From Candidatus Thorarchaeota archaeon (GTDB taxonomy: Archaea > Asgardarchaeota > Thorarchaeia > Thorarchaeales > Thorarchaeaceae), in contig DXJO01000038.1 of NCBI GenBank assembly GCA_019057475.1, positions 20,801 to 84,800 on the forward strand: 64,000 bases of DNA, given 5' to 3'. Within the stretch, counting starts at the first letter, position 1; each line of letters begins with the position of its first letter. The notes beneath the pieces are model-generated. The model was given only the letters and a program-made list of their open reading frames with translations, searched no databases and had not been told where the DNA came from. The position numbers were made by a program, and so were the translations under genes. Positions 1 to 64,000 of this stretch are shown one piece after another.

Positions 1-1
1 C

Positions 2-814
2 AGTAGCCGAAAATGGATATGTGACAAATGTCTTGATGACGCAAAGAAGACCCTGCTGAAGGTGTACGATGACTTCTTGGTTCATGACTTAGGAATCAAT
101 CCGGAGTTGATCCAACTGAACTATAGCGGTCATCGTGGATACCATATCAGAGTGCGTGACCCGAAAGTATACAAATTGGGCTCAAATGCGCGTGTCGAAA
201 TTGTGCATTTCATAACTGGAATGGGTTTCGACAGCACAAAAGCAGTTATTATCGATGGCAGCATTCCCCGGGTTTCGCCCCGGAGCTTTCCCGGATGGGC
301 TGGGAAGACTGCCCACGCGATGGTTGAGTTCATCAAGAACATCGACACCTATCTTGGAACGGAACAATGGGTGAAACGTCTGAAGAAGAACAGGACTGCT
401 GCCATAAAGGGGCTCCAGCGAGAGCCGCCCATTATCACCACGGTGCCAGGTATAGGCGTGAAATCTTGGCAAGAGATTGCAGCCAAATCCACTATGGCCT
501 TTGGCGGAGAGATTGATGTGCCAGTAACTCATGACATTCACAGAATCATCCGTCTAATAGGAAGCCTCAATGGCAAGACCGGTTTCCTTGTTTCAGAGCT
601 CACGCGTGATGAAACAGATGATTTCGACCCCTTCGGCGACGCTCTTGCCTTTGACGAAGGTGCGCTTAAGCTGAGAGTCACCGGTGGGCAGGTCAAGGTT
701 CCAAGATTCCGGATTGGTGACGACGCATACGGTCCATACGGGGATGAAGTTGTAGAGCTTCCAATGTCTGCTGCAGTCTTTCTACTGTGCAAAGGAGTGG
801 CTACCATTGAGTGA
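2..814 (+). CDS. priS: DNA primase small (catalytic) subunit PriS, 5' truncated by window start
   Basis: Frame is open upstream of the listed start to base 2 (..SSRKWICDKCLDDAKKTLLKVYDDFL..); 'GYHIRV' and 'IIDGSIPR' context typical of archaeal/eukaryotic small primase; adjacent to a GINS-like gene. Confidence 0.85.
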   Translation, partial: SSRKWICDKCLDDAKKTLLKVYDDFLVHDLGINPELIQLNYSGHRGYHIRVRDPKVYKLGSNARVEIVHFITGMGFDSTKAVIIDGSIPRVSPRSFPGWAGKTAHAMVEFIKNIDTYLGTEQWVKRLKKNRTAAIKGLQREPPIITTVPGIGVKSWQEIAAKSTMAFGGEIDVPVTHDIHRIIRLIGSLNGKTGFLVSELTRDETDDFDPFGDALAFDEGALKLRVTGGQVKVPRFRIGDDAYGPYGDEVVELPMSAAVFLLCKGVATIE

Positions 815-1442
815 TGTGAGTTATAATGACATAGAGTCTGCCTGGGAACAGGAAACCGCGAACGAGAATCTGCAGGATCTTGAGGACCTGAAGCTCAGTA
901 GAATGATTTCATATCTCTCTGAGATTCGCGTTTCCCTAGCCAAGACAAAAGCAGAAGATCAACTCCAAGCTGATCTTTTCGCACAAGAAGCATTGAACGT
1001 CGAGTTCATGTTGAACGACCTTCTATTACTTCGACAGAATAAGATTCTGAAGGATGCCCTCGCACAAAGGCGTCCAATAGGTACAATGACACTTGCAGAA
1101 GAAGAGTTCTACAATCGTCTTCTGCGAGGAGTCGAAGGACACCAGGAGTTCATCAAAGGCGCTCTGACTGGCACCCCGCCTTCAACTAAAAAACAATCTA
1201 CCAGAAAGAAGCGCAAGAAAGGTGACGATAAATCAGATGTTCCCCCAGAAGAGGCTACGGATTACGTCCTCGTCAGATTTCTGCGGCCTATCAAGGATGC
1301 ATTCATGGGTCTGGACGAAGCCACCTATGGTCCATTCAAGAAAGAGGATATCGCAACCATACCAACAGAGAATGCGCGAGCATGGCTTCTTGATGGTACA
1401 ATTATCAGGGTTGTGCCTGAAGAATTGGAGGCCAAGAAGTGA
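807..1442 (+). CDS. GINS-family DNA replication protein (Gins51/23-like)
   Basis: Helical N-terminus plus C-terminal 'VLVRFLRPIKDAFMGLDEATYGPFKKEDIATIPTENARAWLLDGTIIRV' typical of the GINS B-domain; overlaps priS. Confidence 0.8.
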   Translation: MSDVSYNDIESAWEQETANENLQDLEDLKLSRMISYLSEIRVSLAKTKAEDQLQADLFAQEALNVEFMLNDLLLLRQNKILKDALAQRRPIGTMTLAEEEFYNRLLRGVEGHQEFIKGALTGTPPSTKKQSTRKKRKKGDDKSDVPPEEATDYVLVRFLRPIKDAFMGLDEATYGPFKKEDIATIPTENARAWLLDGTIIRVVPEELEAKK

Positions 1443-1732
1443 GAGATCCTGAAAATCTTGTCCTTCAGCTCACGGAATTGAGAAACAATATAGTCAGAAT
1501 GCAGAGCGAAATCGAACAGGAATATGAGAAGTTCCAGGTGGCGCTTAGCGGTGTTCTTCGCATCCTCTCAGGAGAGGGCAGCGCGATACTAAAGGCGATT
1601 CAAGGCTCTCCTGAAGAGGTGAAGGGGTATTTGATTCAGCTCGCATCACAGCTTCGCCAGCATACGACTAAATCTTGGGAGTCGTTGAAGATAGAACTGG
1701 ACAACATGATAGAGCTAATCCAAGGGAAATAG
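1439..1732 (+). CDS. hypothetical coiled-coil-like protein in replication operon
   Basis: ORF overlaps the GINS stop by 4 nt (GTGA), co-directional. Confidence 0.55.
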   Translation: MRDPENLVLQLTELRNNIVRMQSEIEQEYEKFQVALSGVLRILSGEGSAILKAIQGSPEEVKGYLIQLASQLRQHTTKSWESLKIELDNMIELIQGK

Positions 1733-1774
1733 GAACAGAAACTTCTAAGAGGGATTAACAACCTCTAGAATCCC

Positions 1775-1963
1775 ATGCCCACGAAGCATCGCGTACCACT
1801 TCTCTTGGTTGGAATCATATGTGTCACACTAGCGATGCTTGGCATCCTTATGCAGCCCTTTGAGAATGCAGGGCTGCTAGAGATACTGGGATACGAAGTG
1901 ATGGTGATTGGCTGTACAGTTCTCCTTCTGTTTCTCCTGTACAAAGGTGGTTTCTCAGAGTAG
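1775..1963 (+). CDS. small two-TM hypothetical protein
   Basis: Two hydrophobic segments in 62 aa; no motif. Confidence 0.4.
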   Translation: MPTKHRVPLLLVGIICVTLAMLGILMQPFENAGLLEILGYEVMVIGCTVLLLFLLYKGGFSE

Positions 1964-2139
1964 GACAGACGCGAAACTCAGGATACCCGTTTGGCTGCCA
2001 CCGGCCGAAGATTTGACACCCGAAAGCAGCGTGTATGTTTTCTCTTTGTAACAGATGTCAGTGATGAAAACTATTAATACCTGTCAGGAATTCGCAAACG
2101 CACTCAGCACATAGTTCGCTTAGTCTTTGTGGTGCGTTT

Positions 2140-2685
2140 GTGATGACCGAAACAGAAGAAAAGGCTGATCCGCCAGCCGTGATGATTGAACCCATTGACA
2201 TCTCCAAACTGGATCCGGACTTTCGAGAAGGAATCAGGAGCATGCCCAACGGGGAGGAACTCTCTGCGTGCTTTGCTTGTTCGACTTGTACCGCCGCATG
2301 CCCTATTGCGAACACTTGGAAGTACAAGCCCCATCAGCTGATACGCATGATTCTTCTCGGAATGCGTGAGGAGGTTCTATCCTCTGAGGAAATCTGGCTC
2401 TGTTTGACATGCTTTGAGTGTCAAGAACGCTGCCCACAGAATGTGCGGGTGACAGACATATTCTTCGACTGCAAGAACCTTGCGGCGGAGGAGAGCATGA
2501 TTCCGGACAGCATCGTAGGCCTAGCAAAAGAACTCTTAGACAAGGGCCAGCTCTATGTTGTCACTGCAGATTGGGAACGTGAGGACATGGATCTTGAGCC
2601 AGAAGTTCCAGGTCTCTCTACTGAAGAGTTCAAGGCTATTCTAAAAGGAACTAGAACAGGTCGTATTGTAGGGGGCGATGAATAA
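2140..2685 (+). CDS. hdrC: heterodisulfide reductase subunit C-like 4Fe-4S protein
   Basis: CFACSTCTAACP and CLTCFECQERCPQ clusters; followed by HdrB. Confidence 0.85.
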   Translation: MMTETEEKADPPAVMIEPIDISKLDPDFREGIRSMPNGEELSACFACSTCTAACPIANTWKYKPHQLIRMILLGMREEVLSSEEIWLCLTCFECQERCPQNVRVTDIFFDCKNLAAEESMIPDSIVGLAKELLDKGQLYVVTADWEREDMDLEPEVPGLSTEEFKAILKGTRTGRIVGGDE

Positions 2686-3552
2686 ATGCCATCATATAAT
2701 TTGTACATGGGTTGTAGTGTACCAGCAAATTATCCAAACTATGAAACTTCTCTGTTTAGAGTTGCAGACAAGTTCGGCATAGAATTGATTTACATGGAGG
2801 GTGTCAGTTGCTGTGGAAGTCCAAATCTCCGCGCGATAGATTATATGGGCTGGCTAATTGTTAATGCAAGGACATTGGCCGTTGCTGAGAAGAATGGTCA
2901 TGACATAGTCACCCCATGCAATGGTTGTTTTGGCTCTCTAAAGGACGTGTACCACTTTCTCATACATAATGCTGATTACAGAGAGAAGGTAAATGCCGAG
3001 CTAAAGAAAACCGGCGTGGAGTTCAAGGGCACTATCAAACCACGCCACTTCATTGAGGCACTATACAACGACATAGGCATTGACGAAATCAAGAAGAAGA
3101 TTACAAAGCCTCTTGATGGGGTAGGAATCGCTATCCATTATGGTTGTCATCTGTTACGCCCAAAAGATGTGACTGAGTTCAAACCAGAGATTTTCGAGGC
3201 TCTCATTAGAGTCACAGGTGCCAGTGTAGTTGAATATCCATTATGGAAGCAGTGCTGTGGTGCCACTGTACTGCCAGTCAATGAAGAACTCGCAATCAGA
3301 CTGGCGCGCGACAAGCTAAAGTCCATGAAGGAGGCGGGAGCAGTCTTCACGACAGTTTCCTGTCCTGCATGCGGAAATCAGCTCGATTTACAACAGCTGG
3401 GATTGAAGGAGTCATATGGGGAAGAGTACAACCTGCCAGTTCTCTTCATCACACAGATTCTGGGGCTTGCGATGGGTATGGGGGACGATGAAGTCGGTCT
3501 CGAGATGAACAGGGTTCCAGCAGATCCGATTCTCAAGCACCTGAGCGGTTGA
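2686..3552 (+). CDS. hdrB: heterodisulfide reductase subunit B-like (CCG domain)
   Basis: Two CCG-type cysteine motifs (SCCGSPN..TPCNGC; HYGCH..QCCGA..SCPACG). Confidence 0.88.
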   Translation: MPSYNLYMGCSVPANYPNYETSLFRVADKFGIELIYMEGVSCCGSPNLRAIDYMGWLIVNARTLAVAEKNGHDIVTPCNGCFGSLKDVYHFLIHNADYREKVNAELKKTGVEFKGTIKPRHFIEALYNDIGIDEIKKKITKPLDGVGIAIHYGCHLLRPKDVTEFKPEIFEALIRVTGASVVEYPLWKQCCGATVLPVNEELAIRLARDKLKSMKEAGAVFTTVSCPACGNQLDLQQLGLKESYGEEYNLPVLFITQILGLAMGMGDDEVGLEMNRVPADPILKHLSG

Positions 3553-3553
3553 G

Positions 3554-4816
3554 GTGAAGACAGTAGTGTCTGATCCGGTACTAGTCATTGGAGCCGGAGT
3601 AGCAGGATTAACCGCAGCTACTCAGCTGGCAGACTCCGGGATTCGAACTGTACTAGTTGACCGGCTGCCCATTGTTGGTGGAAATGCTATGGACCTGTAC
3701 AAGGCATTCCCAACGGATGATTGCTTCTATTGTTTCGAGGGGAGTCGATCGAGGCCTGGAATTCGGAAGTGCTTCTATAGAAGCGCGATTTTGGACCAGC
3801 CAAATATTGAACTCAAAGTCAATGCCGAAGTCACTGAGATAAGCGGCAGCCCTGGCAAGTTTCAAGCTAAACTTAGCGTAGGTTCACAGTACATTGATTC
3901 AAAGAAGTGCATCATGTGTGGACTTTGCATTGAGCGCTCTAACGCTTTCAGCTTACCTTCGCCACAATGTCAACCTCAGGCAGTGATTTATGACCCTGAG
4001 CTGAGTGACGAGGGCGCCAAGAAGGCAGAAGAGGAGTGCCCGACAAAGGCGATTAATCTGGGCGCCCAATCCTCGGAGGAAACGGTTCAGGTTTCCGACA
4101 TAGTAATTGCTACTGGTTATCATGAGATGAAACCTGTTTCAATAGATGAGTACGGTTACGGCAAGATACCCAATGTAGTTACGCAGTTAGAACTGGCTCA
4201 GATTCTTGACCCCAACGGTAAGTCGGGAGGCGCCTTGGTTCGCCCCTCCGACGATGGTCAGGTAAAGAGGGTGATGATGGTGCAATGTGTGGGCAGTAGA
4301 GATGAGAACTACTACCCCTTCTGCTCCAAGATATGCTGTGTCTATGCGCTAAAGCACGCTAACATCATTGTACTCGAACGAGATGGCACCCAAGTGACAG
4401 TAGTGTACATGGACATCCGAACTTACGACAGACATGAACGCTACTATCGAGTGGCGCGAGATGCAGGTGTCAGATTCGTCCGCGGAAGGGTAAGCAGACT
4501 TGAAGCATGTGAGGATGGAACCTTAGACATCATAGCCTATGATTCGCTGCTTGACAAGTACCTGAAATTCAATGTCGATCTCTTTGTTCTCTCATCAGCA
4601 TTGGAACCGCCAAAGGGCAGTGCTGAGCTGATAAAATCACTCGGTCTACACTCTGCTAGTGGCTTCGTGGGTCCGGCTGACTCCACCTCTGAGAACGAGG
4701 TTGTCGCTGGTGATCATGTTTACGTGTGTGGCGCAGCGACAGGTCCCGCTGAAATTCCTGAGAGTGTTACACAGGCGAGGGCGGTAGTAAGCATGATTCT
4801 ACAAAGTAGGAAGTGA
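3554..4816 (+). CDS. HdrA-like FAD/Fe-S oxidoreductase
   Basis: GAGVAGLTAA dinucleotide-binding motif; CIMCGLC; VQCVGSRDENYYPFCSKICC typical of HdrA. Confidence 0.82.
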   Translation: MKTVVSDPVLVIGAGVAGLTAATQLADSGIRTVLVDRLPIVGGNAMDLYKAFPTDDCFYCFEGSRSRPGIRKCFYRSAILDQPNIELKVNAEVTEISGSPGKFQAKLSVGSQYIDSKKCIMCGLCIERSNAFSLPSPQCQPQAVIYDPELSDEGAKKAEEECPTKAINLGAQSSEETVQVSDIVIATGYHEMKPVSIDEYGYGKIPNVVTQLELAQILDPNGKSGGALVRPSDDGQVKRVMMVQCVGSRDENYYPFCSKICCVYALKHANIIVLERDGTQVTVVYMDIRTYDRHERYYRVARDAGVRFVRGRVSRLEACEDGTLDIIAYDSLLDKYLKFNVDLFVLSSALEPPKGSAELIKSLGLHSASGFVGPADSTSENEVVAGDHVYVCGAATGPAEIPESVTQARAVVSMILQSRK

Positions 4817-6993
4817 AGCGAAAGGTGGCGGACAACAAATCGGCAGTTCTGGTTTGCACGTGCGGCAAGCAGCTTCAACTAGACTACGAGCTAATCAAGA
4901 ACGCTGTCAGCAAGATGAAACTGGCTGCCTCAGTGACAGTCCATGACCTTGTGTGCCAAGAAGAGGGTCTGGCCAAGATATCAGAACTGGTCGACAAACA
5001 TGGTGGCCGTGTCGTAATCGCCGCCTGCACCAACCAGAAAATACAGCCGCGCATTGACGAGCAGCTAGAATTAAACGGAAAGGGCTCCACCCAGTTGCAG
5101 TACGTGAACATCCGTGAGCACTCTGCATGGGTACATGAGAACCAGGAAGAAGCAACCAGAAAAGCGATAGACATGATTAGGGGCGTCCTCGCGCGATCTG
5201 CAGGCTCCACACCTCGCCAAGTCGAGAAGAAAAATATCCCCAGTCATGTGACAGTCGTTGGCGGTGGGATTGCCGGGATTGAAGCCGCGCTGAGCTTGTC
5301 CAATCTAGGATATGAAGTGACACTGATTGAGCTCGAAGAGGAACTAGGAGGACATGTCATTCTCCTTCCTGTGGTAGCTCCAACAGGCAAGTCTGGAAAA
5401 GAAATCCTAACTGGCAGGCTTGATGCACTTCAAAAGAATAAAGGCATCAACGTGATGACAAAGACTCGAGTTAAGTTCGTTGAAGGCGAGATGGGCAGTT
5501 TCATAGTGCATTACACCACGGATGAGAATGAAAACGAGAAGACCATTGAAACATCAGCCATAGTGATGGCAACTGGATTCAGAGAGTTCAAACCCACAAT
5601 GATGGATGAGTACAGATACGGGAAGAATCCTGATGTCCTCACCCAGTTCGAGCTGTCCTGCATGCTCTCGGAAGGGGCTCTTGCACGGCCCTCGGATGGC
5701 GAAGAAGTTAAGGACATTGTCATGGTGCAGTGTGTTGGAAGCCGAGATGAGGAATACAAGCGTGACTGCAGTAAACTATGTTGCACGTTTGCGATTGACA
5801 ATTCACTATCGATTATCGAGAAAGTTCCAGATGCGAAGATACGCGTTATCTACATGGACATCCGCGTACCATTCGAGCATGAGATGATATACAAGGAATC
5901 ACGTGACAAGGGCGTCGACTACATTCGCGGTCGTATCAGTAGAGTATGGGAAACGGATGGAAAAACACGCGTCCAGTTCTACGATTCCCTTCTGAATCAG
6001 TATTTTGAGGTCACCCCTGATCTAGTTGTCCTATCATCGGCTATTCTTCCGCCAGAAGGCACCAGAGAACTCTCGGAGACCCTTGGTTATTTGGTTGAAG
6101 ATGATGGTCATATCAAGGAGCTATATGGTAAGCTTCGGCGGAATGAAACTCGCAGACGCGGGGTAATAGCTGTAGGTGGAGTCACTCGGCCACAGTTCGT
6201 TTTTGAGGCGGTCACTGATGCCCAGGCAGGGGCATTGATGTTACATACTGAACTTCAAGGCGGTAGCATCGAGGGCGTGGCACGTGGTGCAGTTCTGAAC
6301 GTTGATGATTGCGTGGGATGCAGCCTCTGCGCGCAGCAATGTCCTCGTGGAGTGCCCCTGATGATTGAGCAGACAGACAAAGAGGAAGAGGATGAAGAGC
6401 AGAAATTCATCTTCATTGCATCGATTGATACTCTACTCTGTCACGCGTGTGGAGTCTGTCAGAGCCTTTGCCCCACTGGAGCAACGCAGCTAAACTTCCT
6501 CACCAATGAACAACTCTGGTCAGAGATAGAGGCCACACTCGAAGGAGCAGGTCCAGACTATCCAATCACCCTGTGTTTCTATTGTGAGGAGTGTTCGGTT
6601 TCCACAATTGATATTGTGGGAACTAGAAAGATGAACTACCCCGCAAGTACTCGTCTGATTCCTGTCCCATGTGCAGGTCGGGTTTCCATTATTGACATCT
6701 TAAAGGCACTTGAAAGCGGAGCCAGCACAGTGATGATCGCAGCCTGTGAAACTGATAGGTGCCATATCGGAGGCACTGGGAATGAGATAGCACAGGTCCA
6801 AGTGGATGTGGCACGAGAGATACTCACTGCCATCGGTTGGAAGGGTGAGCGGGTTGATATGTTCAGGATGTTCAGCGCCGAACCTGAAAGATTCACGACT
6901 GCAATCAATGAGATGGTGAAACGTTCAAAGGAATTAGGTCCAACTCCTGTCCATCAAGGAACCTCAGGCAAGTGGATGGAGGCGAGCAAGTGA
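4813..6993 (+). CDS. hdrA: HdrA-like protein fused to C-terminal MvhD-like domain
   Basis: GGGIAGIEAALSL, VQCVGSRDEEYKRDCSKLCC, two 4Fe-4S motifs, C-terminal CFYCEECS..CAGR..ACETDRCH (MvhD-like). Confidence 0.85.
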   Translation: MKRKVADNKSAVLVCTCGKQLQLDYELIKNAVSKMKLAASVTVHDLVCQEEGLAKISELVDKHGGRVVIAACTNQKIQPRIDEQLELNGKGSTQLQYVNIREHSAWVHENQEEATRKAIDMIRGVLARSAGSTPRQVEKKNIPSHVTVVGGGIAGIEAALSLSNLGYEVTLIELEEELGGHVILLPVVAPTGKSGKEILTGRLDALQKNKGINVMTKTRVKFVEGEMGSFIVHYTTDENENEKTIETSAIVMATGFREFKPTMMDEYRYGKNPDVLTQFELSCMLSEGALARPSDGEEVKDIVMVQCVGSRDEEYKRDCSKLCCTFAIDNSLSIIEKVPDAKIRVIYMDIRVPFEHEMIYKESRDKGVDYIRGRISRVWETDGKTRVQFYDSLLNQYFEVTPDLVVLSSAILPPEGTRELSETLGYLVEDDGHIKELYGKLRRNETRRRGVIAVGGVTRPQFVFEAVTDAQAGALMLHTELQGGSIEGVARGAVLNVDDCVGCSLCAQQCPRGVPLMIEQTDKEEEDEEQKFIFIASIDTLLCHACGVCQSLCPTGATQLNFLTNEQLWSEIEATLEGAGPDYPITLCFYCEECSVSTIDIVGTRKMNYPASTRLIPVPCAGRVSIIDILKALESGASTVMIAACETDRCHIGGTGNEIAQVQVDVAREILTAIGWKGERVDMFRMFSAEPERFTTAINEMVKRSKELGPTPVHQGTSGKWMEASK

Positions 6994-9254
6994 GCGACGT
7001 TGCGACGGAGAAATCAATGGCTCCCAAACGCCAGCGCATGATGGACATGGTTCTCTTCATTGGAGGTCTCAAGGAAGAGTCCGCAATACCTCCGAGCAAG
7101 GTCAATGAGGAAATCGAGAATCTGAAACGTGATGTTACACCTCTTACAGAATCTATTCTGGAGTTTCCAGATGCATACCTGGCCGAGTTCATAGGAGTGG
7201 CCCAACGAACAAGAATGGTAGAACAGATTCATAATCCATCTGTTCTCCCTGAGGCGGTTGCCAGTCTGGAATCAGCCCTCACCAAAATAGACTCCGAAGC
7301 TGTTTCAGGCCTTCTAGTACTACTGAGGAACTCACTAAACCGCACGGAAAGTACTGACGAAGCACCAGAGGGGGGTGTGGCTGGGGACATTGAGGCAATA
7401 CTGAACCCTCTGCCAGAATTAATCTCCAAGATAGATTCAACCATAGGTGAATACGAGGAAACGGCAAGGTCCAATGCAGAGGCGGCAACAATTAAGCTAA
7501 CATCGCTGATTGACACCTTGGAGAACCTCACCTCTGACATGGAATCGGATGCTGACGCAACACTTGATGGATTCCAGAAGCTCGGGGCAAAGACCAGATA
7601 TGGTCCGTTTCTGCGGGCTGCGGCACAGCTCAAACGCGGCAAGAGAGAAGGAAGAATCGATGATGAACTGTTCCTTCAACTACTTACAGCTAATCTGCTC
7701 ACCGAGCTCCGCCGAGGCGTCATCATGTTTATTTTGAACAAAGTGGGCTCAAGAACAGTTCCTCAACTCGGCGAGCTTATAAAAACACACCCCTCCGAGG
7801 TTCAGAAGGTCATTGTGAGCATGTTCGAGAGGGGTGAAGTTGAGATGGTGGGCCTTGACGGCGACTCTCCTATCTTTGCACGAGTCATGACCGACACGCC
7901 CGGTACAACGCTTGTGTTGAAGCAGATTATCCAACAACTCCGTGGAATGCTTGGTTCCCTTGATGAATCACTCCGCACATCAACCGAGTCCATGCTTGGG
8001 GCATTGGATCGACACTTGGAACGACTGGTCCTACTTGGCGCCTACGAGGAGGCATCTCTTGCTGAAACACTGAATGAATTGCGGGAGAGCACTGATTCAG
8101 CGACCGAAGCTGTCTTGAGTAGTCCGACCTCAGACACCTCTGAAGAGCTTCAGCTACTGGTTTCTGCTGGTCTTGAGGCATTTACACGATTCAGGCTCAA
8201 GATAGCGTTAGAGAAGGGCCCGAATCTTGTTTCCGATACCAACGTCTATGGCGAGAAACTCGACCCAGAAGTCTACAAGACTATGATGAATAGCTATCTT
8301 GACAATGAGCTCGAGCGAGGTACTATGCTGATTCTAATCCGTGAGCTTGGAGCCATGAGCGCCAAGGACTTGGCTGAGAAGACCAAGATTCCCCAGGATA
8401 GGATATTCAGCCATCTTCTAAGGATGAAGCGGGACGAACTCTTGCTCCTCGCCGGTGAGGAACACGGATACGTTCTGTACGATGTACCCCGAACACTTAG
8501 CGAGGCCGAAATCGCTACCAAAACCGTTTCCGACCTTGCGTTCCAACTCGCCTCCGCCAGAATTGAGCTTGAATCAGTATTAGGTGACTTCAAGGCTGAA
8601 AATATCGGGAAGCTGGCAACCTCCTTGGAAACCTTCTCAAAAGCGCGCGACAAACTGGAAAAGGTGACAGTCAAAGGCTCAGTCATTGCCGAGTCAGTGC
8701 TGAAGGGCGTGGAAGACAAAGTAAGGTCCGCTGTAGCAATGACATACCGGACCCGCGCAAAGCTCCCGAGCACGCGCTCCAAGGTAACGATTGAAGAGCT
8801 AATGGATGTGGATGTTCCGTCAGTTCTGGAGGAATATCGTTCTCAAATGGGCTACGCTCCTCTTCTAGGCTTCGGGACCATTGAATGGGAACAGTCTAAA
8901 TGTCTAGGATGCAAATCGTGTGAGATTGACTGTCCCGAGGATGCAATCGAGCTCAAGCCCGTGATAGATGTGCAGGAGTTCTTCGAGTTATCTGAAGAGT
9001 CCATGAAGAACCTTCCAGTGAATAAGGCACTATTCTACCAGACCGTACGAAACCTCGCCACGAAGAAACCCGTAAAACGCATCAGGCTGGCGAACGAAGC
9101 TCCTGGTTTTGGCACAATTGAGGTGGACCTCTGGCTCTGCGTGGGATGCCGGACCTGTGTCAGACGATGTCCAGGACCTGAAAATGGAGCCCTTGAACTC
9201 GTGCTGAAGTGGAACTTGCCCGAGGTTGTCAAACAGATCACGTCAGAAACTTAG
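6990..9254 (+). CDS. large protein with two wHTH-like repeats and C-terminal 2x[4Fe-4S] ferredoxin domain
   Basis: Repeats around 'LRRGVIMFILNKVGSRTVPQLGEL..' and 'LERGTMLILIRELGAMSAKDLAEKT..'; CLGCKSCEIDCPEDAIEL and CVGCRTCVRRCP; GTGA overlap with preceding hdrA. Confidence 0.75.
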   Translation: MSDVATEKSMAPKRQRMMDMVLFIGGLKEESAIPPSKVNEEIENLKRDVTPLTESILEFPDAYLAEFIGVAQRTRMVEQIHNPSVLPEAVASLESALTKIDSEAVSGLLVLLRNSLNRTESTDEAPEGGVAGDIEAILNPLPELISKIDSTIGEYEETARSNAEAATIKLTSLIDTLENLTSDMESDADATLDGFQKLGAKTRYGPFLRAAAQLKRGKREGRIDDELFLQLLTANLLTELRRGVIMFILNKVGSRTVPQLGELIKTHPSEVQKVIVSMFERGEVEMVGLDGDSPIFARVMTDTPGTTLVLKQIIQQLRGMLGSLDESLRTSTESMLGALDRHLERLVLLGAYEEASLAETLNELRESTDSATEAVLSSPTSDTSEELQLLVSAGLEAFTRFRLKIALEKGPNLVSDTNVYGEKLDPEVYKTMMNSYLDNELERGTMLILIRELGAMSAKDLAEKTKIPQDRIFSHLLRMKRDELLLLAGEEHGYVLYDVPRTLSEAEIATKTVSDLAFQLASARIELESVLGDFKAENIGKLATSLETFSKARDKLEKVTVKGSVIAESVLKGVEDKVRSAVAMTYRTRAKLPSTRSKVTIEELMDVDVPSVLEEYRSQMGYAPLLGFGTIEWEQSKCLGCKSCEIDCPEDAIELKPVIDVQEFFELSEESMKNLPVNKALFYQTVRNLATKKPVKRIRLANEAPGFGTIEVDLWLCVGCRTCVRRCPGPENGALELVLKWNLPEVVKQITSET

Positions 9255-9368
9255 TCCAGTTCTGGCTATTCAACAGAAACCAACCCTCTTCTATTGCTGA
9301 TTCATAACTGAAATATACTACCACATTGAAGCGTTGTTACCAGAACTATCACAGGGGAGCATGCTATC

Positions 9369-10568
9369 ATGATTGACTTTTCGCTATCCAAGGAGCAACT
9401 CGAGCTGCAGAGAAGAGCGCGCGAGTTCGCACACCAGTACATGATTCCTTACGCCAAGTACTACGACAAGACCGGTGAGTTTCCGTTCCCGATTATGAAA
9501 CGATGTTGGGAGTCTGGGCTGATGAACCTTGGAATTCCAAAAGAGTATGGGGGACCTGGACTGGGAATCCTAGAGCAATGCATTGTCGTTGAGGAAATGG
9601 CCGCAGGTTGTCCGGGAATGACCACAAGCATCTATGTCAACAGTCTTGGCGCTGAACCAATTCTGGTTGCTGGAACTGACGAACAGAAGGAGAAGTACCT
9701 GAGGCCCCTCACAGAAGACTTGAAATTTGTCAGCTTTGCGTGCTCTGAACCGTATATGGGTAGCGATGTTGCGGGCATAAGGACTCGGGCAAAGAAAGAG
9801 GGTAATGGTTACGTACTGAACGGTTCGAAGTTCTGGATCACTAATGCACCATATGCTGACTATTTCACAGTCTTTGCGAGTCTGGATCCCAGCAAACGAC
9901 ACAAGGCTCTCTGCGCTTTCATAGTCGACGCCGATACACCTGGAGTGAGAACGGGGCCGCCTGTGGAAAAGATGGGACATCGCGCATCCACGACTTCCTC
10001 AGTCATATTCAAGGATGCCAAGGTACCAGCAGAGAATCTATTGGGATCAGAGGGAATGGGCTTCTCAATTGCCATGCAGACCTTCTCAATGACTAGGCCC
10101 GCGATTGCTGCTTTCTCCACTGGTCTTGCTAGAGCAGCAATGGAGTATGCTAGGGCGTATGTGGACAAGAGAGAGGTTTTCACGAAGAAACTGCGTAAAT
10201 TCGACGTAATCCAGTTCAAACTAGCCGAGATGTACATGAAAATCGAGGCATCTCGCGCATTGTACCTCAAGGCCGCGTGGACCGCGGATAAGGGTGAAAA
10301 TGCAACAGTGCCTGCTAGCGTGGCCAAGGCATATGCTACGGACGCTGCAATGGAGGTTGCAAGTGAAGCTCTGCAGATTCATGGTGGGTACGGCTACATA
10401 GACCAGTATCCCCTTGAGAAACTGTTTCGTGACGCGAAGCTCTATCAAATTTATGAGGGTACAAGCGAGATACAACGGCTCATTCTCGGCAGGCATGTGC
10501 TTGATGGCTACGTTCCTGCCATGGAAAAGATACCAAAATGGGGCAGTAAAAAAGCCCCCGATTTCTGA
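9369..10568 (+). CDS. acyl-CoA dehydrogenase
   Basis: Full-length ACAD signature (ACSEPYMGSDVAGIRTRAKK, QIHGGYGYIDQYPLEKLFRDAKLYQIYEGTSEIQRLILGR). Confidence 0.95.
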   Translation: MIDFSLSKEQLELQRRAREFAHQYMIPYAKYYDKTGEFPFPIMKRCWESGLMNLGIPKEYGGPGLGILEQCIVVEEMAAGCPGMTTSIYVNSLGAEPILVAGTDEQKEKYLRPLTEDLKFVSFACSEPYMGSDVAGIRTRAKKEGNGYVLNGSKFWITNAPYADYFTVFASLDPSKRHKALCAFIVDADTPGVRTGPPVEKMGHRASTTSSVIFKDAKVPAENLLGSEGMGFSIAMQTFSMTRPAIAAFSTGLARAAMEYARAYVDKREVFTKKLRKFDVIQFKLAEMYMKIEASRALYLKAAWTADKGENATVPASVAKAYATDAAMEVASEALQIHGGYGYIDQYPLEKLFRDAKLYQIYEGTSEIQRLILGRHVLDGYVPAMEKIPKWGSKKAPDF

Positions 10569-10585
10569 GCATCAGGGGGCGAGAA
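10548..10585 (+). terminator. GC-rich hairpin at end of acyl-CoA dehydrogenase gene
   Basis: gcccccgat...atcagggggc inverted repeat spanning the stop codon. Confidence 0.4.
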
Positions 10586-10712
10586 TCCGCATTACCTGTT
10601 TTCAGCGCTAGGCCTGACTTTCCAGGGTATCTCATCGCAACTAAACTAGACAAGTCCGGATGAAACAGACTTATGATGCGAAGATATCGGTTCTCAAAGG
10701 GAGGAATGAACC

Positions 10713-11081
10713 ATGCTAGTTCGACGCCTTGAGAACCTCAAGGAAATCATTGCTATCGACGAAACAATCCTTCGTGAGATTATCAATCCCCTGCACGATG
10801 ATGGAAATCTGAAACTAGGCTACAGTATGGCCCATGCCATAGTCAAACCGGGTAATGCCGCACTATCTCATAGAATCAAGACATCCTCAGAGATATACTA
10901 CATTCTCAAAGGAAACGGACGCATGTATGTTGATGAGGAGTCTGAGGATGTGGGCCCCGGCGACACGATATACGTTCCCCCGAACGCAATACAATACATC
11001 GAGAACACAGGTGATACTAACCTGGTGTTCCTATGTATGGTGTATCCTTCGTGGCGGGCGGAGGATGAAGAGCTCGTTTAA
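10713..11081 (+). CDS. cupin-domain protein
   Basis: 'LSHRIKTSSEIYYILKGNGRMYVDEESEDVGPGDTIYVPPNAIQYIENTG' cupin motifs. Confidence 0.85.
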   Translation: MLVRRLENLKEIIAIDETILREIINPLHDDGNLKLGYSMAHAIVKPGNAALSHRIKTSSEIYYILKGNGRMYVDEESEDVGPGDTIYVPPNAIQYIENTGDTNLVFLCMVYPSWRAEDEELV

Positions 11082-11218
11082 GCTCGCAATCGAAGTGCCT
11101 CTACTCCAAGCCTTCCAATTGAACCGAGCAGAACCCATAAAGCAGTGATTGACGCCAACAATATCTGAGGTGTGGGAGGTGACCTGGACTGACAAGAACG
11201 GAGATCAAGAGTATTTGC

Positions 11219-12469
11219 ATGTTAAGCACACACGGCTACGTTGATTTTGAACCTCAGCTAGGTAGAACGGACACTGGCGGGCAGGTCGTATACGTGCTCC
11301 AGCTGTCCAAGGCTCTTTCCAAACAGGGCATAATAGTCGACATCTACACTAGGTGGTTTGACAAATTAAAAGAAAGCGTTGAGCATGACCTCGGTGATAA
11401 CAATCTGAGGATAGTCCGAATACCTGCAGGACCCATGGAATTCGTACCAAAGGAAGAGATCTATGACATTCTGCCTGAGTTGGCTGACAATATGACCAAG
11501 TTCATCCGAAAGAATGAGTTGAACTACGACCTATTTCATGCGCACTACGTTGATGCGGGAGTAGTGGCGGTGATTGTGGCCAAGGCTCTTGACAAACCTG
11601 TCTTCTTTACCTCACACTCCCTTGGTGCTTGGAAACGCGAGCGGATGAAAGGACATTCTGAGGAAATGGAGAAGAAATACAGGTTCAACCAAAGGATTAG
11701 GGATGAACAGATGGTCTTCCGTGCAGTCAATGGACAGACCGCCACAACGAAGGCTCAGATACAGATCATGAAATTACTCTATGACTTCCAGTCCGAGAAC
11801 ACTGTGATTATCCCTCCCGGCGTTGATATTGAAGCATTCCATCCAGAAGAAGCATCAGGCGATTCGGAGTTGCCAGCGAACTATATCTTCTGTCTCAGCA
11901 GAATCGATGAGAATAAGGGACACGAGGTCCTCCTCAATGCCTTCGACCTTGTGCGGCGGAAAGTGTCGGGTATTCACCTGGTGATAGGTGGAGGGTCTCC
12001 ATCCCCCAAACCTAGAGAAGTGAAGCTTCTCAAAAAGATTCAGAGAATAATCGAGGAGCACGGCATGGGTGACCTAGTCCATGTCATAGGATATGTCCCA
12101 GACGAGAAAATGCGTGCTCTCTATAAGCGAGCAAGGTTGTTCGTGCTCCCTTCAACTTTCGAGCCATTTGGCATGACCGCCTTGGAAGGCATGGCCTGCA
12201 GAACGCCAACTGTGGTATCCAAGTTCGCAGGAATATCCGAGTTCCTACATGACCACAGGGACTGCATTATCACAGATCCTACGAGCCAAGAGGAGTTCTC
12301 AATTGCCATTGTTGAGTTGCTGGAGAACAGGGAACTTGCAGAGAGAATCGGCCGGGCGGGACTGGCCCTAGTCCGCGATAGATTCAGTTGGGAGGCCATC
12401 GCTGAGAAGCACATGGAGTTCTACAGAGATTTCATGAACAGACCACCAGATGCCAAGTCGGAATCATGA
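11219..12469 (+). CDS. family-4-type glycosyltransferase (sucrose-phosphate synthase-like N-terminus)
   Basis: STHGYVDFEPQLGRTDTGGQVVYVLQL..., FARLFVLPSTFEPFGMTALEGMACRTPTV; true start may be slightly upstream. Confidence 0.85.
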   Translation: MLSTHGYVDFEPQLGRTDTGGQVVYVLQLSKALSKQGIIVDIYTRWFDKLKESVEHDLGDNNLRIVRIPAGPMEFVPKEEIYDILPELADNMTKFIRKNELNYDLFHAHYVDAGVVAVIVAKALDKPVFFTSHSLGAWKRERMKGHSEEMEKKYRFNQRIRDEQMVFRAVNGQTATTKAQIQIMKLLYDFQSENTVIIPPGVDIEAFHPEEASGDSELPANYIFCLSRIDENKGHEVLLNAFDLVRRKVSGIHLVIGGGSPSPKPREVKLLKKIQRIIEEHGMGDLVHVIGYVPDEKMRALYKRARLFVLPSTFEPFGMTALEGMACRTPTVVSKFAGISEFLHDHRDCIITDPTSQEEFSIAIVELLENRELAERIGRAGLALVRDRFSWEAIAEKHMEFYRDFMNRPPDAKSES

Positions 12470-12918
12470 AATAGAACTGAGAGTTCTTCACCTCACAATT
12501 GCTTGGTGTCCTTAGTGACAAGGAAGAAACTCGAAACCCAAAAAACAAGAAAGCCGCCCGAGTCTAAGCCCCGACAGGTGTTCGATGATTTCTCGTTCGG
12601 CGCTGCTGTCTTAGTCGCGTCGTTTTACACTCATCGTAAGCGGTTCGTCGCTCAGCTTTGCCTCTCGCCAATCAGCCCTTCATGCTGTCTTAGTCGCTTT
12701 GCCATCTTTCGATTGGGTTTCTGGCTTCGCTCAGCATGACCAGACTCAGCACGTCTGTCGTTAGCGTACTCCTCGGACGGCTATCTAACTATTTAGACGC
12801 AAATAAAGATAAACTTTGTGAATGACACTGGAGCAGGATTGCTGAAAGCAATCAGGTTCATCTATGCATTGCTCTGTCCTGCAAATGGCAAGGCAATCAC
12901 GATAAGGAAGAGGGCAGC

Positions 12919-13662
12919 CTATGCTTCGAATAGGCCATTTGCTTTCAGGATCATGGCAAGGTAACGATGAGGTGGAACCTGTACGACACGCCCCAAATCA
13001 ACATTCAAGATGTAGATGGAGTCAAGTGCAGTCTGAGCAAGCAAGTCCATTGCGATTGATGGCGACGAGTAATAGGTATCACAGAGAGCCTTCAGTTGCT
13101 GCAGTTCTTTCTTTTTGCGATCCTCTGGAAAACGGAGAAGGATTTCAGGTACTTGTAGAACATGGTAACCGGGTGTGGCTAGGGCGAATCTTTGGCTATG
13201 ACCACTATACCGGGCTATCTTTGCAGCAATCCGTGCCTGTCTATAGCGTATGGGTGCGAGAGCAGCCTCTGGCGGTACGAATCCGGTTTCCACTTCTACC
13301 ACTAGTGTTTTCCTAGGCCCTGGCGTAGTATTGTCCCTTCTGTATGGCTTCTGGTCGCTACGACTAGGTGAGTCTGTCGAAAATGCTGATTCTTCTGAGC
13401 GAGAGCTCACAGCATATATGTCGGCAACTAGGGCGCCACCATCAAGCGGATGTTCCACAACTACTCGGTACCCATGCTCAATTAGATGCCAGGCACAAAG
13501 AACCTCCATTACACTGTGGTTGATCTTCACGAGGCGTCGCTTGTGAAGGCTCACCAGCCTATTCCGGACTTCAACCAGCTGCTGCATCACTTTTGGATTT
13601 GGCCTAGGCTTGATTTGCATAAGCAGACGGTCCAAATCTCGGGAGAACTTGTCTTTCGCCAC
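12919..13662 (-). CDS. hypothetical protein, possible PD-(D/E)XK-like fold
   Basis: 'GGALVADIYAV...KTLVVEVETG' resembles a degenerate D..ExE nuclease core. Confidence 0.55.
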   Translation of the reverse strand: MAKDKFSRDLDRLLMQIKPRPNPKVMQQLVEVRNRLVSLHKRRLVKINHSVMEVLCAWHLIEHGYRVVVEHPLDGGALVADIYAVSSRSEESAFSTDSPSRSDQKPYRRDNTTPGPRKTLVVEVETGFVPPEAALAPIRYRQARIAAKIARYSGHSQRFALATPGYHVLQVPEILLRFPEDRKKKELQQLKALCDTYYSSPSIAMDLLAQTALDSIYILNVDLGRVVQVPPHRYLAMILKANGLFEA

Positions 13663-13739
13663 GATGTCACCAACTCAGTTCTTACTGTGCTGTGGACTCT
13701 CGTGCCTTTTGATATGAAGTCCCTAAGAGCCTACCGCTG

Positions 13740-14045
13740 TTCTGGTTGGAGTTTCATAGGAAGGAGGGGAGGCTTACCCCGAAAGCCCGGAGGAATGCTC
13801 GTCATTCTAAACGGAAATCCTCACGGCCCCAGAGCTTGTCAGGCTCGAAAGGGTCATCCGTGGCTGAGTACTGTGAACAGGCGACTCTCGAGTCGTTTGA
13901 GAGTGCTACCGATCCCGCCATGGCAAAAACCGCGGAAACACCGTCTGCCGCCATCGACGCTCTAAAGGCCTCTGACAGTCATGGCAAAGCAGTGCAGCGG
14001 ACTGAAGCTCAGTCTGGAAAGAGGGATAATGTTCCTGTGAAGTTA
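13740..14045 (+). mobile_element. tnpB-less IS200/IS605-type 3'-end copy (solo omegaRNA-like remnant)
   Basis: About 270 nt closely matching 27080-27352 (3' end of tnpB), including an 80-nt block with no differences; no RuvC-encoding portion present. Confidence 0.75.
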
Positions 14046-14085
14046 GGGTACTATCCTCTTTGCTGGGAACATTGATGTGTGCACA

Positions 14086-14409
14086 TCAGCTATTTGGACT
14101 CTCCTGAGGGGTAATTCTGTAGTAAAACACATTCTTGCCCAAGGTGAACTTAGCAATCAGTCCCTTGTTTTTGAGTCTAGTTAGGGTTCTTCGTATCTGA
14201 TTTGCCGGCTTCCCGACTAGGTTGGATATTTCACGTATGGTATGAGTCGCATCACAAAGAAGATAGACTATCTTCTGTTCTCCCGTCAAGGCATATCTCT
14301 CAGGCTGTGCAGGTGAAATATGCATCTGCAGTAGTGCTGACAGTAGACCCGATATCCTATCTAATATAACCAGCAGCTTATTCTCAAACTCATTGTTTCT
14401 CGATGTCAA
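14086..14409 (-). CDS. winged-helix DNA-binding protein (MarR/TrmB-like)
   Basis: 'LTGEQKIVYLLCDATHTIREISNLVGKPANQIRRTLTRLKNKGLIAKF'. Confidence 0.65.
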   Translation of the reverse strand: MTSRNNEFENKLLVILDRISGLLSALLQMHISPAQPERYALTGEQKIVYLLCDATHTIREISNLVGKPANQIRRTLTRLKNKGLIAKFTLGKNVFYYRITPQESPNS

Positions 14410-14637
14410 CTTGCTACTTCTCCATAACTCTTAGATCCGTTGATGGCATCTTGAGTGGAATCTAACTGAAACGCCAAGATATGACACCAATAAGGGATAT
14501 TTATGCTTCCTTTGTTAGTCAGAACTAGGCCAATCGTTGTCTGTGTAATTAAGAAATTACTTGGCAGGCACAAACCAGCCGCCATACGATCATTTCAATT
14601 GACTGATTTACAATGCCTCTTAGAGATATGAACATCA

Positions 14638-15468
14638 TCATTTCTTCTTCTTGACGAGCCGGCCCTTCTCGTCCATTACTCCTTTTATGATTCCTATGAT
14701 TCGAAGCAGCATAATCACAGCTGCGTTTGCATTTTTCCTAATCGAAATCATCTTCTTCTTAGTGACGAAATCTACGACGCTATGCGCTGACTCATTTCCT
14801 TTCCTTCGAAGGCCCTTGATAGAAGCCAGATGGTTTTTCGTGAAACCATACTTCACATAGTCACCAGATATCTGCTCGAAGTTTAGAACTAAGGATTTTA
14901 GGGGGAGAAAACGGTTCGTACCATCATCAAAATACATCTTATGTTGATTCGTCGGTTCATACTTAAAGCGTAGAATATCAATTACTAGATTCTCCACCAG
15001 CTTTCTCAGCATGACACGTGCAGAGGAAAATGCTTCGTACTCAAAGCAGGTGTTAATCTCATCGATTAGCAAACTGTATACCTTGTCAACTCTATACACG
15101 TTTTCAATGTCTATGAAGTCAGGTTGCGAAGGCATCTTCCGGCTAGGTACACTAGTTTCCGCTTTTTCTCCGGGCAAATACATTTGTCCGGGAACTACCA
15201 TTGGGATTTCTTGGGCTAGATCCTTGAACTTCTGTGCAGAACGTTTCCTCATCACGAAGACCATAGTTTCTTTCTTGCATAATGGACATTCGACTCTGCA
15301 AATTCCTTTCTGTATATCCTCACCTGACCGACCTATTTTCATCTGGAATTTGCTGTACTCTTCCGGTTTGAAGTAGAATGCATACCACCCATGCTTGTCA
15401 AAAGCCAGTCGGAGATTCCTACCACAGTCTTCAGTTTGACAGACGATAGGAATGACTACTCCGCTCAT
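14638..15468 (-). CDS. zinc-ribbon/DUF4145-like (HEPN-related) protein
   Basis: C-x4-C..C-x2-C pairs in N-terminus; 'ARVMLRKLVENLVIDIL...IKGLRRKGNESAH' resembles the DUF4145 signature. Confidence 0.5.
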   Translation of the reverse strand: MSGVVIPIVCQTEDCGRNLRLAFDKHGWYAFYFKPEEYSKFQMKIGRSGEDIQKGICRVECPLCKKETMVFVMRKRSAQKFKDLAQEIPMVVPGQMYLPGEKAETSVPSRKMPSQPDFIDIENVYRVDKVYSLLIDEINTCFEYEAFSSARVMLRKLVENLVIDILRFKYEPTNQHKMYFDDGTNRFLPLKSLVLNFEQISGDYVKYGFTKNHLASIKGLRRKGNESAHSVVDFVTKKKMISIRKNANAAVIMLLRIIGIIKGVMDEKGRLVKKKK

Positions 15469-15522
15469 GCAATATCACCACAGACAGACAACATCAGCTC
15501 GAATACAACTGCTCGTGTCCAT

Positions 15523-15955
15523 CTACACTGCGGAGTCCATCTTCTTTTCACACTTAAAAATGACTTCTCCTGCCATTTGAAGTGCCCAACAAATCCTATC
15601 AGGCCTGATCGCGTAGTTGTCACCTTCTTTCTCGAATCCGTCAGCGAGGCCTTCCTGTTTACTTGAAAGATATGTCGCAAGAGAGTCAGGATTAATCATC
15701 AATACATTCTGCAACTCATCTTTCGACATCCCTTGAGGATACTGTAACATCAATGCGCATACAATCTTCTGCTTTGCAGTAGCAGTTCCCTCGGGGAACG
15801 AGATTGCAGTCGCATATTGGTCCGATGCCAACATATGTCGCAACCTTGAGCTTAGTTAATCCAATCTCAATTTCTATCAATGCATCCGACCAATTTTCAA
15901 ATTCGCCGACTTGCAGTTCGTAGTTATTATAGAATGCTGAGAACGTCCGCTTCAT
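15523..15955 (-). pseudogene. frameshifted member of the local wHTH family
   Basis: ORFs 15716-15955 and 15523-15843 overlap in different frames and together align with the 17008-17502 product (NWSDAL..; KQKIVCALMLQYPQGMSKDEL..). Confidence 0.6.
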
Positions 15956-16237
15956 TTTGACAGTACCTCCTACATCAGTGCACTACCCCATTTCCTCCAT
16001 TTTAATCTGGCGTATCGTGATGACTACATCATTAACTTGGGAATCCTTCGAGCAAGAAACATCATAGTGAATTGTGAAACGGTGGAGTCGCTTAACATAA
16101 TTACTACTCATGCAAAGATTAGTTGTTATAAACCCGGTCCACTAATGATGGGCGATAATCAAATATCGGTCTTCTTCATTTAATTAGCCTGACTCTGATA
16201 ATATAACTTGGGTTCTCCTGCGAAGGTGATTAAGCGT

Positions 16238-16762
16238 ATGGAAGAGATTGAAACTAAGGGGGTTATGCTGGAAAGAACTGTACGAAACACGATCGTGCGC
16301 ATCACTGCAAAGAACGGCGAATCTCTTGATGAAGCATACAATAGGCTCGCCGAAATATGCCAGAGTATTGAGGATACTGAAGCAGCCAAAGAGCGCGAGA
16401 AGTGGACTGAGGATATGCACCCAGAGGTGGAAGAAGCCACATCAAAAGTAGAGGCTCTCCTTGGTTTGGATGCCAATGAGAGAAGAGGAGTAAGCCTAAC
16501 AGATGAGTATCACATGGTTATACTGTCACTGCTAATGCATTTTGACGAGTGCAAGGGTTCCGTTTCCATCGCCAAGGAATGGAATATTAACAGCGGCAGA
16601 GTTTCACGAGTCTTCACAGCGTCGCGCAAGAAGCATGAGAAGTACAAGGGGCATTTCGAGAAATGCAAGATGGGAGGTTACCGTTTCACTAGAGAAGGCC
16701 TAAATCACGCATTGGAATATGGGGTGTCCGCGATATTGGGCGAAGAGAGTGATGTCGGCTAG
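16238..16762 (+). CDS. wHTH-family protein, local paralogue 1
   Basis: 'YHMVILSLLMHFDECKGSVSIAKEWNINSGRVSRVFTASRKKHEKYKGHFEKCKMGGYRFTREGLNHALEYG' matches shared C-terminal module. Confidence 0.7.
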   Translation: MEEIETKGVMLERTVRNTIVRITAKNGESLDEAYNRLAEICQSIEDTEAAKEREKWTEDMHPEVEEATSKVEALLGLDANERRGVSLTDEYHMVILSLLMHFDECKGSVSIAKEWNINSGRVSRVFTASRKKHEKYKGHFEKCKMGGYRFTREGLNHALEYGVSAILGEESDVG

Positions 16763-17007
16763 CAAGCTCTAGTTTCGTGAGTAGGTCATTTCCCGATTAG
16801 ATGTCGGAAGCAAATAGTTCGCGTTTCTTCATACCTAAATTGGAGTGTTAAGCATTCAATCTGGTTTCAGAGTCATGCTGCCTAGGATCCCCCATTGACA
16901 TCTCCTCTCATTCGATACCAACAAAGCTAATGCTGATGATTTGATGAAAAAGATTTAGTATAGGTTCGGTACTCTCAGCCAACGCGCAAGCAAAGGACCA
17001 TGGTAGT

Positions 17008-17502
17008 ATGACAAAGGAAGAGGAATCTATAGATGACAGTGGGGACTGGGTAGAGCTGCAGATCAAGCATGGCAATACCATACTGTCAGTGGGTGGACAC
17101 AACTGGTCTGACGCCATAGCAAAGGCAGCTCTTGGAAAGATGAAATGCAGAATTGCTGCAGTTGCAGGTTACGCAACAGAGTACAGTTCGGAGCTGAAAC
17201 AGTGGGTCATTGTGTTTGGAGAACCCATAGGCCAAATCAAGAGTCGAATTGCACTAGCGTTGCTGTTAGCTTTTCCAGAAAGGCTCTCAAGGGAGGAGTT
17301 GGTGAAGATGGTCGACATCAAGCCAAATCGGATTAGGGAGTATCTTACCAACACGAAAAAAGGCGTCAAACCCCACGTAGACGAAAACAAGAAGTCCGGC
17401 ATTATTCTGAATACCAAGGGCTACTCATGGGCGGTTGGGATTCTGGAATCAATTGAAGAAGCTAGATCCCACGAATCGAAAGGTGATGATATTGAGCAGT
17501 GA
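17008..17502 (+). CDS. wHTH-family protein, local paralogue 2
   Basis: 'SRIALALLLAFPERLSREELVKMVDIKPNRIREYL' module. Confidence 0.65.
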   Translation: MTKEEESIDDSGDWVELQIKHGNTILSVGGHNWSDAIAKAALGKMKCRIAAVAGYATEYSSELKQWVIVFGEPIGQIKSRIALALLLAFPERLSREELVKMVDIKPNRIREYLTNTKKGVKPHVDENKKSGIILNTKGYSWAVGILESIEEARSHESKGDDIEQ

Positions 17503-17965
17503 TCAGACAGATTTGAAGATTCGATTGAGTAGAACGATGAATAACATCCAGATTGAAGTCTGGCTAAGCAGCGAAGATGAGTTCAGAGAAGGCTATGCGC
17601 TTCTCAGACGACTCTGCGAAAGGGCAGAATTTGAGGAACTCAGACTAGACCTGGGTCAATTTAGAGTCAGAGATGATGAAGGACACAGAATAGCTGAGCA
17701 AGTTACTGAGGGTACGCACAGAGTAGCTCTATCACTCCTTGATAGTTGGCCAGATTCCAAGAGAGTCACCGACATTCAAGTTGAAACCGGACTATCACAG
17801 GGACACGTTTCGAATATACTCGAGGGCCGTCGAGGCGACGTGGGACACTGGTTCGAGAAGGAGAGAGATCTCTGGAAGCTATCACCCATTGGAGTGAGAG
17901 CCATTGTCGAAGAGGTCGTTCCAGCCCTGTTTGAGCAACAACGTTCTGGAGGGGGAACTCAATGA
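17486..17965 (+). CDS. wHTH-family protein, local paralogue 3
   Basis: 'THRVALSLLDSWPDSKRVTDIQVETGLSQGHVSNILEGRRGDVGHWFEKERDLWKLSPIGVRAIVEEVVP'; overlaps previous stop. Confidence 0.7.
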   Translation: MILSSDQTDLKIRLSRTMNNIQIEVWLSSEDEFREGYALLRRLCERAEFEELRLDLGQFRVRDDEGHRIAEQVTEGTHRVALSLLDSWPDSKRVTDIQVETGLSQGHVSNILEGRRGDVGHWFEKERDLWKLSPIGVRAIVEEVVPALFEQQRSGGGTQ

Positions 17966-18486
17966 ACGCCAACGAAGAACAGGAGTTGACAGTCGAGATT
18001 GAGAAGTCTAGGAGCGGCACGAAGATTCGAGTTGTGGGAATATCCGCAAGTACGGACGAAGCGCAATTCGATCAAGCATACAAACTAGCGGATGAACTTT
18101 ATAGGAGAATCGAAACACTCGACCTTGAAATTGAATCGGAAAACAAAATCCAACAGGCCAAGAATCAAGTTTCTCATCTTTGGGTTCAAGAGGAAAACAA
18201 ATGGAAACTCTCCGCTTCTGTTACGGAGGCATCACACCGAATCGCACTGTCACTCCTTAGAAGCTATCCGAAGTGCATAACTCAAGCAGATGTAATCAGA
18301 GAAACAAACATAGCTCAGAAGACTGTCAGCAATCATCTAGGAGGACGAAAAAAGGAGGTTCGCATATATTTCTCGAAATGTGATGGCGGTTATCAACTAA
18401 GCCAAGATGGACTCAATTGGACCATCACGAAGGTCATTCCCAAGGCCATTGGCCAAGAGATGCCGAATGAAAGGAAAGAGGAATAG
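17962..18486 (+). CDS. wHTH-family protein, local paralogue 4
   Basis: 'SHRIALSLLRSYPKCITQADVIRETNIAQKTVSNHLGGRKKEVRIYFSKCDGGYQLSQDGLNWTITKVIP'; 4-nt ATGA overlap. Confidence 0.72.
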   Translation: MNANEEQELTVEIEKSRSGTKIRVVGISASTDEAQFDQAYKLADELYRRIETLDLEIESENKIQQAKNQVSHLWVQEENKWKLSASVTEASHRIALSLLRSYPKCITQADVIRETNIAQKTVSNHLGGRKKEVRIYFSKCDGGYQLSQDGLNWTITKVIPKAIGQEMPNERKEE

Positions 18487-18489
18487 TTA

Positions 18490-19464
18490 ATGACTGATTC
18501 CGACAAACAAACCTTCTTGATCAGGAAGAAATCAGCAGGACTGGAAATCGAAACACGAGTTGATGAGAAGAATCTCGATAATGCATACCTAAAATTGGAG
18601 GAATTATGGGCACATTTCAGTCAATTGGATGAAGAGTTGGAACCCAAACGAAAAATTCGCGATCTAGTGAAAGAATGTCAGAAGTACTGGGTTCGGAAAG
18701 ATGGGAAACGGTACCTAGCGAAGGACGTTGCTTCTGTATCTCATCGAGTCGGACTATCTGTGCTCGATGGGGGCAACAAAGGAAAGAGCCTGAAGGCCAT
18801 TGCCGACGAAACCGGGTTGTCTTCACCCCTTGCGCGGTATCACCTAACTGACGCCAAGGGAGCATCAGGGTGGTGCTTACAAGATGAAAAAAGACATTGG
18901 AAACTAACACCGGAGGGATTGGAGCACGTTACAAACATAGTAATTCCGTATTTACAGGGCCGTCACGGAAATGAACTCCACATGATTCTGAAATGGATGA
19001 ATAACAGAATATACAAGGGTCAGTTTGATAGCTGGATACTCGGCAAGGTCCAAGGAAAGGTGGACAAAACCAACTTCTTGGAATATGCCGTTGGATTGCT
19101 CCTATCAGCTTTAGGTTTCCTAGTATACCAAGTGGGCATGTATAACGATAGATTCGATATCGTTGCCTGTCCGCCAGATGGGTCTATCATGCTGGTATGT
19201 GACTGTACAACAGGTTCAGTCAGAAAGAAGTCATCGGGTCTCAGCATAGTCGTGGAAGAACTCAGGACCGAATTTCCAGAGATGCACGTAGAGGGTGTTG
19301 TTTTCACAACGGAAAGAATTAGTAAGACTGATCGAAAGGATTTGCTTAGCGACAAGATTGGGATTGTTGATGCAACTCAGATCAAGGAACTCCTCAAGCT
19401 AGCAAAATCCGATCGAAATCCCGAGCTGTTGTTTGATGTCATGAGGAAGAAGGAAACGCGATAG
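18490..19464 (+). CDS. wHTH-family protein fused to a possible restriction-endonuclease-fold domain
   Basis: N-terminal module 'SHRVGLSVLDGG..LKAIADETGLSSPLARYHL..WKLTPEGLEHVTNIVIP' plus C-terminal 'FLEYAVGLLLSALGFLVYQVGMYNDRFDIVACPPDGSIMLVCDCTTG'. Confidence 0.65.
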   Translation: MTDSDKQTFLIRKKSAGLEIETRVDEKNLDNAYLKLEELWAHFSQLDEELEPKRKIRDLVKECQKYWVRKDGKRYLAKDVASVSHRVGLSVLDGGNKGKSLKAIADETGLSSPLARYHLTDAKGASGWCLQDEKRHWKLTPEGLEHVTNIVIPYLQGRHGNELHMILKWMNNRIYKGQFDSWILGKVQGKVDKTNFLEYAVGLLLSALGFLVYQVGMYNDRFDIVACPPDGSIMLVCDCTTGSVRKKSSGLSIVVEELRTEFPEMHVEGVVFTTERISKTDRKDLLSDKIGIVDATQIKELLKLAKSDRNPELLFDVMRKKETR

Positions 19465-19519
19465 CTATTCTATGCCCAAACGCTCCATAAACAGCTTTGG
19501 TTACTCACTCTTGCATTGT

Positions 19520-20404
19520 TCACTCACTTGGGCGCAGGACAGAACTCATGTATTCCCTTACTCTCTCCGTTTCGAAGAAGTAGTACAATCCATCATCTGA
19601 TAAACGGAAACCTCTCTTGCATTTTGAGAAGTATTGAGAGTGGTCATGCTGTATCCCCGTTATGATTCGGGAAATGGATGACTTAACCAGACCAGTTTCC
19701 AAGGCGATTTCTTGCAGAGTCCTGCAATCGGGGTACGCTCTAAGGAGTGAAACCATAATCTTGTAAGGGGGCTTTGACTCTTCGGACTTTCTGCCAAGAG
19801 CTTCAAGCGAGCCATCATTTACATAGATAGACCAGTGACCGTCTTCCCTGCGCCAGAGATTAGTAGTCCCCTGTTTTGCACGCTTAATCATTTCATCGAA
19901 CTCTTCAGTTACATAGTCAATGGATTGAACCGGATGTTTCTCTGGAAGGGCATTGAGGACACGCAGAATCTGGTCCTGAACCTTCCGTGGGCTCTTCACA
20001 GATGTGGAATTCCCAAAAATTCTCTTGTATTCGATGACGTAGTAGCTTTTAGTGTCGAAAGGAAGTTCTCTTATCTTTTGAGTGAGTAGAATAAATGGCT
20101 TGCTCAAACCCCATGCAAGACCTAACTCTAGGAAGACATTCGGATTCGAGCCTGACAGGTCAGCAATAATCGCCCTAGATTCTTGTATGTTGGCACATAT
20201 CTTGCACCAAATCTCGGGTTTGCTCAAGTCGGAATCGGCTCTATGAACAGTCCAACCTGGCAAAGATTTCAGAACATCGTGAAATAGGCTCTGGGGCGCC
20301 TCCTTCTCTCGAAAGGGCATAAGCACAAACAGTTTGCGTGGATCATACTTCACGTTGACACCACACCGCTCGTAGTTCTTCGGGCATATGATTGGTATAC
20401 TCAT
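19520..20404 (-). CDS. TIR/nucleoside-2-deoxyribosyltransferase-like domain fused to the local wHTH module
   Basis: 'KLFVLMPF..AIIADLSGSNPNVFLELGLAWGLSKPFILLTQ' followed by 'YKIMVSLLRAYPDCRTLQEIALETGLVKSSISRIITG...YFSKCKRGFRLSDDGLYYF'. Confidence 0.7.
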   Translation of the reverse strand: MSIPIICPKNYERCGVNVKYDPRKLFVLMPFREKEAPQSLFHDVLKSLPGWTVHRADSDLSKPEIWCKICANIQESRAIIADLSGSNPNVFLELGLAWGLSKPFILLTQKIRELPFDTKSYYVIEYKRIFGNSTSVKSPRKVQDQILRVLNALPEKHPVQSIDYVTEEFDEMIKRAKQGTTNLWRREDGHWSIYVNDGSLEALGRKSEESKPPYKIMVSLLRAYPDCRTLQEIALETGLVKSSISRIITGIQHDHSQYFSKCKRGFRLSDDGLYYFFETERVREYMSSVLRPSE

Positions 20405-20494
20405 AACTCTACACTTTCTCGGAAGAATCAGCTGCAGCTGCCCTGCTTCCCGTGCCCGATTCCCATGAATCGCATGTTAATTTGCCACTCAAGT

Positions 20495-23400
20495 TCAATG
20501 AGTGACACTTCCTAGAAGATGCTCAATCTTGGAGATGAGTCCATCATAGTTTTCTATCCTCTCCTTTGCTTCCTCATCACTTCCGAAGTACGACTCCACA
20601 ATCTCTTGAATCAGGCTTTCAGCATGGTCAAGTGTTCTAGCAACCCCGCTCTGAGGAGGTGTTGTCGCAAGGATCCAGTTGTACACCTGTTCCCCTGTCT
20701 TGTTGGATCTAGCACTAAGCTGAATTTCTGACTTGAACTTGAGCACAGTACAGACCAACTTCTCTTCGTCCATCTCAAGATAGCTGCCAGCCCGGATTGC
20801 CCTCAGGCCTAGTTCTCTCACGATTCGTCGACTCTCTCTGAACACCATGCCCTCTCTAGTCGTGGGGTCTGGAACGAACTCAAACGCGAACTCGCACCAT
20901 GCATTTCCGAGAAATGCACCTCCTGCCAACATCATTGCAGATATCTCTGAGTCGTCAAGTCCAGTCTTGGTCAGTCCAGATAGGCTGGTATCCTTGTCCC
21001 CATCCGAGAGCTCTACGCGCCAGCATGCACCATGACACTCCATTTCTCCGCTGGCTATGGGACATAGCTCCTCGTCGTGAGTCACAACCAGCGTTTGATG
21101 AGCGACCTCTCGGCTCGTGAGGTCCTCTGCGGTTGATGGCAGGGTCGTGCGAAAGCGGACGTACGGAGTCCTCTGCTCTACGTAGGGCCTCAGAATCTCC
21201 AGTGCATCATAATCAATGTCATCATAGGGGTTCCATGTCAGATAGGTTTCTGTGTCTTTCAGACTCTGCAGTGGAAGACCATCGACTATTGGACGTCGAA
21301 GCAGCGCGAGGAGCTCAGACGTGTGCTGGATGGACCAGCTCTCGATCAATTCGTTTCCATCAGCTCTATTGAACTCAATCGTGTAGTGGTCGTCATCCAC
21401 GTCCAGTGTGCATTTCGTCGAAACACAAAGGCTGAGTGACTCCGATATATCCTCAAGTACTCCTTGCACTCTCTTCCCTAGTGCCCGCGGAAATCGAAAC
21501 CATTCCGGCAGTAGTGGGAAGTCCTGTTCAGGCATTGTTGTGATCTGAAGTCCGCGGATGCCAGCAAGCGTTTCTCCTCTCCTCCTTATCGTGGTGAGCT
21601 TGCCCAGAGGCGTCCAATTCTCTTCATCGCGAAACCAGAAGTAATCTCCCCCGGCGGACCTATGCACGATTACGTCGTACGTGGCAGTTGCACCTACATG
21701 CTTAGACAAGCACAACGCAATCTCATCCTGACGGATTGCAGTCCAGCTTACTGTTTGCTTGGGCACAAATGGTTCGCATCCAATCCATACCCCAATCAGC
21801 ATTTTCCGACGGTCGTAGGGGTTCTCTATCGCCAAGCAATACTCCGGAGTTTCGTGCTCTTCTGACAGCACCAGAATCTGACCGTAGCTCACAGTACTCA
21901 GTTCAGGAACGTTCAGTGAGGTCATGGCTTTAGCCCGTTTCGCAAGTCCTGACCACACAGCTCTCAGATCGAGTCTAGGTGTGACCTCTTCTGACTCAGA
22001 GTTCATAAGGACGAATCCCATCTGCATGATTTGCCAAGACTTGAGAATCCTCCATAGCTCCGATAAATGCCTGTCAGCCAAAGTTGGGAACTCCCTAGTG
22101 AGCCCCAAGAGCAACAGGAAGAGGTAGTTGCCAAGAGAAACGGACAGGTACGGTCGCACACTGAGAAGATCCAGCAGCATCTCCCTGTCCTGTGCTCTCA
22201 GTCCCTCTACCAACCGGCTATCTCGAACCCACTGGAGCGTCGCCCATACTGGCTCAGAAACCGGACTCGTCTGCAAAAATCTCACGATGTCATCAAGCGC
22301 CTCGATGTGACCCTGTTTTCCATCGCCAATCGAAATCAATTCATCGAGCTCATCGAGGAACTGCGACCAGCTCGACCCGTCCTTCTCATGTCCCACTTGC
22401 CGAAGGATCCTGACGGCCTGACGAAGCCGCCTGAGTTCAAGCCGCGTGGCTCTCTCGATATCATGGCCAAAGCGCAGAGTGGCCTCTATGGGAGGTCTGT
22501 AGATACTCGCGCCCGTGCACTCTCGATTACTGTCCTTCCTGTAGGCACGTTGATGTGTGATGCTGTTCCTTGGCAGCAACGCAACACTCTCAACGAATGC
22601 TCTCCCGTGTCCCACTGTCTGCATTCTTGTCCTGTATTTCAGAAAAGGAGCTCCAGAAGGCCTGCTCTTCGAGCCATATTCAGACAGTGGCACGACATGA
22701 ATTTGCCGTCCCCCAGTATCATCCGCTTTCTGTACAATGCTCTCTGACAGATACTGCTTCAACTGAGGCACGAGCTCGATGGAGTCCCGAAAGAAATCAT
22801 CTTGCATCTCTGAATTGTGCATGACATCAGCAGACCGAATCACCGTTCGTCCTCTTTCTCCTTCTTGAGCGGATGAAACTGATGCTCGCCTTGGCTCATT
22901 CCAGAACCTTGGAGACCAGTTGTGAAGCGGTAGTACCTCTACCATGTTGAAAGAGATACCATCAATGTCCTGTCTTATGATGACTCTGAGGTCATCGAAC
23001 GCAGATGTCAACTGGCCTGATGCATACGGTCGCACGGGGAGATTCCATACGATCTCTGTGACGAAGCGGTTGAGTTCGGAACCTTGGAAGAACGGCTCCA
23101 TTGTCCTTCTCTGATAGGATGCTGAAGTACCTTCTGAGTTTCTAGGCCTGTCAAACCAGACTACCGTACAACCTGCCTCATTCAACTCAGCCGCGATTAT
23201 GCGTCGCAGCTCATAGAGTGCCGGCCGTAGTCGTTTTGGTGTGCAGTCATCCAGTACATCCCAGCCACTGACCACAACAACCCTACCATCTAGAGCATCC
23301 CATTCCTCTCCCACGAGCTTTGCTATCGACAGGTCCCCGATTCCTCTGAAGAGGAAGTCCTGTATAGCTGACGAGGCATCGCTGAACATGACTGCGCGGA

Positions 23401-25435
23401 AGAACTCGCGCATGTGGTCACTGCCTTGATCTGACCTGAGTCTAGTCCTAGCCAAAGACTCGGCTCCAAAGTCACCTGCCAAGTCCAACCACAGCATTTC
23501 AGAGTGATCATTCTCCTGTTGGAGGCCGTGGATGAGCTCAAGTCCGTGCCAGTACTTGGCTATCCAAGCAGCAGAGGGCCCTGATCTAGACGCGGAGTTC
23601 ACACTCAGATAGAGAATGAAGCGGCCTCTCGCCTTACCATTCTCCTCTAGTGGGCTGCGTTGCTCAACACCCCACAAAGGCCAGCCCTTTTTCCCAATCT
23701 GTTTCAACTGGTCAGCAGCTATGCCATGCACGATGATAGCAAGTTTCAGCCAATCCCGGGTTCCGTCATTCAAGACAACTCCCACTGGTCTGCTGAGATG
23801 CTCTTTGAGAAGGACTGAGGCGTTCTCACACAGAGCTCGCGTGAGTCGCCATAGTCTGGGACGTACCACAGAGGAGTCCTGCGAAGTGTCAAGGACCACA
23901 GTACCGGTCAGAGGCCGCACCACTGAACGGTCCTCTGTGATTCTCACATACTCCGTAGCAAGACCTTCGGCATAGGCCTCGAGCTGTTTCATGCCGTACC
24001 CCGTTGGCGTTCCGGCAACAGACGCATTCCACTCGGCGTTCGTGAGCCCGCGCTTTCTGAGAACAAACTTGGGAATAACCTTCTGTCCGTGTTTCTTGGA
24101 ATCCTTCTTCTCAGCTTTAATCTCCCAATTGAAAGCAGTCTTGCTCTTGATGTCAAAGACAGCCACGGGTATCCATACGGTCAGTTTGCCCGGCACTCTC
24201 GGGTTCTGAATCACATGACGTCTGAACATCACGAGATCCGCCCGCCCCTTCCCTAGGGAGGTTTCCACAGGGATTTCTGCTGCAAGGAGCCACTGGTCAC
24301 CCTCCTCCACCCAACGGTCACCGTTGAAGACCACCGACTCCAAGTCGTATGGCTGGACGAGTCCGTTAGTCATCAACCTGTGCCATCTGATGCCGTGCCA
24401 TCTCGCCCTCCGCATAACTTCCTTTTGTAGCCACTCACCGTCCTCATCCCGAAGGATGCCACGTTCGCATAGGTCCTTGAGGAAGTCCGCCCAGGCCTGA
24501 CGAATCTCACTCTCGGAGGCTTCCTCTTCCGGATACCTCAACTGCGTGACCTGGTCCAGGAAGAATGAAAGGTCCCACCTAGCCCTCGACTCCTCAATGG
24601 ACTGTGTCAGTGATGGCGCCCGCCCATAGTGTGTCCCGTAAAACGCCTCGATCTCCTGGACTATCTCTCGGAGAATCCAGTTCGCGTCAAGCTGTTCACT
24701 ATCCCTCCGCCCACTTCTTCTCGAACGCTTGAACCCCCGCTTCCCGCTCTCCTTCGAGGTGTAGAGATACTCGAGGAACGGTGACAGCCGCCATATCAGC
24801 AGGCCAACATACCTGCGCGCGTTGTTCATCGGCACGTCGTTGATGAAGCACTTACGACACAGTTCGAAGATGTGGGCTCTCAGCATGTCCCCGAAGTCCA
24901 GCTCCGCAAGGACAGTGTGAGCCACCTCAACCCATGGATAGTCGCTCCCGCCTTCGTACCCTGCAATCCACCTCTTGCCGCGTCGACCTGCTGTCTTTGG
25001 CTCTGGAAACGGAAACCTTGTCACGACCCAGTTCCTCAGTTGTGCGCCAGCCATGTTCAGTAGTCTGTTGAGCGGCCCAATCCTCCCCTTCCTCTCGTTC
25101 TGTATCCGCTTGTACTCCCTGTTGCCGTAGCGCGCGGTGGTTTCCCAGATCATCTTGTTGAAGTTGCGACGCATGTGTTTCTCGACGTTTGTAATGTGAG
25201 AAAAGTCGGGTTTGCCACCGCGTCTGCTCGCGCGCCACTTGCTCAGTGCTTCGGTCCACTGCCTTTGAGTGCTGGCATAGACATCCTCGATGCTCTTGAT
25301 CGTGCGCTCGCGGAAGAGGTCACGCAGTGCCGAAAGACCGTTGAGGTACGCGCGAGCTATGGCCTGCGCTGGGTCGTGGGGGTATGGCCTCTGTTCACTC
25401 TCCTTGAGGTTATCCATCGCGGGCACGCGTATCAC
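20495..25435 (-). CDS. giant (1646 aa) protein of unknown function with a PD-(D/E)XK-like motif
   Basis: Single uninterrupted ORF; 'GKGRADLVMFRRH...PVAVFDIKSK' matches the D-xn-(D/E)xK nuclease core; no other recognised domain. Confidence 0.65.
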   Translation of the reverse strand: MIRVPAMDNLKESEQRPYPHDPAQAIARAYLNGLSALRDLFRERTIKSIEDVYASTQRQWTEALSKWRASRRGGKPDFSHITNVEKHMRRNFNKMIWETTARYGNREYKRIQNERKGRIGPLNRLLNMAGAQLRNWVVTRFPFPEPKTAGRRGKRWIAGYEGGSDYPWVEVAHTVLAELDFGDMLRAHIFELCRKCFINDVPMNNARRYVGLLIWRLSPFLEYLYTSKESGKRGFKRSRRSGRRDSEQLDANWILREIVQEIEAFYGTHYGRAPSLTQSIEESRARWDLSFFLDQVTQLRYPEEEASESEIRQAWADFLKDLCERGILRDEDGEWLQKEVMRRARWHGIRWHRLMTNGLVQPYDLESVVFNGDRWVEEGDQWLLAAEIPVETSLGKGRADLVMFRRHVIQNPRVPGKLTVWIPVAVFDIKSKTAFNWEIKAEKKDSKKHGQKVIPKFVLRKRGLTNAEWNASVAGTPTGYGMKQLEAYAEGLATEYVRITEDRSVVRPLTGTVVLDTSQDSSVVRPRLWRLTRALCENASVLLKEHLSRPVGVVLNDGTRDWLKLAIIVHGIAADQLKQIGKKGWPLWGVEQRSPLEENGKARGRFILYLSVNSASRSGPSAAWIAKYWHGLELIHGLQQENDHSEMLWLDLAGDFGAESLARTRLRSDQGSDHMREFFRAVMFSDASSAIQDFLFRGIGDLSIAKLVGEEWDALDGRVVVVSGWDVLDDCTPKRLRPALYELRRIIAAELNEAGCTVVWFDRPRNSEGTSASYQRRTMEPFFQGSELNRFVTEIVWNLPVRPYASGQLTSAFDDLRVIIRQDIDGISFNMVEVLPLHNWSPRFWNEPRRASVSSAQEGERGRTVIRSADVMHNSEMQDDFFRDSIELVPQLKQYLSESIVQKADDTGGRQIHVVPLSEYGSKSRPSGAPFLKYRTRMQTVGHGRAFVESVALLPRNSITHQRAYRKDSNRECTGASIYRPPIEATLRFGHDIERATRLELRRLRQAVRILRQVGHEKDGSSWSQFLDELDELISIGDGKQGHIEALDDIVRFLQTSPVSEPVWATLQWVRDSRLVEGLRAQDREMLLDLLSVRPYLSVSLGNYLFLLLLGLTREFPTLADRHLSELWRILKSWQIMQMGFVLMNSESEEVTPRLDLRAVWSGLAKRAKAMTSLNVPELSTVSYGQILVLSEEHETPEYCLAIENPYDRRKMLIGVWIGCEPFVPKQTVSWTAIRQDEIALCLSKHVGATATYDVIVHRSAGGDYFWFRDEENWTPLGKLTTIRRRGETLAGIRGLQITTMPEQDFPLLPEWFRFPRALGKRVQGVLEDISESLSLCVSTKCTLDVDDDHYTIEFNRADGNELIESWSIQHTSELLALLRRPIVDGLPLQSLKDTETYLTWNPYDDIDYDALEILRPYVEQRTPYVRFRTTLPSTAEDLTSREVAHQTLVVTHDEELCPIASGEMECHGACWRVELSDGDKDTSLSGLTKTGLDDSEISAMMLAGGAFLGNAWCEFAFEFVPDPTTREGMVFRESRRIVRELGLRAIRAGSYLEMDEEKLVCTVLKFKSEIQLSARSNKTGEQVYNWILATTPPQSGVARTLDHAESLIQEIVESYFGSDEEAKERIENYDGLISKIEHLLGSVTH

Positions 25436-25683
25436 TCGGGCATTTTGTAGGGTTATAGCCTAATAAAAGCGCGGTCTTTTCTCATTCTTTCCTCTTACTC
25501 TGGCTTGAAATCTTCGAAGTTAGAACCCGAACAGGTTCCTTTATTCAAATAATCTTCATAGATTTATATGATGTCAGTAGTAAGAAAGTGTGGAGGTTAT
25601 CACCCGACTTCCGTAGAAAGATGTTGAGTGAAAACCCTCTGACCAGAAACAGGTCGGAGATTTATATGGTACGGTGAACTTGA

Positions 25684-27480
25684 GTGGGTCTCTCCAAGGG
25701 AATAGTAACAAGTGTCAAGGTCCCGATTCGTTGGGACTCTATGACCAAACGGCAGCAAACTCGCCTTTCCCGAATCACAAGCCGGGATACTAGGGTGATT
25801 CGTGCCTTCCTTGGAGTGATTGCACGTCACGAGAAAGAACTTCTTGTCGGTAAGAAAAAGAAGAAGATCAGCGGTGCAAAGCTTGAGAAGCTGACCCTGA
25901 CTGCTACAAGATTCAAAGACGCATCTAAGAACCGAACCACAGTTCCCCACGACTTCAAGAAACGATTCCCGAACATATCGCTGAATGAGCTTCAGGAGTG
26001 CAGACAGGTGGCCGCTGCAATGTGGCAGAGCTATCTCGAACTTGGGGGCAAGCCTCCTCTCCATACTCATGGTTACAGGCCGCGCAAGCTGCCTCGGTAC
26101 ATCTATACTCGAAGGTTCAAGATAGTCTATACTCCTGAGAAAGAGATCAAGCACTGGCTCAGGCTGATGGACTCCCTCGACTCTGAAAAGACAGAGGGAC
26201 GATATCATGACTATCTGATGGTTCCTCTCAATCCCTCTTCCTATCATCTGAATAGGATCAACGAGGGCAAGGTGACGTCACTTCGGCTTCTGAAAGATAC
26301 CCGGAAGAAGTGGTGGGTGGTGTTCGCTGTACGCGTGGATGTCCCCGCGGTTGACAACAGCTCGAAGCCACCAGCAGTGACAGGCATAGACCTAGGGATC
26401 AACAAGGCAGTCTGTTCGGTAGTCTTGACTCAGACTCGTGTCAGGTTCGTGGGATACTTCACGCAGCCTGAGAAGGTCAAGCGAATCAAGCGGTACGATG
26501 AGATGGTCGACTCTCTTCAGAGAGAGATGAACACCAGACTCAACAACGGGCAGTCAGCAGATGGAGTCATCCAAAGACTTCGCGAGCTGAGCGGGCGACG
26601 TAACCGAATCAGTATCGACCACGACCGGGTGCTTGTCAGGCGGCTCACTGACCACATCTTGAAGTTGTCAAAGAAGTACGACCTGTACGTGGCGATTGGC
26701 AAACTGACCGGGATTCGGAAGAGTGCCAACAGGGACAGCAAGAAACCGAAGGCATTCCGGGCGATGGTCGGACGGTGGTCTTTTGCAAGAGTCACCAATG
26801 CGTTGAGGCAGAAGCTGTCCGAGAGCGGCTGGAAAGTCAGTGGTCGTGATTCCCGATTCATTCCGGTCCGCGAGTACTGGACTAGCCGAGTCTGTTCCAA
26901 GTGTGGGCACATTGGAATACGCCCGAAGCAGTCTGTCTTCATCTGCCATACCTGCGGTCACAAGACCAATGCCGACAAGAACGGCGCCATCAATATCGCA
27001 AGGCGCCTCATTATGCTCATTCCTTCACTGAAGGATGAGAAAAGACTAGGGAGTTGGCTTCATCCTCACGAAAGAGAGGGGTGGCTTACCCCGAAAGCCC
27101 GGAGGAACGCTCGCCGTTCTAAAGGGAAGTCCTCACGGCCCCAGAGCTTGTCAGGCTCGAAAGGGTCGTCCGTGGCTGAGTACAATGAGCAAGCGACTCT
27201 CGAGTCGTTTGTGAGTGCTACCGATCCCGCCATGGTAAAAACCGCGAAAAAACCGTCTGCCGCCATCGACGCTCTAAAGGCCTCTGACAGTCATGGCAAA
27301 GCAGTGCAGCGGACTGAAGCTCAGTCTGGAAAGAGGAACGATGTTCCCTTGAAGTCTAGCGAAGCCCGTGTCATAGCGTCGGCGTGGAACCCGATGTATG
27401 CTGGCGACAGTCGTCACGGGAAGGGTGGAACGCGTGGGTTGAAGGTTACCGAGGGTGTTCACTCACTTTCTGAAACTTGA
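25684..27480 (+). CDS. tnpB: IS200/IS605-type TnpB (RuvC-like RNA-guided nuclease family)
   Basis: RuvC-I VTGIDLGINKAV; zinc finger CSKCGHIGIRPKQSVFICHTCGHKTNADKNGAINIARR; C-terminal tail after about 27070 may not be functional protein. Confidence 0.92.
   Translation: MGLSKGIVTSVKVPIRWDSMTKRQQTRLSRITSRDTRVIRAFLGVIARHEKELLVGKKKKKISGAKLEKLTLTATRFKDASKNRTTVPHDFKKRFPNISLNELQECRQVAAAMWQSYLELGGKPPLHTHGYRPRKLPRYIYTRRFKIVYTPEKEIKHWLRLMDSLDSEKTEGRYHDYLMVPLNPSSYHLNRINEGKVTSLRLLKDTRKKWWVVFAVRVDVPAVDNSSKPPAVTGIDLGINKAVCSVVLTQTRVRFVGYFTQPEKVKRIKRYDEMVDSLQREMNTRLNNGQSADGVIQRLRELSGRRNRISIDHDRVLVRRLTDHILKLSKKYDLYVAIGKLTGIRKSANRDSKKPKAFRAMVGRWSFARVTNALRQKLSESGWKVSGRDSRFIPVREYWTSRVCSKCGHIGIRPKQSVFICHTCGHKTNADKNGAINIARRLIMLIPSLKDEKRLGSWLHPHEREGWLTPKARRNARRSKGKSSRPQSLSGSKGSSVAEYNEQATLESFVSATDPAMVKTAKKPSAAIDALKASDSHGKAVQRTEAQSGKRNDVPLKSSEARVIASAWNPMYAGDSRHGKGGTRGLKVTEGVHSLSET
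27060..27352 (+). ncRNA. predicted omegaRNA/right-end region overlapping tnpB 3' end
   Basis: Closely matches the solo copy at 13.77-14.04 kb; GGGG..CCCC and GAACG-CTCGC-CGTTC hairpins; a covarying base pair between copies. Confidence 0.55.
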
Positions 27481-27798
27481 AACAGGCCGGTGCATGCAGC
27501 CGATCGTATCTCCCGTGAGGAATCAAAGTGAAGCAGTTAGTGATTCTCACAAGTACTCGCTATGTAGGTAGCCCAAAGTCATCGCCTTTCCTCCTCTCGG
27601 AGTGCTCTGCTTCGGTACCACTCCTAGCGGCTGAAATGAAGGTTTCTCCCTTAATGTGTCCACGGTAACAGTTCACTTTCCGAGTGGTCCAATCATTAGA
27701 ATCAGTTTACCTTTAACAGCTACCGAATTCACATCTGAAGAATTATATGTCATGCTGAATCGACTCCACCAGCGCTCTGCGCCAGCAAGTGATTTAGA

Positions 27799-28209
27799 AT
27801 GCCCCCTAAGGATATGAACGTCATAATTTTTGGATGTATGCAGTGCTGTTACGCTGCAGCGGACCTAGCGGGCACGATGAAGTTACAGTACGACGTGACG
27901 AGCCGGCTAATCCGCATGCCGTGCACCGCGCGCCTGGACATCAACTTCATCCTGAAGGCGTTGCAGGAGGGTGCGGACGGCGTGCTGATTGTTGGCTGTC
28001 ATCCGGGAGACTGCGCGTTCAAGACCGGCAACCTAGGGGCAGAGCGACGCGTCAGATTCGCAAGGAAGCTGATTGGCCAACTGGGCCTGAACGAGAATCG
28101 TGTGAAGATGGTGTTCGTGAGCGCTGCAGAGGGCGACCTGTTCGTCAAGCACGTCAACGACTTCGCAGATGAGATCAGGGCGATAGGGCCAAACCCGATA
28201 AGGCTCTAG
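27799..28209 (+). CDS. mvhD: MvhD/FlpD-type Fe-S subunit (F420-nonreducing hydrogenase delta-like)
   Basis: FGCMQCCYAAADLAG..RMPCTARLD..GCHPGDCAFKTGN. Confidence 0.85.
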   Translation: MPPKDMNVIIFGCMQCCYAAADLAGTMKLQYDVTSRLIRMPCTARLDINFILKALQEGADGVLIVGCHPGDCAFKTGNLGAERRVRFARKLIGQLGLNENRVKMVFVSAAEGDLFVKHVNDFADEIRAIGPNPIRL

Positions 28210-28252
28210 ACGGCAAGCGTTAAACAGAAGCGAAGCCTATGCACCTCGTTGA

Positions 28253-28663
28253 CTAATATCTTCTGACATCAATTCCGACTATTTTCTCATAGTGACGGTC
28301 TTGAGTGATGATTGTGGAGCATCCATTTGTGAAGGCAATTGCGGCAGTCAGACAGTCATTGACACCTATTGGCTTGCCAGATCTCTCCAATTCTGTGTAG
28401 ATTCTGCTGGCACGGTCTGCAGCCTCAACGTCAAGATTCCAGATAGTGATTCTGGAGAGTAGCCTTCTAACAGCCTGTTCTTCGGAAGGGATTCGTCCTC
28501 TGACATCACATCCTCTGAATAGCTCGAATGCATTCACACTTGTACTGGCAAAATGGAAGCCCTCCGACTTGAGCCTGAGATACTGTTCTTGAGCCTTGTC
28601 GACCCCTCTCAGGAAATCGATAAGGAACGCAGTATCAAGGCATGCAAATGTCAATGTGACCAA
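28253..28663 (-). CDS. vapC: PIN-domain toxin VapC
   Basis: 'CLDTAFLIDFLRG..VNAFELFRG..GVNDCLTAAIAFTNGCSTIITQDRHYEKI'. Confidence 0.88.
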   Translation of the reverse strand: MVTLTFACLDTAFLIDFLRGVDKAQEQYLRLKSEGFHFASTSVNAFELFRGCDVRGRIPSEEQAVRRLLSRITIWNLDVEAADRASRIYTELERSGKPIGVNDCLTAAIAFTNGCSTIITQDRHYEKIVGIDVRRY

Positions 28664-28863
28664 GCACCCCAGATCTCATCGAGGTCCTCGAATAGGCTTT
28701 CTCTCTCTTCATCGCTCATTGATAATATCCCAAAGAGGTCCGAGATATCGTCAACAGGACCTAGGAGCCGCAAAACGACATCACTGAAGGACTCTCTCTC
28801 TCTTTTCACTCTGCGAAGACGGTCGTAAGCCTTGTCGCTTAATGAGATATTCTTGTAACCCAT
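28651..28863 (-). CDS. vapB: VapB-type antitoxin
   Basis: 'MGYKNISLSDKAYDRLRRVKRERESFSDVVLRLL' ribbon-helix-helix-like, overlaps vapC start. Confidence 0.8.
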   Translation of the reverse strand: MGYKNISLSDKAYDRLRRVKRERESFSDVVLRLLGPVDDISDLFGILSMSDEERESLFEDLDEIWGAWSH

Positions 28864-28971
28864 GGCAATCATCTGTGTATTCATACACAGAAACACAGAT
28901 AAATGCCGCGACTTGCACCCTAGTGCGGAGGTTGTTCCGCTATTCTGGATGCGCATCACTTTTCGCAATAC

Positions 28972-29339
28972 AATGTATGTACGCTGCAGCGGACCTAGCG
29001 GGCACGATGAAGTTACAGTACGATGTCACGTGTCGGCTAATCCGTATGCCCTGCACCGCGCGCCTGGACATCAACTTTATTCTGAAGGCCTTGCAGGAGG
29101 GGGCGGACGGCGTGCTGATTGTCGGTTGTCATCCCGGAGACTGCGCGTACAAGACGGGGAACCTGGGGGCAGAGCGACGCGTCAGATTCGCAAGGAAGCT
29201 GATTGGCCAACTGGGCCTGAACGAGGGCCGAGTGAAGATGGTGTTCGTGAGTGCGGCGGAGGGCGACCTGTTCGCGAGGGAGGTCAACGATTTCGCTGAC
29301 GAGATCAGGGCGATAGGACCTAACCCTATTAGGCTCTAA
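28972..29339 (+). pseudogene. second mvhD copy, 5'-truncated with loss of QCC
   Basis: Near-identical to 27829-28209 but tgtatg[cagtgctgt]tac reduced to tgtatgtac (9 nt missing) and upstream sequence unrelated. Confidence 0.75.
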
Positions 29340-29466
29340 TGATCGTAGTCTGGCCTTAGCTTACTGACTCATTTTTTTGTTTGCAACGTCTGACTGGAAA
29401 CCTGATTCTCCCTAGGATGGGGCGCGCGATTCTAGTCGAAACCCACAAGAGGATTATCCGTCTAGA

Positions 29467-30285
29467 ATGGGATGGAGGCAAGAGAATAGAATGGTCGAAG
29501 ATGCATCCAAGGACATTGAAGGAGTCAGAAAGACGTGGGACGCGCATGCCAATAGGTACGATAAATGGTATGAGACCTTTGAGGGTGCAGTTGAACACTA
29601 CGTGGATTGGAAGCTACTAGAGGAATATCTGCCCGAAAACAAAAATGCAAAGATATTGGATGCTGCTGGCGGTACTGGAAGGATAACACTGCTTTTGGCA
29701 AGGATGGGGTACTCGATCACTCTGTGCGACATTTCTCCCAGAATGATGGACGTGGCAAAACAAAAACTACGCAAAGAGCGGCTCTTAGACAGAGTGCAAA
29801 TCTTAGAGTGCGATGTCCGTGACATTCCATTTCCTGACGAGAGTTTCGACTTTGTCCTCTGCTGGGACGGGATGATTGAGGCTGCAAGAGAGCTCATACG
29901 GGTAACAAAGAGAGGGGGAAAGATCTCAGTATTCCTAGTGAACAGATGCAGAGGGGCCATTGATCTATTTCAAGAAGACCCCACATCAGCTCTTGACCTA
30001 ATCAAATCACGTTCGGGCCATGTGCGTCATCATGAAATGAAACGTAGAGCCGTCAGTGCAGAAGAAGCACAATCGCTGTTTGAAGCAGGGGGGATTCGAG
30101 TTCTCGACATATATGCTGTATGTGGTTGGCTACCCCTGCTTCCTATCTCCAAGAAAGTTCTAAAGTCCCGCAGCTGGGATGAAGGATTCTTCAATCAGGT
30201 GACAGAAATGGTGTTAGGCTTGAGCAAAGAGCCCTCTGTTGGGGGGATGTCAAGACACTTGGTTCTATATGGAGAGAGAATCTAG
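29467..30285 (+). CDS. class I SAM-dependent methyltransferase
   Basis: 'ILDAAGGTGRITLLLARMGYSITLCDISPRMMDVAKQKL'. Confidence 0.88.
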   Translation: MGWRQENRMVEDASKDIEGVRKTWDAHANRYDKWYETFEGAVEHYVDWKLLEEYLPENKNAKILDAAGGTGRITLLLARMGYSITLCDISPRMMDVAKQKLRKERLLDRVQILECDVRDIPFPDESFDFVLCWDGMIEAARELIRVTKRGGKISVFLVNRCRGAIDLFQEDPTSALDLIKSRSGHVRHHEMKRRAVSAEEAQSLFEAGGIRVLDIYAVCGWLPLLPISKKVLKSRSWDEGFFNQVTEMVLGLSKEPSVGGMSRHLVLYGERI

Positions 30286-30320
30286 AGGCACCTTGAAAAT
30301 CCACTCTGTAAGGAAACGAC

Positions 30321-30379
30321 AGGTCAATGACTTCACTGACGAGATCAGGGCGATAGGGCCGAACCCGATAAGACTCTGA
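30321..30379 (+). pseudogene. third mvhD remnant (3'-terminal about 20 codons only)
   Basis: aggtcaatgacttcactgacgagatcagggcgatagggccgaacccgataagactctga encodes VNDFTDEIRAIGPNPIRL*, matching the 3' end of both other copies. Confidence 0.8.
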
Positions 30380-30684
30380 ACTCTAGAAGTCAGCAATTGA
30401 TTCTTCGACATGCAGTTAGGGTTGAGATTCGAGAAATGTGGGCGGAGCGAAACTGCTCCACTCCACAGCTCTCTTTCAGTAATCCAATTCCGAACGCAGA
30501 TATCGTGGAACAGCTCAGCTGGGTTCGGACCACCTCTCCAATGAATACAGAGCTAACAGCTCACTCAGAATATAGTTGGAGTAGACTTGTCGGATACCCC
30601 CGTCAATGTATTCCGATAAGCTGCAATCCTTATCAGATGCCCTCGTAGTTTGTATACTAGCAGGTCTGCATAAGGGGCGCTCAC

Positions 30685-31713
30685 GTGAGAATCAAAGAGA
30701 AACTCTGGGATTTCTTCTTGAACAGAATCATGTTGCCACAGATGGAGAAACGGATGTACCCTGAGAGATCCTTGGTCGCCAGGCCTGATGCGGTACGTGC
30801 CGCCGCTCAATCACCTGTACGGTTCGGCTTTCATCCCGGGGCTTTCGACCTCGAACACATACGAAGGCTCATGAAACGGCAACCAGGAAGCACATCCATC
30901 TTACACTTGATGGTACGGAGAATGCGTAACTCTGTTCGGTCTATCTCGGTTATGCCTTCAATCATGCGGAACATTCAGTATTCACACTCTTCTTTGGATA
31001 GGAATCCAAAGAGTCCCAAGACTCGAGTTGATGACAAGTTCTTGGGCGAGCTGGAGAGCTATGCAAAAACCCTCGGCATCGGTGCCGTAGGATATACGAA
31101 ACTCCCTCGAAACCTGATATTCCGTGACTTGGCGGTCCTGTACGATAATGCGATTGTGCTCACCATGGAGATGAACGCAAAGAAGATTGACAGAGCACCA
31201 AGCGAAGAGACCCAGGCGATGATCTTTGAAACCTATGATAGCCTTGGAATCGCATCCAACAGGCTCGCAGACTTCCTTAGAGAGCGGGGCTATGCCGCCC
31301 AAGCAAGTCACCCCCTCGGAGGGCCTGTACTGTATCCGCCATTAGCAGAGTTGGCCGGCTTAGGGTGGCACGGAAGACACGGTCTGCTCATCACACCGGA
31401 ATTTGGCCCAAGGGTGAGACTCACTGCCATCTACGTTAACATTGAGAACTTGCCGACTGATACGGAAAACCGACACGCTTGGATTCAGGAGTTCTGTTCC
31501 ACTTGCGGCCTATGCGTTGATAACTGTCCTCCAAATGCGATTTTCTCAGAACCAATCGTACACGAGGGCAACTCGTTGACGCACATGGATGTAGAGAAGT
31601 GCCTTCCATACTTCGCAGAATACTATGGTTGCACGATTTGCATCAAGGTATGTCCTTTCAGCAAAGGGAGGTTCGAGCAAATCAAGAAGCGGTTCCATGA
31701 AGGTCGTTCTTGA
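30685..31713 (+). CDS. QueG/reductive-dehalogenase-like 4Fe-4S protein
   Basis: CSTCGLCVDNCPPNAI and CTICIKVCPFSKG; 'LAGLGWHGRHGLLITPEFGPRVRLTAIYV' context. Confidence 0.75.
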   Translation: MRIKEKLWDFFLNRIMLPQMEKRMYPERSLVARPDAVRAAAQSPVRFGFHPGAFDLEHIRRLMKRQPGSTSILHLMVRRMRNSVRSISVMPSIMRNIQYSHSSLDRNPKSPKTRVDDKFLGELESYAKTLGIGAVGYTKLPRNLIFRDLAVLYDNAIVLTMEMNAKKIDRAPSEETQAMIFETYDSLGIASNRLADFLRERGYAAQASHPLGGPVLYPPLAELAGLGWHGRHGLLITPEFGPRVRLTAIYVNIENLPTDTENRHAWIQEFCSTCGLCVDNCPPNAIFSEPIVHEGNSLTHMDVEKCLPYFAEYYGCTICIKVCPFSKGRFEQIKKRFHEGRS

Positions 31714-31767
31714 TGTGTGATCAATTCGCATGCGTGCTTGGGATTCACCTATAGGTATTCCAACAAG

Positions 31768-31792
31768 GTTATTAACGATAGTTAATGATAAC
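31768..31792. promoter_or_regulatory. nested palindrome upstream of FTR1 gene
   Basis: gttattaacgatagttaatgataac: inner TTAAC-GATA-GTTAA, outer GTTAT...ATAAC. Confidence 0.45.
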
Positions 31793-31806
31793 TATGTCGA
31801 GCTTTG

Positions 31807-32700
31807 ATGATAGTTGCACCCATAATAATCTCATTGAGAGAAGGCATTGAGGCTGCTCTAGTTATTGCCATAATGATCGCCTACCTCCGTAGGTCGAATC
31901 AAAGAGATCTCACCCGATACGTCTTGGGTGGTGCAATCGCCGCCATTGTATCGAGTATGGCTATTGCCATATTGATGAGCATGCTGTGGGGTACATTTGA
32001 GGGCCCTCTACTTGCGGTGTTTGAGGGGACTGTAGTACTGATTGCTGCCTTGCTCCTCACAACGATGATTGTATGGATGTGGGGGGCAGGCTCCGGTGTT
32101 GCCGCTGAGATAGAAGACTCGATGAGTCAAAGAACGGCTCAGAACAGCGGCATTGGAGTAGCCCTCTTGGCATTTGCGCTCGTTCTACGCGAGGGGGTGG
32201 AACTAGTTCTGTTTGCGATGGCTCTAGCGATTCAGGACGGCCCCGAAACCTACCTTGGGGTGGCTATTGGGCTCACGCTTGCATTAGGTGTGGGGCTTGC
32301 AATTCATCAAGGATCCCTGAAGGTGAGCCTCAAGGCATTCTTCAACTGGACTTCTGTCCTTCTAGTGCTATTCGCTGCAGGAATGATGGCATATGGAATC
32401 CATGAGCTGCAGGAGGCAGGGCTGTTCCTGATTGGTCCTCTTGAGGTATGGAACATCAACCCTCCTCAGTTACCTGACGGAAGCTACCCGCTTCTTCATG
32501 AGAAAGGATTCATTGGTGCGATGTTCAAAGCCCTGTTTGGATACAACGGCAACCCCTCTGCGCTAGAAGTCATTGTGTATATCGGCTATCTTGTCGTGTT
32601 ATCGCTCTATTATCTCAGAAACAGAAGCGCGGGCGAAGGTGACACAAAGTCAGCATCTGATGGGAAAGACAATATCACTGTTGGCACTATATCCACATGA
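31807..32700 (+). CDS. FTR1-family iron permease
   Basis: REGIEAALVIA and REGVELVLF motifs in a 7-TM-like protein. Confidence 0.9.
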   Translation: MIVAPIIISLREGIEAALVIAIMIAYLRRSNQRDLTRYVLGGAIAAIVSSMAIAILMSMLWGTFEGPLLAVFEGTVVLIAALLLTTMIVWMWGAGSGVAAEIEDSMSQRTAQNSGIGVALLAFALVLREGVELVLFAMALAIQDGPETYLGVAIGLTLALGVGLAIHQGSLKVSLKAFFNWTSVLLVLFAAGMMAYGIHELQEAGLFLIGPLEVWNINPPQLPDGSYPLLHEKGFIGAMFKALFGYNGNPSALEVIVYIGYLVVLSLYYLRNRSAGEGDTKSASDGKDNITVGTIST

Positions 32701-32813
32701 CACGAATATGTGCACCATTAGAAACGCCTTTTACAGCACTTAATTCACAAATCTCTACAGGGGGAAGATAGAAACGTGAGAAGATACATCAAGATAGAGG
32801 GGGCGCCGAATAA

Positions 32814-33632
32814 ATGGTAAAGACCCAGAAAGAACGACGAACACTAAAATCTCGAGTCCGTAGGCAACTGAAAGACAATAAACTATGCGAGATAGCGTTT
32901 GATGAATTGGAGAGCGACGTAGAAGTCCAGACTCTCCTAGAGGACTCTAACAGAATGGCAATTGACCGTTTAGGCTACTCCGATCACGGTCATACACACT
33001 CACTGATTGTCACCATGAATGGCATAAGGCTCCTCAAAGAACTCAACAAGGGGATTGAGCCAACAATAGCTCACGAGGCAACTGGGGATATCAAAGATGC
33101 AGAGCTTGTCGTGTTGCTCGGTTGCTATCTACATGACATCGGGATGGTCACAGGCCGAACCAACCATGACGAATTCTCGGTTGTGTTTGCACTTCCTATT
33201 CTCGACAGGATTCTGGCGAAGGTATACCCCGGCGATAGACGCAAGCAGGTTCACATCAGAGGACACGTAGCTCATGCTATCTATTGTCACGATAAGGTTG
33301 CAATTCCCACAACAGTTGAGGCTGGAATAGTCGGAATCGCAGATGCGCTGGACATGACGAAAGGTCGTGCACGAATTCCGTTTGAGGCGGGAAGTGTCAA
33401 CATTCATTCCGCATCTGCAATGGCAATCGAGAAGGTTCAGATTCGTCCGGGAACGGAGAAGACAGTTCGAATCGAGGTCACAATGAACAATGCGTCGGGC
33501 ATCTTCCAGATTCAAGAACTACTAGAGAAGAAAATCAGGAATGCAGCAGCTCTTGTTGACCACATAGAGCTCTATGCTGTTATGTCCCCCCACGAGAACA
33601 AAATCATCAAAGAGCCCCTGAAAGTCCTTTAG
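32814..33632 (+). CDS. HD-domain phosphohydrolase
   Basis: 'DHGHTHSLIV..LGCYLHDIGMV..HDEFSVV..GIVGIADALDMTKGRA'. Confidence 0.82.
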   Translation: MVKTQKERRTLKSRVRRQLKDNKLCEIAFDELESDVEVQTLLEDSNRMAIDRLGYSDHGHTHSLIVTMNGIRLLKELNKGIEPTIAHEATGDIKDAELVVLLGCYLHDIGMVTGRTNHDEFSVVFALPILDRILAKVYPGDRRKQVHIRGHVAHAIYCHDKVAIPTTVEAGIVGIADALDMTKGRARIPFEAGSVNIHSASAMAIEKVQIRPGTEKTVRIEVTMNNASGIFQIQELLEKKIRNAAALVDHIELYAVMSPHENKIIKEPLKVL

Positions 33633-33767
33633 GGTTTCTTTGGTTACAACTTGTCACTTTCGGACATAGTTCAGTGCGATTTCGTGCAAACAGTTAATAT
33701 ATATGAGCTAGAACGAACACGAAACCCTGACGCATATACCGGTCTGTCACATTCTGGAGATGATGCG

Positions 33768-34205
33768 ATGAAACTTGATCCTATTGACCAGCAGATTATC
33801 ACAATGTTGCAGAACGATGGGAGACGCTCCTACTCTGAGATAGCAGAAACAGTAGGACGCACAGAAGTTACGATTCGGCGTCGCGTTCGTAGACTTGTGG
33901 ATGAAGGGACTATCAAACGGTTTACAGTCGTTCTAGATCCGCTCAAGACTGGACATAAGATTCGCGCGATTATTCGTGTCAAGACAATGATGAAACAGGC
34001 CAGCTTGATTGCCGAGAAGGTGAAGGGGTACGAGGAGGTCGATGAGGCGTATTTCTTGGATGGAGCTTGTGGGCTTATGTTGAAAGTTACTGTTGATGAC
34101 CTTGGGGGACTGCGCAGATTCCTAGAGAAACAACTGGGCAGTGTTTCAGGTGTGGGTGAAGTGGAAACCTGCATCATTCTTGAAGACATCAAGACAATTA
34201 CCTAG
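33768..34205 (+). CDS. Lrp/AsnC-family transcriptional regulator
   Basis: 'LDPIDQQIITMLQNDGRRSYSEIAETVGRTEVTIRRRVRRLVDEGTIKRFTVVLDP'. Confidence 0.92.
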   Translation: MKLDPIDQQIITMLQNDGRRSYSEIAETVGRTEVTIRRRVRRLVDEGTIKRFTVVLDPLKTGHKIRAIIRVKTMMKQASLIAEKVKGYEEVDEAYFLDGACGLMLKVTVDDLGGLRRFLEKQLGSVSGVGEVETCIILEDIKTIT

Positions 34206-34208
34206 ACT

Positions 34209-34652
34209 GTGAGGCTTCTAAAGGTGCAATACACACTGCATCTTCGAGACCGTGACTTGAGCTTGTTACACACTCATGCCGAGAATTGTCTGCCCCTTGA
34301 ATCAGTCGCACTTCTATTTGGCGTCATTGAAGACCATCTAGTGGTCGTTACGCGCATAGAGTGCGTCAGAAATGAGTCTGACAAAGCAGCAACGTCATTT
34401 TACGTCAATCCGGAAGAGGAGTATCAACTTCTGATGGATGCAGAGGCGCGAGGAGAGGAACTGGTCGGAATCTTCCACTCACATCCGGCGGCCCTAATGC
34501 CTTCATCCTCCGACCTTGACAACATGCGACTTAATCCAGTTGTCTGGTTGATAGCCTCGAAGACATCCGGAGCTTGGAGTAGCAAGGGGTTTGTCTTGGA
34601 TGATGCAATTGCAGTTGAAATTCCCATAATGATCATGGCAGATGTTAGCTAG
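34209..34652 (+). CDS. JAB/MPN (JAMM) metalloprotease-like protein
   Basis: JAMM motif: HSHPAALMPSSSD with upstream Glu. Confidence 0.85.
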   Translation: MRLLKVQYTLHLRDRDLSLLHTHAENCLPLESVALLFGVIEDHLVVVTRIECVRNESDKAATSFYVNPEEEYQLLMDAEARGEELVGIFHSHPAALMPSSSDLDNMRLNPVVWLIASKTSGAWSSKGFVLDDAIAVEIPIMIMADVS

Positions 34653-34954
34653 CTCAATCCCCTTATCGTACCTGAGGTTTTCATAGGTTCGAACGATACA
34701 CGAGTGTTTCCAATTGAATTTATCATTACAGCAGAGGCTATCACTTTCTCGAGCGCAGCCGCATTGCACTGAAGAATCCCAGTTCCTTTCTTTGCGTCGT
34801 AGCTGTTCAAATAGAACTTGGAATCTGCTGCGCATATTTCGCCGTATAGCGAGAGCAAACTTGACCAAATAGCATTCGAGAACTGCTTCTCCGAGATCTC
34901 TGCACCATTCCTGTGCAGAGTGAACTGCAGATACCGCTTTCTAGTCTTTTTCAC
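34649..34954 (-). CDS. RNase P protein component Pop5-like (Rnp2)
   Basis: Sequence pattern 'RKRYLQFTLHRNG..FSNAIWSSLLSLYGEICAADSKFYLNSYDAKKGTGILQCN' and adjacency to Rpp30. Confidence 0.78.
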   Translation of the reverse strand: MKKTRKRYLQFTLHRNGAEISEKQFSNAIWSSLLSLYGEICAADSKFYLNSYDAKKGTGILQCNAAALEKVIASAVMINSIGNTRVSFEPMKTSGTIRGLS

Positions 34955-35642
34955 GATTACCCCCTCGCTTCACAATCTCAACCCCCGGACCTACAAACTC
35001 CGAACTCAGCTTTCTCTCATTACGCTCAACAATCCGCTGAGGGGTATTGAACACGGCCTCTCTCGAATCTACTCTATTCATGCCAAGCATGAAACCAATG
35101 TATGTCATGGCCATTGGAGATCTCATGTTGATTGGATGGCTTGCTCCGCTCGATAGCACAATCTTCATGCCTGCATCGAGAGCAATTCTTGTAGATTCTC
35201 TGAAGCCCTTGAGGACCCTTGATCTATTCAGTCCTGCGGACTGCAGAATGGCCGTAAACTGAATCTCCAAGGCAGTTCCTGAATGTTCAGCCATGTGGGC
35301 CGTGCTTTCCTTTAGTGTGCTGCCAATATTGTCCTCTCCCAGGGTAAGCAGGTCTACCCTACGGTCCTCAGCCGCCCAATTCGAGGTTTCCACACCAGCT
35401 AACGGAAATGCTACAATTACTGCACGTCTTCTTAGATTTCCCAGTTCCTTCTTCAAGGAATGTATGCGTTTGCCATCTAAGACGGCCCGAGCGTATAGGA
35501 CAAGTCCTTTCCTACTCACCACGACGGGTTCATCGAGATTAATCGAAGGTGCAATTCCAGTGATTCCAAGCCTACCTGCCATATCTTCGAATTCACCTAA
35601 CCTTTCTGAGCCGGGAATTCTCACATTCAGGTCTATTGGCAT
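34941..35642 (-). CDS. RNase P protein component p30 (Rnp3)
   Basis: 'DLNVRIP', 'LSSGASHPINMRSPMAM', operon context with Pop5 and L15e. Confidence 0.8.
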   Translation of the reverse strand: MPIDLNVRIPGSERLGEFEDMAGRLGITGIAPSINLDEPVVVSRKGLVLYARAVLDGKRIHSLKKELGNLRRRAVIVAFPLAGVETSNWAAEDRRVDLLTLGEDNIGSTLKESTAHMAEHSGTALEIQFTAILQSAGLNRSRVLKGFRESTRIALDAGMKIVLSSGASHPINMRSPMAMTYIGFMLGMNRVDSREAVFNTPQRIVERNERKLSSEFVGPGVEIVKRGGNREKD

Positions 35643-35662
35643 TAGAACTGTCCTCCAGAAAC

Positions 35663-36106
35663 CTACAGTTGGCTCCTCACCAGAGCGATTGCATCATCAA
35701 GAACACACCTAGGATACTGTCTTAGATATACTTTGACACCGACAATGTCAGGGCCTCGGGCTAGAGTGATCCGTTCCAAGAAGGCTTCCTGCTTGTCAAG
35801 CCTGAGAAAGAGCACGCACCGTTCGCTAATGCGTTTATGCAATGTTCTGCCAATTTCGAGTCTGTCTTCTTGAGGGAACGCCTTCATTAGATAGTCAAAT
35901 GTGAGCTTACAGTCCTTCTTCCGATTCAGAACCGCAGAAACAATGACAATCGGGACTTGGTTGTGACTCTGCGTCTTGTTCATCTCTATTTTCAGGTCCT
36001 GACGAATCTCCTCCGCGTAAACATTCGTCACAGCAGCCCTTACTCTATCTATACTCTCAGTTGCATGCGAGTAGGCCCGCGCTTCTATTCGGCTAATGAA
36101 TGGCAT
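35663..36106 (-). CDS. archaeal RNA-binding protein (DUF54/PF01877-like)
   Basis: Sequence pattern and L15e-Rpp30-Pop5 operon position. Confidence 0.7.
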   Translation of the reverse strand: MPFISRIEARAYSHATESIDRVRAAVTNVYAEEIRQDLKIEMNKTQSHNQVPIVIVSAVLNRKKDCKLTFDYLMKAFPQEDRLEIGRTLHKRISERCVLFLRLDKQEAFLERITLARGPDIVGVKVYLRQYPRCVLDDAIALVRSQL

Positions 36107-36135
36107 GTTAGACCCCGTCAGAGGATTTTCATCAA

Positions 36136-36717
36136 CTACTTACCTACGTTACCCTTTGCACCAAGAGACGGCCTGATTTTCTCGGCACCTTTGCCCTTCT
36201 TCCTCAAGCCTCTACTTCTCTTACCGGCTGAAGTGAGTCCGCGATTTTCACGTCCCTTTTGAGTAACGTCACAGATCCAGTTGATTTGCGGATCATTATA
36301 GATGACAGGATGATTTGGATCCACCATGATTACTTCATGCCAGACCCACTTATGATCCGAACCGACCCAATACGAGTTGAGCACACGAAGGTTTGGAAGC
36401 TTCCGACCAGCCCGCTCTTCAGCAATCCACCGCCGTGATTTTTGAGGTGTGTATTTGACCACACCCATACTCCTGGGTTTCCTGCCCATTTTGGGTCTTG
36501 GCTTCTCACGCGGTCCTCTGCCAGTCATGACTCTGACAACCACATAACCTTGCTTTGCCTTGTAACCCAAATTGCGCGCCCTTCCAAGCCTCGTTGGTCG
36601 CTTGAGTCTTACAATTCTACCTTGTTTTCTCCAGATCATCAATCTGCTTCTAACAATCTCGGAGCGCTCTTTCTGCTCGTTAATCCAGGCTACATTCATG
36701 TGTCTATAAGCCGACAT
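36136..36717 (-). CDS. rpl15e: 50S ribosomal protein L15e
   Basis: '[57 protein letters not shown]'. Confidence 0.95.
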
Positions 36718-36751
36718 TTCAATTGCCTTCCTTTGCAGTGATTAAATTCGC

Positions 36752-36852
36752 TTTGTTTGTGGTTCAGCCCTAATGGGCCACATCCCTTGCGGACGTATCC
36801 GCCAACACAAAGGAACGGTTTGGCCTGACCAAGCATTCTTGGTCTAAGCCAA
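36752..36852 (-). ncRNA. candidate structured leader RNA of the L15e operon
   Basis: Several perfect inverted repeats in a 180-nt gap: TTTGTG/CACAAA, GCCC-TAAT-GGGC, GCGGA-CGTA-TCCGC, GACCAAG-CATT-CTTGGTC nested in TTGGC/GCCAA. Confidence 0.45.
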
Positions 36853-36894
36853 TCCCTGTCCATTGATATTCGCTTAAAGAGTTAGCGATGCAAC

Positions 36895-37812
36895 TTACTT
36901 GAACTCGTTGATGACCTTCTCAGCGGTCAGCTCGCCGACCCTTACTTGCGCCTCTTTAGTAGATGACGCGAGGTGTGGCGTTGCGACTAATCTCGGGTGT
37001 TTTACGAGTTTCCAGTCGGTTGGTGGTTCAGCAGTGTAAACATCAAGAGCAGCGCCAGCTATCAGTCCCTCGTCAAGCGCTCTTAGGAGTGCTGCTTCGT
37101 CAACGACACCCCCACGAGCTGTGTTTATCACATACGCAGTCTTCTTCATGCGCTTGAACTGATCATCACCAATCATACCCTTGGTTTCCGGTGACATGGG
37201 CACATTCATTGTGAGATAGTCTGCTTGCTCAATCATTTCGTCAAGCTCTACCTGTGTAGCGCCCAGTTTCTTTGCCTCCTCCTCTCTGCCAGGCCTGTCT
37301 TTCTTGACAATCATGACCTCCATGTCGAAGGCCTTGCCGCGTTTGATAATCTCCTTACCAATTCGTCCGAAGCCAATCACACCAAGCTTCTTCTGCCAGA
37401 GTTCGGTGCCCTTGAGCTTCTTCTTCTCCCACCTCTCATCCTTCATGGAGCTGTCCGCCACGGGAACTTTCCTAGCAAGAGCGAACATCAGAGCAAAGAC
37501 CATCTCAGCCACAGACACGGATGGAGCCTCTGGTGTGTTCATCACCTTCACTCCGTGCGTCTTAGCAGCTTCTTGGTCCACATTATCCAGGCCAACCCCT
37601 GCTCTAACAATCAGTTTTAGATTATCAGCAGCGGCTATGACGTCCTTTGTCATCTTTGTAGCACTTCGGATAACAACACAATCAAACCCTTTGATCTGCT
37701 CCTCAATGGGACCATCCTTTTCCTTGTTTCTGAGAACAATCTCAAGACCTGCATCTTTCATTTTCTGCACAGCTGATTCTGCTAATGCATCTGCAATAAG
37801 TATTCGAGCCAT
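36895..37812 (-). CDS. serA: D-3-phosphoglycerate dehydrogenase/2-hydroxyacid dehydrogenase
   Basis: 'LGVIGFGRIGKEIIKRGKAF', 'INTARGGVVDEAALLRALDEG', 'GAALDVYTAEPP'. Confidence 0.92.
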   Translation of the reverse strand: MARILIADALAESAVQKMKDAGLEIVLRNKEKDGPIEEQIKGFDCVVIRSATKMTKDVIAAADNLKLIVRAGVGLDNVDQEAAKTHGVKVMNTPEAPSVSVAEMVFALMFALARKVPVADSSMKDERWEKKKLKGTELWQKKLGVIGFGRIGKEIIKRGKAFDMEVMIVKKDRPGREEEAKKLGATQVELDEMIEQADYLTMNVPMSPETKGMIGDDQFKRMKKTAYVINTARGGVVDEAALLRALDEGLIAGAALDVYTAEPPTDWKLVKHPRLVATPHLASSTKEAQVRVGELTAEKVINEFK

Positions 37813-37905
37813 CGTTGAAACCTCTCAATCTGACGACGCGCCAAGTCAACCCATTGCCATCTTAAACTTGACGACTCCAATATTTTCTTAAGTCTGGGCG
37901 CCGTT

Positions 37906-38451
37906 TTGAGGATTATGAAGCGCGAGTTGAAGCCTTCCACGGCATTAGTTCCTTGTCCTGTTGTCCTCCTTAGTGTCACGGGAGAGGAAAAACCCAACAT
38001 AATCACGCTCTCTTGGGCTGCAAATGTATGTAGCAAGCCACCCACAATTGCAGTTGGCATAAGGCAAAATCGTTACAGCCACAAGATGGTGCAAGAAGCT
38101 GGTGACTTCGTCTTGAACATACCCTCAGCCAAGCAGATTGAGGCGACTGTGTTCTCCGGCACGAAGTCAGGCCGTGAATTTGACAAGTTTGCAGAGTGTG
38201 GATTCACAGCTGCAAAAGCATCCAAAGTAACATCACCAATGATAGAGGAGTGCCCAATCAACATAGAATGCAAGACAACGCAGATAGTTGGACTTGGATC
38301 TCATGATTTGTTCATTGCCGAAGTTGTTGCGGTACATATAGACGAATCAGTACTAGGAGAGAAAGGGCGTCTGGATCCTTCAAAGGCACGCTTTTTCACC
38401 TATCTACCACTGATAGGCAAGTACTGGACATTGGGAGAACAACTGCCCTAG
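37906..38451 (+). CDS. flavin reductase-like (FMN-binding) protein
   Basis: 'PCPVVLLSVTGEEKPNIITLSWAANVCSKPPTIAVGIR'. Confidence 0.88.
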   Translation: MRIMKRELKPSTALVPCPVVLLSVTGEEKPNIITLSWAANVCSKPPTIAVGIRQNRYSHKMVQEAGDFVLNIPSAKQIEATVFSGTKSGREFDKFAECGFTAAKASKVTSPMIEECPINIECKTTQIVGLGSHDLFIAEVVAVHIDESVLGEKGRLDPSKARFFTYLPLIGKYWTLGEQLP

Positions 38452-38717
38452 ACCGCTTCAACCTCTAGCTCTATTTCCGCCTCTGATTCTTCGCACGATT
38501 CAGAAGAAACGTAGGCACCAAAGGGAATGTGACTATGGGCGAGGAATATATCGAATGTTATTCCCGCGAGAAAACTCCAAGAAAAAAATGATTCAATCGA
38601 TGCTGTACAAGTCTGCCATGCACTCCATCCATCTGAGCCAGGCGTCTCCTGCTTCATGGTGGAGTTCCAGCTCATTCAGATTCGGAGCAATTTACGTGGA
38701 ATTGTTGTTCCCAGACA

Positions 38718-39860
38718 TCAGCTAAGTATTGCCTCCAGATAATAGAGCAACATCTGATTTAGAAAGAATGTAACCAGTATCAGTGCTAGAGCACCAACAG
38801 CTTTCAACATCAGTGTGAGATCCGAAGGCCATGTCTTCATTTTCTGGACTTGCTCGAATAATTGGGTCAACTGCAGACTCACAAGTGTCAGCTGTTGAGA
38901 CGGAGGATCATTCTTCATTGGCGAAGTTGCCAAGTACCTCCTGATATCAGAGAGCACTGTATTGACCTCGTTGCTGACTTCCCCTAGGTGTTTCCTCTTC
39001 TCCTCATCGAGCACCTTGTGAATATAATATTGAGGAGCAAGAAAGAACACGCAGATCGTTCCCACAGCCATGATGAGTCCTAACGCGGGTATGAAAGCTG
39101 TTAACGGGTTCGCTTGACCCACTGTATGAACAACATAGACAAGAAGCGGCATTATCAACAGCAGCAGCGTGGAATACATGAACACACCTTGGAGGAGCAC
39201 TTCAGAGAAGGTAACAAGTCCGCCGGCTCGATCGGGTGATATTGGTTCCACGGAGATTTTCAAAGTTCTCCCAATCTCTTTTGAAACCGAAATAATTACG
39301 AGGCCTATCCAGATTGCTATTCCAAACATTGGCAGCATGACCAGGCTGAACTCCACAATTGCAAGGTACAACCATGGAAACGAGAATGGAGGAAAGGGAA
39401 GAAGACCGTTAGGCATGGTCGGCATGACAAAGAGAAAAATCGAAGCGATCGCGAGAATGACGAAAGGTATCCCGGGCAAAATACCCCTTGGGCTGCTCAA
39501 CCGTTTGAATATACCATTGAGATATTCTTCGAATTCATCATCCTCAATCACAAAGACATACCTAATCTCTCTAATTTTCATCTCTAATGTCCTGTAGTAG
39601 CTATCTAGGAAATACAGACCCACTGCTATAATCAATGAAAAATCCAACTGGGCAAGATGGATAAACGAGAAGAATATGTCTGCCAGATTTCCTGTAGATG
39701 CAGCCACTACCAAGAAGATTAGGTACGTTGTAGCCCAGACCACCAAGATAGATTGTCTGAGTGTAAATGGGCCCTTCGAAAGAACCGCAATTATTGGGTG
39801 CGCTCTATTTTGATTCACAGACGACCCCAATTGCACACGATTCCGCTCCCGGATATTCAT
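38718..39860 (-). CDS. multi-TM membrane protein, unknown function
   Basis: Multiple hydrophobic segments in a 380-aa ORF. Confidence 0.65.
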   Translation of the reverse strand: MNIRERNRVQLGSSVNQNRAHPIIAVLSKGPFTLRQSILVVWATTYLIFLVVAASTGNLADIFFSFIHLAQLDFSLIIAVGLYFLDSYYRTLEMKIREIRYVFVIEDDEFEEYLNGIFKRLSSPRGILPGIPFVILAIASIFLFVMPTMPNGLLPFPPFSFPWLYLAIVEFSLVMLPMFGIAIWIGLVIISVSKEIGRTLKISVEPISPDRAGGLVTFSEVLLQGVFMYSTLLLLIMPLLVYVVHTVGQANPLTAFIPALGLIMAVGTICVFFLAPQYYIHKVLDEEKRKHLGEVSNEVNTVLSDIRRYLATSPMKNDPPSQQLTLVSLQLTQLFEQVQKMKTWPSDLTLMLKAVGALALILVTFFLNQMLLYYLEAILS

Positions 39861-40284
39861 TGATACCGCCCCTTTTGTATCTCACGTTCCATGGTAGTTG
39901 GCCAGTGAAATCGTGTCACATGCCCAGAATCCACCTCAAGTGTATTCGGAAAGGCGAAGAAAAGTACTACGAGCAAGCTGTTTCTATAAACAAATGGCCA
40001 ATATAATAAAAATACTAAACGCTACCTTTTCTTGAGAAACACTACGGCAATGATGACGATTGGCAGCATGAAGAAGGCAACCCTGGAGAGGGGCCAGGAT
40101 TGAATCCACTACATAGGGCAAGTGATTTATTACAAAGATGGCGTATTGTTATTTCGCGTTTTGGATTCATGAAAAGCCTCAAGTTCTTGGACGGCATTCG
40201 CTGCCAGTAGAAACCTAGTATCAGTCGAAACAAGCCATGTCAATCCAATGATAGATTATAGCGAAGCACAATTAATGGTCCAGG

Positions 40285-41514
40285 TCATTTCTTGCGAGTC
40301 GGATGCGACTTTGCTGATATAATGCAAATAACGTCTCGATCCTTGAGAGCGTGCTTGTCACTGATTTGCATCTTTGTCCGTGCATCGATGGCATGTATGA
40401 AGCTATCCATTAGATCTGTATGAATGACGCCAGCGAATTCCTTAGCTGTTATTCCTTTGGGCACCAAAAAGACATCTGGCAAGACGTTTCCATCCCCATC
40501 CGCAAGGGCATTGGCATCGTGCACGGGGTAGACAGTTATCATATCTAGGAAATCGAAAACGGCTTTGTTCAACAGGTTCTGTACACCAGTGCCTCCATGC
40601 TTCTTGAGAATCTCTTCTCTTATCTTCTCCAGCTGAGCCAGCTCGGCCTCATTGAGCACATCGGCTTTCGTTATCTCGAAATCATCATCGCCGGGGATGT
40701 AGCGAATCACACCTTTCTTGTCCAAATCCTTGAGCGCCTTTTCAGCCAGAGCGCTCACGGGAACGACCAGTAGCTCGGGAAAGGTCTCCTGCAGGCGCTT
40801 GAAGTTCTTTTCAGAAGTGGGCCTGTCAATCTTGTTGGCCGCTATGATTATCGGCTTTGCTATCCTCTGCAGAGTCCTGACGAATTCCTTTATCTCTTCT
40901 TCAGTCCAGTTATCTGCAGCTTCGGCCTTCAGTCCTGTGTCCCGAACTGCCTTGAGTATGTGTCCTCTGGATATCTTGAGCCCCGAGAGTTTCTCCAGAA
41001 GTAACTCATCGAGTTTCGCTCCTTCAGCTCTAACCCGCCCAACGATTCTCTTCCAGTCTTTCTGGACAATGGCTAGTGTCCACGCAGTAATCTCTTCCTC
41101 CAAGAACTTCACATCTTCAACGGGATCATGACTGCCTGCATCCATCTCTTGGCCCTCGGCGTCCAAGGCCCCGCTAGCGTCAACAATATGAATCAGAACA
41201 TCTGCCTGTCTAAGGTCGTCCAGAAACTGATTACCCATCCCCCTCCCCGCATGAGCACCTGGTACTAAGCCTGGCACGTCAATCATCTTGATGGGTACAA
41301 GCCTGATGCCATCAATACAGATCGAATTCTGTGGGTTATCTGTCACATCGAAGTCTCTACATGCGCACTGCGTTCGGACATGGGTCACGCCCAAATTAGC
41401 CTCGATTGTTGTGAATGGATAACTCCCTACCTTGAAATCGGTCATACAGGCTGCATTTGTGAAAGATGTCTTGCCACATGAAGGCTTGCCAACTATACCA
41501 ACACTGAATCCCAT
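40285..41514 (-). CDS. OBG/YchF-type GTPase with TGS-like C-terminus
   Basis: 'GIVGKPSCGKTSFTNA', 'KMIDVPGLVPGAHAGRGMGNQFLDDLRQADVLIHIVDASG', 'IIAANKIDRP'. Confidence 0.93.
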   Translation of the reverse strand: MGFSVGIVGKPSCGKTSFTNAACMTDFKVGSYPFTTIEANLGVTHVRTQCACRDFDVTDNPQNSICIDGIRLVPIKMIDVPGLVPGAHAGRGMGNQFLDDLRQADVLIHIVDASGALDAEGQEMDAGSHDPVEDVKFLEEEITAWTLAIVQKDWKRIVGRVRAEGAKLDELLLEKLSGLKISRGHILKAVRDTGLKAEAADNWTEEEIKEFVRTLQRIAKPIIIAANKIDRPTSEKNFKRLQETFPELLVVPVSALAEKALKDLDKKGVIRYIPGDDDFEITKADVLNEAELAQLEKIREEILKKHGGTGVQNLLNKAVFDFLDMITVYPVHDANALADGDGNVLPDVFLVPKGITAKEFAGVIHTDLMDSFIHAIDARTKMQISDKHALKDRDVICIISAKSHPTRKK

Positions 41515-41646
41515 CGTGACTCACTTCCCTTGTACATTACTAGATTGCTCACCCTACATGATAAATCATTACTCTAACGTCTAGATAACACGTTCTCCTC
41601 TCTCGGCAGTCTAAGCGCTTCTCTCGTTCCATACCGATGAGTTTTT

Positions 41647-41686
41647 ATGAATCCAGATTCACAACCTAGTATGAATCCAGATTCAT
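41647..41686. promoter_or_regulatory. two 16-bp palindromic operators 24 bp apart
   Basis: ATGAATccagATTCAc at 41647 and ATGAATccagATTCAT at 41671, directly upstream of the ORF at 41704. Confidence 0.6.
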
Positions 41687-41703
41687 TATACAGGGTGTGA
41701 AAA

Positions 41704-42177
41704 ATGGCGAAAATTTGTGTAACCTCTCAAGGTAACGACCTAGCTGCTCCTATCGATCCTCGGTTTGGTAGATGCGCTTACTTTATTATAGCCGACTCAG
41801 AAACCATGCAATTCGAGGCTATCTCTAACTCGGCCATGCGTGCCTCTGGCGGTGCCGGTATCCAAGCCGCACAGACGGTTGCATCAATGGGTGTGGAAGC
41901 CGTGATTACTGGTAGTGTTGGCCCAAACGCCTATCCCGCACTTCAGAATGCTGGCATTGAAATCATGACTGGCGTATCAGGCACAGTTAAGGATGCAATC
42001 GAGAGCTTCAAGCAGGGATCACTGACCAAGCTTGCTACTCCCGGACCGACCCAAAAGGGTTACGGAGTTGGAATGGGTGGCGGCATGGGTGGCGGTATGG
42101 GCCGTGGTGGCGGGCGTGGTCGCGGCGGAGGACGTGGTGGAGGACGTGGCGGCGGTGGAGGTCGCGGTAGGTGGTAG
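41704..42177 (+). CDS. NifX/NifB-like dinitrogenase Fe-Mo cofactor family protein with Gly/Arg-rich tail
   Basis: NifX-like fold sequence plus GGMGGGMGGGMGRGGGRGRGGGRGGGRGGGGGRGRW. Confidence 0.8.
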   Translation: MAKICVTSQGNDLAAPIDPRFGRCAYFIIADSETMQFEAISNSAMRASGGAGIQAAQTVASMGVEAVITGSVGPNAYPALQNAGIEIMTGVSGTVKDAIESFKQGSLTKLATPGPTQKGYGVGMGGGMGGGMGRGGGRGRGGGRGGGRGGGGGRGRW

Positions 42178-42548
42178 AAATGACGAGTAAAGTCTTAATC
42201 CCAACTGATGATTCAGAAGGAAAAGTGGTTGCTGCGCATTTCGGTCGCGCTCAATACTTCACGGTATTTGATTTAAACGACGATGGTTCGGTTTCTGCTA
42301 AAACGGTTCATGCCAGTACTAGCGAACACTCAGGCGGTAGGGGACATGCGCACGATAATGTGCTGAACTACCAGCCTAACGTCATTATCGTAAGCGGGAT
42401 GGGCCCCCGAGGAATTAGAAGTTTCGAGAGTCAGAATATTGCTGTCCTTAGGGCAAACAGCCACTCAGTCGATGACGTCGTAGCCTCTTTTGTCAAGCGA
42501 GAGCTTGAAGAGCTCACGGAAGGCTGTGCAGACGCACATCACAAGTAG
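42171..42548 (+). CDS. NifX-like dinitrogenase Fe-Mo cofactor family protein
   Basis: 'LIPTDDSEGKVVAAHFGRAQYFTVFDL', GHAHD.. Confidence 0.78.
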   Translation: MVEMTSKVLIPTDDSEGKVVAAHFGRAQYFTVFDLNDDGSVSAKTVHASTSEHSGGRGHAHDNVLNYQPNVIIVSGMGPRGIRSFESQNIAVLRANSHSVDDVVASFVKRELEELTEGCADAHHK

Positions 42549-42562
42549 ACAGCAATCAAATC

Positions 42563-43411
42563 GTGGAGAAGTGCATCCTGTTGATTGTTGCAGTGGCTAG
42601 TGGAAAGGGTGGTACAGGCAAGACCACCGTGGCAGTAAATCTTGCTCTTTCAATCGGAAGTGCAAGGCTGCTTGATTGCGATGTTGAGGAACCGAATGCG
42701 CATACTCTGCTTCATCCTGCAGACATAGAATCAGTTCCCGTACTATCTCCAACCCCAGTGATTGATTCTGAGAAGTGCACATTATGTGGCAAATGCGCTG
42801 AATTCTGCGAGTTCAACGCACTCTTTGTAGGAAAAACAGACGTTCTTGTCTATGAGGAACTCTGTCATTCTTGCGGTGGCTGCACACTTGTTTGCCCTGA
42901 GAAGGCTATCACCGAAGTCGGAAGGCAGGTCGGTGAAGTACACTCAGCTGACATTGGCGATATTAAGTTGGTCTATGGCGCCTTGAAGGTGGGAGAACCC
43001 ATCGCTACCACTTTGATTAAGGCAGTGAAGAATGAGATAGATCCAAAGGCTATCAATATCCTAGATGCTCCACCAGGAACTGCCTGCCCTGTGATCGAGG
43101 TCATGAGGGAGAGCGACTACGTGATCCTCGTTACAGAACCAACGCCCTTCGGACTTCACGATCTCGCGATGACTGTCGATGTAATTCAGAAACTGGGAAT
43201 TCCATACGGTTTGATAGTGAATAGAGCTGGCATTGGCGACGATAAGGTTCGCGCGTACTGTGCAGAACAAAATATACCAATACTTCTTGAGATTCCCTTT
43301 GACAGGAAGATTGCCGAGTTGTACTCCAGAGGAGTGCCTTTTGTTCTGGAGATGCCCGAATGGCCAGAGAGATTCAGGGCTGTATTCGAAGATATCAAGG
43401 AGGCGCTCTAA
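42563..43411 (+). CDS. MinD/Mrp-type ATPase with inserted 4Fe-4S ferredoxin domain
   Basis: ASGKGGTGKTTVAVN; CTLCGKCAEFCEF; CHSCGGCTLVCP. Confidence 0.9.
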   Translation: MEKCILLIVAVASGKGGTGKTTVAVNLALSIGSARLLDCDVEEPNAHTLLHPADIESVPVLSPTPVIDSEKCTLCGKCAEFCEFNALFVGKTDVLVYEELCHSCGGCTLVCPEKAITEVGRQVGEVHSADIGDIKLVYGALKVGEPIATTLIKAVKNEIDPKAINILDAPPGTACPVIEVMRESDYVILVTEPTPFGLHDLAMTVDVIQKLGIPYGLIVNRAGIGDDKVRAYCAEQNIPILLEIPFDRKIAELYSRGVPFVLEMPEWPERFRAVFEDIKEAL

Positions 43412-43412
43412 G

Positions 43413-44279
43413 ATGGTCGTTGAGATTGCCATCATAAGTGGGAAGGGCGGCACGGGGAAAACAACGATAGCTGCTGCTTTCGCAGCCATTGCAGGCAACC
43501 TAATACTGGCGGACTGCGATGTCGATGCGCCCGATCTACACATTCTCCTTCATCCAGAAATTGTGACCAAGACGGATTTTGTGGGCTCCAAAGTCGCCTA
43601 CATAGACCCAGAACTATGCACTGAATGTGGGCTCTGTTCGGAGCATTGTCGCTTTGAGGCTGCACACCCTCCAGAGATTGACCGAATGGCATGTGAAGGC
43701 TGTAGTGTCTGCGCCTTTGTATGTCCTGAGCATGCAGTAGAGATGAAAGACCGCGTGTCTGGACATCTATTCGAGTCAACTACGCGCTTCGGACCGATGT
43801 CTCATGCAAAGCTGCTGCCTGGTGAAGGCAACTCAGGAAAGCTAGTCACAGATGTGAGACAGCTTGGCATGAAGCTCGCTTCGGCCGCTGGAAAGACGCG
43901 AATCCTTATCGATGGATCTCCGGGAATTGGATGCCCAGTAATCGCAACAGTCACTGGACTTACCATGGGGGTTGTCGTCACTGAGCCTACACTCAGTGGG
44001 GTTCACGATATGGAGCGCATTCTTTCTTTGCTGCAGCGCTTCAACGTGAAATCCGGAGTGATAATCAACAAGTACGACATTAACATAGAAAATACAGAGC
44101 AGATTGAGAAGTACTGTGCAAGCATTGGGGTCACAGTTCTCGGTCGAGTTCCATTCGACCGAACCATGACAAAATCAATGGTCGCCGCAAAGACGGTACC
44201 TGAGTTCGCACCCAAGCACGAACTCACAGAAATCTTGACTAAGATCTGGGGTAGAATTGAAAAGAACCTACCCAAATAA
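43413..44279 (+). CDS. MinD/Mrp-type ATPase with inserted 4Fe-4S ferredoxin domain (paralogue)
   Basis: ISGKGGTGKTTIAAA; CTECGLCSEHCRF; CEGCSVCAFVCP. Confidence 0.9.
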   Translation: MVVEIAIISGKGGTGKTTIAAAFAAIAGNLILADCDVDAPDLHILLHPEIVTKTDFVGSKVAYIDPELCTECGLCSEHCRFEAAHPPEIDRMACEGCSVCAFVCPEHAVEMKDRVSGHLFESTTRFGPMSHAKLLPGEGNSGKLVTDVRQLGMKLASAAGKTRILIDGSPGIGCPVIATVTGLTMGVVVTEPTLSGVHDMERILSLLQRFNVKSGVIINKYDINIENTEQIEKYCASIGVTVLGRVPFDRTMTKSMVAAKTVPEFAPKHELTEILTKIWGRIEKNLPK

Positions 44280-44322
44280 GAAGCGGGAGCGAAGGTGGGA
44301 CTAGTCCCACTCCGCCTTTCGC

Positions 44323-44631
44323 CTATTGCTGCTCTAGTTCCTTCATTCTCTCTTCTATTCGAGAGAGGGTTTCCTGCAACGACTTTAGCTGGGCTTCCAT
44401 CATGTCCTTCTGTTGCTGCAGTGTCTGAATGTTACTAGCAACAACTGGTCGCGCAGCTGCACTGCTTCCTACAGCTGGATTCCAGTAACCTAGACTCCAG
44501 CAGGAGCCCGGCCCATAGAGCCAGCCCGGTCTCTCCCATGGGGGGAGATGACTGAACGGTCCATTGCCTGGCCAACGGCCTCTACCGCCGCCACCACGAC
44601 CGCCTCTGCGACCATAACCACCATATGCCAT
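44323..44631 (-). CDS. DUF5320-like Gly/Arg-rich protein
   Basis: 'MAYGGYGRRGGRGGGGRGRWPGNGPFSHLPPWERPGW' plus C-terminal coiled coil. Confidence 0.75.
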   Translation of the reverse strand: MAYGGYGRRGGRGGGGRGRWPGNGPFSHLPPWERPGWLYGPGSCWSLGYWNPAVGSSAAARPVVASNIQTLQQQKDMMEAQLKSLQETLSRIEERMKELEQQ

Positions 44632-44650
44632 TTTTCCAATTCACCTTCAA

Positions 44651-44698
44651 GTTCCTATTTTTGTGCATATACACAACATTATTTCTGTGCATAGGAAC
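44651..44698. promoter_or_regulatory. nested operator between divergent genes
   Basis: GTTCCTAT(44651)..ATAGGAAC(44691); TTGTG-N6-CACAA at 44661-44676; TGTGCATA direct repeats at 44662 and 44686. Confidence 0.6.
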
Positions 44699-44742
44699 GA
44701 ATTTAAGTATGTCGCTTATGATGACTAACGGCGCGGCGACTC

Positions 44743-45090
44743 ATGCAAATCGAGCACCGCATGTGGGTGAACTCAATGCATAGAAGACGAAGGGGTCAAA
44801 GAGGTAGATTTCCAATTCAACCTAACATCAAAGAACATCCTATGGCACGCCGGTTGATTCCTGAACCCTTAGTAGATGATAGAGCACTATACCTAGATCT
44901 TGCGGAAGCTGAAACTCTCAGGTTAGTCGATTTGGAAGGACTGTACCAGGAGCAAGCCGGAGCGGTCATGGGTGTATCCAGGGGCACAATATGGCGGCTT
45001 CTCTTCAGCGCGCGGCAGAAGGTGGTGCGGTCAATCTATGAGGGGCGCCCATTGGTGATTGGACTTCCTGATAGTCCCGATGAGAACTGA
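44743..45090 (+). CDS. DUF134-family predicted DNA-binding protein
   Basis: 'EAETLRLVDLEGLYQEQAGAVMGVSRGTIWRLLFSARQKV'. Confidence 0.85.
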   Translation: MQIEHRMWVNSMHRRRRGQRGRFPIQPNIKEHPMARRLIPEPLVDDRALYLDLAEAETLRLVDLEGLYQEQAGAVMGVSRGTIWRLLFSARQKVVRSIYEGRPLVIGLPDSPDEN

Positions 45091-45351
45091 GCGGCGCTCT
45101 TGCAGCCGCGGAATAGTATTCAATCTGTCCTGTCCGTTTGTTAAGTACCAGTAGTAAAATCGTTACCGTTGAGCGGCACGTTTCGACAGTCGAGATACCT
45201 TGCTCCCTCTTGCTTTTGCTAGGCCGCGTTGGAACACCACTAGAACGCATCCTTGAAGCACTCTGTCGTGCTACACTGGCTTATATGTAAGATTTCAAAG
45301 TTGATATTGGAGAGGAACGTGATTCAGTCAAGTGTGTCTAGCCATCCGGTA

Positions 45352-45756
45352 ATGGTCGATGAGTTTGTTCTACTGCGCAGGCCAGCCGTTCCTCGCTTTT
45401 GGGATTCTGATGCAAGGCCGCATGTTGCTGCCATACTGGATGATCCTGTGACTGGAAAGAAGATGCGGTACTATCTGTCTACATTTCCTCAGGGCAATGT
45501 CACAGGTCGCATACCGCTTGAGGTAGTTGATATAGACGCACTTGGGCTTACAGAAGGCACCGGCCTTGAGGTGCGATTTGATGACATGAGATCCAATCTA
45601 TACAAGCTGGAGCTTGTCGAGAATGTGCCATGCTGGCGATGGGTAGGCCGCAGTAGAGGACTGCAGGATGTCGAATACCCGCCGTCCATTGAAAGAGCGT
45701 GGGGGAATCTCGTGTACGATGCCACAGCTGGAGCAGACGAGCTCGTGAAAAAATAG
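45352..45756 (+). CDS. hypothetical protein
   Basis: Conserved-looking ORF; probable start ATG 45352 or GTG 45319. Confidence 0.5.
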   Translation: MVDEFVLLRRPAVPRFWDSDARPHVAAILDDPVTGKKMRYYLSTFPQGNVTGRIPLEVVDIDALGLTEGTGLEVRFDDMRSNLYKLELVENVPCWRWVGRSRGLQDVEYPPSIERAWGNLVYDATAGADELVKK

Positions 45757-45826
45757 ACCGTTCTCTCACTTGACCAGCTTTTTCGTAGGATAGAAAAACA
45801 TTGACCTCATTGCTACAGAGGAAGTG

Positions 45827-46114
45827 CTAATGGACAACTTCCAATTGCTCCTTCTCAATCCCCTTGACAATCTCAAGGATTCGTCTTCCTCTGGCACTTA
45901 TCCTGTAGAAGTCACCCGCTTCAGTGAATACATGATCTACAAGTGCAAGTCTGTCCAGGTTTGCAACTGCTCTTGAAACCTGCGGATTGTGTGAAACTCT
46001 CAACGCTTTTTTCAAACTTGTGAACGTCATCTCACTCTCACCTAATGATTCCAAGATTTTCAATGACCATTTATGATTCAATACTTCTTTCAATATATCA
46101 ACAGTATTAGTCAT
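45827..46114 (-). CDS. winged-helix transcriptional regulator (ArsR/HxlR-like)
   Basis: 'MTNTVDILKEVLNHKWSLKILESLGESEMTFTSLKKALRVSHNPQVSRAVANLDRLALV'; start trimmed because the longer ORF runs through operator palindromes. Confidence 0.7.
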   Translation of the reverse strand: MTNTVDILKEVLNHKWSLKILESLGESEMTFTSLKKALRVSHNPQVSRAVANLDRLALVDHVFTEAGDFYRISARGRRILEIVKGIEKEQLEVVH

Positions 46115-46130
46115 TTCAACCACACAACCA

Positions 46131-46167
46131 GTAACATTAGCGTTACCATCAGTAACAATAACGTTAC
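46131..46167. promoter_or_regulatory. two GTAAC-N6-GTTAC palindromes 21 bp apart between divergent genes
   Basis: gtaacattagcgttac (46131-46146) and gtaacaataacgttac (46152-46167). Confidence 0.65.
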
Positions 46168-46210
46168 TTGGCGATTTAAGTATATCCATTGATTCATACA
46201 AGGTTGTAGC

Positions 46211-46813
46211 GTGGTAAGAGCGATGTTTCGTGAGGAACTCAGTGAACAAGGCAAAGCAGAAGATCAAAACATCGCCCTCTGGAAACGTGATCACGTTGTC
46301 TTTCTTCTTGGCTCCGGTTTTCCCCCAGAAGCCTTGGAATTCAGGAAGAAAGCAGGGAAGGCGCTCAAGGACCGTGGATACGATATTCTTGTGATGGGGG
46401 AGCTAGATGGGGCTCCGACTGAAGATGACAGCAAGGAGCTTGCAAATGAGAAGTTTCGGCGAATATTGAAGAACTATAGACCGAACTTGTTTCTAATTCT
46501 GGTCAGTCAGAGTCTGCCAGCTGCCAATGGGGTGACCTACGAGATTGCCACACTTATTGAAAGACATGGAATCAAGAAGGCAAGTAGTATGATTCGTATG
46601 TGTGCCAAGAAGATAAAATCTGATGGGGACTCGGATCAGAGCGTGATTAATGAATTGATTTCAGCTGTAATTCATTACATGATGTACCTACAACTACTCA
46701 ATCAGGCTGGCTTCAAACTGGATGTCATTGAAGAGGATTTCTTGTGGACCGCAACCCTTGAGATAACTAAGGAACCAGATGAACAGCTCTTCGATATTCT
46801 CATCCCGTCCTAG
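46211..46813 (+). CDS. TIR/SLOG-like nucleotide-binding-fold protein (tentative)
   Basis: 'HVVFLLGSGFPPEALEFRKKAGKALKDRGYDILVMGEL...PNLFLILVSQSLPAANGVTYEIATLIERHG'. Confidence 0.5.
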   Translation: MVRAMFREELSEQGKAEDQNIALWKRDHVVFLLGSGFPPEALEFRKKAGKALKDRGYDILVMGELDGAPTEDDSKELANEKFRRILKNYRPNLFLILVSQSLPAANGVTYEIATLIERHGIKKASSMIRMCAKKIKSDGDSDQSVINELISAVIHYMMYLQLLNQAGFKLDVIEEDFLWTATLEITKEPDEQLFDILIPS

Positions 46814-46972
46814 TCTGGAACTCTCGTGTTCCTTGGCAGGTCAAGATTATTACTAGTCTGGTTGATTTATGTAATCAGACTGTGAACGCCCTTCTGATAT
46901 CAGCAGGCTGTGTTTGGCAAGTATTAAAACCAAGCTCATCAATAGGTTATGCTCACTCAAGGAGGTGAAAGA

Positions 46973-47266
46973 ATGCCTATCTTTGTAATCCTTGCAAAGT
47001 TCACAACTGAAGGTATCAAGGGAATAAAGAAAGCCCCAGAGCGGCTTAAGGCTGCTCAAGAGATTGTCAAATCTGTTGGTTTTGAGATTAAGGGCGCTTA
47101 CTATACGATGGGCCGATACGACTATGTTGCCATTGTCGAGGGACCATCTGTCGAAGCCGCGATGAAAGGTCTGTTCATGCTTGGTACTGGAGGAGTAGTT
47201 AAGACCGAAACTCTTGTTGGACTCTCAATGGAAGAAGCTTTGAAGGTCATTTCAGAGCTACCTTAG
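46973..47266 (+). CDS. GYD-domain protein
   Basis: 'MPIFVILAKFTTEGIKGIKKAPERL...GYDYVAIVEGP'-like pattern; ggaggtga ribosome-binding site upstream. Confidence 0.8.
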   Translation: MPIFVILAKFTTEGIKGIKKAPERLKAAQEIVKSVGFEIKGAYYTMGRYDYVAIVEGPSVEAAMKGLFMLGTGGVVKTETLVGLSMEEALKVISELP

Positions 47267-47492
47267 TGAGTCCTCCCTGGTATATGTCAATTAGCACTGG
47301 CACCGCATCAAGTAGAATGCACCATAGTCCACCCGCCAGTTGAACATTCCTGTGTCGTCAATTTTCCGGTGTGCAATTCACCATCAGCCATTTTTAGTCT
47401 CTTTTGTTTCATGGAGTATGCACCTATTTGGTGGCTTGTTACAAACTGAGCGAGATCCAGAATGCAATCCACAGTATCATCATCGGCGGGTT

Positions 47493-47514
47493 TGGAGAAA
47501 TGGTGGCGGGTGGT
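47493..47514 (+). repeat. tRNA-3'-end-like repeat copy 1
   Basis: ggagaaatggtggcgggtggtc. Confidence 0.6.
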
Positions 47515-47719
47515 CGATTCGGATGGCCAATCTCGAGGCTATGGGCCCTACGGGATACGAAGGTATGCGAACGCCCTTCTGGGCAACATTCATCTCCTTA
47601 TGATACGACGTAGTTATGGACCCGATTGGGCGTCACACAATCGCCTGGTATGATTCTGTTCGCCCTGCTGCTTCGAGTTCGAAATCTGTGAACGCATCGA
47701 CACGGCATCAAGAGCGGAG

Positions 47720-48505
47720 ATGAAGGTCATGAAGATACCATGGGACTGGGACTCCAAGGAGATACAGATAGTCACTTTGCTCGTGATAGTACTCCTCCTG
47801 TTTGCGCCGTTATTCTTTGGTCTGTACATAATCTACGTGAATCCTCCTCTGGCAAGTGTAGAATATGGTGGTGAAGACACGTTCGTCAGCTCTCTAGACT
47901 CTAGTGAACATTCGACAGACCCAATTATCAGAATCAGCAATTATACTGATGACGGTCATGAAACAGTCGAGATTGGCTTCTTTGAATTCGACTATGTACC
48001 TTTGCCAGGTGGCGGAGAGGTCGTTGCCGTGTACTTCAGTTTCTCTTGCGACGAGGTATTATCAGGTGGTTTGGTCCTATTCCACACCATAGAAAATGAG
48101 AGCCTGTGGAGCCCTTTCGTCACCGATCTTGAGAATCTGACCTACGCGAGCATGCCTTCGTATCACTCAACGCCATTTACCACGACTGATGTGGCAGCAA
48201 ACGGAACCTACACAGTCAAGCTCTCTTCGCCTGGCGGACCTGCTGAGAATCATCTTTCCGCAGTTGTAGTGGTTGTAATTACTGCTGAACAAGGAGTTCG
48301 GCTTCTGCTAGATTCCCTTGAATCGTCTGTGGTATCACGTGTACCGCGGATGATTGTGTACCAAACAATCGGATTCATGATCCGGAATCCTTTGGTATAC
48401 TACCTACATCCTTTGTCCTTAGTGCCTGTGCTCGCCGCAGCCATCTTGTTGAAAGTTCTCTATCAAAAGGTCAGAGCCCAGAAAACCGCTTTCACACCCG
48501 GCTAG
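47720..48505 (+). CDS. membrane-anchored extracytoplasmic protein, unknown
   Basis: N- and C-terminal hydrophobic segments, Asn/Ser/Thr-rich ectodomain. Confidence 0.6.
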   Translation: MKVMKIPWDWDSKEIQIVTLLVIVLLLFAPLFFGLYIIYVNPPLASVEYGGEDTFVSSLDSSEHSTDPIIRISNYTDDGHETVEIGFFEFDYVPLPGGGEVVAVYFSFSCDEVLSGGLVLFHTIENESLWSPFVTDLENLTYASMPSYHSTPFTTTDVAANGTYTVKLSSPGGPAENHLSAVVVVVITAEQGVRLLLDSLESSVVSRVPRMIVYQTIGFMIRNPLVYYLHPLSLVPVLAAAILLKVLYQKVRAQKTAFTPG

Positions 48506-48604
48506 TTGCTGGACATTGTAGCGATATTGACCGGTTTGAGGCTGAGCTGTCTGAACGTGAAGCTGTGAGCATGGGGAAATGGCTTCTGTCAACCTCATCT
48601 GGGT

Positions 48605-48627
48605 AGAAGAAATGGTAGCGGGTGGTG
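48605..48627 (+). repeat. tRNA-3'-end-like repeat copy 2
   Basis: agaagaaatggtagcgggtggtg. Confidence 0.7.
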
Positions 48628-48680
48628 ACTTCTGAGAGCATTTATGAGCGGTCTGGAATATGGTATAGCGGGTATGAACT

Positions 48681-49169
48681 GTGCGATATGGCTTGGAAGC
48701 AGCAGGAGTGATCATTCTGGCCCTTTTAGTAGCTACATCCTTGTACTGGTCATATCAATCATATCTATCATATCGATTCAGTGTGGTCGAATTCGAGAAA
48801 ACATACTTCGAAGGAGAAATGTATTCGGGCCCAAACAGTGAAGGTAGATGGAGTGTTCACTTTCCTGCTCAATCAATCAACTGGACCATTGAGATCGACA
48901 TAATGTTTCTGGAAGACAGCTTTGACCTTGTAGTCGTTTTTGGCTTCCTCTCTTGGGACGAATATCAGAGTAGGAGAGAAGACGACCCCAGTGTCATCTA
49001 TCTAGAGAAAATCAATGTATCAGAAATCACGGAAACAATTACGATGGACCTTCAGGCACATCAAAGCACAATTCGAATCCTGCTAAATCATGAGAGCAGC
49101 TTAACCCTGACAGGGCACATTGTGGCACGATGTCTTGCCCCCAGATGGGCACGTTGGGATCCCCAGTAG
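48681..49169 (+). CDS. membrane-anchored extracytoplasmic protein, unknown
   Basis: N-terminal TM then soluble domain. Confidence 0.55.
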   Translation: MRYGLEAAGVIILALLVATSLYWSYQSYLSYRFSVVEFEKTYFEGEMYSGPNSEGRWSVHFPAQSINWTIEIDIMFLEDSFDLVVVFGFLSWDEYQSRREDDPSVIYLEKINVSEITETITMDLQAHQSTIRILLNHESSLTLTGHIVARCLAPRWARWDPQ

Positions 49170-49247
49170 CACTGATTCATTCGCTGACCTGCGTTGAGCA
49201 AACTGTGTAACCGCTAATGGTAAGGCCATGATGCCAATGAGTCACAT

Positions 49248-49271
49248 AGAAGAGAAACGGTGGCGGGTGGT
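49248..49271 (+). repeat. tRNA-3'-end-like repeat copy 3
   Basis: agaagagaaacggtggcgggtggt. Confidence 0.6.
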
Positions 49272-50203
49272 CACGCATCCTTGACCTTTGCTTTATTCCG
49301 TGGTATGAGAAAACCATTCTCATCGCGCATAGCATCCGGATTGATCCTGAAAAGCTCGCTCAAAGCAAACCTCGTACTCGATGCATCTTTCTCGCGACCC
49401 ATCTCATTGTAGATTTCGACTAGTTGCTCCCATCCATCTACGAAGTCAGGCCTGAGATTCAAGGACCTCTGTATTGCATACTCAGCTTGTTTCAGATACC
49501 CCCCTTCCATATACATCTGGGATAGCCGCCACCAATGGTCCATCTCATTATTCCCTAATTCTACAACTCGTTCCTGTGCTCTAATCCCCTCTCTAAGCCG
49601 CGCCTGCGCATACAGGGTCCTTGCGAGTAAGGCCCAAGCTCTCAAATCGCTCTGATTATTCTCGATAATGGAGCGCGTTAAGTTCTCAGCTTCTTGATAT
49701 CTTTCCACATGAACCAACATTATCGCAAAGAAGAGGCGACTGTTCCTATCTTCGGAATCAATCTCCAGGGCTCTCCTAAAGGCCGATTCGGCTTCTTCAT
49801 TTATCACGTCAGTGAACAGTACTCCGAGTGTACACCACACCTTCACATTGTCAGGCTGCAGTTTCACTGCTTTCTGTAGAAACATCTCAGCTTCATTCCA
49901 TCGATCATCTATGGTCATGAGATAAGCTGCATAAGCTGTCATGGCCCACCAGTGATCTGGATCTATGCGAAGAGCAGTAAGATAGCAGGTTTCTGCATTC
50001 TCATAATTCCCTGTGCTGGCTAGTAGCCTTCCAAGATTCGCCCATGGCTCCACGAAGACTGGGTCGTACCCGATTGATTTCTTGTAAGCTTCAAGGGCTT
50101 CTTGGTGTTTGCCGTTCTCTGCAAGTCTATTTGCCCTCTTGTTCCATTCATATGCATCCTTACTCGCTGTCATTATTTCTCTCAATTGCTGATGAATCGC
50201 CAT
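49271..50203 (-). CDS. TPR-repeat protein
   Basis: Multiple TPR units (ALEAYKKSIGYDPVFVEPWANLGRLLASTGNYENAETCYLTALRIDPDHWWAM..); longer ORF start would enter the tRNA. Confidence 0.85.
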   Translation of the reverse strand: MAIHQQLREIMTASKDAYEWNKRANRLAENGKHQEALEAYKKSIGYDPVFVEPWANLGRLLASTGNYENAETCYLTALRIDPDHWWAMTAYAAYLMTIDDRWNEAEMFLQKAVKLQPDNVKVWCTLGVLFTDVINEEAESAFRRALEIDSEDRNSRLFFAIMLVHVERYQEAENLTRSIIENNQSDLRAWALLARTLYAQARLREGIRAQERVVELGNNEMDHWWRLSQMYMEGGYLKQAEYAIQRSLNLRPDFVDGWEQLVEIYNEMGREKDASSTRFALSELFRINPDAMRDENGFLIPRNKAKVKDA

Positions 50204-50333
50204 TCCTATTGAAGTCCTATTGGCCACAGAATCCAAGTTGCTGCACTTTGACCAAGCGCTCTGGTGCAAGAAACCTCTCGAGCCAATCTTGCCAGCGCTA
50301 TCTTGATGTTCAATATGATGAGCAATTTGGAAT

Positions 50334-50357
50334 GAAGAGAAGAAATGGTAGCGGGTG
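50334..50357 (+). repeat. tRNA-3'-end repeat copy 4 (in the intact tRNA)
   Basis: gaagagaagaaatggtagcgggtg. Confidence 0.7.
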
Positions 50358-50459
50358 AATGATTCGAACATTCGATCTCAGGGTTCCTCAAATGCCCGTT
50401 TCTTAAAAAACAGGCTTAATATGAGCCCTGCGGGATAGGCCTGGCTTCCCCAACCCGCT
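50346..50459 (-). tRNA. tRNA with CAT anticodon (Met elongator or Ile2), 35-nt intron at 37/38, encoded CCA
   Basis: Acceptor AGCGGGT/ACCCGCT, D-arm GGGA/TCCC, anticodon stem CAGGG/CCCTG with CTCATA|intron|A, T-arm GAATG-TTCGAAT-CATTC, CCA; intron contains GCCTGTTT/AAACGGGC hairpin. Confidence 0.93.
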
Positions 50460-50695
50460 ATTTGAACAAACAGGTGCCAGAATGAAAACATTCTCGCTGC
50501 TTGCATCTCTCGAATCACGTCACGCGGGTTTTAAGGGTTTTCATAGGCCGAGTCAAGAAGCTTTCTTTCGTTTCTGTCTTCGCCGTTCTCTCGCCTCGTC
50601 TTCCTTCAGTGGGGTGTATAAGACCTATCAATGCATCCAGAACTGACAAATGCTATCCTACATGATGAGAAGCTACAATCATCCGGTGAGGGACA

Positions 50696-50953
50696 ATGAT
50701 TTTCGAGTTGGCGCTACTTGCAGTTATCTACACAATCTGGATCGTTCTGCTAGTCAACGCCATGGTTTCAAGCGAGGAGGTATCACTCACCATTGCTACC
50801 TTGCCCTTCATAGTGACTTTCCCACTCGCCCTGCTCCTGGCAGCGTCAGCGGAGGTCACTATGCCAGGGGTCTTCGCAATCGATGTCCTACTCACGTTGG
50901 TCGTTGGGGTATTACTCTTCGTGAGATGGGTTATGGCCATAGTTGGCGAATAG
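50696..50953 (+). CDS. small multi-TM hypothetical protein
   Basis: 85-aa strongly hydrophobic ORF. Confidence 0.45.
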   Translation: MIFELALLAVIYTIWIVLLVNAMVSSEEVSLTIATLPFIVTFPLALLLAASAEVTMPGVFAIDVLLTLVVGVLLFVRWVMAIVGE

Positions 50954-50992
50954 ACTCACAGAAGAAGGATGCAGAAATAGAATTACACGGGC

Positions 50993-51154
50993 TTACTTGC
51001 CCTTGCGCTTGAACTCGGTATAGCCACAGCGCCCGCAGGCGAACCGGTCATAGTGTTCGGCCATGAATGTGCCTTTCTCGCATCGCGGGCACGTTCTCTT
51101 GGTCGATGTGACCTCTCCAGTCTTGGTGTCGACTTTGTACATCTTGTGACCCAC
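50993..51154 (-). CDS. rps27ae: 30S ribosomal protein S27ae (not in ORF track because it is short)
   Basis: Minus-strand translation MGHKMYKVDTKTGEVTSTKRTCPRCEKGTFMAEHYDRFACGRCGYTEFKRKGK*; abuts S24e. Confidence 0.93.
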   Translation of the reverse strand: MGHKMYKVDTKTGEVTSTKRTCPRCEKGTFMAEHYDRFACGRCGYTEFKRKGK

Positions 51155-51460
51155 TTACTTGCCCTCCTCTTTCTTCGCTTCATTCCTTTTGATCATATAG
51201 GCCAGCTCGATTCTCTTCATCTGCTCTGGGTCTGAGTAGATTCTAGCAGTGCCCTCGGTGATACCAACGCCAAACTTCGTTGTGAGTGTTTCTATAGCAA
51301 CAGCCAATGGGTCTGCATCAAACTGTGCGACAATCTTGGACTTGATGTCCGCCCTGCTTGGAGTTGTGCCTCCAACATGATCAACTCTGAAGTCGATCTC
51401 TCTCCTAGCGAGGGGCTTGTTGTCTTTTTCGCGAAGAATTTCAATCTTCATCGGCATCAC
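51155..51460 (-). CDS. rps24e: 30S ribosomal protein S24e
   Basis: 'MKIEILREKDNKPLARREIDFRVDHVGGTTPSRADIKSKI'. Confidence 0.93.
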   Translation of the reverse strand: MMPMKIEILREKDNKPLARREIDFRVDHVGGTTPSRADIKSKIVAQFDADPLAVAIETLTTKFGVGITEGTARIYSDPEQMKRIELAYMIKRNEAKKEEGK

Positions 51461-51561
51461 TTCTAGTTCTATGACCTCCCCTGAGGCCAGTCAGCCCTCC
51501 CACCAGGGGTTGTCTAATAAAGCTTTCACCATCAACAACGTAAACGCGATGTCTGTTCGTC

Positions 51562-51774
51562 TTACCGAACCTTCAGAGCGTACTTACCCGGCTTCTCGAT
51601 GTTGAGACGTTCTGCGATATACGATGTCTTCCGTGGGTCATCTTTTGGATTTCTACCTGGCAGAATCACAACAATGCCTGTGTATGACGTAGACAGACTC
51701 GTACTCTTACAATTTGGACACTGAGTTTCGTTAGTCAAGTAGTGACAATCTCTGCACGCCTTTAGTTTTGCCAC
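51562..51774 (-). CDS. spt4: Spt4/RNA polymerase subunit E''
   Basis: 'KACRDCHYLTNETQCPNCKSTSLSTSYTGIVVILPGR'. Confidence 0.92.
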   Translation of the reverse strand: MAKLKACRDCHYLTNETQCPNCKSTSLSTSYTGIVVILPGRNPKDDPRKTSYIAERLNIEKPGKYALKVR

Positions 51775-51790
51775 GTGATTTCCCTCTCAG

Positions 51791-52393
51791 CTATTTCTTC
51801 TTCTTTTTCTTGTCCTTCTTCCCTGTTTCGCCCCTTGCAGCCCTAACATCATCCTCGACCCACGAGAGCTGAGGCCCTATTTTACCGAGGAAGGGTTGGC
51901 GCATGGTTAGACCCAGTTTGCCTGACCGAGATCCAGACTCGAAGCTTATGGAAGTTATTCGGGCACGAACTTGGTCGCCCTCCGAGAGGGTTCTGCCAGT
52001 TTCCTTGCCAAGCAGAGCACTTCCTTTCGTGTCCTGCGTAATGAAGTCATCACAAATTTGACTCACGTGGCAGAGACCGTCAAGTGGTCCCATTCGGATG
52101 AACGCACCGAAGTCCATCAGCTCAACCACGTTGCCCTCCACAATCTCTTGTCTGATTGGCTTGAAGACTAGGACTTTGTATGCGACGCTGTGGTATGTCG
52201 CACCGTCACCGGGCATCAGACGACCTTGGCCAATATCGTCAATATCTATGACTGCAATCACGAGACCTATGTCTCTATCCAGTACGTTCTCGTGGTTCTT
52301 CCTTAGGTGGTTCATGGCCGCCGCTTCCATGGGCTGACCAAACTCCTTCGGGGGAATCCGTACGATGTCTCTCACCGTGACAATGCTGTACAT
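51791..52393 (-). CDS. rpoE1: DNA-directed RNA polymerase subunit E' (Rpo7)
   Basis: 'MYSIVTVRDIVRIPPKEFG...VVELMDFGAFIRMGPLDGLCHVSQI'. Confidence 0.93.
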   Translation of the reverse strand: MYSIVTVRDIVRIPPKEFGQPMEAAAMNHLRKNHENVLDRDIGLVIAVIDIDDIGQGRLMPGDGATYHSVAYKVLVFKPIRQEIVEGNVVELMDFGAFIRMGPLDGLCHVSQICDDFITQDTKGSALLGKETGRTLSEGDQVRARITSISFESGSRSGKLGLTMRQPFLGKIGPQLSWVEDDVRAARGETGKKDKKKKKK

Positions 52394-52524
52394 TTACAGA
52401 CGCACCTCATATACATGACAACTTCTCGTAGAACAATCAGACCCTAGTCGCAACCACAGTGGTCCGGACCCTACGGCTCAGCGATGCATCAATTTGGTGC
52501 GAATAAAAACGTTGTGACATTGAC

Positions 52525-52980
52525 TCAAAAAACGGACCCTTCAAGGACCACTCTTTTCTTGCCTCTAAGCAATAACACTGGTATTCTGCGTTCTCGGGCT
52601 TTCCTTCTGAGTTCTCTATCGTTTGTGGCCAGTGCGCCCTTGACTAAAATTGCATACTCGAGAAGCTGGTCATCGACTGGCATTGCTGTTAGCGATTCTG
52701 GGACCTTGACCACCTTACATCTTTGGATGAGATCCCTGGCAATTTTGAAAACATACCTATCTGTTTTCCCAGCGCCTAGTCCCCCTTTCAATTCGATTTC
52801 TTTGACAGTTGACTCCAGCAGCACGAACTCCACTCGCCTCTCTAGCACTCGCTCAATTTCAGAGAATATGTCTACTCCGAACTGTGCAGGCACTGCTAGG
52901 AAGTTTGTATCCAGTATAACTTGGTATGCCACTTTACTCACAGGACCAATCAGACGACTGCATGACCTATCAATCGCCAC
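52525..52980 (-). CDS. PIN-domain (Fcf1/Utp24-like) protein
   Basis: '[26 protein letters not shown]...[29 protein letters not shown]'; true start likely internal. Confidence 0.82.
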
Positions 52981-54191
52981 TTATTCTCGACTCTTCGACC
53001 GATTGCGATACGCTGTCCCTTCTTGACACACACTGGCCGTTTCAGTTCGAGCTCGACTTCATCTCCATGAAGCTTGGTAATGATTCCCACTGTGGGTGCG
53101 GTTCCAACAACGAGCATCAGAGGTTCCTTTAGTCTTAGATTGTCAACCTCTTTCTTTGATTCCATTCCCACAACTCTTTCCATAAGCTCGGGCTTAATCA
53201 TGAGTTTGTACACTGCTTTTGGCGTTTTTCCTGCTTTGCCAACAATGTTGCCTACAAGCCTATCAGCGCGTGTGAAGGCTGGGTCCAAACCTGTACCGAC
53301 ACCAATCAATCCCCCAGGGTAAGCCTCTTCCAGCTGATTTCCGCTGCCCGAGAGCAGACTTGTAATCTTAGCCTTGATGGGTTTGAATCCCTTCTCAGTC
53401 TTTGCGCCAGGAGAAATCTCTATCTCATCACCAATCTTGAGTTTTCCCTGGATGATCGAGCCGCCAACTACTCCTCCCTGCAAATCAGCTGGTAGTGTGC
53501 CCGGTTTGTTGATATCAAAGGATCTGGCAACATACATCTTCGAATCGGCTTCATCATCTCTCTCTGGAGTTGGAATGACCTCCTCTACGGTTTGGATGAG
53601 GATATCTGCATTTGATCCGAAAACGGCCGATATCGGTATTATTGGAGCATTTTCCGCGACTGTTCCCTTGACGAACTCCTTTATTTGCTGATAGTGCTTC
53701 AAGGCCTGCTCCTTGGAAACAAGCTCAATCTTATTCTGCACGATTATAATATTCCTGACTCCAGTGATATCTAGTGCGTGAAGATGCTCAGAGGTCTGTG
53801 GCATAGGGCATGGCTCATCTGCAGCTATCACCAGAATGGCGCCGTCCATCAGGCTAGCTCCACTAAGGCAGGTAGCCATCAGTGACTCGTGGCCAGGACT
53901 GTCTACAAATGATATCTCTCTGAGTGTTTCGAGCTTGCCGCCGCATTTCGCACACTTTCCTTCCTTTGCCATGTGCGACGTCGTGTACGCGTCGGGTTCG
54001 GGGCATTTTGTGCACTTCATTATAGTGGTAGCAGCATAGCCGAGTCGGATAGATATGCCACGTCTGACCTCATCAGAGTGACGATCAGTCCACTCTCCCG
54101 TGATGAGCTCCACCATCGTTGTCTTGCCGTGGTCGACATGGCCCAATGCGCCTATATTGACTTCAGACTGTCCCTCGTATTTCCTAGTCAC
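52950..54191 (-). CDS. eif2g: translation initiation factor aIF2 subunit gamma
   Basis: '[42 protein letters not shown]', zinc knuckle. Confidence 0.96.
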
Positions 54192-54329
54192 CTAGTCTTC
54201 ACTTCCGGCTGCGCCTTGTTCGTTATGGTCGTCAAACTCATCTGGACCTCTTATGAAGTCTATGGTTTAAATGGAGAGATATCGCGTTAAGGCCTGCTAT
54301 AGTGGCTCCTCCAAAATAGCACTCAGAAA

Positions 54330-54713
54330 CTATGCAGCTTTCATAACCAGCTCTTTTAGCGGAGCTGCACCTTTCTCTTCGACCCGCATATTTACTTGTG
54401 CGATATCAGGGCCAAGCTCTCCACCTCGTACTGTCTTGCGCTTGGCAATCCCCTTCCTCTGGGGCCGAAATCCCGGTGGTCCTCGTATCAACACCCTCTT
54501 CTTTCCGCTACCATGAACGCCAGGTCGTATTGGAAAACCAGAAGAGTCGCTGCCGCCGGTAATCTTAAGCTTGTATCCTGGCAGGCCAATTACATCCCCC
54601 TCAATTATCTCTCCCACCGTTTTGCCAACCAGAGCATTTGTTTTTGCATCATCTAATTCATACTGGATGGCCTTTCCCGATTCGGGATCGCTGATTACTA
54701 GTTTGAATGGCAC
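54330..54713 (-). CDS. rps6e: 30S ribosomal protein S6e
   Basis: 'MPFKLVISDPESGKAIQYEL...LKITGGSDSSGFPIRPGVHG'. Confidence 0.94.
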   Translation of the reverse strand: MPFKLVISDPESGKAIQYELDDAKTNALVGKTVGEIIEGDVIGLPGYKLKITGGSDSSGFPIRPGVHGSGKKRVLIRGPPGFRPQRKGIAKRKTVRGGELGPDIAQVNMRVEEKGAAPLKELVMKAA

Positions 54714-54901
54714 TTATCGATTCGCCTACCTGATGATATAGGGATGTCCGAAGTGGACTCCAACGGTAGCGAAAGTTGGTCACTTTATGAGGATTGTGGT
54801 CAGGCCGGACGGAAACGCAGGTCACATCCCTGACACAAGCATTATAACAATCACAGGCTTTGCCCCGCAATCGGCACGTGCTCCGCCAGAAGTGATATCT
54901 T

Positions 54902-56077
54902 ATGGACCCAATGATTGTGCTCTTTATTATCGCAGCTATCTACATTGTGCTCTACATTGTCGGCAAAGCGATTGGAGTCAAAAAGCTGAGCGAGAGAGGT
55001 CTTGAGATCGGCACACCCTTCTTCTTGATGTTCAAGACGGAGCGATTGAACGCATTTCTTACGAAAATGGGTAAGAAGTTTCCAAAGGCATTCTTCAACC
55101 TGGGCATAATCGTTGCCTTTGGTGGGATGGCATTTGGCTTCTGGATGTTCGCAGAGAATCTGCTCAAGTTCTTCATTCAGCCTGCTACGGCTGGTGGCGT
55201 GGTTCCGATAATCCCGGGAGTCACCATAACCGGCCTGCCACTATACTACATGATAATTGCTCTCGCAGTCACTCTTCTAACTCATGAGTTTGCGCACGGG
55301 TTAGCTTCATCCCGAGATGACATTCCCATTAAGAGTTCAGGTCTCATCTCCTTTTTCGTACTCTTCGGCGCCTTTGTAGAGCCCGATGAGGAATACTTCG
55401 AGAAGGAAGCAAGTCCAAGAGCACGCATGCGTCTTCTTGCTGCTGGTTCATATGCCAACCTAATCTGGGGACTCATTTTCCTTCTCATCATCGCCAACTT
55501 TACTCCTATGATGTCTATTGCGTTCAACTCTCCCAGTGGAGCATACATTTACGATGTTTCTTCAGGAACGCCTGCCGCCGACGCAACTCTGCAAATAGGC
55601 GACGTCATTATTGGACTCAACGATACAACAATTGAAAGCTGGAGCGATGTCGGCTTGTATATGACTGATACCGAGTCGGGAGCCACGCTCACAATACATC
55701 GCTTGAGCAACTACTCCCTCACAGTAACGCTTGCAGCGCACAAAGACAACGCATCCAGAGGCTACATAGGTGTGTATGGTGCTGACTACTGGGAACCAAA
55801 GACTGGTTGGGGCTGGATTCCTGGAGGCCCGATGTTCGCGTTCCACATGCAGCAGATACTACAGTGGTGTTTCCTAATCCTGATTTCAGTTGCTCTCTTC
55901 AATCTCCTTCCAATACCAATGCTGGATGGTGACAAACTGCTGTCTAATGGATTGAGCCTATTCATTGATGATGAGAAGACAATCAAACTGATCATGTGGC
56001 CTATGAGAATCTTATCATTATCCATAGTGCTTCTTAGCATCGGCCTCTCTCTATGGTTTGGAAAGGGTCTATTCTAG
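54902..56077 (+). CDS. site-2 protease (M50) family membrane metalloprotease with PDZ
   Basis: HEFAHG zinc motif, PDZ-like GTPAADATLQIGDVIIGLNDTTI, NLLPIPMLDGDKLL. Confidence 0.9.
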   Translation: MDPMIVLFIIAAIYIVLYIVGKAIGVKKLSERGLEIGTPFFLMFKTERLNAFLTKMGKKFPKAFFNLGIIVAFGGMAFGFWMFAENLLKFFIQPATAGGVVPIIPGVTITGLPLYYMIIALAVTLLTHEFAHGLASSRDDIPIKSSGLISFFVLFGAFVEPDEEYFEKEASPRARMRLLAAGSYANLIWGLIFLLIIANFTPMMSIAFNSPSGAYIYDVSSGTPAADATLQIGDVIIGLNDTTIESWSDVGLYMTDTESGATLTIHRLSNYSLTVTLAAHKDNASRGYIGVYGADYWEPKTGWGWIPGGPMFAFHMQQILQWCFLILISVALFNLLPIPMLDGDKLLSNGLSLFIDDEKTIKLIMWPMRILSLSIVLLSIGLSLWFGKGLF

Positions 56078-56078
56078 C

Positions 56079-56118
56079 TGCGCCATGGCTCAGTTGGAAA
56101 CAGAGCGGTACTCAGTAT
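56079..56118 (+). pseudogene. tRNA 5'-half-like fragment
   Basis: tgcgccaTGGCTCAGTTGGAAACAGAGCggtactcagta: canonical D-arm GCTC-AGTTGGAAACA-GAGC with no matching T-arm/acceptor 3' strand nearby. Confidence 0.45.
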
Positions 56119-56194
56119 ATTATCACGCCATTCCATCTAGCTTGGGATTCTCGGACCTAAAAAGGAACTATAGGGACATTCCGAATGATACAAA

Positions 56195-56617
56195 ATGATA
56201 AGCACTCAGATTGGGACAGTATCTGATGTCCGTGAAAAAACCAGAAAGGCGCTTACCGACTATCTTACAATGTTTCTACCTGGATCGTGGCAAGAACCAC
56301 TTGCAAAGCTGAAACTGATACTTCAGCTAAATGAAGCGATTGACTGGGAGGCCCTGAAGGGACACACTCTGTTATTCTTTGATGAGATGCGTCTCTCCGA
56401 TGATCGTGTAGAAGCATTGGCTCGTATCGAACGCGTTGCTGAGGCCTTCAAGGGGATCCATAGCACCCTGTCACCTGCAGATTGGCACAGAACGGTAGAT
56501 GATATCATCCAAGCTGCGAACTTCCGTGCGTCAAAGGTTGCAGTTCAGGCTAGACAGGTCCGGCCGTTAGTCAAGGAGAAGGATGAATCACCTAAAGAAC
56601 TGCGTTCCAAAAAATAG
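56195..56617 (+). CDS. hypothetical helical protein
   Basis: 140-aa ORF, no motif. Confidence 0.5.
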   Translation: MISTQIGTVSDVREKTRKALTDYLTMFLPGSWQEPLAKLKLILQLNEAIDWEALKGHTLLFFDEMRLSDDRVEALARIERVAEAFKGIHSTLSPADWHRTVDDIIQAANFRASKVAVQARQVRPLVKEKDESPKELRSKK

Positions 56618-56697
56618 CACCTTGTTTCCTCCATCCTCTATCAGATGTAAACAAGCAGTTTTAACGAGACTGCTACAGAGGTCTGTCGGAGTGTCCG

Positions 56698-57642
56698 ATG
56701 TCCCAGAAATGCTCGAAGTGTGATTCCCCTGCCGTGTACTTGCGGCGATACACGTCGGAAGCACTTTGCAAGTCATGTCTAATCAAGACAACACTAAGCC
56801 GCGTTAGACGCACAATTAACCGCAAGAAGATGCTCCAAAGGGATGATCGAGTAGCGGTGGCCATCTCTGGTGGGAAAGATAGCGCAGTCTTACTGGACGT
56901 GCTTCACCGGATTGAAAGCAACTTTCCCGATTCAGAGCTTATTCCAGTAACAATTGATGAGGGCATTAAGGGATACAGGGACGAGGCGCTGGAATCAGCA
57001 AAGACACTTACGCATTCATTGGGACTGAAGCTCGAGATCCGATCGTTTGAGGACATATTCGGGCTTTCACTGGATGAGATAGTGCAACTTCGCAGCGACA
57101 TCACTGTTGGTGCTTGTTCATACTGTGGTGTCTTAAGGCGGAGAGCGCTAAACATTGCAGCTTTCGATATCGGTGCTGATGTCATAGCCACCGGTCATAA
57201 TCTTGATGACGAAGCACAGACAATCATGATGAACATGATGCGCGGTGATAGTCAGCGAATTGTGCGAACTAATCGCCCTCGGGACAAGCCTGTTGAGGGG
57301 CTAGTTTCCCGTATCAAGCCCATACTAGAGTTATCCGAGCGTGATGTTGTCGCGTATTCCCATCATCTTGAACTGCCCTACCATGATGTGCCATGCCCCT
57401 ACTACAGGGAGGCAATGCGCAACGATTTGAGGGATTTCTTAAATGAGATGGAGCACAAACGTCCGGGAACTCTTCTTGCGATTCTTCGTTCGGGTGAGGC
57501 AATTACTGCATCTTTAGAAGCGAATTCACACGCACTCCAATCTGAAAGGTGCGAGAAGTGTGGAGAGGTTACTTCTGGCCGGATCTGCAAGGTATGCAGA
57601 TTGATGGATGAATTGCCAAAAAAGAAGAGGATAGCTGGTTAG
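56698..57642 (+). CDS. TtuA/Ncs6-family tRNA 2-thiolation enzyme
   Basis: N- and C-terminal zinc-binding CxxC pairs, 'VAISGGKDSAVLL' PP-loop, CSYCGVLRRRALN. Confidence 0.92.
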   Translation: MSQKCSKCDSPAVYLRRYTSEALCKSCLIKTTLSRVRRTINRKKMLQRDDRVAVAISGGKDSAVLLDVLHRIESNFPDSELIPVTIDEGIKGYRDEALESAKTLTHSLGLKLEIRSFEDIFGLSLDEIVQLRSDITVGACSYCGVLRRRALNIAAFDIGADVIATGHNLDDEAQTIMMNMMRGDSQRIVRTNRPRDKPVEGLVSRIKPILELSERDVVAYSHHLELPYHDVPCPYYREAMRNDLRDFLNEMEHKRPGTLLAILRSGEAITASLEANSHALQSERCEKCGEVTSGRICKVCRLMDELPKKKRIAG

Positions 57643-57643
57643 T

Positions 57644-58345
57644 ATGTCCAAGAAGCCTGAAACTCTTCATGACAGTCGCATATTCACCTATGATGATTCC
57701 CACTGGGAACTCCTGAACGAGCTAAGAGAGAGAGCACTTGAGGTGATGCAGGCACTACAGGACAATGGTGTCACTTCGTTTGTGTACGGCTCAGTCGCCA
57801 GAGGGGATGTCAGCAAATTATCTGATATCGATATCATCATTCCCTATACGATGTCCAGCTACAAGCTCGAGATTGCAATTGGCTCGGGCATTAGGAGAGA
57901 GCTTGTTCAAGCAACTCCTTCTATGGTCCTAAAGGGGCACATCTGTCTTGAGAATGACATTGTAGTCACTTTTCCCCTCTTCAAGTTCAAGTCGCGGGAG
58001 GAGGAGTTCTACCGATGGGGTGGACAAATGAGCACCAGCCAACTCATCGAAAGAATCCGTGTTCCTGGTGTTGACAAGAGATTGATTCTGATTGAGCCTA
58101 GCGAAACGGGACATGTGGAACGCGGCGTCATTGGCTACGAACATATGGCAGCGAAGAAGGTGGGTGTAAGCATTGATATCGCAAAGGATAGGGTACGAGT
58201 GCTCACTCGTCGTGATAGTGTTGGTCGCACAGGTGTCTACTTAACCAGAAACCTCTCTCCGGATGAGAGCTTCGAGGCTGTTGCTAAGGACCTAATGGAC
58301 AGTGACCCAGCTCTGCGACGCACAATTAAAAGACGTGAGAAATAG
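57644..58345 (+). CDS. nucleotidyltransferase-fold protein
   Basis: 'VYGSVARGDVSKLSDIDIII' (GSxxRGxxxxxSDID). Confidence 0.88.
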   Translation: MSKKPETLHDSRIFTYDDSHWELLNELRERALEVMQALQDNGVTSFVYGSVARGDVSKLSDIDIIIPYTMSSYKLEIAIGSGIRRELVQATPSMVLKGHICLENDIVVTFPLFKFKSREEEFYRWGGQMSTSQLIERIRVPGVDKRLILIEPSETGHVERGVIGYEHMAAKKVGVSIDIAKDRVRVLTRRDSVGRTGVYLTRNLSPDESFEAVAKDLMDSDPALRRTIKRREK

Positions 58346-58348
58346 GGG

Positions 58349-59473
58349 GTGTGCGAAATGACTCGTTCAGTCCGTTCAATCAGTGGTGATTCACTTCTCG
58401 TTGGTGAGCTACCTCGGGGGTGTTCGCTCTGTACTAAGGGCTCAAAGATGGTCCTCTTTGTTACTGGTCTGTGCAACAGCTCGTGTTACTACTGCCCGCT
58501 GTCAAAAGACAAGGTAGGCAAGGATGTTGTATTCGCTGATGAGATGCCGGTTTCTGACGATAGTGACATGTTGTACGAGATTGAGGCAATCGGTGGTGAG
58601 GGGGCTGGCATCAGTGGAGGCGACCCTTTCTGCAGCATCGAGAGAACCCTGTACTACATCTCCCTTCTAAAGACCCGTCAGGGTGATGATTTTCACATTC
58701 ACCTCTATACGAGCCAAGCCAACGCTAATGAGAGTGTACTTCAGAGGTTGCGAGATGCTGGTCTCGACGAGATCCGATTCCACCCCCAAAGTAAGGACTG
58801 GTCTGGGATTTCATCTGCACTCAGAATAGGGCTGGATGTGGGGATAGAGGTGCCGGCACTGCCAGGCAAGGCGGAACAACTGAAGAATGTGGCTCGTAGA
58901 GCGGAGAAGATGGGCGTAGCGTTCATGAACATCAACGAACTGGAATCCAGTGAAACCAACTTCCAGCGCCTTGTGGCCCGCGGGATGCGACTCACAGACT
59001 TGGAGAGTGCAAGCATCGATGGCAGTGCAGATGTAGCAAGGGAGGTACTAGAGTGGACCTCCTCTAACTTGAAAACGCTCTCTGTTCACTATTGCTCCTC
59101 CCGATTCAAGGATTCCGTACAGATGCGTAACAGGCTTGAAAGGAGGCTGGTGCGTACAATGCGCGAGTTTGAGGAACGTGACGAGGATGAGCCTCTGCTC
59201 ATGTTGGGAATCATCCGGGGACATCTTAGTGAGAAACTAGATCAAAAACATCTGGATACTATTCAGCACATTCTGACATCTGAGTTCGAAGTTCCGATCC
59301 GTCTGATGAATGTTGACACAATTCGCATGCGAGTAGAGATTGCGCCATGGGTCCTGGAACAGATTGCTGATGAGCTCAAGCGCCTGCTGCCTCAAGATGT
59401 TGCAATGGAAATTGGCATCGCTCTCGAGTATCCATCTTGGGATCGACTTCAAACAATGTTCAGTCCGCTCTAA
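58349..59473 (+). CDS. radical SAM protein
   Basis: 'FVTGLCNSSCYYCPLSKDK' CxxxCxxC. Confidence 0.9.
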   Translation: MCEMTRSVRSISGDSLLVGELPRGCSLCTKGSKMVLFVTGLCNSSCYYCPLSKDKVGKDVVFADEMPVSDDSDMLYEIEAIGGEGAGISGGDPFCSIERTLYYISLLKTRQGDDFHIHLYTSQANANESVLQRLRDAGLDEIRFHPQSKDWSGISSALRIGLDVGIEVPALPGKAEQLKNVARRAEKMGVAFMNINELESSETNFQRLVARGMRLTDLESASIDGSADVAREVLEWTSSNLKTLSVHYCSSRFKDSVQMRNRLERRLVRTMREFEERDEDEPLLMLGIIRGHLSEKLDQKHLDTIQHILTSEFEVPIRLMNVDTIRMRVEIAPWVLEQIADELKRLLPQDVAMEIGIALEYPSWDRLQTMFSPL

Positions 59474-60562
59474 TCACTGCTTCATTTTAAATCTCAGAAT
59501 CGCAGCGATACCGCTTAGGTTATGCAATTGGTTTCCTGCTGGATGATCTGTTGAAACAATATGGAACTCTGCACGAATCTTCTCAACATCACGAATGAGC
59601 CGGTCCATCTTGCGCCTTTGCTCGTCAGTGCCCTCTCTAAGCTTCTTATCCGTAATAAGCAGGGTTTCTACTGCCCCGAACTGCACAGCCTTCTTCACTT
59701 CATCATCGCCATACGCAGCTAAACCGTTATCTTTTGTAAGGTATTCTATCAGCTTCTCGATAAGCTGAGTTTCAGCCTCCAGCTTCAATCCCTTAATCGC
59801 CTTGCCGATAATGCCACGAAATAGAATCTCCTTTGCCCCTGGAATCCCTATTGAGTTAGCACTCTCAGCGACAACTGAAGGAAGGTCTTTCACTCCTGCT
59901 GATATCAGATGATTCTTGAAATGGTCTTTGACGAAGCCAGGACCGGCAATGACAATCAATCCGATATCATTCTGTTCAATCTGCGAACGCACAGCAAGAG
60001 TTACACTCGAAAAGAATTCCTTCATGGTCTTATCGTGTGATTTCTGATCTCCTCGTTTCCGAGATATGGTAGTCCTAACCCGGACGCCCTTACTCAGTCC
60101 GAAGTCAGCAGCCAGGAAGAGCTCAGCCATACCATCCTCAATAGTTACTATCAGACAGACAGGGGTTCCTTGCGACTTCTCAGCTTGCCTCAGTCGCGTT
60201 AGTAGATATCCTGGCCAGTGGTCCTTAATGATTGTCAATGTCCTCCCTGGCTCCACGTTGATGGTGTGATGAGATCCTATGTTCACCAAGTCATCGGGGC
60301 CTTCAAGAACGGTACCAAGTATTCTCACTCTATTGCTGAATGTATGAAATGACACATCCTCCACGCTTATCTTGAGAGTCATGGGTTTCCGGACGCTATC
60401 CTGTTTTCTACCATCCTCATCACCCACTCTCACTCGCCGCATAGTCCGAGAAATAACTTGGTCTCCAGGGCCTACTACGTTGTAGAGATGCCAGAGATCA
60501 TCGAGGGTATCAACCTTTAGTTTGATTTTGCCCTCCTTCAGGATTCTTTTCAGGACCTTCAA
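59474..60562 (-). CDS. pelA: mRNA surveillance protein pelota
   Basis: 'DTLDDLWHLYNVVGPGDQVISRTMRRV', full-length pelota pattern. Confidence 0.95.
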   Translation of the reverse strand: MKVLKRILKEGKIKLKVDTLDDLWHLYNVVGPGDQVISRTMRRVRVGDEDGRKQDSVRKPMTLKISVEDVSFHTFSNRVRILGTVLEGPDDLVNIGSHHTINVEPGRTLTIIKDHWPGYLLTRLRQAEKSQGTPVCLIVTIEDGMAELFLAADFGLSKGVRVRTTISRKRGDQKSHDKTMKEFFSSVTLAVRSQIEQNDIGLIVIAGPGFVKDHFKNHLISAGVKDLPSVVAESANSIGIPGAKEILFRGIIGKAIKGLKLEAETQLIEKLIEYLTKDNGLAAYGDDEVKKAVQFGAVETLLITDKKLREGTDEQRRKMDRLIRDVEKIRAEFHIVSTDHPAGNQLHNLSGIAAILRFKMKQ

Positions 60563-60590
60563 AGCGACACCGCCAGTCTGCGAATGGGCT

Positions 60591-62033
60591 CTAGAAGAAA
60601 TAGTCTCCGTAGCTCTCGTGTGATTTCTCTGTTTGCTTCATGTAAAGACCATGAATTGAATTGGCATCAAATCCTTTGGTCACTTCCTTTGCCCGCTCAA
60701 CTTGCTCTTTGTAGACTGCATCGTGCCCCTCATGTACAGCAAGATCTCCTGCTACCCTGACAAGGCCACCCAATTCGCGTAATCGCAGTGTGAGAGCCTC
60801 TCTTTGTCCATCAAGTCGAAACGCTATCTTCTCAGCAGTTTCCAGAACGGAATGAACTGCATCAACTGTGAGGTGCGGGACTCTCCCGTCTTCCACAACT
60901 GTTTGTGCAATGAATCGCACTAACGAGTCCAAGTTCTCGGTGTTTTTCTTCATCCATGAGGAGAGCATGATTTCATAGCCATAGCCGCGAATTCTTGACC
61001 TGAGGGGTGGTAAAATGCTGGGCAGATCCTCTACATTGCATGCTGCGAAAAGAACGAAATCACATGGTACATCATCGACTCGCACGGCGGCCCCCGAACT
61101 CTGTGGGTTATGTCCTGTAATTGGATACTTCTTGTCTTGCATGGCGGTGAGAAGATGCTTCTGAAGTTGTCCTAATGCATTCAACTCGTCAATGTATAAG
61201 ATACCCTCATGCGCTTCGTGAATGGCCCCTGGCACAACTCTAAGGTGAGCAGGCTTACCCATTGGTTCTGCAGTTCCATAGGGGTCATGCTTAACATCTC
61301 CAAGGAGTTCAACAGGGCTGGCGCCACTTACCCGGATAAACCGCGTTGAGCTTCCGGGAATCAAGACTCGCCAATCATTGTCCTCCACATTGCTTTGTTG
61401 ACGATGCTGAATATTCTGCCTGAATCTAGTTACTCTGATAGTGTCCGAATCTGTTCTTTCATAGACGATTTCATACCCGACTCCATTCACGGATTCTTGA
61501 TGAGTGACCTCGTTCAATGCAGGGGCTCTCACAACGTCCAGCATTCTAAAGAGCCCGTGGAACGATGCGCCACAGTCCATATCAGCCCTCTTTGCGGCTC
61601 CACATTCCATGCAGGTACTGTGACTAGGTAGTGAGAAGCTCCCACATTTGGAGCATCTGTACCCCATCTCTGCAGCAACTTCGAAGGGGATCTCATGCGG
61701 CCGCATGTACACTGTATCACTGGGCTGTTCTCGAACATCCGATGGGACACAATCCTCGTTAGCCCTTACAACTATGACCTCTGGCCTGTCGACTTGGTTT
61801 GGGTTATGACGAAGCACAATCTCCTCTGCTGGTGGTGGAAGCAGAGAATGCGCGGCTTTGGCAAGCATCGACTTCCCTACGCCGGGTGCTCCACAGAGCA
61901 GAACGTGTCTGTGTTGGGTTACTGCGGAGCGAACTAGAGTGACAGCGTGCTCCTGACCTACTATCATCTCAAACAGATCGTTGCCTACTGGTATTCCCTC
62001 TGTGGTCTCCAGTCCGTCGAGTAGAGATGTCAA
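60591..62033 (-). CDS. LonB-like AAA+ ATPase lacking protease domain, with zinc-ribbon insertion
   Basis: 'HVLLCGAPGVGKSMLAKA', 'HEGILYIDELNALGQLQKHLLTAMQDKKYPITG', CSKCGSFSLPSHSTCMECG; no S16 Ser/Lys protease region. Confidence 0.82.
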   Translation of the reverse strand: MTSLLDGLETTEGIPVGNDLFEMIVGQEHAVTLVRSAVTQHRHVLLCGAPGVGKSMLAKAAHSLLPPPAEEIVLRHNPNQVDRPEVIVVRANEDCVPSDVREQPSDTVYMRPHEIPFEVAAEMGYRCSKCGSFSLPSHSTCMECGAAKRADMDCGASFHGLFRMLDVVRAPALNEVTHQESVNGVGYEIVYERTDSDTIRVTRFRQNIQHRQQSNVEDNDWRVLIPGSSTRFIRVSGASPVELLGDVKHDPYGTAEPMGKPAHLRVVPGAIHEAHEGILYIDELNALGQLQKHLLTAMQDKKYPITGHNPQSSGAAVRVDDVPCDFVLFAACNVEDLPSILPPLRSRIRGYGYEIMLSSWMKKNTENLDSLVRFIAQTVVEDGRVPHLTVDAVHSVLETAEKIAFRLDGQREALTLRLRELGGLVRVAGDLAVHEGHDAVYKEQVERAKEVTKGFDANSIHGLYMKQTEKSHESYGDYFF

Positions 62034-62139
62034 GTCATAAAGCCTCGGCCTTCTCTTGCCGATGGAACATGCTGTGATTCGTGAGATAATTCCTTGTAAT
62101 ACATCAGGGCTGCGTTGAGCTGAGTGGCATATTTATGGG

Positions 62140-64000
62140 CTATTCATCTGATTCTGCCACTTTCACGGTAGGTATGAGGCCCTTCCTCCTGAGTGGCGCC
62201 TCAATCCTCTTCCTCGCCTTTTCATTCTCTTCTTTGATCTTATCAATTCCAATGTCTTCAAGCTGCTGAGACATCTCCTTTATAGTGTTCACAAAGATGA
62301 GGCCCTCTGCAGCGGAGATTTCTTTCCAGCGGAGTCTCTCAGGGCTAATCCCGGCTCCCTCTACCACTTTGGCGTATCTCTCGATGCGCTCCTTGGCAAC
62401 CCAGTTTCCGGAGATGTAATGACAATCTGTGGGTAAGTGACAGCCACCGACTAGCACCATGCCTGCACCCAGCCTGTAGGCCTCAGCCACGAAGTCCGTG
62501 TCCACTCGTCCAGAGCACATCACCCGGATGATTCTGGCTGTCGGCGGGTACTCGAAACGACTCGTTCCTGCTAGGTCTGAGCCACTGTAGCAGCACCAGT
62601 TGCAGGCGAAGACCAGTATCTTCTCCTCTGCTTTGTCTTCAAGTGCCGCTCTGATCTGAGCCATTATTTGTTCATCTGTGAAGTGCATCTGAGTTATGGC
62701 GTCTTGTGGGCAAGATGCAACACAAGTTCCACAGCCGTGGCAGTTGGCGACGTTGACTACTGCAGCCTTGCCTTCAAGGGCGTTTATGGCCCCATATGGG
62801 CACTTGTCAACACAGATACCACATTTCCTATCCGTGTTTACGCACGTTTCTGGGTCAATTACTGCAACAATGGGCTCGATTTCCACGGTTTTCTTGGACA
62901 GTACAGTCGCAGCCCTTGCTGCGGCCCCACTGCCCTGAGCAACTGAATATGGAATATCCTTGAGACCCTGACATGCACCAGCCAGGTATATTCCATCAAC
63001 AGGCGTGTCTAGGGGTTTAAGCTTCGGATGTGATTCCATGAAGAACCCATCCCCGCTTCGAGTGATGTGCAGTTTACTGCCAAGTTCGTTAGTACCCTCG
63101 CTGGGCTCGCCAGCCGTCGAGAGTATTAGCAGATCTACCTCAACCTCGATAGGCTCACCCAGAAGGGCATCTTCTGTCCTGATGATGAGGTTCTTTGTGT
63201 CCGGGTCTTCGATGACCTCGTAGGGTCTGCCCTTGATGAATGTGAATCCTGACTCTCTTCCTCGTCTGTAGAAGTCCTCGTAGCCCTTTCCAGAGGTCCG
63301 CATGTCAATGTAGAAGATGTAAATTTCCGTGTCTGGTTCATGCTCCTTGATTAGAACTGAATTTTTGATCGTATACATGCAGCAGAAGTTCGAACAGTAC
63401 TCGTACTTGTTAATGTCCCTTGAGCCAACACACTGAATGAACCCGACCCTCTTCGGGTGCTTTCCATCCGACCTGCGGATGACCTCCCCCCCGGTTGGTC
63501 CACCTGCGCACACAAGTCGCTCTACCTCAAGCGCGGTAAGCACGTTGTCAAACTTACCATAGCCATAATATCCCTTTTCCGCTGGCTTGCTCTCTGACCC
63601 AGGTATTGGTTCATACATTGAGTGGAAACCAGTCGCTACGACTATGGTGCCAACCTCTACCTCAATCTCCTCGGGCTCTTGGGAGAAGTTTATGGCTTGC
63701 CTATCGCCGCAGGCGTCAATACACATGAAACACTCAATACAGTGATCCATGTTTATCGTGAAGACAAGTGGAACTGCTTGGGGAAATGGAATTGATATCG
63801 CCTTTCGCGTTCCGAGGTTCTGCTCCCAGCTGTTTGGATATTCTATTGGACAACTCTCGACACACTCGCCACAGCCTGTGCATTCTGACTGTATCACGTA
63901 TCTTGCTTTCTTCAGAATCTTGACCCTGAAGTTGCCAATGTAGCCATCAACACTGAGTATGTCTGCGTACGAGATAATCTCGATGTTCGGGTTTCTGGAA
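62140..64000 (-). CDS. hdrA: HdrA-MvhD fusion protein, 5' end beyond window
   Basis: Three ferredoxin-type motifs, VQCVGSRDINKYEYCSNFCCMY, C-terminal CNWCCYSGSDLAG..CHLPTDCHY; frame remains open to window end. Confidence 0.9.
   Translation of the reverse strand, partial: SRNPNIEIISYADILSVDGYIGNFRVKILKKARYVIQSECTGCGECVESCPIEYPNSWEQNLGTRKAISIPFPQAVPLVFTINMDHCIECFMCIDACGDRQAINFSQEPEEIEVEVGTIVVATGFHSMYEPIPGSESKPAEKGYYGYGKFDNVLTALEVERLVCAGGPTGGEVIRRSDGKHPKRVGFIQCVGSRDINKYEYCSNFCCMYTIKNSVLIKEHEPDTEIYIFYIDMRTSGKGYEDFYRRGRESGFTFIKGRPYEVIEDPDTKNLIIRTEDALLGEPIEVEVDLLILSTAGEPSEGTNELGSKLHITRSGDGFFMESHPKLKPLDTPVDGIYLAGACQGLKDIPYSVAQGSGAAARAATVLSKKTVEIEPIVAVIDPETCVNTDRKCGICVDKCPYGAINALEGKAAVVNVANCHGCGTCVASCPQDAITQMHFTDEQIMAQIRAALEDKAEEKILVFACNWCCYSGSDLAGTSRFEYPPTARIIRVMCSGRVDTDFVAEAYRLGAGMVLVGGCHLPTDCHYISGNWVAKERIERYAKVVEGAGISPERLRWKEISAAEGLIFVNTIKEMSQQLEDIGIDKIKEENEKARKRIEAPLRRKGLIPTVKVAESDE

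What the first reader, a model, noticed from the sequence alone, without database searches (positions are those of the whole stretch)
15523..20404. Local family of winged-helix proteins with effector-fused end members: candidate undescribed system
Six neighbouring products share one C-terminal module, roughly 'hRIALSLLxxYPxxxTxxDIxxETGLSxSxVSxxLxG...YFxKxxxGYxLSxxGLxxxxxxVIP' (genes at 15.5 [frameshifted], 16.2, 17.0, 17.5, 18.0, 18.5 and 19.5 kb). Most also share an N-terminal beta-beta-alpha-like segment ('IEV.xS...DEAY.L.EEL..RIE') and a short 'hWVrxdgkWxL' segment. Two members carry extra domains. The 18490-19464 product has a C-terminal RFDIVACPPDGSIMLVCDCTTG region resembling a restriction-endonuclease fold. 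The 19520-20404 product has an N-terminal TIR/deoxyribosyltransferase-like region (IADLSGSNPNVFLELGLAWGLSKPFILL). Four genes are translationally overlapped or coupled. Diverged tandem paralogues plus two effector types suggest a multi-sensor defence or conflict system.
Basis: partly seen in the sequence, partly recalled or inferred. Interest (0 to 1): 0.85.

Follow-up and report, generated by a model that had tools for sequence, protein, structure and literature searches.

The report
Asgard winged-helix cluster with swappable effectors
A Thorarchaeota genome carries a small cluster of related DNA-binding-type proteins, two of which also carry an enzyme (a DNA-cutting fold and a nucleotide-cleaving fold); the same cluster recurs in a few relatives and looks like an undescribed, lineage-specific defence cassette whose function nobody has tested.

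Summary
Seven gene products between 15.5 and 20.4 kb share one winged-helix module. Similarity between them is far above shuffled controls, and no generic winged-helix protein tried matches it. The module is absent from Pfam, NCBIfam, PADLOC and PHROGs. Five members form the core subfamily (B, D, E, F, G); A (frameshifted) and C form a diverged second one. F carries a PD-(D/E)XK-type nuclease domain. The enzyme domain of G fits nucleoside 2'-deoxyribosyltransferase/DNPH1 (NDT) better than a classical TIR.

The arrangement recurs in other Thorarchaeota. One locus (CSMAG_407) keeps U-A-...-C-D-E-nuclease in order, but the nuclease domain there sits on an unrelated N-terminus. NDT-winged-helix fusions recur in two more genomes. 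The U-A pair recurs beside a type I methylase. In 228 Asgard genomes the module occurs in seven, all of one family.

Best reading: a lineage-specific defence cassette whose winged-helix proteins bring invader DNA and exchangeable effectors together. Anatomy is shown; defence, DNA binding and catalysis are inferred. NDT-winged-helix architecture is known from type II-A retrons, but this genome has no detectable reverse transcriptase. New variant of a known kind.

The parts
14638..15468 (-). U: N-terminal cysteine-pair zinc-ribbon-like region plus C-terminal DUF4145/HEPN-like domain (276 aa); conserved cassette partner
   Evidence: 55-57% identical orthologues beside gene a in G031 and G221; Pfam DUF4145 E=8e-4 for the G221 orthologue, below the curated cut-off
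15523..15955 (-). A: short winged-helix member, second subfamily, disrupted by a frameshift near 15.84 kb
   Evidence: Frames; matches C at E=2.5e-7 and intact orthologues G031_a, G221_a, G016_a
16238..16762 (+). B: short winged-helix member (174 aa)
   Evidence: E=1e-10 to E and 3.5e-6 to G
17008..17502 (+). C: short winged-helix member, second subfamily (164 aa)
   Evidence: 39% identical orthologue at the same operon position in G031; clade support 96/90
17486..17965 (+). D: short winged-helix member (159 aa), start overlaps C by 17 nt
   Evidence: 51% identical orthologue in G031, 100/99 support; start codon
17962..18486 (+). E: short winged-helix member (174 aa), ATGA overlap with D
   Evidence: 44% and 37% identical orthologues in G031 and G016
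18490..19464 (+). F: winged-helix module (about 1-160) fused to a PD-(D/E)XK-type nuclease domain (about 190-324; E198, D223, D238, K247 conserved in relatives)
   Evidence: E=1.7e-10 to D; nuclease domain shared with 450-aa X proteins, E=9e-15 and 8e-10; model alpha-beta-beta-beta-alpha-beta order; weak Foldseek matches to Nt.BspD6I, Card1 and NucS/EndoMS nucleases
19520..20404 (-). G: NDT/DNPH1-like (TIR-like) catalytic domain (about 20-155, ELG glutamate E93) fused to the winged-helix module (about 168-290)
   Evidence: 45% identical full-length orthologue in G016; Nuc_deoxyrib_tr E=6.6e-4; PADLOC TIR effector E=1.1e-10; AlphaFold2 pLDDT 79.8, best Foldseek matches NDT and DNPH1

Best explanation
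This is a mobile, Thorarchaeota-specific defence cassette. Inferred mechanism: the short acidic winged-helix proteins form dimers or hetero-oligomers through the long helix that precedes the winged helix, and bind invader (viral or plasmid) DNA or a nucleoprotein signal. Effectors carrying the same module join that assembly: the PD-(D/E)XK nuclease of F cuts DNA, and the NDT-like domain of G cleaves an N-glycosidic bond of a nucleotide, nucleoside or NAD+, shutting the cell down. U, with a zinc-ribbon-like and a DUF4145/HEPN-like domain, is an accessory or third effector. Shown: shared module, fusions, operon coupling, recurrence of gene order, swapping of the nuclease domain between different N-termini, patchy distribution and decaying copies. 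Inferred: DNA binding, oligomerisation, catalysis, defence.
For: Family-specific module. Order u-a-h-c-d-e-nuclease in G031 matches the window's U-A-B-C-D-E-F apart from h and B; h-e-X-d in G016; a-U-h next to HsdM in G221; NDT-winged-helix in G016 (beside an a-type gene) and G226. a, c and d form supported clades across genera (e-e support is weaker, 83/79), so the paralogues are old and kept as a set. The nuclease domain is present with two different N-termini. Neighbours of cassettes or of the same nuclease domain are defence genes: HsdM, EVE-REase, McrBC, DUF4238 and DUF4062. Catalytic-type residues are kept in both enzyme domains. Recognition-helix-like S-x-x-V-S motif in B, D and E.
Against: No experimental data. 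Only three loci carry most of the set, two at contig ends, and G lies in the opposite orientation to the C-F operon. G026, G007 and G226 carry single members without the rest, so the parts can exist alone. No ATPase, helicase or obvious sensor is present. A is frameshifted in the window and d carries a stop in G016, so some copies may be dead. The nuclease fold search did not reach E<0.001 in the PDB library.
Confidence: 0.45

Rival explanations
1. Several independent defence modules share a module family but not a mechanism: G works alone as a retron-effector-like NDT-winged-helix protein, C-D-E-F is another unit, and U-A a third. They accumulated in a hotspot between the cupin and mvhD genes.
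For: G226 has the NDT-winged-helix fusion alone; G026 and G007 have a lone member next to mvhD; U-A sits with HsdM in G221; G is encoded on the opposite strand.
Against: The C-D-E-nuclease order and the U-A pair lie together in both G000 and G031, and G016 has an a-type gene beside its NDT-winged-helix gene.
Confidence: 0.25
2. The short proteins are transcription factors that regulate the cassette or a neighbouring mobile element; the winged helix only reads host promoters, and in the fusions it provides autoregulation.
For: MarR-type fold matches in the structure search; many archaeal winged-helix proteins are regulators (general knowledge).
Against: Four to six diverged co-transcribed paralogues kept as a set, two of them fused to enzymes, is unusual for regulators. 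No shared operator-like inverted repeat was seen in the intergenic regions examined.
Confidence: 0.17
3. The cluster is cargo or machinery of the mobile element formed by the adjacent 1646-aa PD-(D/E)XK-like protein and the divergent TnpB-like protein, and serves its maintenance or spread.
For: A 280-bp direct repeat of the tnpB 3' end flanks the cluster; a decayed nuclease plus 1646-aa fragment pair lies at G000:C51; the G007 member lies beside the same pair.
Against: The giant/TnpB pair occurs in over 30 of 47 family genomes, mostly without winged-helix members. The G031 and G221 cassettes have no such pair in the sequence held.
Confidence: 0.13

Closest known systems
Type II-A retron effector of Retron-Eco1/Ec86 (NDT-like + winged-helix)
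   Same: The architecture of G: NDT-like catalytic domain plus winged-helix (similar size from memory, not checked here); the NDT and WH gene labels are used for retron operons (PMC12548924), and that paper cites Retron-Eco1 as forming NAD+-hydrolysing filaments (Carabias 2024).
   Different: No RVT_1 reverse transcriptase in this genome, no ncRNA looked for, no detectable sequence match of G to any PDB chain, and the winged-helix has standalone paralogues and a nuclease-fused paralogue.
Effector-associated domains (EADs) of NTP-dependent conflict systems and Abi-NTD modules
   Same: Organisational logic: one small domain recurs both alone or on core proteins and on diverse effectors (REase, TIR, NDT, HEPN) of conflict systems (PMC7159879, PMC3710099).
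   Different: Here the shared domain is a winged helix, expanded into four to six standalone paralogues; no MoxR/vWA, STAND or GTPase core is present.
DUF4145/HEPN proteins in restriction-modification operons
   Same: U has zinc-ribbon-like cysteines plus a DUF4145-like domain and lies beside HsdM in G221, as described for DUF4145 (PMC3710099).
   Different: Match is weak and below Pfam's cut-off; U is tied to the winged-helix cassette.
Mrr-like/PD-(D/E)XK restriction nucleases
   Same: Nuclease domain of F and X: E...D...(D/E)C(T/G)...K pattern; Mrr_cat E=0.038 for a relative.
   Different: Lys displaced beyond the usual ExK position; no methyltransferase in the cassette itself.

Membership tests
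Type II-A retron | Reverse transcriptase gene next to the effector | tested here: not met
   No RVT_1 match anywhere in the window's genome at E<=0.001; controls matched. The assembly is 96% complete.
Type II-A retron | NDT-like + winged-helix effector | tested here: met
   (fold-level resemblance only; no sequence match to a PDB chain).
Type II-A retron | Structured ncRNA/msDNA template | not tested
   No search was made for it once the RT was absent.
Classical TIR NADase effector | TIR fold closest to solved TIR domains | tested here: inconclusive
   PADLOC TIR effector model E=1.1e-10, but the best structural matches are NDT and DNPH1; SfSTING TIR and SPARTA TIR rank lower.
NDT/DNPH1 superfamily | Fold and conserved ELG glutamate region | tested here: met
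   PF05014 E=6.6e-4, below the curated cut-off; DNPH1/Rcl best PDB profile hits, E=0.002; Foldseek E=2.3e-4; E93 invariant in the three NDT-winged-helix proteins.
EAD-type coupling domain | Same domain on standalone/core proteins and on effectors in one locus | tested here: met
   B-E standalone, F and G fused.
EAD-type coupling domain | Member of one of the described EAD families / NTPase core nearby | tested here: not met
   No Pfam/PADLOC family matched above noise; no ATPase/GTPase found among the cassette genes.
Generic ArsR/MarR/IclR regulators | Match to the family profile above cut-off | tested here: not met
   Best HTH model E about 0.02, below all cut-offs; MarR-like only at fold level.
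PD-(D/E)XK nuclease | Core fold and catalytic residue pattern | tested here: met
   E198, D223, D/E238 and K247 conserved in five proteins; predicted core order; weak fold hits.
DUF4145/HEPN | Profile match and Rx4-6H motif | tested here: inconclusive
   E=8e-4 below cut-off for an orthologue; RKGNESAH-like motif in the window copy, spacing shifted in others.

The most novel reading that the evidence does not exclude
An Asgard-specific immune system built on an expanded set of winged-helix adaptor paralogues that together recognise foreign DNA and dock interchangeable enzymatic effectors (nuclease, NDT/NADase, HEPN) carrying the same module, without any NTPase or reverse transcriptase: an archaeal analogue of death-domain/EAD coupling that uses a DNA-binding fold.
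Probability: 0.2. Interest if true: 0.85.

Novelty: new variant of a known kind. Interest (0 to 1): 0.55.

Why it matters
Defence systems of Asgard archaea have been catalogued mainly by homology to known bacterial systems (PMC11291487, PMC12988326). A lineage-specific cassette with a shared, non-enzymatic module and swappable effectors would show that these archaea evolved their own modular immunity. It would also give a compact, testable case of effector coupling through a winged helix, and extend the NDT-winged-helix design known from retrons to an RT-free context.

Tried and rejected
1. Global search with single E protein and with three orthologues (A7) in 84,980 genomes: only CSMAG_407 was found; patterns are narrow, so absence elsewhere is not proven. 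The 12-row alignment had no block conserved enough to scan.
2. Viral contigs: no relatives with E, the E orthologues, U or the NDT alignments. Phages and plasmids: none for E, and none for F on plasmids; only the NDT part of G is widespread, and DUF4145-like relatives of U occur on three haloarchaeal plasmids.
3. CARF hit (PADLOC, E=5e-4) and the G035 hit: explained by the winged-helix part of Csa3-like CARF proteins; rejected as relatives.
4. LmuB, IcmW and Cry-toxin Pfam/PADLOC hits: E>1e-3 and small stretches; noise.
5. Operator-like repeats upstream of B and C: only chance-level repeats.
6. Retron: rejected for lack of an RT.
7. TIR as sole label: replaced by NDT/DNPH1-like.
8. G016_a 'TAG inside': the match merely ran past its own stop; not a nonsense codon. 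G016_d does have an internal TAG.

Full report
What is there. The window is part of an Asgard genome (3.34 Mb, 56 contigs, 96% complete). A relative of the same taxonomic family is named in GTDB as Candidatus Thorarchaeota archaeon CSMAG_407. Between 14.6 and 20.4 kb lie U (minus), A (minus, frameshifted), B, C, D, E and F (plus) and G (minus). C-D-E-F is a coupled operon: D starts inside C, E overlaps D by 4 nt, and F follows E after 3 nt.

The family is real. Each of the seven products finds another at E<=3.8e-7 with the database size set to 100,000; 1,400 shuffles reached 0.018 at best; the two generic winged-helix ORFs elsewhere in the window gave no hit. No Pfam, NCBIfam, PADLOC or PHROGs family matches the short members above noise. 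A profile of twelve members found the module in a handful of 228 Asgard genomes, all in one family; the second-subfamily profile added G221. Every Asgard genome should hold many ordinary winged-helix genes, so this is not a generic domain (inference).

Anatomy. The AlphaFold2 model of F shows two strands, a 37-residue helix, a beta hairpin at the YWVRKDGKRYL segment, a winged helix, and then an alpha-beta-beta-beta-alpha-beta nuclease core (mean pLDDT 73.5, six sequences). E198, D223, D/E238 and K247 are kept in five proteins with the nuclease domain. Fold matches are weak but of the right kind: Nt.BspD6I, Card1 and NucS for the nuclease, BpsR/MepR/MexR for the winged helix. G is modelled better (pLDDT 79.8); its N-terminal domain matches nucleoside 2'-deoxyribosyltransferase and DNPH1 first, TIR domains of SfSTING and SPARTA after. 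Profile hits agree, though a PADLOC TIR effector model also matches at 1.1e-10.

Recurrence. In G031 (CSMAG_407) the order is u-, a-, h-, c+, d+, e+, X+, where X carries the F-type nuclease domain on an unrelated 300-residue N-terminus; an EVE-REase gene follows. G016 has h, e, X, d on one contig and an NDT-winged-helix gene with an a-type gene on another. G221 has a, U, another member and HsdM. G226 has a lone NDT-winged-helix gene; G007 and G026 a lone short member beside mvhD. The a, c and d orthologues form supported clades across genera, e-e less firmly. So the paralogues arose before these lineages split and were inherited or transferred as a set. Disrupted copies (A here, d in G016) and a decayed second locus at G000:C51 point to fast turnover, as expected of defence or mobile genes.

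Defence context. The same nuclease domain occurs twice more in defence-type neighbourhoods: with TPR, McrB, McrC and a methylase at G000:C51, and with DUF4238 and DUF4062 genes at G031:C128. U resembles DUF4145, a HEPN family reported with zinc ribbons and in R-M operons (PMC3710099). That paper also describes small N-terminal modules fused in turn to HEPN, REase, TIR and NDT domains, and PMC7159879 describes effector-associated domains that couple effectors by homotypic contacts. The present locus follows that logic with a winged helix.

Mechanism. The best reading is that the short members assemble on foreign DNA, or on a signal from it, and bring in F and G through the shared module; F cuts DNA and G removes bases from nucleotides or NAD+. 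Only the anatomy is shown. The short members B-E are acidic (net -2 to -8) while F, G and U are basic (+4, +6, +16), which fits partner roles but proves nothing. Rivals are independent modules in one hotspot, plain regulators, and cargo of the neighbouring giant-nuclease/TnpB element; none is excluded.

Known or new. The NDT-winged-helix pairing is the architecture of type II-A retron effectors (PMC12548924), but no RT is detectable in this genome and G has no sequence match to a PDB chain, so it may work like one but is not filed as a retron. No description of this family was found in the papers searched; the literature library is open-access only. I rate it a new variant of a known kind: modular effector coupling with a new coupling domain in a lineage-restricted cassette.

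Limits. MAG contigs are short and two cassettes are cut by contig ends. Searches outside Asgard archaea used narrow peptide patterns, so the lineage restriction is firm only within the 228 Asgard genomes searched. The AlphaFold alignment was shallow for F.

Noticed in passing
20495-25435 (-) and 25684-27480 (+): A 1646-aa protein with a PD-(D/E)XK-like stretch (GKGRADLVMF...VFDIKSK), no Pfam match, divergent from a 598-aa TnpB-like gene. The pair recurs many times in this archaeal family (matches in 32 and 33 of 47 genomes, often adjacent and divergent), so it looks like an abundant undescribed two-gene element.
   Followed up: partly
25684-27480 (+) and loci L155-L169: In all 15 aligned TnpB-like relatives the usual RuvC-II glutamate position reads glycine (AIG[KRQ] or close variants) while the first and last aspartates are kept: nuclease-dead (TldR-like) or a relocated active-site glutamate.
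   Followed up: partly
13764-14043 and 27076-27355: 280-bp direct repeat, 93% identical: the 3' end of the TnpB-like gene flanks the winged-helix cluster.
   Followed up: partly
27850-28208, 28980-29338, 30320-30377: mvhD-like gene duplicated (90% identical) with a third 58-nt remnant; G007 also has two copies (L019, 84%). Suggests repeated insertion at mvhD.
   Followed up: partly
L092 (G000:C51) 6985-12069: Second locus in the same genome: decayed F/X-type nuclease fragment beside a decayed 3' end of the 1646-aa gene, then TPR, intact X-like nuclease (466 aa), McrB, McrC and methylase genes.
   Followed up: partly
L016:5028-6047 (-): EVE domain fused to a type II REase-like domain next to the G031 cassette: a candidate modified-DNA restriction enzyme.
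   Followed up: no
12919-13662 (-): 247-aa protein with a nuclease-like VADIY...LVVEVETG pattern just outside the cluster; no Pfam match.
   Followed up: no
L017:9172-9650 (-): The G016 d orthologue carries an internal TAG stop, a second case of a disrupted member besides the frameshifted A in the window.
   Followed up: yes
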